Positions 1-47,772 of a stretch of DNA of 47,772 nucleotides are shown piece after piece. The translations under genes and the position numbers were made by a program. The notes beneath the pieces were generated by a model. It searched no databases, was not told the origin of the DNA, and saw only the letters and a program-made list of their open reading frames with translations. Within the stretch, counting starts at the first letter, position 1, and each line of letters starts with the position of its first letter. Source of the stretch: Terriglobia bacterium (GTDB lineage Bacteria; Acidobacteriota; Terriglobia; UBA7540); assembly GCA_030040315.1 (NCBI GenBank), contig JASHTY010000286.1, positions 1 to 47,772 of the forward strand, in the 5' to 3' direction.

Positions 1-72
1 ACCGAGCCTGTGCAGGTGGCTCGCCAATTGCAGCAGCGCCTCGGCGACCCTGCCTGTAACTGCGCAAGTTGA
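1..72 (+). CDS. C-terminal tail of a truncated upstream ORF (...TEPVQVARQLQQRLGDPACNCAS*)
   Basis: Frame +1 open from the window edge to TGA at 70-72, followed by the SD of the next gene; product unknown. Confidence 0.3.
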   Translation, partial: TEPVQVARQLQQRLGDPACNCAS

Positions 73-99
73 ACGACTCCAGGGGGCAGGAGGAATCCC

Positions 100-2166
100 A
101 TCACCGCGCGATTCTTCAAGTTTGTCCCGCTTGTTTTCGCATTTGCCATCACCGCTGCAGCGGCTGAACACAATCCTCTGCTGCCTCGTCCGCAAAACGT
201 CGAATACGCCGGTGGAAGCTTGCCTATCCGCGGCCTCAAGATTTGTTTCGGATCGAACCCGAGTGAGGAGGACCGCTTCGCCGCCGCAGAGCTTTCTAGT
301 CTTCTGAAAGAGCGTACACGGCTCGAAGTTCCCGTCTCGGAGAGCTGCCATGAAGGCCCCGTCATCGTCCTTACCCGCACCGGCGGCGTTGACCCGCTGC
401 CCTTGCCGGACGAAGTCCCCGGGCCGCAATCCCGCGAATCCTACGAGCTGAACGTAACGCCGGACCGAGCTGAAATTCTCGGGCGTTCCTCCGCCGCGGT
501 ATTTTACGGCGTTCAAACTCTGCGACAATTGGTGGAAGGTAAAGGGAATGATGCCTCGCTCCCGGCCGTTCACATTGAGGATTGGCCTTCGCTCGCGTAC
601 CGCGGCGTTATGGTGGACGTGGGCAGCGAAGGAATGATGTGCACCCCGGAAGAGGTAAAACGCCAGATTGAATTTGCCGCGCGATGGAAAGCCAATCAGT
701 ATTACTTCTACAATGAGGCCAACATCGAACTGCGTGGCTATCCGCTGCTCAATCCTGACGCGCGATTCACCCAGGACCAGGTCAGGGAATTCATTGCCTA
801 TGGACGCCAGCGGCACATTGACGTGATCCCCTGCCTTGAGATGTTTGGTCACCTGCACGATCTCTTTCGGATTGAGAAGTATTCCGACCTGTCGGATTTT
901 CCGCACGGTGGAGAATTCAATCCCGAAAACCCCAAGGTCAAAGCCCTGGTCGAGAGCTGGGTGAATCAGTACACGGAATTATTTTCCAGTTGGCTGGTCA
1001 ACATCGGTTTCGATGAGACCTGGGAGCTCGCCAAGGCTGCGGAAAAGCAGGGGTCCAGCGCCACGCCCGCCAAGCTTTTCGTCGATCAGTTGAATTATGT
1101 CGCCCACCTGTTTCAGCAGCGGGGCAAACGAGTGATGGCCTGGGCGGACATCATGGTGAAGTTTCCCGGCATTGTGAAGGATCTGCCGCCCGGAATCATT
1201 GCCGGCCCCTGGTACTATAGCCCTACTCCCGACCCGGAGTATAAGCGCTGGTTAACCCCGTTGGTGGAGAACCACATTCCCCACCTTGTGGTGACAGGCG
1301 TGAACAATTGGGTGGAAATCACCCCCGACTTCAACACCGCTTGGGAAAACATTGACACGTTTCTTGCGGCGGGGCGAAAGTCCCACGCCCTCGGACTTAT
1401 CAACACGTTCTGGACCGACAGCGGCCAGACCCTGCTCCGGCAAGCCTGGCCCGGAATTGCCTACGGAGCCATTGCGACGTGGCAATCCAGCCCAGTAGAC
1501 CGTGCGGATTTCTATGCCGATTATGCCGGCCAGGTCTACGGCCCGACCGTTGGTCCGGAGGTTGGTGACGCGCTCGCGGACCTTGCCCAGGCGCAAACCG
1601 ATTTCCAAAAGGTGGTGGGCGGCGGCAGCATGTATGCTGTGTGGGAAGATCCGTTCACTGCAACCTCCCTGAAGCGCTCCCGTGACCATCGCGACGATCT
1701 GCACCAGACCCGGCTGGAGGCGGAAAGCGCGGAAGAACACCTGATGCGGGCACTTGCCCTAGGAGGTGATCCGCGCAACCTGGAGAGTTTGTTGGTGGGC
1801 AGCCGCTTGCTGGACTACGCCGCAATGAAGTATCTCTACTCCCTCGAAATTTCGGACACCTGGGAGCGCCAGCACCAATCACCTGAGCACGCAAAGAGCC
1901 TTTGGGAAGCGGTCGGGCCCGGCATCTGGCAGCAAACTCACAGCCGGCTTAGTGACTTGACGGACGGAATTACCGGGCTGCGCGAGTTCTACCGGAAAAC
2001 CTGGCTAGCACAGTACACTTCCTACCGCATGGGAACAGCCCTTGGAAGGTTTGATGCCGAGTACGAGTATTGGCGCCATCTTCAGGTAAGACTGCAGGCT
2101 TTCGCGGGCCAGTATCATGGTGATCAGCCGATTCCACCACTCGATTCCATCGTTCACGAGCGGTAA
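100..2166 (+). CDS. GH20-family beta-N-acetylhexosaminidase-like protein, secreted
   Basis: GH20b-like N-terminal domain followed by a TIM-barrel-like region with NIGFDETWE (GH20 D-E pair). The in-frame reading upstream of the ORF-track start (220) encodes a signal peptide, xTARFFKFVPLVFAFAITAAAAEHNPLLPRPQNV. The only start with a good SD (GGCAGGAGG, 86-93) is ATC at 100. Confidence 0.8.
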   Translation: MTARFFKFVPLVFAFAITAAAAEHNPLLPRPQNVEYAGGSLPIRGLKICFGSNPSEEDRFAAAELSSLLKERTRLEVPVSESCHEGPVIVLTRTGGVDPLPLPDEVPGPQSRESYELNVTPDRAEILGRSSAAVFYGVQTLRQLVEGKGNDASLPAVHIEDWPSLAYRGVMVDVGSEGMMCTPEEVKRQIEFAARWKANQYYFYNEANIELRGYPLLNPDARFTQDQVREFIAYGRQRHIDVIPCLEMFGHLHDLFRIEKYSDLSDFPHGGEFNPENPKVKALVESWVNQYTELFSSWLVNIGFDETWELAKAAEKQGSSATPAKLFVDQLNYVAHLFQQRGKRVMAWADIMVKFPGIVKDLPPGIIAGPWYYSPTPDPEYKRWLTPLVENHIPHLVVTGVNNWVEITPDFNTAWENIDTFLAAGRKSHALGLINTFWTDSGQTLLRQAWPGIAYGAIATWQSSPVDRADFYADYAGQVYGPTVGPEVGDALADLAQAQTDFQKVVGGGSMYAVWEDPFTATSLKRSRDHRDDLHQTRLEAESAEEHLMRALALGGDPRNLESLLVGSRLLDYAAMKYLYSLEISDTWERQHQSPEHAKSLWEAVGPGIWQQTHSRLSDLTDGITGLREFYRKTWLAQYTSYRMGTALGRFDAEYEYWRHLQVRLQAFAGQYHGDQPIPPLDSIVHER

Positions 2167-2196
2167 CCGGGCTCCAATGCGTGCGAAAAGTGTTTT

Positions 2197-2243
2197 CCCT
2201 CTCTGTGGGGAGAGGGTGGCCGAGGAAGGAGGCCGGGTGAGGG
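2197..2243. repeat. REP-like intergenic element (CCCTCTCTGTGGGGAGAGGGTGGCCGAGGAAGGAGGCCGGGTGAGGG)
   Basis: CCCTCTC/GAGAGGG stem plus GGTGGCC...GGCCGGGTGAGGG, a dispersed repeat style common in high-GC bacterial genomes. Confidence 0.6.
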
Positions 2244-2277
2244 TTTTTTTCCAACGTTGCCTTCCCCGGGAATTTAA

Positions 2278-3669
2278 ATGAAGTTCCCGATTAAAGCTCT
2301 TGTCGTCATGCTTCTCGCGCTTGCTCCTGCCATGGCCGGTGATTTGCGAATGGGCAGCGCGAAGATTGACATCACGCCGCCGCTCGGCATGCCGATGGGC
2401 GGATACTTCCAGGTCCGATTGAATACCGGGATGCACGATCCCCTTTATGCGAAGGCCATGGTTCTTCAGGATGACAATGTTGAAGTCGCGATGGTGTTTT
2501 GCGATCTGCTGAACCTGCCGCGCAGCTACGTGGATGATGCGCGGAAGATCATTCAGTCTACCACTCATATTCCTCTAGAAAACGTGATGATCAGCGCCAC
2601 GCATTCGCACACCGGGCCGGAAATGAACCACGTTTTTCTCGACCGGCTGCAAGGCGCTCCCGCCCAGATTGCCCGCGAGTATCGTGAAGTCCTTCCCAAG
2701 AGGATCGCGGAAGCCGTGCAAGAGGCGGAAGCCCATCTGCAATTCGTGGAAGTCTGGGCGGGGGCCGGCCGGGAAGAATCGCTTCCTTTTAATCGACGCT
2801 ACTTGATGAAGGACGGAACAATCGGATGGAATCCCGGTAAATTGAACCCCAATATCGTAAGGCCGGCCGGACCGGTTGATCCCGAGATTCCCATCGTATA
2901 CTTCACCACTCCAAATAATTCACCTGTCGCAACATTTGTGAACTACGCCATGCACGCGGATACCACAGGCGGCACGCAGTACTCCGCGGACTTCCCGGGA
3001 GCTCTCGGCAGGGCTTTGGACGTGGTCAAGGGCCCGCAAATGTTGACTCTATTTGCCATCGGGGCAGCGGGAAACATCAATCACCTCGACTTCCGAACCA
3101 GTGATCGCCAGCAGGGTCCGCAGGAATCCGCCAGAATTGCCGCCATTCTTGCCGCAGACGTTCTCAAGACTTATCCGCAACTTACCAAGGTCGATGGCCC
3201 ATTGCGCGCGCGGCATGAGGTAATCCAATTGCCCATCCAGCAAGTGACGCCTGAGGAAGTGGAAAAATCCCGGGCGCTCGTGGATCGCGCAGTTAATGCC
3301 GGCCCAAAAGGTATTCCCTTTTTGGAATTGGTCGGTGCGGTAAAGAACCTGCTGCTGACGGACTATCACGGCCAGCCCATCGAAGCGGAAGTGGATGTGG
3401 TGTCGCTTGGCCGCGACGTCGCGTGGGTCGGACTGCCGGGCGAGTTATTCGTCGAGCTGGGGATGGACATCAAGAACGCCTCGCCGTTCCGATATACGAT
3501 TGTGGATGAACTCACCAACGACTCCATTCACTATGTCCCCGACTTGAAGGCCTTCGCCGAGGGCAACTATGAACCGGTCAACTCATTTTGCGCCCCCGGC
3601 GGGGGAGAGAAGCTGGTCGCCGCCGCCACGCACCTTTTGATTGAAGCATACTTGGGATCGTCGAAGTGA
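2278..3669 (+). CDS. Neutral/alkaline non-lysosomal ceramidase family protein, secreted
   Basis: Signal peptide; GSAKIDITPPLGMPMGGY and ISATHSHTGPEM motifs typical of the ceramidase N-terminal domain family. Confidence 0.75.
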   Translation: MKFPIKALVVMLLALAPAMAGDLRMGSAKIDITPPLGMPMGGYFQVRLNTGMHDPLYAKAMVLQDDNVEVAMVFCDLLNLPRSYVDDARKIIQSTTHIPLENVMISATHSHTGPEMNHVFLDRLQGAPAQIAREYREVLPKRIAEAVQEAEAHLQFVEVWAGAGREESLPFNRRYLMKDGTIGWNPGKLNPNIVRPAGPVDPEIPIVYFTTPNNSPVATFVNYAMHADTTGGTQYSADFPGALGRALDVVKGPQMLTLFAIGAAGNINHLDFRTSDRQQGPQESARIAAILAADVLKTYPQLTKVDGPLRARHEVIQLPIQQVTPEEVEKSRALVDRAVNAGPKGIPFLELVGAVKNLLLTDYHGQPIEAEVDVVSLGRDVAWVGLPGELFVELGMDIKNASPFRYTIVDELTNDSIHYVPDLKAFAEGNYEPVNSFCAPGGGEKLVAAATHLLIEAYLGSSK

Positions 3670-3674
3670 GTAAA

Positions 3675-4952
3675 CTACCGTACATTGGTCGATGGCGCCA
3701 ACGGACTCTTCAGTTCGCCCACCACCAACCAATACGCCAGAATTCCCAGCAGCAAGACGCCCGCGGCCACGGCGAACGCCGGCTGGTAGGAGTGGGTACG
3801 CGCGATGAGGAGTCCGGTAAGCATCGGAGCCAGAATGCCACCCATGTTTCCAGCGGTGTTTTGCAACCCCGCCCAGATGCCCAATTCCTGCGGCGGGGCG
3901 CAGGACTGAAGAATGGTGAGGACGTTCCCCGTCGCCAATCCCACCAGCGAGGCGCCGACGAGAAAAACCAAAGCGCCCTCGGGAGTCGTGGCGCGCGCTG
4001 CGGGAATCAGGAACAGCCCGCAAAGAAATGCCAGCGTCAGCACGCCCTTGCGCGTACGCGTTTCATTCCATCCCCACGACCGGATCAGCACGTCGCTGAT
4101 CCACCCACCAACGAGCTGGCTGATACCGTACACCAGGTAGGGCAGCGCCGCGTAGAATCCCGCGCGCACCACCTCCAGGTGGCGGGAGGTCATCAGATAG
4201 TCGGGCAGCCAGGTCACGATAAGGTACCAATAATAGTCAAGGCAGAAAAACCCCAGGCAAACGCCAAGCAAATTGCGGTTAAAGTGAATTCGCCATGGAC
4301 GCGCTTCCCCGGTATCACTCGTCACGCCACGAAAATTTCGCGGGGCCACCGCCAGCCACAGCGGCACCCAGACAAGCGCCGTGAATCCCACCAAAGCAAA
4401 CATGCGGCGCCAGCCATAAATCAGAATCAGCGCCCCCAGCAACGGCGCTCCCACGGCCACGCCCAGCCGCGTGGCGCTTTCGAAGATTCCACAAGGAAGC
4501 CCCCGCTCATCGGGCCGAAATAACATGCTGACGATCTTTGTTCCCCCGGGGAGATAGATCGATTCACCCACGCCCAGGGTCATTCTCACCAGCATCAGAA
4601 CCAGCATGCTGCCGGCGAAACCCGTGACACCGCAGGCCAGCGACCACAATGCAAAAAGCCCGGCGTAGAGCCAGCGAAGGTCCAGGCGGTCCACACACCA
4701 GCCGATGGGAAGTTGCGTCAGCGTGTAGAACCAGAAAAACGACGACAGCAGCACTCCTTTGCTTTCAGGTCCCAGGTGCAATTCGGCGGAAATAAACGGC
4801 AGGGCAACGGATATGCTGGCGCGGTCGAGATAATTCACGAAGCAGGCGAGGAACAGCAGGCCCATCACTGCCCAGCGGCGGGATGAGGAGATCGGGAACA
4901 GGCCGAACCCGTTCGCCGGTGGAGTCATTATCTTCTGGGCAGGTTCGTCCAT
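3675..4952 (-). CDS. MFS transporter, anion:cation symporter (hexuronate/glucarate-like) type
   Basis: NYLDRASISVALPFI...GVLLSSFFWFYTLTQLPIGW...GVGESIYLPGGTKI; multiple TM helices; start placed at MDEPAQKIM. Confidence 0.8.
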   Translation of the reverse strand: MDEPAQKIMTPPANGFGLFPISSSRRWAVMGLLFLACFVNYLDRASISVALPFISAELHLGPESKGVLLSSFFWFYTLTQLPIGWCVDRLDLRWLYAGLFALWSLACGVTGFAGSMLVLMLVRMTLGVGESIYLPGGTKIVSMLFRPDERGLPCGIFESATRLGVAVGAPLLGALILIYGWRRMFALVGFTALVWVPLWLAVAPRNFRGVTSDTGEARPWRIHFNRNLLGVCLGFFCLDYYWYLIVTWLPDYLMTSRHLEVVRAGFYAALPYLVYGISQLVGGWISDVLIRSWGWNETRTRKGVLTLAFLCGLFLIPAARATTPEGALVFLVGASLVGLATGNVLTILQSCAPPQELGIWAGLQNTAGNMGGILAPMLTGLLIARTHSYQPAFAVAAGVLLLGILAYWLVVGELKSPLAPSTNVR

Positions 4953-4969
4953 AGCGTTCAGGAGAGGCT

Positions 4970-6343
4970 TCAGTGATCGGAGAAATCCATTTGCGCGGGC
5001 GCAAGCCGGAAGCCGCGCGTTCGAATGGCCGCGTAGGCGACGCCGGCTGCAAACCACACGCCTCCCGCCCACTTCGCCGGAGCCGGAAGGCTCCAGAAGA
5101 TGGCGAGGCAAAACAGGAATCCGCATGCCGGCAAAATCAAATCGCCCAGCAGGCTTCGTTCGTGCCCTGCGCGGGGTCGAATGTAAAACTGCTGGATGCA
5201 GGTCAGGTTAACACCCATAAAGGCCAGGAAGGCGCCGAAATTCAGCAATTCCGCCGCCCGCTCGTAGCTGATCAGCATCGATGCAATCAGCGTGAGAATT
5301 CCGATCACCGCCACATTGAAAACCGGGATGCCGCGCCGGGAATCGAGCTGGCCAAAGAACCGCTTGGGCAGCAGATTGTCACGCCCCATGCCATACAACA
5401 ACCGCGCCAAACCCGCGACACCTGCCAGGCCCGTGCCCAGGCAGGCAACGATCAAAATGATCGCCATTGCCTGGAATAGCGCCGCCCCACCCACGCGCCG
5501 GCAGACGTCAATGAAAGCCGTCTCCAGGTTGGGAAAGGTCTGGTAATCGGGCCAGACGCGGGCCCCCAGATAGACTTCCAGCGTGCTCAGAATTCCGCAG
5601 ATCAGGCAAACCAGCACCGTGGCGATGGGCACCGTTCTGGTGGGATTCTCCACCTCCTCCGCAAGTGTGGTCACACCATCGAAACCAATGTAGGTAAGCG
5701 CCGCAAGCGACGTGGCCGTGCTGAGCGCCCCAAAATTGAATGTGGCGGGATCGTAAAACGGCCGCACGGAAATCAATCCGCCGAACCCCTCATAGTGCAG
5801 CAAGTACCGGACGGCAGCAATGAAAAACGCGACCACTACGATGGAGACGATGGCCAGCAGAATTTCATTGGCGCGCGCCGTGACCTGCACGCCGCGGAGA
5901 TTCAGGAGAAGGATGAGCACCAGAACCAGTACGGCCCAAACAACAAACGGTACTGATGGCAGTATCCGTTGAAGGGTCAGCGCGGGGTAGATGACGTTGA
6001 TGATCGGGATAAGCAGGTAGTCGAGGACCATTGCCCACCCGATCAGCGAACCCACATAAGAATTCAATCCGCGACTCACGTAGGTGTAGGCCGAGCCCGC
6101 GGAAGGATACACGGCGGCCAGGCGGCCATAACTGAAGGCGGTCAGCATCATCGCCCCCATGGCCGCAAGAATCGCCGTAGACACATGCCCGTAGGAGAGC
6201 TTCTGGGCAATGCCAAAGATTCCCACCGGAGCGATGGGCTGGATCAGGACAATTCCGTAAAAAACCAGGTCCCAGATCTTCAGGACCCGGCGCAGATGGG
6301 GCGGGTTTGACTCGTTGCTCAATTCACCAGAACACGCCCGCAA
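4970..6343 (-). CDS. APC family amino acid permease
   Basis: FGIAQKLSYGHV, YPSAGSAYTYVSRGLN, YIGFDGVTTLAEEVENPTRTVPIA motifs; about 12 TM helices. Confidence 0.85.
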   Translation of the reverse strand: MRACSGELSNESNPPHLRRVLKIWDLVFYGIVLIQPIAPVGIFGIAQKLSYGHVSTAILAAMGAMMLTAFSYGRLAAVYPSAGSAYTYVSRGLNSYVGSLIGWAMVLDYLLIPIINVIYPALTLQRILPSVPFVVWAVLVLVLILLLNLRGVQVTARANEILLAIVSIVVVAFFIAAVRYLLHYEGFGGLISVRPFYDPATFNFGALSTATSLAALTYIGFDGVTTLAEEVENPTRTVPIATVLVCLICGILSTLEVYLGARVWPDYQTFPNLETAFIDVCRRVGGAALFQAMAIILIVACLGTGLAGVAGLARLLYGMGRDNLLPKRFFGQLDSRRGIPVFNVAVIGILTLIASMLISYERAAELLNFGAFLAFMGVNLTCIQQFYIRPRAGHERSLLGDLILPACGFLFCLAIFWSLPAPAKWAGGVWFAAGVAYAAIRTRGFRLAPAQMDFSDH

Positions 6344-6355
6344 TTCGCGCGTGTT

Positions 6356-7402
6356 TCATTTTCCAATTTGCACAGATTTCAAGGTTTTGGCCGATTCATA
6401 ACAGGCTTGCAGGATTTTTTGGCTTCGCAGACCGCGGCCACGCGCCAACTCGGATTCTCTTCCGTCGAGAATTGCCTGGCTGAATTCCTCAATTTCAGCT
6501 CGATACATGTTGACCGGTGGCGGGCACAAGGCCACTCCGTCTGCTTGGTCACGAGCCTGTTGAGCATCGTACCCTTTGCCCTGCGGCCGCGCATGGAACA
6601 CCATCTCGCCCTGGGAGCCTTGCCCGATGGTGCCTTTCGCCAGAATGCTGCCCTCTGATCCGTAGAGCTCCAGAACGTTCTTGCTGCTTTCGTCGGGAAC
6701 GCAAAAGAAAGTGTCCACGGTTCCCATCGCTCCGTTTTCAAACATCAGCATAACCACGGCGCTGTCTTCAGTTTCGTAATTGTGCACGAGCGTGGAAATT
6801 TGACAATTCACGGAAGCCACTGGACCAAAGAACATCTCGAGCAGGTCGATGCAATGCACGCCCATGTCAGCCAGGGAGCCGCCTCCGGCCCGGCTGGCAT
6901 TCTGTCTCCACGCGTCCTCGAGCGGTGGATACCAGCAGGAGAGCTGCGCCCTTGCATAAACGGGCTTGCCTAATTTGCCGGCGGCGATAAGCCTCAGCGC
7001 CTCCTGATGCTGCGAATGAAAGCGCATCATCAAGCCTGCGCCAAGCTGCAGCTTGCACTCCCCCGCCAGCTCCATCAAGGTCCGCGCCTCTGCAACATTG
7101 AGCGCCAAAGGCTTTTCACATAGCACATGCTTGCCCGCGCCCAGGCAATGGGCGACCTGGGGTGCATGCATATACACAGGCGTGGCGACGTAGACGGCAT
7201 CGATGTCCGCCGCCATCAGGCTTTTCAAGCTGTCAAAGGGAGCTGCGCCAAATGCCTTCGCCACTTCCGCATTGGTTTTGGTGTTTGTGCCATACACGCC
7301 TGCCAGACACGCGTTGGATGCGGTCGCAATGCCTTCCGGAATCGTTCGCCGGCGCGCAATTCCACCGGACCCAACAACTCCCCATCGGATGCAGTTTTGC
7401 AT
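6356..7402 (-). CDS. Gfo/Idh/MocA family oxidoreductase
   Basis: N-terminal WGVVGSGGIARRRTIPEG Rossmann motif; HVLCEKPLALN signature. Confidence 0.9.
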   Translation of the reverse strand: MQNCIRWGVVGSGGIARRRTIPEGIATASNACLAGVYGTNTKTNAEVAKAFGAAPFDSLKSLMAADIDAVYVATPVYMHAPQVAHCLGAGKHVLCEKPLALNVAEARTLMELAGECKLQLGAGLMMRFHSQHQEALRLIAAGKLGKPVYARAQLSCWYPPLEDAWRQNASRAGGGSLADMGVHCIDLLEMFFGPVASVNCQISTLVHNYETEDSAVVMLMFENGAMGTVDTFFCVPDESSKNVLELYGSEGSILAKGTIGQGSQGEMVFHARPQGKGYDAQQARDQADGVALCPPPVNMYRAEIEEFSQAILDGRESELARGRGLRSQKILQACYESAKTLKSVQIGK

Positions 7403-7411
7403 GGCAGTTTC

Positions 7412-8710
7412 CTAAACCGGGGTGGCCTGTGTTGCTCGAACCTTCGAGTATGCGTCGAGAACTTTTATAAGAGCGTCGGCAATCTGATGCATATCCTCTT
7501 CTGTGAAGGTGGGGAAGGGAAACACCGTGAAGGTATGCGTCTCATGCCACACCGCGTTGGGGACCTCAACATGCGAGTAATCGACACTGGCGGGATTGGT
7601 GTATTCCCTGGAGCGGAAGGGGAAACCCGACTTGCCAAAGGCGGCAAAATCCCGATAGGCACGCTCCGTATGACACTGCGGCCAAAAAACCTTCCAGCAG
7701 GGAACGCCCTCCGCCACGGCCGCCTGTACGAATTGCTGGATGTCGCAGGTCAGCGCGTCCATATCCAGCGAAAATGCCATTGTATAGAACCCATTGCGAC
7801 GGTCGGGCGTATCCACGGGCAGGAATTTCACTTCCGGGCGTATTCGCAGAGCGTTGATGACGATGTTCGCGTTGCGGCGGCGCGTGGGCATGTTCCAGTT
7901 GTCCATCCGGGCCAACTCAGATAATCCGACTGCTGACTGCATTTCGGTCATGCGGTAGTTCCAGCCTACCATATTGTGGATGTAAGGAAGCTTTTGCTCC
8001 ATCTCCAGCATTGAGAGGCGTTCTTTCACGTCGTATCCATGGTCGCGAAAACTGCGCGCCTTCCATGCCAGTTCTTCATCATCCGTGGTCACCATCCCGC
8101 CTTCTCCCCCGGTCGTGAAAGTTTTGTTCTGGCAAAAGCTGCAAGCCGCGATGCGTCCCAGCGTCCCGGTCTTTCTTCCCTTATACATCCCGCCGAATGC
8201 CTGGGCGTTGTCCTCAACCACCGAAAGACGGTGGCGCTTGGCGAAGTCCAGAATCTTATCCATGTCGCAGACGTTGCCGTATAGATGGACCGGCAGAATG
8301 GCTTTGGTCCGCTCGTTTACAAGTTTCTGCGCTGACTCCACGCTCAGACAATGATCCTCAAGATTGACATCTGCAAAACGCGGAATAGCTCCTGCCTGAA
8401 CTACGGCGAAACTGGTGGCAATGAAAGTGTAACTGGGGACAATGACCTCATCGCCCGGTCCGATTCCCAAGGCACTTAATGCCACATGCAATGCTGCGGT
8501 ACCAGTCGCGACACTGATGGCATATCGGCTGCCCTGCCATTCCGCGAACTTCCTCTCAAACTCCATGCCCTTTTTGCCGGTCCAATAATTGACCTTCCCC
8601 GACCGCAAAACCTCTGTGACCGCGGAAATGGCGTTGTCGTCGAATTGCGGCCAGCCCTTCAAGGGGTTGGTAACTGCTTTTGGGCCGCCATCGACAGCCA
8701 GTTTGCTCAT
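7412..8710 (-). CDS. DegT/DnrJ/EryC1/StrS family aminotransferase
   Basis: GTAALHVALSALGIGPGDEVIVPSYTFIA; VVEDNAQAFGGMYKGRKTGTLG; FCQNKTFTTGGEGGMVTT (PLP Lys motif). Confidence 0.92.
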   Translation of the reverse strand: MSKLAVDGGPKAVTNPLKGWPQFDDNAISAVTEVLRSGKVNYWTGKKGMEFERKFAEWQGSRYAISVATGTAALHVALSALGIGPGDEVIVPSYTFIATSFAVVQAGAIPRFADVNLEDHCLSVESAQKLVNERTKAILPVHLYGNVCDMDKILDFAKRHRLSVVEDNAQAFGGMYKGRKTGTLGRIAACSFCQNKTFTTGGEGGMVTTDDEELAWKARSFRDHGYDVKERLSMLEMEQKLPYIHNMVGWNYRMTEMQSAVGLSELARMDNWNMPTRRRNANIVINALRIRPEVKFLPVDTPDRRNGFYTMAFSLDMDALTCDIQQFVQAAVAEGVPCWKVFWPQCHTERAYRDFAAFGKSGFPFRSREYTNPASVDYSHVEVPNAVWHETHTFTVFPFPTFTEEDMHQIADALIKVLDAYSKVRATQATPV

Positions 8711-8834
8711 AGGAGTTTGCCCCCGTCAGCCTGGACCACTCTGGAGTTGGTAGCAGATTATGGCCTACATATTCGTTGGTTTTTTACCAAAAATCTGCAC
8801 GTATGTCAACTATTTCCAGATGTGATCGTAGATT

Positions 8835-8885
8835 GCAATTGGAATTATAGGCAATCTTTGTTGGACTTACCTATAAATTCGTTGC
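8835..8885. promoter_or_regulatory. Imperfect inverted repeat in the AT-rich region upstream of the DegT operon
   Basis: GCAATTGGAATTATAGG ... CCTATAAATTCGTTGC arms, within the intergenic region upstream of the minus-strand operon. Confidence 0.35.
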
Positions 8886-9111
8886 TAATGCGTTTCCTAC
8901 ATTCTCGAGAGCTGTGCCGGTGATATCGCGGGGAATATTGAAAGCTGGTACTAATTTACTCGCGCCCAAGGGATTGCATACAAAAGGCCCGTGGCGGGCG
9001 ACCTCAGTAAAGCCAAGCGCTCCCCATTCCCGAGGAGGTCATACCGCCGGCAAAAGTTGCAAGTGCCTTTTTACCGGAAACATCAAATGCGAAAATTAGA
9101 GAAAGGCATAG

Positions 9112-9154
9112 TCGGGGCGCCCAGATTCGAACTGGGGATCTCTTTGGTCCCGAA
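9112..9154 (-). pseudogene. Partial tRNA-Pro 3' half (acceptor, T arm, variable loop, anticodon loop); candidate att site
   Basis: TCGGGGCGCCCAGATTcGAACTGGGGAtCTCTtTGGTCCCGAA matches 25049-25090 (tRNA-Pro CGG) with two substitutions and one extra T; similarity stops at the anticodon loop. Confidence 0.85.
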
Positions 9155-9428
9155 GCTAAGTAGTATAACGCATCTTATTGATTTTGCGGCACGCTTGGCA
9201 ACGCAATACGCTAGCAGAAATTTCACACTTGCGGTAACATCGGCACCGATACTTCCAATTGAATCCCAGGGTGTATTGCGACACATCCTGATGAAAGCTC
9301 TCCCACTTCGATTGGTTCAATATCTCGGTCAGGTCGCATTGGCTCGGTTCTCTGATACGAGGGGTTGGGCTGGGGGGTGGTATTCCCGCACTCGGGGCCC
9401 GTCTGCGGAGAGGACGGTCATAGATCGA

Positions 9429-10943
9429 ATGCGTGATCGGGGCGTTCAAATCGGACGACGAAAATTATTGAAACATACTGCGCGGGCCACCGGTGCCGCC
9501 ACTCTTTCGCGATTATTCAGAGGAAGCCATCTGGATGCCCGCCCGCCCGAGCCACCCAACATTCTGTTCGTTCTTGACGACCAGTTGCGTCAGGACGTTG
9601 GCAAGTTCGTTCCCATGCCGAATTGTGAGCGGCTGGGCCGGGAATGCATTACGTTTCGCCATGCCATCTCCACTACGCCGCTTTGCACTCCGTTTCGTGG
9701 CATGTTGATGACGGGGCGCTATCCGATGAACTCCGGGGTGCTGATCAACGGCGTCAACGTCAGCCCGGCGCATAACCCCGACTGCTTGGCCCAAGTTTTT
9801 TCGCGTGCCGGTTACGACACCGGATTCATTGGAAAGTGGCATCTCGCCAGCGGCGTCCGCACCGCAGCCGGGCTCTACCAGTTTCACCCGGCAGAGGCAG
9901 CCGCCTGGATGAAGCAGCATCCCAACAGCGAGTTTGTGCCTCCGGGCCCGGATCGCTTGGGCTTCAGCTTCTGGCAAGCCTACAACTTTCACATGGACTT
10001 TAACCACTATTGGTATTACGAAAACGAGCCGAAGAAGATTTACTCCCAGAAATACACGACGGACACCAACATCGACCAGGCCATCGATTTCATAGAAAAG
10101 CGCAAAAAACCAGACAAGCCGTTCCTGCTGGTGGTGGCGCCGCATCCGCCCCATCCCCCGTTCACACTCGAATCCCTGCCCTCAGGATATCTGGAGAAAA
10201 TCCCCCCCGCCACGGACCTCTTCCGCCCTCCCAACGTGCCCAGCACAAATAATCCTATGAAGCCGGAAGAGTGGCGTATTTACCTGGCGATGGCTAAGAA
10301 TTTTGACGACAACCTGGGGCGTTTGCTCGATTATTTGGATCGGTCCCCGGCAGGGGAGAACACACTGCTGGTATTAACGGCCGATCATGGCGAGATGGCC
10401 GGCAGTCACGGCGGAGAGGGTAAGATGGTGCCGTACGCCGAGTCGGTAAATATTCCCTTGAAGATGCGCTGGCCGGGGTACATTCCCGCCGGTGTAACCA
10501 GCGACGCTCTTTACACCCCCGTCGATCATTTGACGACCCTCTGTGGACTCGCTGGGGTCCAGCCTCCCCGCGAAGCCGACGGCCGCAACCTCAGTGAAGT
10601 CGTCTTGGGACTGGGAGAGTCTCGCCGCGACGCCGTCCTTATGGCCAACTATTCCTCCGAGCCGGCGTTTTTTCAGACGGGAACGACGTTCCCAGAATGG
10701 CGCGCCGTGCGGACGACTCGCTACACGTACGTGAAGTGGTTGGCGGGGCCGGAGGCACTGTTCGACAACGCTGAGGATCCTTACCAAATGCGCAATCTGA
10801 TAAAGGAAGATCGAGCCCTAGCAACGGTGACGGAATTCCGCCGTCGGCTGAAAGATTTACTGGCTTCCGCCAACGACCAGTTCCTCCCCGGCGACCGTTA
10901 CGGAGCTTGGTACGACGCCAATCGCAACCTGATCAAGAATTAG
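9429..10943 (+). CDS. Sulfatase (arylsulfatase/alkaline-phosphatase superfamily), Tat-like signal
   Basis: PNILFVLDDQLRQD; C-x-P-x-R formylglycine motif CTPFRGMLMTGRYP; GFIGKWHL; TADHGEMAGSHG. The ORF-track start (8991) runs through the tRNA fragment, so the start is placed at MRDRGVQIGRRKLLK. Confidence 0.88.
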   Translation: MRDRGVQIGRRKLLKHTARATGAATLSRLFRGSHLDARPPEPPNILFVLDDQLRQDVGKFVPMPNCERLGRECITFRHAISTTPLCTPFRGMLMTGRYPMNSGVLINGVNVSPAHNPDCLAQVFSRAGYDTGFIGKWHLASGVRTAAGLYQFHPAEAAAWMKQHPNSEFVPPGPDRLGFSFWQAYNFHMDFNHYWYYENEPKKIYSQKYTTDTNIDQAIDFIEKRKKPDKPFLLVVAPHPPHPPFTLESLPSGYLEKIPPATDLFRPPNVPSTNNPMKPEEWRIYLAMAKNFDDNLGRLLDYLDRSPAGENTLLVLTADHGEMAGSHGGEGKMVPYAESVNIPLKMRWPGYIPAGVTSDALYTPVDHLTTLCGLAGVQPPREADGRNLSEVVLGLGESRRDAVLMANYSSEPAFFQTGTTFPEWRAVRTTRYTYVKWLAGPEALFDNAEDPYQMRNLIKEDRALATVTEFRRRLKDLLASANDQFLPGDRYGAWYDANRNLIKN

Positions 10944-10968
10944 TGCAGTTTCCAGGAATTGATTGGAC

Positions 10969-11023
10969 AACGTAGCGCCGCCCCTCGAGGGCGGCACATG
11001 CCGGGGTCAAGCCCGGCGCTGCA
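10969..11023 (-). repeat. Interspersed palindromic repeat, copy 1 (intergenic)
   Basis: Reverse complement GCGCCGGGCTTGACCCCGGCATGTGCCGCCCTCGAGGGGCGGCGCTACGTT aligns to copy 2 at 14919-14973. Confidence 0.75.
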
Positions 11024-11042
11024 TTGATATGAAGGAGCCTTT

Positions 11043-13250
11043 GTGACCACGGCCATAAAACAACTCATTGCTGCTGGAGTGCTGCTTATTACGGTGCAAT
11101 CCGCCGGTTCAGCCGGAGCCATTCCGGGCCCGCGGCCCGAGAAGGGGCTAATCGAAGTGCGCAATGACAACTACCCGGTTGTCATCGCCCACGCGGTGGA
11201 GCGTCTGCGCGCCTATAGCCCGATTCCTTTGGACATGAGCTGCTCAACTGACCCGCGCGTGCACCCGGAACTGTACGCCTTAACTTTATTAGTAGGTGTT
11301 ACGGGAAATGATCCGGACCTTGAAGAAGCATGGGGCGGAAAGATGCCGGAGTCCGACGAAGCCTGGGCGCTGAAGACACTATCGAAGTCGCCGCTGACCA
11401 TTGCGGTGACGGGCAACCGGCCTCGGGCGGTGCTCTACGCTGCCTACCGTTTGGCTGACGAAATGAAGCTCGGGCGCAATCTCGCGGCGCTCGACGAAAC
11501 CCATGCGCCGCGAATTGGCGAGCGGGAAACCTGGCTGAACGCGACGGCGATCGGGGCGGTAGTACCACGAAACTCGCAGTTCATGTCCACCGTCAACGAA
11601 TTGCCACGCTACGGGCTGAATGGCGTCATGATGGTGCCCGGGGACCTCAGCCTGCCTCCCGCCACACCGGGCCACGAGAGCCTGCCTCTAGTTCTGGATC
11701 AGAACGCGACAATCCGCGTGGACGAAGCGCGCCGGCTTGAGTGGATGACCTTTCTCGACGCCATCAAGTCGTACGATATGAACGTAACCCTGACCGCCGA
11801 TCCCTTAATTCCTCCTGGCACTGAACCGGCGGCGGTCGAAGCCTTCCTCAAAACGGGGAAGATCCCGGCCCAGTATCTCGAAAAGTTGCGCGTCTTCTAT
11901 GGCGAGTTCACCAACAAGCTGTTGAATGCTTTGCCGCAGATTGACGCCATTGCGCTTACCCCGGGAGTGGAAGGCGCAATGTACAACCAGGAGGCGAGTT
12001 TTCCCGGCGTGCGGCTGTTTTTGGACGGCCAGGACCTGCACGCGTGTAGCGCCGTAATGTCTGTGTATTTCGACGTGGTCACCCGAATTGCCAAGGCGCG
12101 CGGCAAGCGGGTGGTATTTTGGATTCACTCCTATGGCACGACTTCAGACGGACTGCGCGCCATGTGGAACCTCGCGGCCCAATACCCCGGCGTGGTGCGA
12201 ATGGGCGAGGACTACTGGCCGAATGAGCTCTGGCCGAATGGCGGCACGAGGCTGAAAATCATGGCCTATCTGCCGCCGGACGTGCGCGCCCACTTCGACG
12301 ACGCCGCTCCGCTCGGTGCACTCGCCGTGACCGATGCCGAATGCGACGGGGATGGGGCTATGCCTAACGCCTATGCCGATCAGTACGTCTATTCGGCGGC
12401 GGAGTTGATGAAACACAAAGCGGTTTGGGTCTCCTTCCGGTTAGATCAATGGGATTGGACCGCGTGGGGCACGTTATGGAATGTCTCCGGAATCGAGATT
12501 GAGCAGTTTGCGAACGCCGTATGGACGAACGCCCGGACTCCTCAGCAGGTTTGGGACGAGTGGATCGAGCGCCGCTGGGGCAAATCGGCCTCTCCCTTCG
12601 TCTCCGCTGCCCTGGCCAAGTCCGGCGAGATTATTCACGATGGTTTTCTGGTTGACGGTATCAATATGTTTCATCACAGCACCATTGGTCCCCGGCGCTG
12701 GACTCCCAGCGACCCATATTCCTACGAATCCGATATCTTCCACATGTTCGCCCGGCCGGGGCAACTGATCTACACGAAAGGTCCTGAAGCTTCGCGATTG
12801 AGCTATGAGCAGTGGCCCGCTCAATTGCATGCGAAGACCGTTTCCATTGAGGATTTTCGCCAGCAACAGGCTCGAGCCACCCACGCCGTGGACCAAGCAC
12901 TCGCTGAGCTGGACAAGGCTTCGCCATTCTTGAGCCGCCCGGATGATGATTACCTGCACAGCATCTTCACCAACGCCGGCCAGGTGATTCGCGTGTTCTC
13001 AGCGCTGGCCGAAATGGCCTACGCCGTCCATTTACTGCGCGACAACTATGCGGGTGTGTCCGATCCCCAGACGCTCTTTGAAAAAGACGTGGCAGCCGTG
13101 GAGCAACTCGCCGGTGATCCCGCTATCGAAGCCCTCAGCTTCCCATTCGCCTTCCAATTCGGGCGCGAGGAAAAGCCATCCGACGACAGCATGAAACGCA
13201 ACCTGCTGCAGATCGTCGCCTTGTACCGCAACTATGCAAGAACGCATTAA
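11043..13250 (+). CDS. Uncharacterised secreted glycoside-hydrolase-like protein (GH67/GH20b-type N domain plus TIM-barrel-like core), paralog A1
   Basis: LYAAYRLADEMKLGRNLA resembles the N-terminal domain of alpha-glucuronidase/GH20 proteins; GTG start with AAGGAG SD; strong similarity to 14848-17103. Confidence 0.65.
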   Translation: MTTAIKQLIAAGVLLITVQSAGSAGAIPGPRPEKGLIEVRNDNYPVVIAHAVERLRAYSPIPLDMSCSTDPRVHPELYALTLLVGVTGNDPDLEEAWGGKMPESDEAWALKTLSKSPLTIAVTGNRPRAVLYAAYRLADEMKLGRNLAALDETHAPRIGERETWLNATAIGAVVPRNSQFMSTVNELPRYGLNGVMMVPGDLSLPPATPGHESLPLVLDQNATIRVDEARRLEWMTFLDAIKSYDMNVTLTADPLIPPGTEPAAVEAFLKTGKIPAQYLEKLRVFYGEFTNKLLNALPQIDAIALTPGVEGAMYNQEASFPGVRLFLDGQDLHACSAVMSVYFDVVTRIAKARGKRVVFWIHSYGTTSDGLRAMWNLAAQYPGVVRMGEDYWPNELWPNGGTRLKIMAYLPPDVRAHFDDAAPLGALAVTDAECDGDGAMPNAYADQYVYSAAELMKHKAVWVSFRLDQWDWTAWGTLWNVSGIEIEQFANAVWTNARTPQQVWDEWIERRWGKSASPFVSAALAKSGEIIHDGFLVDGINMFHHSTIGPRRWTPSDPYSYESDIFHMFARPGQLIYTKGPEASRLSYEQWPAQLHAKTVSIEDFRQQQARATHAVDQALAELDKASPFLSRPDDDYLHSIFTNAGQVIRVFSALAEMAYAVHLLRDNYAGVSDPQTLFEKDVAAVEQLAGDPAIEALSFPFAFQFGREEKPSDDSMKRNLLQIVALYRNYARTH

Positions 13251-13265
13251 CCCATCAAAGTGATG

Positions 13266-14493
13266 CTACCTGTGACGGTGAGGCTTGGTGCTCTGCCCAG
13301 ACTCTTCCAAAGAAAATTTCTTGTAGTCGTTCGTGCACGCAACTCCATCCGTTACGTACATCGTGCGGGCATTCGAAGAGATCAAAATTGAACTGCTCGT
13401 TTGCAATCGGATAGTCTCGGGCTCTTCAAGGTCGACATGAGCACAAATCGAATGTGGAAACGCGAAGTGGTCGGACATTTGGTCTTTGATGTTTTCAGTA
13501 TCGAGCGGCTGCGCCCGTCGGAACAGCCGCGCCATGCCCACGTTCCTGTACAGCGCGTTTGGCCAGAATCGTGCCCCCTCGGACTCTAATTCCAGTTGGC
13601 AGAAGTGTTTGGAGTGGGTCGGAATCCCACCCTCGGGGTACAGGAACGCTTCACGGTCCGGTGCCCCCTCGATGTCGATCGCTTCGCCGTCGGCGTGACC
13701 GATCAGGAAGTTCATGGAGGCGACGCGCTGGGTTCCGGTAATCGCCAGAATCGCTTCGTGCATGTTGCGAGCGTTCAAGATATCCCGCACTCGCATCCGA
13801 AAGGGCTTCTTATAAGCGTTTCGGCCGTCTTGCGCGGAAAGTAGTGCATTGATGACCACACCCAGCCCCTCCTGGTTTGCCACTGCATGCCGCCCACAGT
13901 CCCGGTTTTCCCCAGGCAGATGAAATCCGTCTCGTCCTTGCGATGAGCGCGCAGGCGACCATCACCTTGATGTCGGCCCAGTCCCAATTCTGGCCGATGA
14001 AGGTTTCGTGGTTCTTCGTGCATTTCGGCATGACGGCGAAAGATGTGCATCCGTCCACTCCGGCGCGGCGGCCAGCGGCGGCTGTTGCCTGCTTCACTTA
14101 TTCGAAGTAGAGCACGTAACGGACATTGAGCTTGGTGATTTCGCGTAGCGGAAATCGGAAACTTTCGGAAACGCCTTTCAGCTCGGTTGCCAATCCGGGG
14201 TCCAGCCGCTCCAAATATGGGATCCATTTCTCAGATTCGGACAGGATCGCTTCTGGCATACCGCCAATGGCGGCAAAGCGCCGGAAATTGGTATCAAGAT
14301 TCTGCTCGATATCGGAGCGCTGGACTTCACCATGCACCCTCCCACCCTCGCAGGGATTATCACCCACAAGGTAAATGATCGGAATCATGCAACATCTTTT
14401 CCTCAAACTATACAGAGCGTCATGCCTCCTCGCGCTTTCCGCTGTCGATCGGAGATCGACGCTACAACTTATGCCGCTCGGTATAGTAATCAC
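13266..14493 (-). pseudogene. Peptidase C45 / acyl-CoA:6-APA acyltransferase-like gene, broken
   Basis: Consecutive C45-like segments in three minus frames: PIIYLVGDNPCEGGRVHGEVQRSDIEQNLD...RYVLYFE, in-frame TAA, GCTSFAVMPKCTKNHETFIGQNWDWADI, shift, HRKDETDFICLGKTGTVGGM, shift, NQEGLGVVINALLSAQDGRN...NFLIGHADGEAIDIEGAPD. Confidence 0.75.
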
Positions 14494-14565
14494 CTTGGCG
14501 AGAAAAAGTGCTACCGAATGCAGCAGTCCTGAAGTATACCAAACGCGAGGGCAGAGGGTACCTTA

Positions 14566-14630
14566 GCGGTGGCGCAGGCACTCCTGCCTGCGCCGACCCC
14601 GGCACAGCCAGGAGTGGCTGATCCACCGGC
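14566..14630. repeat. Hairpin-rich intergenic repeat-like element
   Basis: GCGCAGGCA-CTCC-TGCCTGCGC hairpin followed by CAGCCAGGAGTGGCTG hairpin. Confidence 0.45.
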
Positions 14631-14847
14631 GTGCCGGTTCAATGGTTTACATTGTGGATAACAGGCCGAAACTCGATCTTTTCACGCGTTCCGGGTACTG
14701 TTTCAGTGGGACTAGCAAGTAGCGCAGACCTGATCTTGAGGTCCGCGGTTCGTGCGGAATGCGCCAAGGAAAAGCCAAGGACCTTGGAAAACGGGCTCGC
14801 GCTCCTCCTCAGCGCTGAGAATCATAAGATGAAAGGAAATCATTATA

Positions 14848-17103
14848 ATGAATGCAAATCGACTCATCGCAATTGGAATGCTCGTTGTTACGGGGTTGTT
14901 CCTGCCGGTAGTGGGAGACGTCGCGCCGGGCTTGAGCCCGGCGCGTGCAGCCCTCAAAGTCGGCGCTACGTCGTCCACCCGACCTGCGAAGGGACTGATC
15001 GAGATGCGTAATGACGACTACCCTGTCGTGTTGACCCACGCGGTGGAGCGCCTGCGCGCCAATAGTCCGATTCCACTGGATTTAAGCTGCTCGCCTGACC
15101 CGCACGTGAACCCCGAACTTTACGAATTCACCATCGTGCTGGGAGTGACGGGAAATGATCCGGACCTCGAAAAGGCCTGGAACGGCAATATACCCGATTC
15201 GCAGGACGCCTGGGCGCTCAAGACACTGTCAAAGTCTCCCCTCACGATTGCCTTGACTGGCAAGCGTCCGCGCGGGGTCTTGTACGCGGCGTATCGGCTG
15301 GCCGACGACATGAAACTGGGGCGCGACCTCGGCGCACTGAACGAGACGCATGTGCCGCTGGTGGGGGAAAGGGAAGCCTGGGTAACCTCTACCGCGTCGG
15401 TGGGCGGCGCCGGTTTGGCCTCGCGATATTCGCAGTACACGTCGACCCTCAATGAGTTACCGCGCTACGGGCTCAATGGCGTCATGATCGTGCCGGGGCA
15501 TCTCAGTCCCCCGCCACCTGAACCTGGCCACGAGACCCTGCCCCTATTCGCGGACAAGGACGGAAAATTCCGTGTGGACGAATCTAGGCGGCTCGAGTGG
15601 ATGAGCCTCCTCGACGCCATTAAATCGTACGATATGAACGTCACTCTCACAGCAGATCCCCTCACCCCTCCGGGCTACTCGCCGTCCCAAGTTGAGTCGT
15701 TTGTCAAAACGGGTGTAATCCCTCCCCTGTATCTCCGGGAGGTGCGGACATTCTACAGCGACTTCATCAATAAACTGCTGGACGCGTTGCCGCAGGTGGA
15801 CGCGATTTCACTCACGCCAGGAGTGGAAGGCGCCATGTATCGCCAAAGTGGCGCGATCCACACAGTGCGGCTGTATCTTGCAGGCCAGGACATGCGGGCT
15901 TGCAATAGGATCATGGGCACCTATTTGGATGTGGTCACGAGGATCGCCAAGGTCCGCGGCAAGCGGGTGGTGTTTTGGATCCACTCTTACGGTACCACCT
16001 CCGACGGTCTGCGCGCCATGTGGGAACTGCCGGCCCAATACCCAGGAGTCATTCGGATGGGAGAAGACTACTGGCCCAATGAGATCTGGGCCGTCGGCGG
16101 CACTCGCGTGCCCATCATGGCCTATCTGCCGCCGGACGTCCGCGCACATGTTGAGAAAGGCGCTCCGCTGGGCGCACTCGCCATCACCGATGCCGAATTC
16201 TATGGGGGTGGGGCGCTGCCCGATGCCTTCGCCGACCCCTACGTATATTCCGCGCAGGAACTGATCAAGCGGCAATGCTCCTGGATGACCTTCCGCTTAA
16301 ATTGCTCGGACATGACTCCCTGGGGCACCCTGTGGAGCGTGGCCGAGATCCAGATCCTGCAGTTTGCCAACGCGATCTGGACGCCCGCTTTATCTCCCCA
16401 GCAGATTTGGGACGAATGGGTGGAACGTCGTTACGGTAATGCCGCCACACCCTTCGTTTCGGCGGCGCTGGCGACGTCAGGCGCCATTATTCACGATGGA
16501 TTTTCCATTGAGGGCATCGGCTTGTTTCATCACAGCATGATTGGTCCCACGCGTTGGACCCCGAGCCAAGCGTACTCCTACGAATCCAGTAGCTTTCATA
16601 TGTTTGGCCGGCCGGGTACCCTGATTTATGACAAAGGTCCCAATGGCTCGCGATTCAGTTATGAGCAGTGGCCCGCCCAGGTGGATGCCAAAGCCATTTC
16701 CATCCAGGAATTCCGGCAGCAACAGGCCCGGGCAAGACAGGAGGTCGAAAAGTCATTAGCCGATTTGGACGAGGCCAGTCCGTTCCTGAGCCGCCCGGAC
16801 GATTTTTACCTCCACAGCATCTTCAGCAACGCCAGGCAGGCAATCCGGGTGTTTTCGGCACTAGGCGAAATGGCCTATGCGGCCAACCTACTGACGGACA
16901 ACTACGCGCACGAGGCCGACCCTAACGCACTTTTTGAGAAGACAGCGGCCGACGTCGAGCGGCTCGCGAACGACCCGGCGATCAGAGCGCTGAGTTACGC
17001 GCACGCTCAGGTTCACGCCGGAAAGGACCTTTCCGAAGACGATATGAAGGCATCCCTGCTGCGGATTGTCGCGCTGTATCGCGAGTATGCAACCCATCAC
17101 TGA
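14848..17103 (+). CDS. Uncharacterised secreted glycoside-hydrolase-like protein, paralog A2
   Basis: Near-colinear with 11043-13250 (GLIEMRNDDYPVV..., RVVFWIHSYGTTSDGLRAMW, RMGEDYWPNE); signal peptide. Confidence 0.65.
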   Translation: MNANRLIAIGMLVVTGLFLPVVGDVAPGLSPARAALKVGATSSTRPAKGLIEMRNDDYPVVLTHAVERLRANSPIPLDLSCSPDPHVNPELYEFTIVLGVTGNDPDLEKAWNGNIPDSQDAWALKTLSKSPLTIALTGKRPRGVLYAAYRLADDMKLGRDLGALNETHVPLVGEREAWVTSTASVGGAGLASRYSQYTSTLNELPRYGLNGVMIVPGHLSPPPPEPGHETLPLFADKDGKFRVDESRRLEWMSLLDAIKSYDMNVTLTADPLTPPGYSPSQVESFVKTGVIPPLYLREVRTFYSDFINKLLDALPQVDAISLTPGVEGAMYRQSGAIHTVRLYLAGQDMRACNRIMGTYLDVVTRIAKVRGKRVVFWIHSYGTTSDGLRAMWELPAQYPGVIRMGEDYWPNEIWAVGGTRVPIMAYLPPDVRAHVEKGAPLGALAITDAEFYGGGALPDAFADPYVYSAQELIKRQCSWMTFRLNCSDMTPWGTLWSVAEIQILQFANAIWTPALSPQQIWDEWVERRYGNAATPFVSAALATSGAIIHDGFSIEGIGLFHHSMIGPTRWTPSQAYSYESSSFHMFGRPGTLIYDKGPNGSRFSYEQWPAQVDAKAISIQEFRQQQARARQEVEKSLADLDEASPFLSRPDDFYLHSIFSNARQAIRVFSALGEMAYAANLLTDNYAHEADPNALFEKTAADVERLANDPAIRALSYAHAQVHAGKDLSEDDMKASLLRIVALYREYATHH
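14919..14973 (+). repeat. Interspersed palindromic repeat, copy 2, inside the coding sequence of paralog A2
   Basis: GCGCCGGGCTTGAGCCCGGCGCGTGCAGCCCTCAAAGTCGGCGCTACGTC; encodes APGLSPARAALKVGATS, absent from paralog A1. Confidence 0.75.
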
Positions 17104-17341
17104 GCCACACCGGAAAATTGGCCCGTAAAGACAAAGAAATAGACGCGCTACAATACGCCCCATGGTTCTACTCCTCTGTCTCGAAGAGTGACGGTGAAGG
17201 GCCGCGCCGTGGTTCCGCCAGCGGAGCTGTCCACCGTGTGGGGGGGTGACACCGATTTCCCTCTCACATTCCCAAGGTCAGAAACGCGGTCGTTACCGAA
17301 ACGCGCAGCAATTGACCGAAGACAGAAAGTCAGAAATGCAC

Positions 17342-17371
17342 TTGACAATCAGCGCACGGGCGTGATATCTA
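17342..17371 (+). promoter_or_regulatory. Sigma70-like promoter upstream of the TonB-dependent receptor
   Basis: TTGACA (17342-17347), 18-nt spacer, TATCTA (17366-17371). Confidence 0.45.
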
Positions 17372-17465
17372 CGCTGCGAATTGGGCTTCCTATCACTTCT
17401 TGAAGACTGTCAAGTTTGGGGCGTAGTGCTCGGGTCACTCGGAAACAATTTGAAAGGAGACCATT

Positions 17466-20400
17466 ATGCCAGCGCCTTTCTGCCACAGGTTCAACGGGCG
17501 CGGGCCGCATGGGGGTGTTTCTTACGCGGCCAAATGCATTACCCCCCTCGCGCTCCTGCGCGGACTCTGTCATCTGATGCGTTTCGGATTTGTATTGGTG
17601 GTGCTCGCCCTGCTTGCGATGCCCGCCGCCGCTCAAAACTCCACCATTCAAGGGCAGGTCTCCGACCCCCAAGGGGCGGCCATTCCGGACGCCCAGGTTT
17701 CGGCTAGGAACAACGCCACGGGAGTCGTTGTTACCGTCACCACAAACTCGGCAGGTCTTTACCTGTTGCCCAGTCTTCTAGTGGGTCAATACCGGGTGGA
17801 AGCCAGTAAACAGGGATTCGGGCCCGAGGTGAGGGACAACGTGCGACTTGAGGTCGCTCAGTCCGAACAATTGAATTTTGTCCTTCAACTTGGGCACGTC
17901 ACCCAGAGGGTCACGGTACAGGGTACCGGTGAAGTGCTTAATACCGTTACCAGCACGGTGTCCCAGACCATCTCCAACGCGCAAGTGATTGACCTGCCCT
18001 TAAACGGCCGCAATTACCTGCAACTGGGCCTACTAACCCCCGGCACCGCGCCTGCCTATGGCTCGCGCGCCGACAATAATGGCGTGGGCGGCTTCACCGC
18101 GGTCGGAGCGCACGGTGTGCAAGTAAGCATTTACCTCGATGGGGCGAACAACGATTCGATCGCGAGCGGCGGCGAGGTCGGCTATCAGGTGCAAGCCGTT
18201 ACTCCGCCCATCGACGCGATCAATGAATTTGCCGTCATCACCGACAACAACTCCGCCGAGTACGGCGTGCGCATGGGCGGCACCGTTATCGCTAGCCTTA
18301 AGTCCGGCACCAACCGGTTTCACGGTGACGGGTGGGAATTCTTCCGGAACCAGGCGATCAGCGCTGCGAACTTCTTCTCGGTGGGTAAACCCAAGCCGGC
18401 GCTGGTTTATAACCAATTCGGCGGCACCATCGGCGGGCCGATCAAGAAGGACAAGGCGTTCTTCTTCGTGAGCTACCAGGGCACCCGCAACCATTCTGGA
18501 ACCACTAGCATCTCCACGGTGCCCACGGCAGCCGAACTGCAAGGCAACTTTGCGGGCTACAAAACCATCTACGACCCCACCACCACGACGGAAGTTTCTG
18601 CCGGCGTATATTCCCGCACCGCCTTCGCGAACAATGTCATCCCCCAATCGTATTGGGATCCGGTGGCCACCAAAGTACTGGCCCTCTACCCTTCGCCCAA
18701 CGGCACCGGTATTACCAACAACTACTATTTTTCTGGGTCCGGTATATCGGACAATAACGAAGTTGATTCACGCGTGGACTACAACTTTTCCAGCTCCGAG
18801 CGGCTCTACGGGCATTACAGCCACCGCACGGAATCGGACTTGACCCCGGGCAACCTTCCCTACCCGGCCGACGGCGGAAGTTCGGAAGACGTCCTGATCT
18901 GGGCGCACAGTGGAGTTATCGGTTTGACCTCGACGATCTCTCCCACCTTGGTCAATGAATTGAACGCTTCACTGACGGAATATCCGACCCGATTGGATTT
19001 ACCTCCCTATTGGACATCGAAGGTGAATATGGACGCCCAGCTCGGTATTACCGGGATTGCGCCTCTCCCCGACAATGCCAACAGTTACGGAATGACCTAC
19101 TTCAATGCCACCAATTACGCCAGCGTTGGACCGGATAACTTCTGGCCGAACATAAACTTTCTGGATACCGAGCAGCTCCAGGACAAACTGATGTGGAGTC
19201 ACGGGCACCACATGCTGAAGTTTGGCGCCGAATACCTCCGTTTTGGCACGGACCGTGTCGCCTCGCGTTATTCGCGGGGGAACATCGGATTCGTCGGTTA
19301 CTTCACCGAAAACCCGCAGAGCCGCGCGACAACGGGTGACGGCATCGCTGACTTTCTGCTGGGTTATGGCGGCTCCACCGTACTCGGCAACATCAACGGC
19401 GAGACCAATCTCGCGTCCAATTACGGAGGATTTGCCCAGGACGCGTGGCAAGTCAGCAAGCGCCTGACGGTGAACTTGGGCGTACGCTGGGACCTGTACG
19501 AACCTCCGCACTTCCGCTACTATCAGAATGTTAGCCGATTCGACCCCTTCGTCGGCACTCCCGACTACGGGCAATTCCAGTACCCCACCAGCGATTCCGA
19601 TACCGGAGGCAATTGGAATTACCACAATTTCGCGCCGCGTCTGGGCATCGCCTTTCAAGCTACACCCAAGACCGTGGTGCGGAGCGGCTTCGGCCTGTAC
19701 TACAGCATGACGGACAGCTATGTGAGCATGGACGAACGCTTCTTCAACATGCCTCCGGTGTTCACCGAGATCACTTTTTCGACAGACGAACTTTTTTCGC
19801 CGACCTTGTATCTCAAGAACGGCTTTCCGTCAGGCCTGCTTCCCACCACTACCATTCAGCCCAACGTCTCGGTCGATGCCGTACAGCCGAACTTTCCGGA
19901 TCAATACGGCGAGCAGTGGTTCTTCGATGTGCAGCGGGAGTTGACCACCAACACCGTCCTGACCGTGTCGTATATGGGTAATGGAAGTCATCATCTGACG
20001 GTTGTTAGGGCGATAGACCAACCTGTGGTAGCCGGCCCGGGTTCGGTACAGAGCCGTCGGCCGTTTACCCAGTTCTCGGCGATCAGTATGGCTGATCCGC
20101 TGGGAAACGAAGCCTATAATGGCTTGGCAGTTAAATTGGAAAAGCGTTACTCGCGCAACCTTTCGCTGCTCAGCTCATATACCTACTCTCATGCCATTGA
20201 CAATGTCAGCGAGGTGAACAGTACGGCGCAGGGCCAAGGGATCGAGAATAACTACAACTTCCAGATCAACCGCGGAAACTCCGAGTTCGACCTGCGGCAC
20301 GTTTTTGTCAGCAGCGCCCTTTACAACCTGCCGTTTGGTGTGGGCCAACCCTTCTTGAGCAATAAGGGTCTGGCCGACGCGTTTTTGGGCGGCTGGCGAC

Positions 20401-20834
20401 TGGGAGGGATTATCACCATCGAATCCGGGCCGCCCTTCACTCCCACCGAGAGCGTCGACCTCATCAACAATGGCACCACCGATCGTCCCAATGCCATTGC
20501 CGATGGCAACCTGCCGCGCGGCCAGCGCAGCATTGCCGACTGGTTCAACCTGGCGGCGTTTACGACTCCGGCGGCCTACACCTACGGTACCGCCAATCGC
20601 GACTGTCTCTACTCTCCCGGGATTGTGAACTTGGACATGAATTTGGCCAAGGATTATCACTTCACCGAGAGCAAATACATCGAAGTGCGCGCCGAGGCGT
20701 TTGACTTCACCAACACGCCGCATTTTGGTGTTCCGGCCGCGAACGTGAACCTGGCGGGCGCCGGTACCATTACGAGCCTCGCCACCGGGGCGAATCCGCG
20801 GTTAATGCAACTTGCGCTAAAAATCTACTTTTGA
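17466..20834 (+). CDS. TonB-dependent receptor with N-terminal carboxypeptidase-regulatory-like domain (Oar-type)
   Basis: STIQGQVSDPQGAAIPDAQVSARNNATG; VIDLPLNGRNYLQLGLLTPG plug motif; GGTIGGPIKKDKAFFFVSYQGTR; C-terminal beta-barrel ending in F. SD AAAGGAGA. Confidence 0.92.
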   Translation: MPAPFCHRFNGRGPHGGVSYAAKCITPLALLRGLCHLMRFGFVLVVLALLAMPAAAQNSTIQGQVSDPQGAAIPDAQVSARNNATGVVVTVTTNSAGLYLLPSLLVGQYRVEASKQGFGPEVRDNVRLEVAQSEQLNFVLQLGHVTQRVTVQGTGEVLNTVTSTVSQTISNAQVIDLPLNGRNYLQLGLLTPGTAPAYGSRADNNGVGGFTAVGAHGVQVSIYLDGANNDSIASGGEVGYQVQAVTPPIDAINEFAVITDNNSAEYGVRMGGTVIASLKSGTNRFHGDGWEFFRNQAISAANFFSVGKPKPALVYNQFGGTIGGPIKKDKAFFFVSYQGTRNHSGTTSISTVPTAAELQGNFAGYKTIYDPTTTTEVSAGVYSRTAFANNVIPQSYWDPVATKVLALYPSPNGTGITNNYYFSGSGISDNNEVDSRVDYNFSSSERLYGHYSHRTESDLTPGNLPYPADGGSSEDVLIWAHSGVIGLTSTISPTLVNELNASLTEYPTRLDLPPYWTSKVNMDAQLGITGIAPLPDNANSYGMTYFNATNYASVGPDNFWPNINFLDTEQLQDKLMWSHGHHMLKFGAEYLRFGTDRVASRYSRGNIGFVGYFTENPQSRATTGDGIADFLLGYGGSTVLGNINGETNLASNYGGFAQDAWQVSKRLTVNLGVRWDLYEPPHFRYYQNVSRFDPFVGTPDYGQFQYPTSDSDTGGNWNYHNFAPRLGIAFQATPKTVVRSGFGLYYSMTDSYVSMDERFFNMPPVFTEITFSTDELFSPTLYLKNGFPSGLLPTTTIQPNVSVDAVQPNFPDQYGEQWFFDVQRELTTNTVLTVSYMGNGSHHLTVVRAIDQPVVAGPGSVQSRRPFTQFSAISMADPLGNEAYNGLAVKLEKRYSRNLSLLSSYTYSHAIDNVSEVNSTAQGQGIENNYNFQINRGNSEFDLRHVFVSSALYNLPFGVGQPFLSNKGLADAFLGGWRLGGIITIESGPPFTPTESVDLINNGTTDRPNAIADGNLPRGQRSIADWFNLAAFTTPAAYTYGTANRDCLYSPGIVNLDMNLAKDYHFTESKYIEVRAEAFDFTNTPHFGVPAANVNLAGAGTITSLATGANPRLMQLALKIYF

Positions 20835-20843
20835 ATCCCTCCA

Positions 20844-20874
20844 CCGGCAGGCCGGGAATTTCTCGGTCTGCCGG
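20844..20874 (+). terminator. Terminator-like hairpin after the TonB receptor (no clear U tract)
   Basis: CCGGCAGGCCGGGAATTTCTCGGTCTGCCGG, a strong stem directly after the stop codon. Confidence 0.5.
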
Positions 20875-21088
20875 ACTCTCTTAATCCTGGGTATTCACCA
20901 AGATCGAACCCCAATCCCCGCTGTCCAAGGCGGCAGCTTCGCGGCCGCACTGCGAAAGCGGCTGCGCCCCAGGGTTCACGCCGCGAACCGGCCCGCGCAG
21001 GGCCTGAAGTTTCTCATTAACATCGGCCACGAGGGGAAGGAATATTTTCCCGCCTTGACCGACAATCATATTTTGGAGAGATATCCTC

Positions 21089-22936
21089 ATCGCTAAACAC
21101 ACGGTAGACCGGCGCAAGTTCGTTCTCACGGGCCTGGGCGCCGGACTCCCAGCAGCCCTAACTCAAACCTTCCATCTCGGTGGAGCTTGCGGCGAGCCGC
21201 GTTCCCTCCGTGCCTTCGATGGCGCGGCGCGGCCGGACCCTCACCCCGACCATCCCCGTATTATCCCCCTCCTCTACGGCACGCCGCGCCCTGAGACCGA
21301 TGTGGGCGCATGGATCCAGAGCATGAAGCGCTGGGGCGTGAAGCAGTGGAGCGCCTTTGCCTACGACTCCCACCCGTTCGGCCAGCGCGCGGGCAGTGGC
21401 AGCCGGAGCATTCCTTTCCTCGCCGACGCCTGGCCCGGATTCGGTTCCTATATCGACCGCGCGGCGCTCGAGGCGGGTGAGGCGGCCATGCGCAACTCCG
21501 CGCAACTCAGTGACGATGCCGGAATCGAGTTCTGGTACGCGGTCCCATTCCCCATGTTTCCCGTCCAGGACGACGCGGTGGTTCGGAAGGTGCTCCCTGA
21601 CTTCTACAAGTCGGGAAGGATGAATATTTACGACCCGCGCCTGGCTGAACTGGTGAAGAGCGATGTCCGCGCCCTGAAGAAGGGCCTGCCGAATCTTAAA
21701 GGTGTCCAGTTGTGGCTCTGCGAAGGCGGTGGCTCGGGAGTGGAATTTACCCGCGAGGATCTTCTGCACCTTGTGGAATGGCAGACGCCGCTGGCGCGAA
21801 CCTTCAATGAGGTAACGCAAGAGTTGGGAATCGGCGGGATTATCTTTGCGCACCACTATCTCCACACCGTGGCTACGCACCGCAATGTCTACAAAATGAT
21901 GGCAGAGTTCCCCGAACTGATTCTGATGGAGGACATCACTTGGCCGGCCGAGGACATGCAGCATCAGTTTTTGGCTTATCTCAACCACGCGGATCGCGAG
22001 TTGCTGTTCCAGGTGAATCCCGTCGCGCTGAACTTTCTGATCGATACGGAGTACACGGGCGAGGGCGTGTTGCCCAGCGTCTACCCGCGCTGGTGGAAGT
22101 TGAATGTCGCACAGGCCATTCGCAGCGGCGCGAAAATCGCCATGGGCCGCGTCTTCTATTGGGATAACGGCTACACGGATGTGAATTTCAATCGCCTCAA
22201 CGCGCACATCTTCGCGCGCTTCTGCTATGAGCCGGACGCCGACCCCCGGCAACTGCTGGGCGAGGCCGCGCAGGAGATGTTTGGCAACCACATCCCCGAG
22301 CGCCTGGTGGACATTCTGTGGCAAACCGAACCAGTGCTGAAGAATGTGGTGGGCGTGAACGGGATCTATGAACTCGATCACTCGCGATTCCCGCAGGCCT
22401 ACTGGATGGACATCCTCTACACCCCTCAGAACAACGCCATGTTCGCGATCGACGATCTGTTTACGCCGCCGGGGTCCGTTCTGTATCCGCCATATTCCGA
22501 CGATCTGGTGAACCTCAAGCAGTGGCGCTGGCAGAACAAGACCGTCAGCAAGCCAGCCGCGGCATACTTGGCCGAAAAGCAGGCGGCGATCTCCTGGGTT
22601 GAGAGTGTTCTGCCTGAAGTGCGCGAGTTGGCGCGCGAGCTCGATCCGCATCACGGCGAGATGTTCGTGCACGGCTATGAAATGCTGCTGGTTCTTGCCA
22701 AAGGCATAGCGCTGTATATTGAAACCGCCGCCACCCACTATGCGTGGGCGCGTGGCAAGACGCTGGATGACCCTGCGGCCAAGGTGCAGTTTCATACCTT
22801 AGCAGATCGATTCCGCGCCCTCGCCGCCCAAGCCGATGACCGTCCCTTTTTGTACAAGACGCGCATGCTGGCGTTCGCGGACTTTCTCGAAAACGGTCTG
22901 CCGCGCCTTTCACCGCAGCACAAAGTGGCGAGTTAA
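21089..22936 (+). CDS. Uncharacterised Tat-like secreted hydrolase candidate (TIM-barrel-like), paralog B1
   Basis: Colinear with 22951-24798. In-frame upstream extension of ORF-track 21302 gives xAKHTVDRRKFVLTGLGAGLPAALTQ (Tat-like RRKFVL). Start appears to be ATC at 21089 with GGAGAG SD at 21075-21080. Confidence 0.7.
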   Translation: MAKHTVDRRKFVLTGLGAGLPAALTQTFHLGGACGEPRSLRAFDGAARPDPHPDHPRIIPLLYGTPRPETDVGAWIQSMKRWGVKQWSAFAYDSHPFGQRAGSGSRSIPFLADAWPGFGSYIDRAALEAGEAAMRNSAQLSDDAGIEFWYAVPFPMFPVQDDAVVRKVLPDFYKSGRMNIYDPRLAELVKSDVRALKKGLPNLKGVQLWLCEGGGSGVEFTREDLLHLVEWQTPLARTFNEVTQELGIGGIIFAHHYLHTVATHRNVYKMMAEFPELILMEDITWPAEDMQHQFLAYLNHADRELLFQVNPVALNFLIDTEYTGEGVLPSVYPRWWKLNVAQAIRSGAKIAMGRVFYWDNGYTDVNFNRLNAHIFARFCYEPDADPRQLLGEAAQEMFGNHIPERLVDILWQTEPVLKNVVGVNGIYELDHSRFPQAYWMDILYTPQNNAMFAIDDLFTPPGSVLYPPYSDDLVNLKQWRWQNKTVSKPAAAYLAEKQAAISWVESVLPEVRELARELDPHHGEMFVHGYEMLLVLAKGIALYIETAATHYAWARGKTLDDPAAKVQFHTLADRFRALAAQADDRPFLYKTRMLAFADFLENGLPRLSPQHKVAS

Positions 22937-22950
22937 GAGGAGCTGAACCG

Positions 22951-24798
22951 TTGGATCACAAGAAGTTGAACCGCCGCATGTTTGTACTTTCAGGACTGGG
23001 GGCAACGCTGCCGAGCCCCCTTCGCTGCACGGTCAAGTCTTCCCGCTTGCAGGGAGCAATGAATCCTCGCGTCGAATCCGACGCGGCGGCCGCCCAGGGG
23101 GAGATGAACTCCGGTTCGCCCCGCATCATCCCCATGCTCTACGGTTCTCCGCGTCCGGAAACCGATCTCGACTCATGGTTCGCGGCCATGAAAAGCTGGG
23201 GTGTGAAGCAATGGATGCCCTTTGCGCTGCCCGAGCCCATCCACTATTTGAAGCAGAATAAGCATTCCCAATCAGTGGCCTTTTTTGCCGACGCCTGGCC
23301 GGGTTTCAAGCCGCATCTGGACCTGCAAAACCTGGCCGAGCAGGAGGCCTTTTTCCACAAGATGGAGAAGCTGAGCGTTGCGAACGGCATGGAGTTCTGG
23401 TACCTCATTCCGTTTCCGATTTTCCCCAGCCGCGATCCCACCGTGGTGAAGGCGGTGGTTCCCGAGTTATTCAAATCGGGGAATCTCAATCTCTACGATC
23501 CGCGCGTGCCGGAATTGATGAAAGCGGAGATTCGTGCGCTCAAGAAGGGAATGCCCAGCCTGAAAGGCGTCAACGTTTGGCTGGCGGAAGGCGCCGGCGT
23601 GTGGGAACTCACGCGGGAAGACCTGCGGCATAACAAGGAATGGGAAGGCCCTCTGATCAAGGCCCTCAACGATGTGGCCCAGGAACTGGGCATCCAGGCG
23701 ACGCTCTTCTCTCATCATTATCTTCATACCGTGCGGACCCGCCGGAATGTCTACGAATTAATGGCGGATTACCCCGAACTGATTCTGCTCGAGGACATCA
23801 CCTGGCCGGAAGAGGATATGCTGCATCCCTACCTGGGATACCTCAACGCAAGCGATCGCAAGCTGCTCTTCCAGACCAACCCCGTTGCCGTGAATTACCT
23901 GATTGACACCGAGTACATCGGGGAAGGCGTATTGCCGAGCGTCTATCCTCGCTGGTGGAAGCACAACGTGCAGGAAGCCGTGCGCAGTGGCGCGCAAATC
24001 GCCATGGGCCGCACTTTCTTTTGGGACGAAGGCTATACGGACGTCAACTTTAACCGGCTGAACGCGCACATTTTCGTCCGACTGTGCTACGAACCCGACG
24101 CTGACCTGCGCCAATTGCTCGGCGATGCAGCACGCGAGATGTTCGGGGTTCGCATTCCCCAGCGCCTGGTCGATATTCTCTGGGAAACTGAGCCCATACT
24201 GAAATCGATCATTGGGATCAACGGCGTGGATTCACTCGACCATTCGCGCTTCCCGCACGCGTTCTGCATCGATGTTCTCTATAGTCCTTGGCACACTCCG
24301 ATGAAGGCGATCGATGACCTGTTCTCGCCGCCGGGCACGGTTCTGTACCCACCCTATTCCGATGAGCTGATCAATTTCAAGCAGTGGCGCTGGGAGAACA
24401 GGATCGTGAGCCAGCCCGCCGAGGTCTACTTGTCGGTGAAGAGGGAGGCCATCGCCTGGGTTGAAAAAGTCCTGCCCGAGGTTCGCCAGCTTTCCCAGGG
24501 TCTCGAACCCCGTCACCGCGACATGTTCGTGAATGGCTACGAAATCATGGAAGCTCTTGCCAAGGGAATGGAGTTGTTTGTCGAAACGGCGTCGGTCCAC
24601 TACCAGTGGGCACACGCCAAAACGCTGGATGATCCCGCGGCGCGCGCGCAGTTCGAAAAATTGGCGGACAGTTGGCGGGCCCTGGCCGCAACCGTCCCCC
24701 CGAACCCGTTCCTTTATAAAGAGCGAATGCTCGAGCTTGCCGAATTCATCGAGAAAGACCTGCCTCGCATTTCGCCGGATTACAAACTGCCGGTTTGA
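22951..24798 (+). CDS. Uncharacterised Tat-like secreted hydrolase candidate (TIM-barrel-like), paralog B2
   Basis: NRRMFVLSGLGATLPS Tat-like signal; TTG start with GAGGAG SD; RIIPMLYGSPRPETDLDSWFAAMKSWGVKQW; LIDTEYIGEGVLPSVYPRWWK; TFFWDEGYTDVNFNRLNAHIF. Confidence 0.75.
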   Translation: MDHKKLNRRMFVLSGLGATLPSPLRCTVKSSRLQGAMNPRVESDAAAAQGEMNSGSPRIIPMLYGSPRPETDLDSWFAAMKSWGVKQWMPFALPEPIHYLKQNKHSQSVAFFADAWPGFKPHLDLQNLAEQEAFFHKMEKLSVANGMEFWYLIPFPIFPSRDPTVVKAVVPELFKSGNLNLYDPRVPELMKAEIRALKKGMPSLKGVNVWLAEGAGVWELTREDLRHNKEWEGPLIKALNDVAQELGIQATLFSHHYLHTVRTRRNVYELMADYPELILLEDITWPEEDMLHPYLGYLNASDRKLLFQTNPVAVNYLIDTEYIGEGVLPSVYPRWWKHNVQEAVRSGAQIAMGRTFFWDEGYTDVNFNRLNAHIFVRLCYEPDADLRQLLGDAAREMFGVRIPQRLVDILWETEPILKSIIGINGVDSLDHSRFPHAFCIDVLYSPWHTPMKAIDDLFSPPGTVLYPPYSDELINFKQWRWENRIVSQPAEVYLSVKREAIAWVEKVLPEVRQLSQGLEPRHRDMFVNGYEIMEALAKGMELFVETASVHYQWAHAKTLDDPAARAQFEKLADSWRALAATVPPNPFLYKERMLELAEFIEKDLPRISPDYKLPV

Positions 24799-24923
24799 AG
24801 GGGTGGACTGGAACTGCGCGCCGCGCCTTCGGACGGATCTTCCTTTTTCCGGGAAGCGTGATTTTCCTGCTAACTGACCTGTGAGAATGGAGTTTTTTGT
24901 TATCGCCCGGCAAGCGGCCCCGT

Positions 24924-25042
24924 CTACATATCCGGGAGGGTCACGCCCAGTGCCTTCAGGATTTGCTGCTGATTCAAAATCGTGAATGTGGTGCGAACTG
25001 GTACTTTTTGTGAGAGCTCTTTGAGTGCTAAGTCCTTTAGAA
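24924..25042 (-). pseudogene. Possible transposase C-terminal remnant abutting tRNA-Pro
   Basis: Minus frame reads [39 protein letters not shown]; resembles C-terminal tails of IS4/IS1634-type transposases (recalled pattern, not searched). Confidence 0.3.
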
Positions 25043-25045
25043 AGA

Positions 25046-25122
25046 TGGTCGGGGCGCCCAGATTTGAACTGGGGACCTCTTGGTCCCGAACCAAGCGCGC
25101 TACCAGGCTACGCTACGCCCCG
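25046..25122 (-). tRNA. tRNA-Pro(CGG), CCA encoded
   Basis: Cloverleaf: CGGGGCG/CGCCCCG acceptor, CTTGG-TTCGGGA-CCAAG anticodon arm, CCCAG-TTCAAAT-CTGGG T arm, discriminator A plus CCA. Confidence 0.95.
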
Positions 25123-25325
25123 AAACAAAAGTGATTAGTGGCTTGGGTTTCCGGGATCAGCCACTAATGCCTTTCAGATTTGCAGTCTATCACATCTCGG
25201 TTTGGCGTGCTACCCAGCCGCGCCTTAGTCGCCTTGGTGCAATATTCAATGGGAATCCCCCAAAAATGGGCACTAACCCGATTTAGACCGCTCGGTTAGA
25301 AGATTTAACGGACCAGCGAATCGTT

Positions 25326-25402
25326 TGGTCGGGACGGCCAGATTTGAACTGGCGACCCCTTGCACCCCAAGCAAGTGCGCTACCAGGCTGCGCTACGTCC
25401 CG
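25326..25402 (-). tRNA. tRNA-Pro(GGG), CCA encoded
   Basis: CGGGACG/CGTCCCG acceptor, CTTGC-TTGGGGT-GCAAG anticodon arm, GCCAG-TTCAAAT-CTGGC T arm, CCA. Confidence 0.95.
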
Positions 25403-25514
25403 ACAAGAGTAGTGGTTAGTGAGTAGTGGTGAGTGGCCACGAGCAGGAGCCTTAGGCACGGCAAGCTGCCTCAAACGGTTCACCAATCGCCGCTAACCAC
25501 TGTGTTCATCCACG

Positions 25515-25916
25515 CTAGCACTTCCGCGAAAGCAATGTCAATATCGTCTGCAACTCCTGACGAATGGCCTGGAGTTGCGCGCCATCGACGGACGACTGAA
25601 ACATACTCCGTTGTTCCACTCGGGATTTGCCTTCGCCCGCTAGGTGCCGGCGCGCGCCTTCGATGGTAAATCCCTTCTCGTAGAGCAGGCGCCGGATTTG
25701 GAAAATCAACTCCACGTCCTTGCGGCGGTAAAGTCGATGTCCTGACTTACCTTTCACCGGCCGCAGCGAGGGGAACTCGGTTTCCCAAAAGCGCAGCACG
25801 AACGCCTTGGTGCGCGTCAACTGGCTGACTTCGCCGATGCGAAAGTAGAGCTTATCCGGGATCGTCACATCGGTGAGGGAAACCGGAATCAAGCGCGCAG
25901 CTCGGCCTCGGGCCAT
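25515..25916 (-). CDS. MerR family transcriptional regulator
   Basis: [55 protein letters not shown]. Confidence 0.9.
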
Positions 25917-26072
25917 GTTTCACAGATTACGCAGATTTGGGGCAATAGGCAAGGGCGCGGCCGACGGGACTCCGGGGCTTTTTGAATTTACTGCTGGACT
26001 CTTTCCGCACAGTCGGTTGGAATAGTAATAGTACTGAGGCGCTGCGATGAATGTGAAAGGGGATTACAGACG

Positions 26073-27056
26073 ATGGGCAAGTTGATCATCGGCATTGACG
26101 TGGGCGGCACGAAAGTTGCGGGCGGGCTGGTTACGCAGAAGGGGCGGCTAATCGAATCGCAGATCGTTCCGACACACGCGGACAAGGGATTCAGGAAGAG
26201 CTACGCTCAAATCACCAATCTGATTGGCCGCCTGCTGAGCGCGGCAGGCGGTGCGGATAACGTGAAGGGAATCGGAATCTGCGCTCCCGGCCCGCTCAAT
26301 CCGAAGACGGGAGTGATTCTGAATCCGCCGAATCTGCCGGGTTGGAGGAACATCGAACTGGCCAGGATGGTGACCCGGGAATTCGGGCTGCCGTCGCGAG
26401 TGGAAAACGACGCCAACGCCGCGGGATTGGCGGAGGTGCTCTTCGGCGCCGCGGTGGGTTACAAGGACGTGTTCTACGTGACCGTCAGCACCGGCATCGG
26501 CACGGGAATCATCATCAATCGCAAAATCTATCACGGCAAGAATGGCATTGCGGGCGAAGGCGGGCACGTTTCCATCGATTATCACAGCCCTTATCGTTGT
26601 GGTTGCGGCACTTTGGGCTGCATTGAGGCGCTTGCGGCGGGGCCGGGAATGGCGCGCCGGGCGCGAGTGATGCTGGAACAGGAGCACGGCCTGAGCAGCG
26701 TGCTGCGCGACCTTGTGGGCGGCCACGCCGAGCAGATTACGCCGTTGATGATTCAGGAAGCGGCGCACGACGGCGACCGCGTGGCCAAGGCGGTGCTGGA
26801 TGATACGGGTTTCTACCTGGGCGTTTGGCTGGCCGGCATGATCACCCTGTTCGATCCCGAAGCAATTGTAATTGGCGGCGGCGTCTCGCGAATCGGCAAG
26901 CCCTTGTTTGATAAGATCCGCGAGACGATTCCCGGCCACACAATCAACGGTTTCGCAACGGAGACGCCCATCCTGCCTGCCAAGCTGCACACCAACGTGG
27001 GCATTTACGGAGCGGCCTCAGTCTTCCTGCCCGCGGGCGAAGAGGCGGGGACATGA
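26073..27056 (+). CDS. ROK family protein (glucokinase-like)
   Basis: IGIDVGGTKVAGGLV; ENDANAAGLAEVLFGAA; CGCGTLGCIEALAAGPG zinc motif. Confidence 0.92.
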   Translation: MGKLIIGIDVGGTKVAGGLVTQKGRLIESQIVPTHADKGFRKSYAQITNLIGRLLSAAGGADNVKGIGICAPGPLNPKTGVILNPPNLPGWRNIELARMVTREFGLPSRVENDANAAGLAEVLFGAAVGYKDVFYVTVSTGIGTGIIINRKIYHGKNGIAGEGGHVSIDYHSPYRCGCGTLGCIEALAAGPGMARRARVMLEQEHGLSSVLRDLVGGHAEQITPLMIQEAAHDGDRVAKAVLDDTGFYLGVWLAGMITLFDPEAIVIGGGVSRIGKPLFDKIRETIPGHTINGFATETPILPAKLHTNVGIYGAASVFLPAGEEAGT

Positions 27057-27454
27057 GAGGCGAGTTGACAACCGGAATACTGCTCTTCGCGCACGGCAGT
27101 CCGGTGGAACAGGCCAATCGCGGCGTGTGCGAGTTGGCGGAGAAAATCGCCGCCGCGGGGCCATACCCTTATGTGCGCGCGGCGTTCCTGGGCGGCGGCC
27201 AGCCTGACTTGCCCGGCGGGGTGCGGGAAGCGGCGAAGGCCGGCCTTGCCCGGCTCATCGTTATTCCCTACTTCCTGACGCTCGGCCTGCACCTGCGGCG
27301 CGACCTTCCCGCGCTGATCGAAGCGGCGAAAACAGCGCATCCGGAAATGGATATCGTCGTCGGGGAATCGCTCGAAGGACACCCGGCCATGCCATCGATC
27401 ATTCTGGGGCGCGTTCGGGAAGTTGTGGGGAAAAACTCTTCGTCCGTCAAGTGA
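27053..27454 (+). CDS. CbiX/sirohydrochlorin-chelatase-like protein
   Basis: GILLFAHGSPVEQAN; AAFLGGGQPDLPGGV; LIVIPYFLTLGLHLRRDLP; overlaps the ROK stop by 4 nt. Confidence 0.75.
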   Translation: MRGELTTGILLFAHGSPVEQANRGVCELAEKIAAAGPYPYVRAAFLGGGQPDLPGGVREAAKAGLARLIVIPYFLTLGLHLRRDLPALIEAAKTAHPEMDIVVGESLEGHPAMPSIILGRVREVVGKNSSSVK

Positions 27455-27708
27455 CTACGTATCTTTCCTAAACCAACAGCGAGTAGCCACCGCACGATCT
27501 TCGCGCCGTGAGCTTAGGTTTCTTTGGAAGTACCCACGGCATAAATGGCCTGCCATGGCTACCCGCTACCCACGGTGAGGCCGCCGTCCCATCCATCCAT
27601 GGCAAAGTATGCGCTGTCCGCCGGATTCCGGTCAGGGCCGCAAGCGCCAAGAAGTCCTGTAAGCAAAATCTTCTCCCGATGTCGTCTTTTGCCTCCTGAT
27701 TTCGATAT

Positions 27709-27736
27709 CCAAACTGAAAGGCCAAATTCAGTTTGG
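27709..27736. promoter_or_regulatory. Perfect 10-bp inverted repeat CCAAACTGAA-AGGCCAAA-TTCAGTTTGG upstream of the small peptide gene
   Basis: Exact reverse-complement arms with 8-nt loop, 30 nt before the ATG at 27767. Confidence 0.7.
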
Positions 27737-27766
27737 GCGCCGAATTCTCGAAAAAGGAGCAAAAAA

Positions 27767-27913
27767 ATGGCAGACGAAAAAGATAGGGCAGTAGAAAAGG
27801 GCCAGGCAAAAGGTTCCCAGGGCAAGAACGAAGAGTTGTCTCCCAAGCAACTCAATGAGATCGCAGGCGGCAGAAAGAGCAACGATCCATGCGAGGGAGG
27901 AGACGCACAATAG
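27767..27913 (+). CDS. 48-aa peptide with double-glycine-type leader (bacteriocin-like): MADEKDRAVEKGQAKGSQGKNEELSPKQLNEIAGG/RKSNDPCEGGDAQ
   Basis: AAGGAG SD at 27753-27758; ELSPKQLNEIAGG matches the ELS-x-x-x-L-x-x-I-x-GG leader consensus of GG-type leaders. Confidence 0.6.
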   Translation: MADEKDRAVEKGQAKGSQGKNEELSPKQLNEIAGGRKSNDPCEGGDAQ

Positions 27914-27976
27914 AACCCGCTAGAACTGCCAGTTGTTGAGTCACCCACAAGGCAGATACAAGGGGTTAAGTGCGCC

Positions 27977-28291
27977 GTGATGAAGGTCTATAACTGGAGC
28001 CAGATCTCTGAAGAACAAGTAAGCCCTCTGGCCTGGCGTCAAATTATCCGCACCGACACCCTGACCGTCGTACGGCGCCGGCTGTCGAAAGGCGCCGTGC
28101 TGCGGCTCCATCAGCACGCAGAAGAACAGGTCAGCGTGATCGAGCGCGGCAGGATCAAATCTCTCGTAGCTAACCAGGAGGTGGTGGTAAGCGGCGGGGA
28201 AACGTACGTGATTCCGCCCAACGCGCCGCACTCAGTCGAGGCACTCGAAGACTCGCTCCTGATGGATCTGTTTTCTACGCCACCGCCGTGA
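27977..28291 (+). CDS. Small cupin-domain protein
   Basis: GAVLRLHQHAEEQVSVIERGRI...GGETYVIPPNAPHSVEALEDS. Confidence 0.85.
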   Translation: MMKVYNWSQISEEQVSPLAWRQIIRTDTLTVVRRRLSKGAVLRLHQHAEEQVSVIERGRIKSLVANQEVVVSGGETYVIPPNAPHSVEALEDSLLMDLFSTPPP

Positions 28292-28327
28292 AAAGACTTG
28301 GGTGGCGGTACACTGACTTCCACAGAG

Positions 28328-30364
28328 TCAATTCTTGTCCGGGCCGGGTTGATCCTGCTTGGCGGACTGGCCTGCCTCCTTGGGCTTTCCCAGCTTCTCC
28401 GTGGCGCCCACGCTGAACAGCTTGAAATCTGAGTAGTCGTGCAGGTTGCGCAGTGCATGGCCGTTCCAATCGACGCTCACCTTCACCTCGCGAGGCAGCC
28501 AGAAATCACCTGAAACCGATTTAAAACGGGTCTGGCCAAAATCGATCTCGGTGGTTTCCTTGTCCAGCCGGACTTCGGGCAAAGGCCTGAGCAAATCCGT
28601 GCGCATGCGAATGATCTGGTAATTCTCGCCGTCAATCCAGGCAAGACCCTGGGAGAATGTGGGCATGCTGGTGGGTCCCATTTTGAAAATGCCGTTGATC
28701 TTCGATTTTTCAGGCCGCTGTGCATAAGCGATTACGTAAGTGTCGCGCCCATCGACCTTCTGCTGGCCTAGGTATTTGAAATTGGAGTCGGACTGGTAGA
28801 GCGGATGAAAGATCAGGGAGACTGAGGCGAACCCCGAGGTCAGCATAAAGCCGTCCTTCAGCCCCTGGGGCTGCCCCGCATCGCCGGTCATGTTGGCGCG
28901 ATACTCATTGAAGGCCAGTTCCGAATTGTCCTCCGGCATCAGGCAGAGGTAGTGGAATTTCTGGTCCAGCGATCCATCCACCCTGCCGCGATGTGAAACC
29001 TTTTCCTGATGAATCTCCTCCAGCGAAACCGTGTTGGGGAAATTCTTAAAGAACGACTCCACGTTTTTCCCCACCTCGGTCAGGACTTCCTGAAGCGGCG
29101 CCTGGTCCTTTGCCACGACGAGGTCCTTCAACTCAGGAATCGGGCTGTGCAGATAGTCGATGGCCGGAACCGATTTGGCTTTGGTCTTGGGCTGAAGATA
29201 CGCCACCTCAATCTTCTTCCTTTCGCCGATGCGCGCCCAGACCTGGCGAACGTAGAGGGGCATGGTCTTCACGTCGCGCCCGTCCAGATACTTGGTCATT
29301 TCCTGGTTGGCGGCGTCGAAGTCGCCTACATCCAGCAGAGCCTCGGAGTGCAACAGACGCGCTTCCGGCGATCCCCCGGCCGCTACGGCCTTTCCCAGGT
29401 AGCTGGCCGCGGAGGAGAAATTACGCATGAACATCTGCATGCGCCCCATTTCCTGTAGCGCCAGCGCATCATTGGGAGCGAGGGTCAGCGCTTCCTGGAA
29501 GAACTGCGCCGCCCTCTCTTCCTGGTGGCGCCAACTCTCCATGATTCCCAGGGCGATGATGGGTTCGGGGCGTTTCATTCCGGGAAGCGCTTTGGCCTTG
29601 CCGGTGTCCCCTTGCCCGCCGCTGCGAATGTCATCCACACCCCGGGAAAAATTGCGGTTGGCGCCGTCCCAGTCACCCGAATCCAGCTCGGCCATCGCCA
29701 GCATTGCCCGGCAGGCCACGCATAATGGGTCGCGTTCGATCACTTTGCTGAATGACGGCAGAGCATGATCCGGATGCTGATGATCGAGGTATGCTTCTAC
29801 ACCATGCGCGTAATCTTTCTCGCTCTTCGAGCTGAGGCCGTCCGCAGGCCCGAGAGACTTCAGCCGCGCCGTGAAGGCGGCTGACATCTCCGCCTGCGAA
29901 AGCAATTGCGGATCGGCAATGGGTTCGCGCAGGGTGATGGGAATGGCCATCGTCGTCTTCTGGTCCTCACCAAAATCCACCAGCTCGTGTGCCTTGAGGT
30001 AGCCCTTCTTGTTTACAATCAAGATCACACCGAAGGTTTTCACCAGCTCGGGGTTGGTGAAGTATTCGGTTGCAAAATTGCCTTGATCGTCGGTTATCAG
30101 AGTCCGGAATTCCCCGGCCTCGGTGGGCTGAACTGCAACTCTTACATTAGGGATGGGATCACCGTTGAGCGTCACCACCCGGCCAGCCACCATCCAGTGT
30201 TTTTGGTAGAGGCCATACGGGTTAAGAGTGTTTACAGTGGGCGCCCCAGTGACGGCATTTATTCCGGGGGCTCCCATGGGCACGCCTCCCGTTTGGGCCA
30301 TCAGCGCAGTGGGCAAGCAACAAGCCGCCCCCAGAATCATCACAACCCGCATGCGGCATCTCAT
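28328..30364 (-). CDS. Secreted TPR protein with N-terminal carboxypeptidase-regulatory-like domain
   Basis: Signal peptide; VVTLNGDPIPNVRVAVQPTEAGEFRTLITDDQGNF; TPR-like repeats with ALTLAPNDALALQEMGRMQM. Confidence 0.75.
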   Translation of the reverse strand: MRCRMRVVMILGAACCLPTALMAQTGGVPMGAPGINAVTGAPTVNTLNPYGLYQKHWMVAGRVVTLNGDPIPNVRVAVQPTEAGEFRTLITDDQGNFATEYFTNPELVKTFGVILIVNKKGYLKAHELVDFGEDQKTTMAIPITLREPIADPQLLSQAEMSAAFTARLKSLGPADGLSSKSEKDYAHGVEAYLDHQHPDHALPSFSKVIERDPLCVACRAMLAMAELDSGDWDGANRNFSRGVDDIRSGGQGDTGKAKALPGMKRPEPIIALGIMESWRHQEERAAQFFQEALTLAPNDALALQEMGRMQMFMRNFSSAASYLGKAVAAGGSPEARLLHSEALLDVGDFDAANQEMTKYLDGRDVKTMPLYVRQVWARIGERKKIEVAYLQPKTKAKSVPAIDYLHSPIPELKDLVVAKDQAPLQEVLTEVGKNVESFFKNFPNTVSLEEIHQEKVSHRGRVDGSLDQKFHYLCLMPEDNSELAFNEYRANMTGDAGQPQGLKDGFMLTSGFASVSLIFHPLYQSDSNFKYLGQQKVDGRDTYVIAYAQRPEKSKINGIFKMGPTSMPTFSQGLAWIDGENYQIIRMRTDLLRPLPEVRLDKETTEIDFGQTRFKSVSGDFWLPREVKVSVDWNGHALRNLHDYSDFKLFSVGATEKLGKPKEAGQSAKQDQPGPDKN

Positions 30365-30475
30365 GATGACAATCCTCGAGGTATGTTTTCGGGAGGGTCC
30401 CGTGAGCAGTCACCGGACCGGAGAAAACCAATTATACCATAAACGCATCGGCGACAAATCTGTAGCCCGTGGGAA

Positions 30476-31753
30476 TTACGATGCTGCCCCCACCCTCCGG
30501 CTTTCGTAGAGTGGAAATCTATCCGTCAGCGCTTCCACCTGGCTTCTTACGCGCTGTTGCGTCGCTGGGTCGTCAACGTGATGCAGCACATCGGCGATCC
30601 AGCGCGCGATCTGGCGCATCTCCGGCTCCTTCATTCCGCGCGTGGTGACCGCGGGGGTTCCCACGCGAATGCCGCTGGCCACGGCGGGCGGATTTGCGTC
30701 AAAGGGGATGGCGTTTTTGTTCACGGTTATGCCTGCGTGCTCAAGCGCCTCCTGCGCCTGCTTGCCCGTCACTTTCTTCGTGAACACGTCGACCAGCATC
30801 AGGTGTGTGTCCGTACCTCCGGCGACGATGCGGAAACCTTCTGCAGCCAGTGATTCCGCCATGACCCGGGCGTTGGAGATGATCTGCTTCTGGTATTCGA
30901 CGAAATCCGGTTGAAGCGCTTCGTGGAAGCAGACGGCTTTGGCGGCGATCACGTGCATCAGGGGCCCGCCCTGAATTCCGGGGAAGACGATCTTGTCGAG
31001 GTCCTTGGCGAATTTCGCCTTGCAGAAGACCGCGCCGCCGCGCGGCCCGCGCAAAGTCTTATGGGTGGTCGTGGTGACAAAGTCGGAGTGCGGGAAGGGG
31101 CTGGGGTGCAGGCCGGCGGCAATCAGTCCCGCGATGTGTGCCATATCCACCATCAGCACCGCGCCCACGCTGCGCGCAATTTCGCCAAAGCGCGCGAAAT
31201 CCAGCGTGCGCGGGTAGGCGCTGGCCCCGGCCAGAATCAGCCTGGGCTGGTGCTCCTTTGCCAGGCGCTCAAGCTCGTCGTAATCGATTGTCTCCGTATC
31301 CTTGCGAACGCCGTAGGAAACGATTTTGTACATTTTGCCGGAAAAGTTCAGCGGATGCCCGTGCGTCAGGTGGCCGCCGTGCGCCAGGCTCATCCCGAGC
31401 AGCGTGTTGCCGGGTTTCAGCACGGTCAGGTACACGGCTTGATTGGCCTGGCTGCCGGAATGCGCCTGCACGTTGGCGTGCTCGGCGCCGAAGAGCTTCT
31501 TGGCGCGGTCGATGGCCAGATTCTCCGCAATGTCCACGTACTCGCAGCCGCCGTAGTAGCGCTTGCCGGGCAGGCCTTCGGCGTATTTATTGGTCATCAC
31601 CGAGCCCAGCGCTTCCAGCACCGCTTCGCTCACAAAATTCTCCGAGGCGATCAGTTCCAGCGTGCGGGCCTGGCGATCCGTTTCCAGATCAATGGCGCGC
31701 GCCACCTCCGGGTCGATTTCGTGGAGGGACCGGGCTCGCGATTCCGTCTTCAT
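30476..31753 (-). CDS. glyA: Serine hydroxymethyltransferase
   Basis: [60 protein letters not shown] motif. Confidence 0.97.
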
Positions 31754-31962
31754 GGATTACTCTCCCCGAACTTCATTCAGCTTCTTTGGAATACTAATGG
31801 AGGAACAAAGAAGTCGCAATCTACTTATGGCGTGCGCTCCTCCCGGCAAGGAAGTTCGCGTCCAGGCGGGAATGCTAAGGCGTTTAAGCTAAGGCGCCCG
31901 CGCCAGCCCAACCCGCTTGTTACCCGATGGCCTGAGCGGGAACGTCTTTTTTCCAAGCCAAA

Positions 31963-32472
31963 TCAGCCCTTATATTCACGTGATCTGCGAGCGCTGATGA
32001 TCTTCGCCAACTCGCTCTCCGACAGCGCAGAAACCCTTTCCAAGTACTCGCAGATAAGCTTCAATTCCTTGTCCGAATACTCTTCCACCAGACGCAAATA
32101 GGCTTTGCCGATCGCTTCGTACTGGGGAATCAGGGGCTCCAGCCTGTCCTGCCGCACGCGGACGAATACTTTTCGCCGGTCGCTCGTATCGCGCACCCGC
32201 TCCACGATTCCTCGTTTTTCGAGGCGGTCGAGAATGTGGGTGACGGCGCCGGTGGTGAGCCCGGTCACATTGGAGAGCCAGCCGGCGGTCACGGCTTCGT
32301 GCGGCCCGCGCAGAATCAGGTCCACACACTTGGTGTCCGTGGCATTCAGTCCGACGCTTTGGGCGATCGCCTGATGCAAAAAGACGGTTTGGGTGCTCAT
32401 GATGCGGCCCAGGTCCCACAGCCGGGTGAGCAGGTCTTGTCGATGGGCTTTCCTACCTTTTCGAGTTGACAT
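31963..32472 (-). CDS. MarR family transcriptional regulator
   Basis: winged-HTH pattern LSNVTGLTTGAVTHILDRLEKRGIVERVRDTSDRRKVFVRV. Confidence 0.9.
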   Translation of the reverse strand: MSTRKGRKAHRQDLLTRLWDLGRIMSTQTVFLHQAIAQSVGLNATDTKCVDLILRGPHEAVTAGWLSNVTGLTTGAVTHILDRLEKRGIVERVRDTSDRRKVFVRVRQDRLEPLIPQYEAIGKAYLRLVEEYSDKELKLICEYLERVSALSESELAKIISARRSREYKG

Positions 32473-32479
32473 CAGATAT

Positions 32480-32520
32480 CTGCATTGTTAAGATAAATGC
32501 CTGCATATTTAAGATACTGC
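32480..32520. promoter_or_regulatory. Tandem direct repeat in the divergent MarR/methyltransferase intergenic region
   Basis: CTGCATTGTTAAGATAAATGC and CTGCATATTTAAGATACTGC back to back. Confidence 0.6.
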
Positions 32521-32561
32521 GCAATTCAGATGTTAGCGCAAATTCACCGAAGGAGCAAATC

Positions 32562-33245
32562 ATGACCGCCAAACCCTGGAAGGGAAAAGGCATGGAAGGA
32601 TGGACGGCCCGCTGGTACGCGCGCACGCGGGCAAACGACATGGCGGATTTCCGCCGCCAGGCGCAGGCCGTGGCCTTGCAATTACGCGTCGGGGCCGATG
32701 TGCTGGAAGTCGCGCCCGGCCCGGGATTCTTCGCCGTGGAGCTCGCGAAGCTGGGCGATTACCGGATCTGCGGACTGGACGTCAGCCGCACGCTGGTTGA
32801 AATCGCCCGCGAAAACGCCCGCAGGGCCGGAGTAAGAATTGATTTCCAGCAGGGAAGCGCTTCGGCCATGCCCTTCGCAGACGACTCATTCGACTTCGTC
32901 TACTGCTCGGCGGCCTTCAAGAATTTTACCGAGCCCGTTAAAGCGCTGGATGAAATGCAGCGGGCGCTGCGTCCCGGCGGAAGGGCGCTGATTTCCGACC
33001 TGCGCAAGGACGCATCGCTTGAGGAAATCGATGACTACGTGAAAAAGAGCGGGCGCAACCGAATCGATGCCTGGCTCACTCGCTGGGCGTTCCGCACGAT
33101 GCTCCTGAAGCGCGCCTACACGGAAAGCGATTTTCTGCGCATGGCGCAGCAGAGCCGCTTCGGCAAATGCCAGGTCAAGCTTGACGCAATTGCCCTGGAA
33201 GTGCTCCTCGAAAAAACGGGCAAGGCAATGGCAATCCACGCGTGA
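32562..33245 (+). CDS. SAM-dependent class I methyltransferase (UbiE/COQ5-like)
   Basis: VLEVAPGPGFFAVELAKLGDYRICGLDVSRTLVEIARENA; MPFADDSFDFVYCSAAFKNF; ATG with AAGGAGC SD (shorter than the ORF-track start at 32466). Confidence 0.88.
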   Translation: MTAKPWKGKGMEGWTARWYARTRANDMADFRRQAQAVALQLRVGADVLEVAPGPGFFAVELAKLGDYRICGLDVSRTLVEIARENARRAGVRIDFQQGSASAMPFADDSFDFVYCSAAFKNFTEPVKALDEMQRALRPGGRALISDLRKDASLEEIDDYVKKSGRNRIDAWLTRWAFRTMLLKRAYTESDFLRMAQQSRFGKCQVKLDAIALEVLLEKTGKAMAIHA

Positions 33246-33315
33246 CGTCCCGATGACGGTAGCGCGGACCATCCGCCAGATGCCGGAGCCGCGGCTGGGC
33301 GTCATCGAGCGCCGC

Positions 33316-33377
33316 GTGGGTCTTTTCACCCACCACTGGGTGAAATCACCCAGCAGGCTGAGCCGTAGCCCAGCCTG
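33316..33377. other. Three consecutive perfect hairpins downstream of the methyltransferase gene
   Basis: GTGGGT-cttttc-ACCCAC (33316-33333), CTGGGT-gaaatc-ACCCAG (33336-33353), CAGGCTG-N10-CAGCCTG (33354-33377). Confidence 0.6.
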
Positions 33378-34062
33378 AAGGGTTCCGTCCTGCCCGTAAG
33401 TACTTCTAGGCTTGACATTTAACATTCGGTATATATTCCCGCGGATAATGGAACCGAAAGTGCTCTGATCTCTCTTGAGGATCAGTGTCCAGGTGTGAAA
33501 ACTCGCTGTCCCAGGAGGCCGGCCACGTCTCGTGCGATACGCTATGCTGCAGATGTTTGGAAGCAGCCACGGCGGCTGGCGCGCTCGGGCTTTGCATCTG
33601 TGGTCGCCTCCGCTTGTGGAAAGCCTAGATGAGTAGGTCGCAAGAGAAGGGACGGGGGGCCGAAAAAGATGTTAGAAAGGCAAAAGCCCCTTGATAAATC
33701 AACAAAGGCAGAGGGGCGAGGGTAAGAATTACACCATGACAGAAACAGACGCTCCGATCTTCTTGAGGGAAAACGGCTTATCGCCATCCCGCGGGCGCAG
33801 TTGCGAACGTCCGGTGGAAAAACGACGAAGCCCAGAACGTATTGAAAACAAAGGGTCGCGCCGGGCCGTTTCAAAAAACGAAGCCCACAAGTTATTGTAA
33901 ACATGGAGTTATGGAATTCCTTGGAGATAAATCCCGCGGTGCTTCCGGGGCCGACTGTGCGCAGGCTGGTGGCCGCAGCGACGACTTTCTGCGGGCTACC
34001 ACTGGGCCAGAGGCTACATTAGAAGGCACATAGCGCGCTTCGCGGGCACGAGGCGGGGAAAC

Positions 34063-35109
34063 CTATGAGGCGGGCAAGGTGGCATCCGCCGGGCGCGGCG
34101 GATTCTGAAGCGAGGACTGGAAATAGGGAACGGTGCGCGCGAGGCCATTTTCAAGGCTCACGCGCGGCTCCCATGCGAGCTTCTGGCGGGCTTGGGAAAT
34201 GTCCGGCTGGCGGCGCTGGGGGTCGTCTTCGGGCAGGGGTTCAAAGACGATCGAACTCTTGCTGCCGGTGGCCCGAATGATCGTCTGGGCAAGCTGCAGA
34301 ATGGAGACCTCCTCGGGATTGCCCAGGTTGACGGGACCGGGTTCGCTCGAAATGAGCAGACGATAAAGGCCCTCCACCAGGTCGCTGACATAGCACAGGC
34401 TGCGGGTTTGGGCTCCCTTGCCGTAAACAGTGAGGGGGTTTCCTTGTAGCGCCTGGACCATGAAATTGGGAAGGGCGCGGCCGTCATCCAGGCGCATGCG
34501 CTCACCGTAAGTGTTGAAGATTCGCACGATGCGCGTCTTCACCTGGTGTTCGCGGTGATAGGCCATCGTTATAGCCTCAGCGAATCGCTTGGCCTCGTCG
34601 TACACGCTGCGCGGGCCGATGGGATTGACGTGGCCCCAATACCTTTCGGTCTGCGGGTTAACCTCCGGGTCGCCATAAATCTCCGAAGTGGAGGCGAGCA
34701 GGAACACGCTGCCCTGGGCCTTGGCCAGTCCCAGCGCGTGGTAGGTGCCCATCGCGCCGACCTTGAGGGTGTGGATGGGGTGCCGGGCGTAGTCCTTGGG
34801 GCTGGCGGGCGAGGCAAAATGCAGGAGGTAACGCAGCGCGCGGTCCGGAGCCGGCGTGGAAGCCTTGGCGAACAGAGCCGGAAGATCGATCGGCAGAGTC
34901 ACGTCATGCTGAAGAAAGTGGAAATGCGGCCGGCCCAGAAGGTGGCGGATGTTTTCCTGTCGCCCGGTAATAAGGTTGTCGAGGCAGATGACCTCATGCC
35001 CCTCCTCCAACAGGCGGTCGCAAAGGTGCGATCCCAGGAAGCCCGCTCCGCCAGTCACCAGAGTCAAGGGACGGGAATTCTGACTGGAGGCGGAATTTGT
35101 CATGGGCAT
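34063..35109 (-). CDS. UDP-glucuronate decarboxylase-like NAD-dependent SDR (UDP-xylose synthase)
   Basis: [78 protein letters not shown]. Confidence 0.88.
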
Positions 35110-35130
35110 TGACCTTTCGGCGGCGCCGGG

Positions 35131-36567
35131 TCAGAACGATGCTGCCAAGGTTCCGGGGTGCGAGTGCTGGCCCGCGGGTTTCATATCCGGGCGCCCCATC
35201 GAAACGTATTCAAATCCGGCCTGGCGGACAGTGCCTGGATCAAACGGGTTTCTTCCATCCACAAGCACCGGGACCTCCATCAGGCTTTTCAGCCGTGAGA
35301 GATCCAGATCGCGGAATTCCGGCCATTCGGTCAGCAGGAGCAGGGCATGCCCGCCTTGCGCCGCCCCATAGGCGGAAGTGCAGTAGCTGATTTGCTGCGA
35401 GGCCGGAAGCGCGCGCTCGGTATTGGGCATGGCTTGGGGATCGTAGAGGCGTAGAATACACCCCTCGTCCCGCGGGGGCGCAATTATTTTCAGGCATACG
35501 GCTTCACGGATGTCGTCGGTCCCGGCCTTGAAGGCCAGGCCCAGAACGCCCAGGATTTTCCCACGCAGGTTCCACAAGGCCTGGCGGATCTTGGAGACAT
35601 AAACCTCCACGCGGCTCTGGTTGACGTGCTCAACCTCCTGAAGCATGCCAAAGTCCACGCCGTGCTCTTCCGCCAGGTGAATGAAGGCGCGCAAATCTTT
35701 GGGGAAGCAGTAGCCTCCATAGCCTATGCCGGCGTCCAGGAACTGCGGTCCGATGCGGTTGTCCAGGCCGATGCCGCGGGCTACGGCGCCGACGTCAGCT
35801 CCCACCTTTTCGCACAGGTCGGAGACCATGTTGATGAACGAAATCTTCATGGAAAGGAAGGCGTTGGCCGCGTGCTTGATCAGCTCCGCAGTGCTGGTGT
35901 TGGTGACCACCAGGGGACGTTTCAGGGGGCTGTACAGGTTCTCGAGAATCCGGCGGGCCCGCTCCGATTCCACGCCGCAGACGATGCGGTTGGGGTGAAA
36001 GAAATCCTCCAGCGCCCTGGCCTCGCGAAGGAATTCAGGGTTCGAGGCTACATCAAATTCGACTGGACCCGCGCCGGATGCCGAGGCGTCTTCCGGGCCG
36101 CCCTTGCGGGAACTGTAGCGGAGGATGGTTCGCCTCAGCCATTGGGCGGTAATGGCCGGCACGGTGCTTTTCTCGATGAGCAGCTTGTATCCGTTCAGGT
36201 TGCGAGCCACCACTTGCGCTACGGCCTGCACCTGGCCCAAGTCAGCCTGGCCGCTGGCTTTTTGGGGCGTGCCCACACAGATGAAGATAATCGACCCCGC
36301 CCGAACCGCCGCGGCCACATCCTCCTGGGGCTGGAACTGCCCGCTCTTCAGATGTTTGGCGAGCAGTTCGACAAGCCCCGGCTCGTAAAAATTGGGGTCG
36401 CCGGCCCGGATGCGCTGCACCTTGGCGGCATCGTCGTCGGCGCCAATCACCTGGCGTCCCAGTTCAGCCAAGCCCAGTGCCGTGGGCAGCCCAATGTGGC
36501 CCAAGCCCAGGACAGTAATCGCGGCCTTGTCAAGGCTGAAATCCTGCGAAACCGAGATGTCACTCAT
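35131..36567 (-). CDS. UDP-glucose/GDP-mannose dehydrogenase family (Ugd-like)
   Basis: ITVLGLGHIGLPTALGLAELGRQVIGAD; catalytic GYGGYCFPKDLRAF; start placed at MSDISVSQDF. Confidence 0.88.
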   Translation of the reverse strand: MSDISVSQDFSLDKAAITVLGLGHIGLPTALGLAELGRQVIGADDDAAKVQRIRAGDPNFYEPGLVELLAKHLKSGQFQPQEDVAAAVRAGSIIFICVGTPQKASGQADLGQVQAVAQVVARNLNGYKLLIEKSTVPAITAQWLRRTILRYSSRKGGPEDASASGAGPVEFDVASNPEFLREARALEDFFHPNRIVCGVESERARRILENLYSPLKRPLVVTNTSTAELIKHAANAFLSMKISFINMVSDLCEKVGADVGAVARGIGLDNRIGPQFLDAGIGYGGYCFPKDLRAFIHLAEEHGVDFGMLQEVEHVNQSRVEVYVSKIRQALWNLRGKILGVLGLAFKAGTDDIREAVCLKIIAPPRDEGCILRLYDPQAMPNTERALPASQQISYCTSAYGAAQGGHALLLLTEWPEFRDLDLSRLKSLMEVPVLVDGRNPFDPGTVRQAGFEYVSMGRPDMKPAGQHSHPGTLAASF

Positions 36568-37082
36568 GGTTGTGCTGCAATCCCAGGCGCCTCGCCATGA
36601 ATTGTCGCCGTCCGGCAAAGGAATTGTCAAGCGCGAAGACAGATGCGGATCGGCCGCAGGCCTGGGGCTAGAGGTGTAGTGAAATCCGCGGCGTGAGGTC
36701 AGGCCCTGGCCAACCCCCCACGCTTGACACCCCCCGCGCGCCGCCCTATACTTAGAGGCGACAATTTTTGAGCGAAACTATCCGGATTCACAACGCTACG
36801 CCTGATTCGTAGCCCCGATAATTGTGCTCAGCGTGTTTGCTGGTTGCAAAAACCGGCGCCGCTGAACGCCTGGTGCCATCGTACACGTCACGAAGCAGTC
36901 CGCCTAAGTAGCTAGCCACGATTGAGGAGGTAGAGGCGTACTGTTTCGAGGTCTGCTTGAATGCATGAGAGTAAACTTATCCGCAATTGCCCTCTGACGG
37001 AATTAGGAAAGCTGTTGCATCAGAATCCGCATGGCGGTGATTGAACTGAACCATCGGTAAGCGCCAGCGTGAGGCAGGTCTA

Positions 37083-38177
37083 GTGGTCGAGCATCAATCA
37101 AAGACTCGAAGGACATGGAGCGTTGCGCGGGTGCTGGCAATGGCGTTGGCATTCAGCCACGTCGCCGGGCTGAGCTGTCTCTGGGCACAGCAAACTCCGC
37201 CCGCTCCAGCCACGCAACCGACGCCGGCCCCGGGTCAGACCGCCGCCAACGCCGCCCCTCCGATGGCTATTACCGGTGCGGATTTTGTGGTAAGCCCGGA
37301 AGACCTGCTGGATATTTATATCATCGATGTGCCGGAGGTCAGCCGCAGCTATCGAGTCAGTTCGAATGGATATCTGACGCTGCCCCTGTTGCCGGAACCG
37401 ATTTACGCGGCCGGCTTGTCCCTGGGCCAACTGTCGCACCTGATCGCCGTCAAGTTTCACGATTCGGGCATGCTCACCAACGCGCAGGTGTCAATCTCCG
37501 TGCTGGAAACTCGGTTGCATTCGGTCCTGGTGACGGGCGAAGTCAAGAATCCGCAGGTTTACCCTGTTTACGGCCCCACTCGATTGCTGGAAATCCTGGT
37601 CAAGGCAGGCGGACTGACGGATAACGCGGGTAATGATGCCATCATCATGCGCGGCGACATGGGTGCGCGCGCCGATCTGCTGGAAAGCGCGGATTCAAAT
37701 GGCACCATAACGCCCCGCGGGCTGACCTTTACATTGAATATCCGCAAGCTGGTGGAAACCGGCAATGACACCACCAACATTCTTCTCTACCCCGGAGATC
37801 GAGTTACCGTTCCTCGCATGCAACTGATTTACGTCCTGGGAGCGGTGAATCGTCCCGGGGGATACGTGCTGGATGAAGCCCGGCAGCACATGACCGTCCT
37901 AAAAGCTCTGGCCTTGGCGGGTGATGTGAATAACATCGCCAAGCGAAAGCACATTACCATTCTCCGGCGCGATCCCGGCACGCCGGATGAAAAGCGCGAG
38001 CAGATTCCGGTGGACATCAAGGCCATGGTGAAAGGCCAGACCGAGGACATCCGCATGAAAGCGGATGATATTTTATTTGTCCCGGAGAGCACCGGGCTCA
38101 AAGCCCTGCACGCCTCCGTCGCCGCTACGGAATCGGTGGCGACCAGCGGCGGCGCCGCCCTGATGATTTACCACTGA
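37083..38177 (+). CDS. Polysaccharide export outer-membrane protein (Wza-like, SLBB domain)
   Basis: DFVVSPEDLLDIYIIDVPEVSRSYRVSSNGYLTLPLL; VLVTGEVKNPQVYPVYGPTRLLEILVKAGGLT; GTG start. Confidence 0.9.
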   Translation: MVEHQSKTRRTWSVARVLAMALAFSHVAGLSCLWAQQTPPAPATQPTPAPGQTAANAAPPMAITGADFVVSPEDLLDIYIIDVPEVSRSYRVSSNGYLTLPLLPEPIYAAGLSLGQLSHLIAVKFHDSGMLTNAQVSISVLETRLHSVLVTGEVKNPQVYPVYGPTRLLEILVKAGGLTDNAGNDAIIMRGDMGARADLLESADSNGTITPRGLTFTLNIRKLVETGNDTTNILLYPGDRVTVPRMQLIYVLGAVNRPGGYVLDEARQHMTVLKALALAGDVNNIAKRKHITILRRDPGTPDEKREQIPVDIKAMVKGQTEDIRMKADDILFVPESTGLKALHASVAATESVATSGGAALMIYH

Positions 38178-38226
38178 GTTTTGACTGGGAATTTCATTCA
38201 CCCCGGCTGCCTGAGGGAGCTGGAAA

Positions 38227-40503
38227 GTGCCCGAAGACGAATCGTTAGTCCCGCTTGAACGGCCGCTGCCGCAACGCATCAACGGCCTGACGCCCGCCAC
38301 CCTGGAACTTGAAAGGCAGGGGAGCGAGCCCCACATTACTTTTGCATCCTTCTGGGACATCCTGATTAAGCGTCTGGGTACCATTCTTGCCGCCACCGTC
38401 GTGGTGGCGGTCCTGGCGGGGATATACAGTTTCAAAATGGCGCCCGTTTATCAGGCGACCGCCAGTATTGAGGTGGAAACCGACTACCCGCAACTCACCA
38501 GCCTGAACACGGTGTACAACCAGACTCCGGTCGACGACTTTTCCTACCTGACGACCCAGATGCAGGTTTTGCAGAGCAACAGCCTGGCTTGGACGACTAT
38601 GGAGCAATTGGGCCTGGACCGTGAACCCGCGCCCACCGGTTCCACCGATGTTTCCGGTAAATCTGCCTCGCAAACCGCGGGAGAGCGCAAAGCGGGTATG
38701 ATTGAGGCATTCAAGGGCGGCACGCGGGTCGATCTGGTGAAGGACACGCGCATCATCGCCGTGAGCTATGAATGCGGAAGTCCGGAATTGGCAGCCAACA
38801 TTGTCAATCACCTGATCAACAATTACATCGAATTCAGCATAGAGGCGCGATACGACTTTACCCGGCGGGCCTCAAGCGTCATGGAGCAGCAGTTGGCTGA
38901 CCTGAAAGCCCGAGTAGAAAAATCCCAGCAGGCTCTGATCGACTACGAGCGCAAGAACCTTATTGTCAATGTCGGCGACAAGCAGACCATTGACGATCAG
39001 AAGCTGGACCAATTGAACCATGACCTTGCCGCTGCGGAGAGCGACCGCATCCAGAAGGAGTCGCTCTACGAACTGGCCAGGGATCATCAGGGGCAGGTGG
39101 GAATCATCATGCAGGACCAGATCCTTCTGCATCTCGAGGAGAAATACGCGGATATCAAGGCGGACTACACCGACGCCCTGGCTCAATACGGGCCGAATTT
39201 TCCCAAGGTGGTGCGATTGCGCGAAGAGGTTGCGCAAATGCAGGCTCTTCTGGACGAAAACCACAAGCGGGCGGTTGAGAAAGTTCACAGCGATTACCTT
39301 GCGGCAGTTGACCGCGAAAGGCTTCTGACCGACGCTTTGGCAAAGGAAAACGAGCAGGTCAGCGCCCTCAACCAGCGCATGATTGATCACAACATCCTGA
39401 GGCGGGAATTCGACATCAACCAGCAACTTTACCAGACGCTGTTGCAGCGTCTGAAAGACGCCACTCTCTCCGCGACTTTACAGGCGCCGAACGTCCATGT
39501 TATCGATCAGGCCACTCCGCCCCTTCGCCCCATCCGCCCCAATCGCAAGCGCAATATCGCCGTGGGAACAATCATCGGCCTGATTCTGGGCATTACATTG
39601 GGGTTTGTCCAGGAAGCCCTGGATAGCTCAGTGCGAACTACCGAGGAGGCGGAAAGATTGGTCAACGCTCCGGCCCTTGCCGTGATCCCCTCAGAGGCGG
39701 ACGGGCACCGGCGGGAATCGGTTTCCGCGGGAAAAGTGGCGGGCCCGGCGATGGGCGATGGTGTGGGATTGGCGGTGCTGAAGCGCCCGTCTTCAGTCCT
39801 GGCTGAATCGTTCCGCAGCCTGCGAACCTCCGTCCTGCTTTCCACGGCTCCGCGCCCCCCCCAGAGCATGTTGGTAACTAGCCCGCAGGTCGGTGAAGGG
39901 AAGACTTCCATCGCCTCGAACCTGGCGATGTCTTTTGCCCAGCGGGGAGGCGAGGTCCTGATCGTGGATGCGGACTTGCGCTGCCCCTGCATCGCCAAGA
40001 CCCTGGGAGTCCCCAACGAAAAGGGTTTGAGCAGCTTCCTGACCGGTGCTCACTCGCTCGACGAGGTTTTGATTCGGTATGATCGCGTGCCCAATCTTTG
40101 GGTGCTGCCTGCGGGTCCGCGTCCCCCTGACCCGGCGGAACTGCTCTCTTCGCACATGATGGATGCGACGCTGAAGGATCTCCTGAAGCGTTTCACCCAC
40201 GTAGTCATTGACTCTCCTCCCCTCCTTCTGGTGACGGACGCCGTGGTGCTTTCCGCCCTGGTGGACGGAGTCATCCTGGTGGTTTCCAGTGGCGCGACGA
40301 CTCGCGGGGCGCTGACCCGGTCCCACCGAATCCTGGAAAACGCCGGTTCGCGCGTGCTGGGAATGGTCCTGAACAAAGTTGACATGCGCTTTGACACCTA
40401 CTACGGCTACTACTACGGGCCCTACCACCAGGGCTATTACGACGATATTACCGTGTCGAACCCAACGCACTCCTCGGCAGGCGGCCGCGCGAGGAAGGAT
40501 TGA
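38227..40503 (+). CDS. Polysaccharide biosynthesis tyrosine autokinase (Wzc-like BY-kinase)
   Basis: Wzz/GNVR region with coiled coil; LVTSPQVGEGKTSIASNLAMSFAQRGGEVLIVDADLRCP; Tyr-rich C-terminus FDTYYGYYYGPYHQGYYDD. Confidence 0.93.
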   Translation: MPEDESLVPLERPLPQRINGLTPATLELERQGSEPHITFASFWDILIKRLGTILAATVVVAVLAGIYSFKMAPVYQATASIEVETDYPQLTSLNTVYNQTPVDDFSYLTTQMQVLQSNSLAWTTMEQLGLDREPAPTGSTDVSGKSASQTAGERKAGMIEAFKGGTRVDLVKDTRIIAVSYECGSPELAANIVNHLINNYIEFSIEARYDFTRRASSVMEQQLADLKARVEKSQQALIDYERKNLIVNVGDKQTIDDQKLDQLNHDLAAAESDRIQKESLYELARDHQGQVGIIMQDQILLHLEEKYADIKADYTDALAQYGPNFPKVVRLREEVAQMQALLDENHKRAVEKVHSDYLAAVDRERLLTDALAKENEQVSALNQRMIDHNILRREFDINQQLYQTLLQRLKDATLSATLQAPNVHVIDQATPPLRPIRPNRKRNIAVGTIIGLILGITLGFVQEALDSSVRTTEEAERLVNAPALAVIPSEADGHRRESVSAGKVAGPAMGDGVGLAVLKRPSSVLAESFRSLRTSVLLSTAPRPPQSMLVTSPQVGEGKTSIASNLAMSFAQRGGEVLIVDADLRCPCIAKTLGVPNEKGLSSFLTGAHSLDEVLIRYDRVPNLWVLPAGPRPPDPAELLSSHMMDATLKDLLKRFTHVVIDSPPLLLVTDAVVLSALVDGVILVVSSGATTRGALTRSHRILENAGSRVLGMVLNKVDMRFDTYYGYYYGPYHQGYYDDITVSNPTHSSAGGRARKD

Positions 40504-40620
40504 CCCAGCTGAACATGCCTGTGGAAACCTGGCCAGCGTGTGACGGCAGTCTTCTCCAAAAGTCGAAGAATTACACGATTCCCCGTTTACGCGCAGCGGC
40601 GATTCCAGGGAAATCGCAAA

Positions 40621-42009
40621 ATGAGTCAATTCTCCAGCCCTGACGATTCTGATGAGAGGGATTGGCGGGCGTGTAGTTCCCCTCGCATCCACACCTGGTC
40701 GCTGCGTCCGGGCTGGCGATCGGCGATATTCCTGATTCCCATTGTCGCCGCCAGTGTCTGGCTTGCGCGTACTGCAATTCTGGTGGCAAAGGCGTCCTAC
40801 GAAGTCGATAGCCTTTCCGCCGCCGACCTGCAAAGGGCGCTTCAACAGGATCCTGGCAACCCGGAATTAATCCACCGCCTGGGCTGGGTTTACGCCTACA
40901 ACCCCGTCAGCATCGATCTGCCGGAGTCAATGAAGTATCTTCGGCTGGCGGTCGAGATCAGCCCGCGCCGTTGGGATTTTTGGGCGGACCTGGGTGCGGT
41001 GTGTGACGATGTCGGCGACGCGGCTTGTTCCGACGAGGCCTATGAACGCGCCGAATCGCTCAATCCCATGGCCCCGGGCTTGAATTATTCGGTGGCAAAT
41101 CATTACCTCCTGACCAGTCGCCCGGAGAAGGCCTTCCCGCACTTCCGCAAACTTGTGGGAATGGATCCCGAGTATCTCGGCAACACTCTGCGACTCTGTT
41201 TGCGCGCCACCCAGGATCCGCAGGCAATCTTTCGTGAAGTTGTGCCCCAAGGGAAGGATGCGAGTCCTCGATTCACCTTCCTGATGCAACTGGCTTCTGC
41301 GGGGGATTACGAAGGTGCGATGGGGGTTTGGGAGCAAATGATTTCCGGCCCTGATCATTCGCCCAGCGTGCCGATGGTGAAGCCCTTTCTCGACTATCTC
41401 CTGGACCAAGGCCGGGTTGGCGACGCAGGCAAAGTGTGGGACAGCCTTCAGCACGCCGGCGTAATTCCACCCGCGCCTGTGCAATCCGACAACCTTCTGT
41501 ATGACGGCAACTTTGAGGGCCCGCTCCTCAACACTGGATTTGATTGGCGGACGGCCGAGTCGCCGGACCTGGTCTTTGATTTTGCGGATAGCTCAACGTT
41601 CGTTGGCGCCAGGTCCCTGCGGATTGAATTCGCCGTGGGAAGGAATTCGGAATACGATCTGGTCAGTCAGGTCGTGCGCATCCAGCCCAACACATCTTAC
41701 CAGGTGTCCGCTTACGTGCGGTCCGACAATCTTACATCGGACAGCGGGCCTCGCTTGCGGGTGGTGGAACTGGGTTGCGGCGAGTGTGCGGCCAGAATGA
41801 GCGATCCGACCGTGGGCACAACTCCCTGGCACGAGGTCGATGTCGACTTCCTTACTCACCCGCAGACAGAGGCGGTGAAGATATCCTTCTGGCGGCCGCA
41901 GAGTCAACCTTACCCGAGCGACATCACGGGTACGGTCTGGCTGAATGATGTCAATCTCCGCAAGGTGGAGGATTCGCCGCTGGATTCAAGCCGAGTGAGG
42001 GCACGGTGA
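40621..42009 (+). CDS. Membrane-anchored TPR protein of the EPS cluster with C-terminal carbohydrate-binding-like domain
   Basis: One TM helix; ALQQDPGNPELIHRLGWVYAY; jelly-roll-like tail NLLYDGNFEGPLLNTGFDWRTAESPDLVFDFADSSTFVGARSLRIEF. Confidence 0.65.
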   Translation: MSQFSSPDDSDERDWRACSSPRIHTWSLRPGWRSAIFLIPIVAASVWLARTAILVAKASYEVDSLSAADLQRALQQDPGNPELIHRLGWVYAYNPVSIDLPESMKYLRLAVEISPRRWDFWADLGAVCDDVGDAACSDEAYERAESLNPMAPGLNYSVANHYLLTSRPEKAFPHFRKLVGMDPEYLGNTLRLCLRATQDPQAIFREVVPQGKDASPRFTFLMQLASAGDYEGAMGVWEQMISGPDHSPSVPMVKPFLDYLLDQGRVGDAGKVWDSLQHAGVIPPAPVQSDNLLYDGNFEGPLLNTGFDWRTAESPDLVFDFADSSTFVGARSLRIEFAVGRNSEYDLVSQVVRIQPNTSYQVSAYVRSDNLTSDSGPRLRVVELGCGECAARMSDPTVGTTPWHEVDVDFLTHPQTEAVKISFWRPQSQPYPSDITGTVWLNDVNLRKVEDSPLDSSRVRAR

Positions 42010-43391
42010 CCTCCTCAACCGCCCTACAGTTGCCGGCTTCTGTGCGAAGCGCTTCGTCTCCCCTCCACACGCTGGCGCGCGTTGTATTGATGGTCACGAT
42101 TTGCGCAGCGCCCTGGGCCTTCGGCGCTGTTCAGCCTTGGGCGTGGGGCGGTCTGATGGTGCTCACGCTGCTCGCATTGGTTTTGTGGGCAGGGGCGTGC
42201 GCCCAGTTCGGGGTGATGAATCTGACATGGTCGCCGCTCTACGTGCCCTTCCTGGGTTTTCTGGCTCTCGCATCGATTCAGTTGTTGGCCGGATTCACTG
42301 CTGACCATGCCGCCACGCGCGAGGCAGTTCTAAAGATCGTTACCAATCTTGTCCTCTTTTTTCTGGCGGGCCAGCTTATCACCCAGCGCGGCAATGGCAG
42401 GGCACTTGAATGGCTTGGCCTGATCGCGACCGCGCTGGCGTTCGCTCTGTGCATCCTGGCAATTGCCCAGAATCTGTCCGGTCCGAGCCTGCGAATGATT
42501 TACTGGAAGTATGCCTCGCCCGTTCGCCCTTTTGGACCCTACGTCAACCATAATGACTATGCCGGCCTGATGGAAATGCTGCTTCCCATTTCCGTGGTTT
42601 ACATTCTCTCGCGATCGGTGAACATTGCGCTTCGAACCCTGCTGTGGTGCGGTGTGGGTCTGGTCATCTCATCGGTGTGGATCTGCGGCTCGCGGGGCGG
42701 CACGGTCGCGCTGGTCATTGAGGGACTCCTGCTGGCGGGCCTCTTGATTTGGCCCCGGCCGCGCGGCGTTTCCATTCCCTCACTTGTTTTGTTAGTGGCG
42801 GTGATTCTGATTTCCGCCGTCACCTTCTACTGGATGTCAAGCACGGGGCGGGTGGTTCAAAACGCCTGGTCAGTGTTTGACACTTCGCGGCCCCTGGAGG
42901 CGACATTCGGCGATCGCTATCAGATGGGCATCGACACGATTCACATCATTCGAGATCATCCCTGGCTGGGAATTGGCGTGGGATCCTTTGAGGCGGTCAT
43001 TCCCGGTTATATAACCTTTCCCACCGAACTGCATTGGACTCACGGCCACAACGACGTGCTGGAAGCCGTTGCTGAGACCGGTTTGCCCGGAGCGTTGCTG
43101 ATCCTGGCGGCGCTTGTGCTCTTTCTGCGCTCCGCATTTCGTGATTTGGACGAGCGCTTGAGGCATGGCTGGGGCTGGATCCAGTTGGGCGCTGCGATAG
43201 GAGCGGTGGGATTGTTCTGCCACAGCTTTGTGGACTTCAACCTGCGTGTCCCCGCCAACGCGGCGTGGTTCGTGGTGTGTTTGGCCGTGGCCACGCACCC
43301 CCGGCCAGTTTGGGAAATGCGCCGGAAGTTTTCGCGGGATTTGCGTGGGGATTGGGATCGCCAATTCGCCGGCGCCGAGCCCCCCGCGTGA
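42006..43391 (+). CDS. O-antigen ligase/polymerase (Wzy/WaaL) family membrane protein
   Basis: Multiple TM helices; RPFGPYVNHNDYAGLMEMLLPI; HPWLGIGVGSFEAVIPGY...HGHNDVLEAVAETGLPGALL; overlaps previous stop by 4 nt. Confidence 0.88.
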   Translation: MTSSTALQLPASVRSASSPLHTLARVVLMVTICAAPWAFGAVQPWAWGGLMVLTLLALVLWAGACAQFGVMNLTWSPLYVPFLGFLALASIQLLAGFTADHAATREAVLKIVTNLVLFFLAGQLITQRGNGRALEWLGLIATALAFALCILAIAQNLSGPSLRMIYWKYASPVRPFGPYVNHNDYAGLMEMLLPISVVYILSRSVNIALRTLLWCGVGLVISSVWICGSRGGTVALVIEGLLLAGLLIWPRPRGVSIPSLVLLVAVILISAVTFYWMSSTGRVVQNAWSVFDTSRPLEATFGDRYQMGIDTIHIIRDHPWLGIGVGSFEAVIPGYITFPTELHWTHGHNDVLEAVAETGLPGALLILAALVLFLRSAFRDLDERLRHGWGWIQLGAAIGAVGLFCHSFVDFNLRVPANAAWFVVCLAVATHPRPVWEMRRKFSRDLRGDWDRQFAGAEPPA

Positions 43392-43474
43392 TATCATCGC
43401 CGCCGGGTGTGCCCAACGAACCGGCACAGCGGGCGAAGGCAGACTGAAACTTCTAAACCAATGTCAGGTCGCCA

Positions 43475-44524
43475 ATGAAACTCCTGGTCACAGGCGGTGC
43501 GGGATTCATCGGGTCAAACTTTATTTGCTATATCCTTGCCCGGCACCGCGGCGATTCCATCGTGAACCTGGACAAGCTCACCTATTCCGGGAATCTCCGG
43601 AACTTGCGTGGTGTTGAAGGCGACCGTCGCTATAAATTTGTGCGCGGCGATATCGCTGACGGCCGCAGAGTCCGCAAGGTGCTCTCGGCAGGGTTCGACG
43701 CCATTGTCCACTTCGCTGCGGAAACGCATGTGGATCGCAGCATCCTGGACGGCTCGGCATTCGTGCAGACCAACGTTCAGGGAACCGAGTGCCTGATGAC
43801 CGCCGCGCAGGAGGCGAGAATCAAGCGCTTCGTGCTAGTCAGCACGGATGAGGTGTACGGCAGCGCGCAGCCGGGCGAAAAGTTTACCGAGGAATCGCCG
43901 CTGGCTCCCAACAGCCCGTATGCGGCCAGCAAGGCGGCCGCGGACCTTTTGGCGCGCGCCCACTTTCGCACTTTTCGATTCCCGGTTATCATTACGCGAT
44001 GCACCAACAATTACGGCCCTTTTCAGTACCCGGAAAAGTTTATCCCGCTCGTGCTCTCGCGTGCCGCAGGGGGGCAGAGCATTCCCGTCTACGGCGGCGG
44101 GATGCAGGTAAGGGATTGGATTTGGGTTGAGGATCATTGCGCCGGCGTAGACGCAGCGTTACGCAAAGGCCGCGAGGGTGAAACCTATAACTTTGGCGCG
44201 GGCAACGAGTGGCCCAATCTGGAAATTGCCCGTTATATTCTGCGCTTGCTCAACAAGCCGCAGTCCCTGCTGACGTTTGTTCGGGACCGGCCGGGCCACG
44301 ACCGGCGTTATGCGCTGCACTGTGAAAAGTCTCAGGGTGAACTGGGGTGGGCGCCCAGGACAAGTCTGGAAGAGGGACTGAAGCAGACGGTCGAATGGTA
44401 CACGTCCAACGCCGATTGGGTGCGGCACGTGGAGTCGCGAGGGTACCGCGCATACTACCGCAAGCATTACGAGCGCAGGGAAGCGACGCTGGCAAAGGCC
44501 CTCGCCCACGGAGGAAGGAAGTAG
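43475..44524 (+). CDS. rfbB: dTDP-glucose 4,6-dehydratase
   Basis: [67 protein letters not shown]. Confidence 0.9.
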   Translation: MKLLVTGGAGFIGSNFICYILARHRGDSIVNLDKLTYSGNLRNLRGVEGDRRYKFVRGDIADGRRVRKVLSAGFDAIVHFAAETHVDRSILDGSAFVQTNVQGTECLMTAAQEARIKRFVLVSTDEVYGSAQPGEKFTEESPLAPNSPYAASKAAADLLARAHFRTFRFPVIITRCTNNYGPFQYPEKFIPLVLSRAAGGQSIPVYGGGMQVRDWIWVEDHCAGVDAALRKGREGETYNFGAGNEWPNLEIARYILRLLNKPQSLLTFVRDRPGHDRRYALHCEKSQGELGWAPRTSLEEGLKQTVEWYTSNADWVRHVESRGYRAYYRKHYERREATLAKALAHGGRK

Positions 44525-44540
44525 CCAGGGTTCCATAGAA

Positions 44541-45131
44541 ATGACCACCACCACGAATTCCAAATTAGTCGCCGAGCGAGCAGGCACGCGGCTGGTCATC
44601 CTGAGCAGGCCTCAACCGGGTTGCGGCGAGGTCATCACCAGCGCCTCCGCTCCGCAGTTGATTCACGGCATTGAAGCGGAGCCCTTGACGCAGTTTCCGG
44701 ACGATCGCGGCTGCTTCTCGGAGCTTTTTCGCTTCGGCGAGCCGGGCTTGGCGCGCGATTTCAATTCCGCCACCGGCAGCCGAATCCAGGTTTCTTTCAC
44801 GATTTCCTATCCCGGCGTCATCAAAGCGATCCATTACCATTTCGAACAAACCGACCTGTGGGTTCCACTGGCCGGAATGTTCCAGGTGATTCTGTACGAT
44901 CTCCGCGAATCGTCGCCGACCTGCGGCAGGTTGAACACCATCTTCATCGGCACGATGCGGCCCTGGAAGCTGCGAATTCCTCCCGGCGTGGGCCACGGAT
45001 ACAAAGTGGTGGGACCGGAATCGGGCCTGATGGTCTATGCGACCAATCGCACGCATAATCCGCAGGACGAGGGACGCATTCCATTTGACGAGCCGGGAAT
45101 AAACTATGACTGGGTGACCCGTCCCAGGTGA
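44541..45131 (+). CDS. dTDP-4-dehydrorhamnose 3,5-epimerase-like protein
   Basis: DDRGCFSELFR; QVSFTISYPGVIKAIHYHFEQTDLWVPLAGMFQVILYDLRESSPT; IPPGVGHGYKVVG. Confidence 0.75.
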   Translation: MTTTTNSKLVAERAGTRLVILSRPQPGCGEVITSASAPQLIHGIEAEPLTQFPDDRGCFSELFRFGEPGLARDFNSATGSRIQVSFTISYPGVIKAIHYHFEQTDLWVPLAGMFQVILYDLRESSPTCGRLNTIFIGTMRPWKLRIPPGVGHGYKVVGPESGLMVYATNRTHNPQDEGRIPFDEPGINYDWVTRPR

Positions 45132-45199
45132 CGATTTCCATTTTCAATTGATTTTGAGCTGCGCAGGAGATTTGCACGCAAGTTCGAAAGAGAGGGCGA

Positions 45200-46360
45200 T
45201 TGAAGGACGTTGTCGTTATCGGTGGCGGCCCCGCAGGCATTCACGCTGCGTCGCTGCTGGCGCGTGCGGGACTGAATGTTGTCCTGCTCGAAGCGCAAAG
45301 CCGCGTGGGTGAGCGGGCCATTTGCTCGGGCGTGGTGGGCGCGGAAGCGTTCGCCCGCTTCGATCTGCCCACTCAGCCCGTTCTGTCGGAGATTCGGTGC
45401 ATCCAGGCCGTCTCGCCCGCCGGGCGCAAGCTCGAGCATCGCACGGACTCGGCTCTTGCGCATGTGATCGATAAGGGTGAATTCAACCGCGCACTGGCGC
45501 GCCGCGCGGTTGACGCGGGAGTGGAATTCAAACTTGGCTGCTGGGTGAACACGCTGGAAGTGGAGAAGAATTCCGTCGCAATAAATTACCGGTCGGTCTC
45601 CGCGGGGCCTTCAAGTATTCGGGCGCAAGTGGCGGTTATCACCACCGGCGTGAACGGTTCGCTGAACCAGACCCTGGGACTGGCGCGGCCGCGACAATTT
45701 CTTCGCGCGCTTCAGGCGGAAGTAACCCTGCCTCCCAATGGCCACGGCAACGCCACGCGCGTCTTTGTAGGCCAGGGCGTGGCGCCGGCAGCCTTCGGAT
45801 GGGAAATCCCCCTCGGAAACAATCGCTGGCGCGTGGGGCTGATGACGGACCAGAATCCCGCCCCGTTTTTCGCCAGGCTGCTTGGCCGGGTGGCGCCGCA
45901 AGTTGACATCTCCATGCTGCGGATCGACCGGAAGGGAATCGCCCAGGCTCCGGAAGGCCGGTGCGTCCGCGATCGCGTCATCGCCGCTGGCGAAGCGGCG
46001 GGCCACATCAAGACTTCCACGGGCGGGGGAATTTACTACGGGCTGCTTTCCGCGGAGCTTGCCGCCAATGTGCTGATTCGTGCTTTCCGCAACTTGGATT
46101 TTACCGCGCGTTCGCTGGGCGATTTCGAGCGGTACTGGCGCTCAACCTTCGGTTGTGAGTTGATGGTGGGTTATTTTGCCCGCAAGCTCATCGGCAGGCT
46201 CAGTGACCGGCAACTCGACAGTTTCTTCGACGCGGCGAACGCCACAAACCTGCTCTTCCGGTTGAACGGCCGGCTGAATTTCGACTGGCACCATCGGGCC
46301 CTGCTGGCGGCGCTGCGCGCGCTGCTCGCTCTGCCCGGCGCCGTGGGGACGGCATGCTGA
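45200..46360 (+). CDS. FAD-dependent oxidoreductase, geranylgeranyl reductase-like family
   Basis: VVIGGGPAGIHAASLLARAGLNVVLLEAQSRVGERAICSGVVG; RDRVIAAGEAAGHIKTSTGGGIYYGLLSAELAA; TTG start with GAGAGGG SD. Confidence 0.8.
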   Translation: MKDVVVIGGGPAGIHAASLLARAGLNVVLLEAQSRVGERAICSGVVGAEAFARFDLPTQPVLSEIRCIQAVSPAGRKLEHRTDSALAHVIDKGEFNRALARRAVDAGVEFKLGCWVNTLEVEKNSVAINYRSVSAGPSSIRAQVAVITTGVNGSLNQTLGLARPRQFLRALQAEVTLPPNGHGNATRVFVGQGVAPAAFGWEIPLGNNRWRVGLMTDQNPAPFFARLLGRVAPQVDISMLRIDRKGIAQAPEGRCVRDRVIAAGEAAGHIKTSTGGGIYYGLLSAELAANVLIRAFRNLDFTARSLGDFERYWRSTFGCELMVGYFARKLIGRLSDRQLDSFFDAANATNLLFRLNGRLNFDWHHRALLAALRALLALPGAVGTAC

Positions 46361-46998
46361 AGCGCGCGTTTGACATTTCGCTTTCGGGCCTCGGGTTGGT
46401 TTTCTCCTCACCGCTCTGGGCGGCGATTGCCCTGGCCATCAAGATTGAAGACGGCGGGCCGATTTTCTACGGGCAGCTTCGAGTCGGCAAGGGCTGCAAG
46501 GAGTTCCGTAGCGTCAAATTTCGGTCCATGGTGCCTGATTCGGACGCAAAGTGGGGCGCGGTGCCGGCAAAAGAGGGCGACCCGCGCATCACGCGGGTGG
46601 GCCGCATACTGCGTGCCACCGCCATGGATGAACTGCCGCAACTCTGGAACATTTTCCGCGGCGACATGAGTTTCGTCGGACCGCGGCCGGAGTGGACCGA
46701 GCTGGTGAAACAATTTCGCGCGGAAATTCCCGGCTTCGACCGCCGCCATGCCGTCACCCCGGGGCTTACCGGTATCGCCCAGGTGTACGGCCACAGCGAG
46801 CTGCCGCGTCGCCAAAAACTTCGCTACGACCTGCTTTACATCAAGCGCCAAAGTTTCTGGCTGGACGTGCGCATTGTTTTCGTCTCGTTCCTCGTGACCT
46901 TCACGGGAAAATGGGAGGACCGTTCCGCCAAATTGCCGCGCCTGCTGAGCGGGAGGCGGACCTCCGGAGGGCGCGTGGCCCCGGCCGCGCGGGCGTGA
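46354..46998 (+). CDS. Bacterial sugar transferase (polyprenyl-phosphate hexose-1-phosphate transferase, short form)
   Basis: KRAFDISLSGLGLVFSSPLW; FRSVKFRSMVPDSD; LRATAMDELPQLWNIFRGDMSFVGPRPE. Confidence 0.93.
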   Translation: MLKRAFDISLSGLGLVFSSPLWAAIALAIKIEDGGPIFYGQLRVGKGCKEFRSVKFRSMVPDSDAKWGAVPAKEGDPRITRVGRILRATAMDELPQLWNIFRGDMSFVGPRPEWTELVKQFRAEIPGFDRRHAVTPGLTGIAQVYGHSELPRRQKLRYDLLYIKRQSFWLDVRIVFVSFLVTFTGKWEDRSAKLPRLLSGRRTSGGRVAPAARA

Positions 46999-47041
46999 AA
47001 TCGCTTTGCCGGCACCCAACCTCAAGCTGGACCCACCCACC

Positions 47042-47772
47042 ATGGCCGATCAACCTATCTTCCCTCCCCGCACAGAGGTTTTGGGAGCTCCTGTCCACAT
47101 CATCGACATTGAAGACGTCGTGCGCCAGATGGAGCAATGGATTTGCGAGCGCGGGCGCCCGCGCTGGATCGCCGTGACGGGTTCGCACGGAGCGCTGGAG
47201 GCGCATCGGCACGCGGATTTCCGGGAAATTCTCCGCACCGCTGACCTTTCCGTGCCCGATGGCCGCTGGGCCGCTCGCGTGGCTGCAAAGAAAATGTCCT
47301 GTCCTACGCATCAGGTGCGTGGCGCGGACTTGCTGTCGGCCTTTTGCGGGCTCGCCAGCAAGAAAGGTTTCACGAATTACTTATACGGCGATACAGAGGT
47401 GAACCTTGCGCTGGCAAGCGGGCGGTTGAGCCGGCAGCATCCGGGATTGAAGATTGTCGGCACGCTCTCACCGCCCTTCCGCCCGCTTACTGCTGCCGAA
47501 GACGAGCAGATCATCCAATCGATCAATCACGCGAATCCCGATGTGCTTTGGGTGGCGCTGGGACTGCCCAAGCAGGAGCGCTGGATTGTCGATCACCTCG
47601 CCCGGCTGAGGGCGCCCGTAATCGTCGCCATCGGAGCGGCCATCAAGTTTCACAGCGGAAAGGTGAAGCCTGCGCCACGCTGGGCCAGCCGCGTGGGGTT
47701 TGAATGGTTCTGGCGCCTGCTGCATGAACCTCGTACGGTCTGGAAAAGAGCCATCGTCTACGGCCCGCAATT
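47042..47772 (+). CDS. WecG/TagA/CpsF family glycosyltransferase, truncated by the window end
   Basis: Open frame from ATG 47042: MADQPIFPPRTEVLGAPVHIIDIEDVV...PDVLWVALGLPKQERWIVDHL...GAAIKFHSGKVKPAPRWASRVGFEWFWRLLHEP (absent from ORF track because no stop). Confidence 0.9.
   Translation, partial: MADQPIFPPRTEVLGAPVHIIDIEDVVRQMEQWICERGRPRWIAVTGSHGALEAHRHADFREILRTADLSVPDGRWAARVAAKKMSCPTHQVRGADLLSAFCGLASKKGFTNYLYGDTEVNLALASGRLSRQHPGLKIVGTLSPPFRPLTAAEDEQIIQSINHANPDVLWVALGLPKQERWIVDHLARLRAPVIVAIGAAIKFHSGKVKPAPRWASRVGFEWFWRLLHEPRTVWKRAIVYGPQ

Follow-up and report, generated by a model that had tools for sequence, protein, structure and literature searches.

Whether the genes flanked by an intact tRNA-Pro(CGG) gene on one side and a displaced 3'-half copy of it on the other were brought in by a mobile element, and where such an element would end, is the question raised by the window analysed here (the whole stretch of 47,772 nucleotides), which comes from a 5.4-Mb draft genome of 636 contigs that is 73% complete. 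We consider that the 16-kb block between these two tRNA sequences, 9155-25045, is of integrated-element origin, with a probability of about 0.88. The features at its ends and in its flanks are as follows:

7412-8710, minus strand: DegT-family aminotransferase, conserved in the congeners G006 and G008 and lying to the left of the fragment
9100-9154, minus strand: displaced 3' half of tRNA-Pro(CGG) through the anticodon loop, the attR core (alignment and genome-wide search)
9155-9205, unstranded: attR arm, proximal part, ...GCATCTTATTGATTTTGCGGCACGCTTGGCAACGCA (site alignments with family members)
9206-9262, unstranded: attR arm, distal part, decayed (GGCACCGATACTTC versus TGGTACCGATTTGGTACTCG; read from the site alignment, the arm search ending at 9202)
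24986-25045, unstranded: attL arm, a GGTGCGAAC-TGGTACTTTTT repeat plus CTAAGTCCTTTAGAAAGA adjoining the tRNA 3' end (match to attL arms of relatives)
25046-25122, minus strand: intact tRNA-Pro(CGG), 3' end towards the block (ARAGORN and Rfam)
25326-25402, minus strand: tRNA-Pro(GGG), conserved host flank on the right
26073-27056, plus strand: ROK-family gene, right host flank (relatives 68-81% identical, order kept)

The intact tRNA-Pro(CGG), recovered by both programs where the first-pass annotation had placed it, is the integration target in regenerated form, and the tRNA-Pro(GGG)/ROK neighbourhood to its right is conserved throughout the bacterial family. The fragment is on the same strand, a 3' fragment on the 3' side, and aligns with the intact gene over 55 columns at 89%. 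When it was compared with the whole 5.4-Mb genome, it ranked directly below the intact tRNA-Pro genes (E = 3.2e-12). The previously claimed copy at 9112-9154, with two substitutions and one insertion, matches exactly; similarity extends further left and begins at 9100, ~12 nt past the tRNA 3' end. Identity covers the complete anticodon loop and ends there, which bears out the claim that similarity stops at this loop, with the loop itself fully included. Since the anticodon CGG is present in the fragment, it is derived from tRNA-Pro(CGG) rather than from the adjacent tRNA-Pro(GGG). Rfam gave no tRNA match for the fragment, presumably because half a tRNA is too short. Lone tRNA-Pro pieces were also observed on contigs C92 and C1 of the same genome.

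Judged from sequence comparison, both block ends carry worn attachment-site arms of a mobile-element family found across the relatives. On the left, the attR arm adjoins the tRNA 3' half in a fixed register, as in the TTGATTTTGCGGCACGgTTGGCAAC-arm element family, although just its proximal 30-50 nt are retained in the window. The tRNA fragment plus attR arm matched contig C462 of G006 at 91% and other members of the family at 74-83%. We compiled this arm at 41 distinct sites (T-loop in register at 29), nearly all within one bacterial family and usually adjoining a tRNA 3' half, the tRNA types being Pro, Ala, Gly, Asn, Arg, Asp and Thr. On the right, where the TTGATTTTGCGGCACGgTTGGCAAC-arm family has its attL arm between the integrase stop and the tRNA 3' end, positions 24986-25045 align in exact register with the attL arms of the integrase-bearing relatives G019 (34/60) and G035 (36/60), and are the top ungapped attL-arm match across the whole window on both strands; the empty-site flanks compared with the attL arm gave no match. 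The first-pass annotation had regarded occurrence of the fragment at many unrelated loci as evidence against integration. Such loci were found in form, but they are the ends of one element family, mostly beside a tRNA 3' half, and thus strengthen the integration reading.

The tRNA-Pro(CGG) locus was also compared among relatives. In two congeners, G005 and G008, the site is empty and an aldehyde dehydrogenase (ALDH) gene directly adjoins the intact tRNA-Pro(CGG). The third congener, G006, has the order ALDH-fragment-arm with a 110-nt spacing from the ALDH start that equals that of G008, and its arm is the closest to that of the window. The same tRNA is filled by different elements in several relatives; the site in G003 holds a different element, integrase-like genes are present at G025 and G003, and an integrase gene lies 60-100 bp from the tRNA 3' end in G019 and G035, both with a matching arm. 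A complete 6.4-kb element of the same geometry, with an HTH protein, a resolvase, an integrase and the intact tRNA, was identified at tRNA-Met in G042.

Within the block, the following genes were identified:

9430-10943, plus strand: sulfatase (PF00884 and SGSH_C; Pfam) with a Tat-like leader, cargo
11043-13250, plus strand: orphan protein, cargo, paralogue of 14848-17103 (68%)
13266-13883, minus strand: C45-type acyltransferase/hydrolase fragment, scoring under the family cut-off and covering model positions 149-313 only
14848-17103, plus strand: orphan protein, cargo, paralogue of 11043-13250
17466-20834, plus strand: TonB-dependent receptor-type outer membrane protein (PF25183 and CarboxypepD_reg), cargo
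21104-22936, plus strand: orphan enzyme, cargo, paralogue of 22951-24798 (60%)
22951-24798, plus strand: orphan enzyme, weakly TIM-barrel-glycosidase-like (predicted structure), cargo

A longer sulfatase reading frame starting at 8991 is not credible, as it would read through the attachment site. Of the "two hydrolase pairs" reported earlier, the two paralogue pairs stand, and the hydrolase assignment found no match: neither pair belongs to a Pfam family or to an NCBIfam family above its cut-off, and a PDB sequence search with one member of each pair gave nothing. The cargo is sporadic, both orphan pairs being missing from 60 relatives while the ROK/tRNA-Pro order is conserved. No relative of the 14848-17103 family was found in these 60 relatives, 396 genomes of the phylum or a GTDB pattern scan, and its structure model had a pLDDT of 31. 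For the 22951-24798 family, only two relatives, at distant loci, appeared in a genome-contig search, and a plasmid search with 22951-24798 gave no match. Its homologue in Acidobacteria SZAS-4 adjoins a sulfatase, which is 23% identical to that of the window. The model of 22951-24798 (pLDDT 65) weakly resembled GH138, GH20, GH67 and GH84 enzymes by Foldseek (E 1e-9, TM ~0.5). Taken together, the cargo suggests polysaccharide handling, with a putative role for the orphan enzymes.

Mobility genes are missing. That no integrase is visible agrees with tblastn searches using integrases of six relatives, which gave only chance-level matches in the whole window, and PF00589 was not found on the window contig. 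The decayed integrase fragments suggested for the block ends were sought, and no remnant was present at either; nor did the Pfam-scanned block genes include relaxase or conjugation genes. No integrase, relaxase or excisionase, nor any recognisable remnant, was found within the window, and with an integrase lacking in cis, excision and a circular form of the block are not expected. The composition comparison that had also been proposed showed no contrast and hence lends no support to an island: GC content was 57.9% inside the block, 57.6% to its left and 59.6% to its right, and tetranucleotides likewise failed to separate the block from its flanks.

The DNA upstream of the DegT gene had been taken as the host boundary on the left. 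We rejected this flank as the empty-site neighbour, because relatives have ALDH beside tRNA-Pro(CGG); DegT was not found next to this tRNA in either G005 or G008, and the DegT cluster of G008 is on a different contig. The source genome's own ALDH is on contig C94, where its neighbour is a second tRNA-Pro fragment in a more advanced state of decay (0/5000 shuffles as good). No attR arm is recognisable on C94 (p 0.63-0.90), and no sequence joins C94 to the window. Given this second fragment beside ALDH, the one at 9112 most likely marks a scar inside a composite island, which probably covers the left of the window plus 7 kb or more elsewhere. We regard this accretion part of the explanation as somewhat favoured.

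A different account of the left side is that 9112 is a genuine attR end, and that a rearrangement or an assembly join, not a second element, placed the DegT cluster there. The fragmented state of this draft genome would allow it, the search for an attL end of a second element left of 9112 revealed no clear end (best alignment p 0.11-0.14), and the DegT cluster appears genus-conserved, with congeneric orthologues at ordinary identity. However, a second decayed fragment beside ALDH is what successive integrations predict, and different elements do occupy tRNA-Pro(CGG) in several relatives, so that we consider this account unlikely. Quite improbable is a single clean island, in which 9155-25045 is complete and tRNA-Pro originally had the DegT cluster as its host neighbour. 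The fragment/arm/tRNA geometry is indeed complete for one element, and the DegT cluster orthologues in G006 and G008 (81-92%) resemble the host ALDH gene (89-90%); yet ALDH is the empty-site neighbour in G005 and G008, the G008 DegT cluster lies elsewhere, the source genome's ALDH adjoins another tRNA-Pro fragment, and in a DNA search similarity to G006 upstream of DegT ended at ~8888, short of the fragment. That the fragment matches by chance or was left behind by tandem duplication of the tRNA, the block being ordinary chromosome, as the lone tRNA-Pro pieces on C92 and C1 might suggest, is hardly credible in view of its E value of 3e-12, the conserved arm beside it that is common to sites in many genomes and the absence of the tested block genes from 60/60 relatives.

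Under the preferred reading of integration followed by accretion, an integrative element would have inserted itself into the tRNA-Pro(CGG) 3' half through site-specific recombination at the anticodon loop. The tRNA at 25046-25122 would have been restored by a copy of the 3' half that the element carried, and the old 3' half would have been displaced to the far end, 9100-9154, the element ends persisting as the arms 24986-25045 and 9155-9205. Integrase and transfer genes would later have been lost, a loss that we infer, leaving the sulfatase, the two orphan-enzyme pairs and the TonB-type receptor. An older insertion into the same tRNA may have left the further decayed 3' fragment that today lies on C94 next to ALDH, the ancestral neighbour. 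The locus would most likely be a composite island built by accretion, with the left of the window belonging to its distal part and 9112 probably forming its internal scar; we infer the order of events and the physical joining of C94 with the window's left end. Of the earlier island reading, integration into the tRNA-Pro 3' half therefore stands, given both arms, the empty and occupied sites of congeners, the absence of tested cargo and the complete G042 reference element, whereas its simple left boundary does not, and composition adds no support.

Islands integrated in tDNAs are well known, and the block is probably a degenerate case, one layer of a larger and older stack. Islander defines such islands, recognises attachment subsites that include anticodon-centred ones, and describes tandem arrays and damaged islands (PMC4383910). 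Like these, the window has an intact tDNA, a same-strand 3' fragment on the correct side and an anticodon-centred site. Unlike them, it has no integrase gene and would therefore not pass the Islander filter, and its block is probably one composite layer, another contig carrying a second fragment that is further decayed. Further parallels are the tyrosine-integrase elements on G042 C125 and G019 C55/C42, which share the arm sequences and the geometry of tRNA 3' fragment, arm, element, (integrase) and intact tRNA. Both keep the integrase, whereas the window has cargo only; beyond it, G042 has the HTH protein and resolvase, and G019 a TrwC/MobF relaxase (TrwC being present in this relative only) and a Cas3-like protein. 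Acidobacterial islands that are associated with tRNA genes, along with abundant integrase genes, have been reported in 'Candidatus Solibacter usitatus' Ellin6076, where IslandPath called them on the basis of dinucleotide bias and aberrant GC content (PMC3174227). The window block is likewise associated with a tRNA gene but, unlike those islands, lacks a composition contrast and was mapped via attachment sites.

It is an evenly balanced possibility that the arm sites represent an element lineage within one bacterial family, in which the integrase arm sites stayed near-fixed while the core changed from one to another of a dozen or so tRNA species (three for Pro, three for Arg, then Ala, Gly, Asn, Asp, Thr and a diverged Met). 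The same joint reading, with no better or worse odds, makes the window an accreted, integrase-less relic with two almost unknown glycan-enzyme families. Target switching by integrases is frequent, yet it has seldom been seen as a close series. If true, the lineage would be a natural series showing how tyrosine integrases change target, and the conserved arms and numerous tRNA targets of the element family make it a tractable case for studying such switching. For the organism, the locus offers sequence evidence of how a soil-type bacterium gained a glycan-degradation cluster missing from its sampled relatives, including two enzyme families for which public genomes contain hardly any relatives: a mobile element at tRNA-Pro, probably stacked on an older one, lost its mobility genes and kept its cargo.

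The first-pass annotation had read the block at 9112-25122 as a candidate integrated island, bounded by tRNA-Pro(CGG) and a displaced copy of its 3' half. The tRNA features of the window are as follows:

25046-25122, minus strand, intact tRNA-Pro(CGG)
25326-25402, minus strand, tRNA-Pro(GGG)
9100-9154, same strand as the tRNA, 3'-half copy of tRNA-Pro(CGG)

In the whole 5.4-Mb draft genome (G000), the 9100-9154 copy was the fourth-best place for tRNA-Pro(CGG) (E = 3.2e-12), ranked below three intact tRNA-Pro genes. The two substitutions and one insertion described previously were exactly those present in 9112-9154. As the CGG anticodon has been retained, the copy derives from the gene at 25046; no other CGG tRNA-Pro was found in this genome.

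Directly inside the fragment, the non-tRNA sequence at 9155-9205 (attR arm, ...GCATCTTATTGATTTTGCGGCACGCTTGGCAACG) is also present elsewhere. It was found again in G000 on contigs C282, where it adjoins a tRNA-Pro 3' half with the anticodon reading TGG, and C310, as well as in many other genomes belonging to the same bacterial family; it was present in 20 of the 299 genomes of the class searched (20/20 of the same family). A diverged copy adjoins a tRNA-Met 3' half in G042, a genome of another family. Alignment of the arm sites revealed a tRNA 3' half that extends as far as the anticodon loop, ~10-15 variable bases and then an arm of ~90 bases, which terminates in two TTGTAC-like repeats. From the fetched loci, 41 distinct sites were compiled, and 29 of them had the T-loop in the same register; the tRNA halves, named by eye and not by a tool, were Pro (CGG, GGG, TGG), Ala, Gly, Asn, Arg (three), Asp and Thr. 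Judged from these alignments, the arm sites are the signature of one end of an element family that integrates into tRNA 3' halves.

Several additional sites were observed. C282:5510-5603 (L013) is a second attR of this family in G000, whose intact tRNA would be C632:583-658. Another G000 contig (C1:4239-4271, L014) contains a tRNA-Pro 5' half alone, without the 3' half, which may be a tRNA gene disrupted by an integration that failed or was excised. A lone tRNA-Pro 3' piece (C92:246-282, L012; T-arm and acceptor, 95%) is joined to an unrelated coding region without arm sequence. In the related genome G036, the arm motif occurs twice, 271 bp apart (C159:17837-17861 and 18108-18132, L062), which suggests that integrations at a single site were nested or serial.

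At the opposite end, a 60-base stretch (24986-25045) separates the block from the tRNA 3' end; it matches the arm located between the integrase stop codon and the same tRNA in two relatives, G019 (34/60) and G035 (36/60). Among all window positions on both strands, this was the top match to either arm, in exact register, and the flanks of unoccupied tRNA sites showed no match to it. Together with the arm at 9155-9205, this match implies that both element ends are present. The adjacent minus-strand stretch at 24870-24985 is a short open frame (...RTTFTILNQQQILKALGVTLPDM-stop) resembling the C-terminal end of a gene that has been lost.

On contig C125, G042 carries a complete element arranged in the same way, in the order tRNA-Met fragment and arm, HTH protein, resolvase, 366-aa integrase and intact tRNA-Met(CAT), the integrase ending ~70 bp from the tRNA. 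At the tRNA-Pro(CGG) site of G019 (C55, L093:9766-18250) are an integrase, a TrwC/MobF relaxase and a Cas3-like HD/helicase protein. Since G035, G025 and G003 likewise have integrase-like genes that terminate close to tRNA-Pro(CGG), this tRNA is a repeated target. In the window, where no integrase had been visible, no integrase remnant was found either, and the proposed comparison of composition did not set the block apart (GC 57.9% inside, close to outside). Thus, either the insertion is old or the composition of its donor was similar.

In two congeners, G005 and G008, the intact tRNA-Pro(CGG) is directly adjoined by a gene for aldehyde dehydrogenase (ALDH), at 103-110 bp from the ALDH start codon. 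G006 has ALDH with the same 110-bp spacing, and next to it come the tRNA-Pro fragment and the arm closest to that of the window (91% over 95 bp). In G003, a tRNA-Pro fragment and a different element come after ALDH, and another contig carries the intact tRNA together with an integrase-like reading frame. The ALDH gene of G000 is located on contig C94. A second tRNA-Pro 3' fragment, which is more decayed (33 columns, 3 mismatches; 0/5000 shuffles as good), lies 105 bp from the ALDH start codon, and beyond it are an AGE-type epimerase-like protein, a ROK protein and a TonB-type receptor. To the left of the 9112 fragment is not ALDH but a DegT/Gfo-Idh/permease/MFS cluster. G008, with its empty tRNA-Pro site, has the DegT cluster on a different contig, and upstream of DegT the similarity between the window and G006 ends at ~8888. 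On sequence comparison, the simplest account would be successive integrations at one tRNA, in which the 9112 fragment would be a scar dividing a younger (proximal) from an older (distal) part. Rearrangement or misassembly left of 9112 may also explain this junction, since the sequence on that side showed no clear second attL end. Homologues of the window's DegT, with 77-78% identity, were noticed in G046 (C484, L078) and G004 (C141, L077), despite G046 belonging to another family of the class; transfer is possible.

With regard to cargo, the proteins encoded at 22951-24798(+) and 14848-17103(+) each have one paralogue within the block and had no match in 60 relatives, eight congeners included. 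The 14848 family was detected neither in 396 genomes of the phylum nor in a GTDB pattern scan of limited sensitivity; the same scan found the 22951 family only in two MAGs, one acidobacterial (58%) and one from Elusimicrobia (38%). The structure model of the 22951 protein, of moderate confidence (pLDDT 65), resembles TIM-barrel glycosidases, such as GH138, GH20 and GH67 (Foldseek E ~1e-9, TM ~0.5). Considering that a sulfatase and a TonB-type receptor are also in the block, this likeness suggests that the cargo may degrade a sulfated or uronic-acid-rich glycan. The longest sulfatase frame begins left of the attachment site and runs through the tRNA fragment (8991-9430); translation probably begins near 9430.

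The island signature of a tRNA with a displaced fragment was defined in the Islander paper, which also lists attachment sites centred on the anticodon, along with tandem arrays and damaged islands, and states that target switching by integrases has been frequent (PMC4383910). Like Islander islands, the window has both the tRNA and the fragment, but it lacks the integrase and is therefore filed as a degenerate remnant rather than as an active island. The acidobacterium Ellin6076 has also been reported to contain candidate islands close to tRNA genes (PMC3174227). The host of the window is probably an acidobacterium too, judging by gene families of Solibacter type and by the best match to the cargo. 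The island thus belongs to an already known kind, to which we add here the arms of the element family, its range of tRNA targets and the apparent composite nature of the locus.
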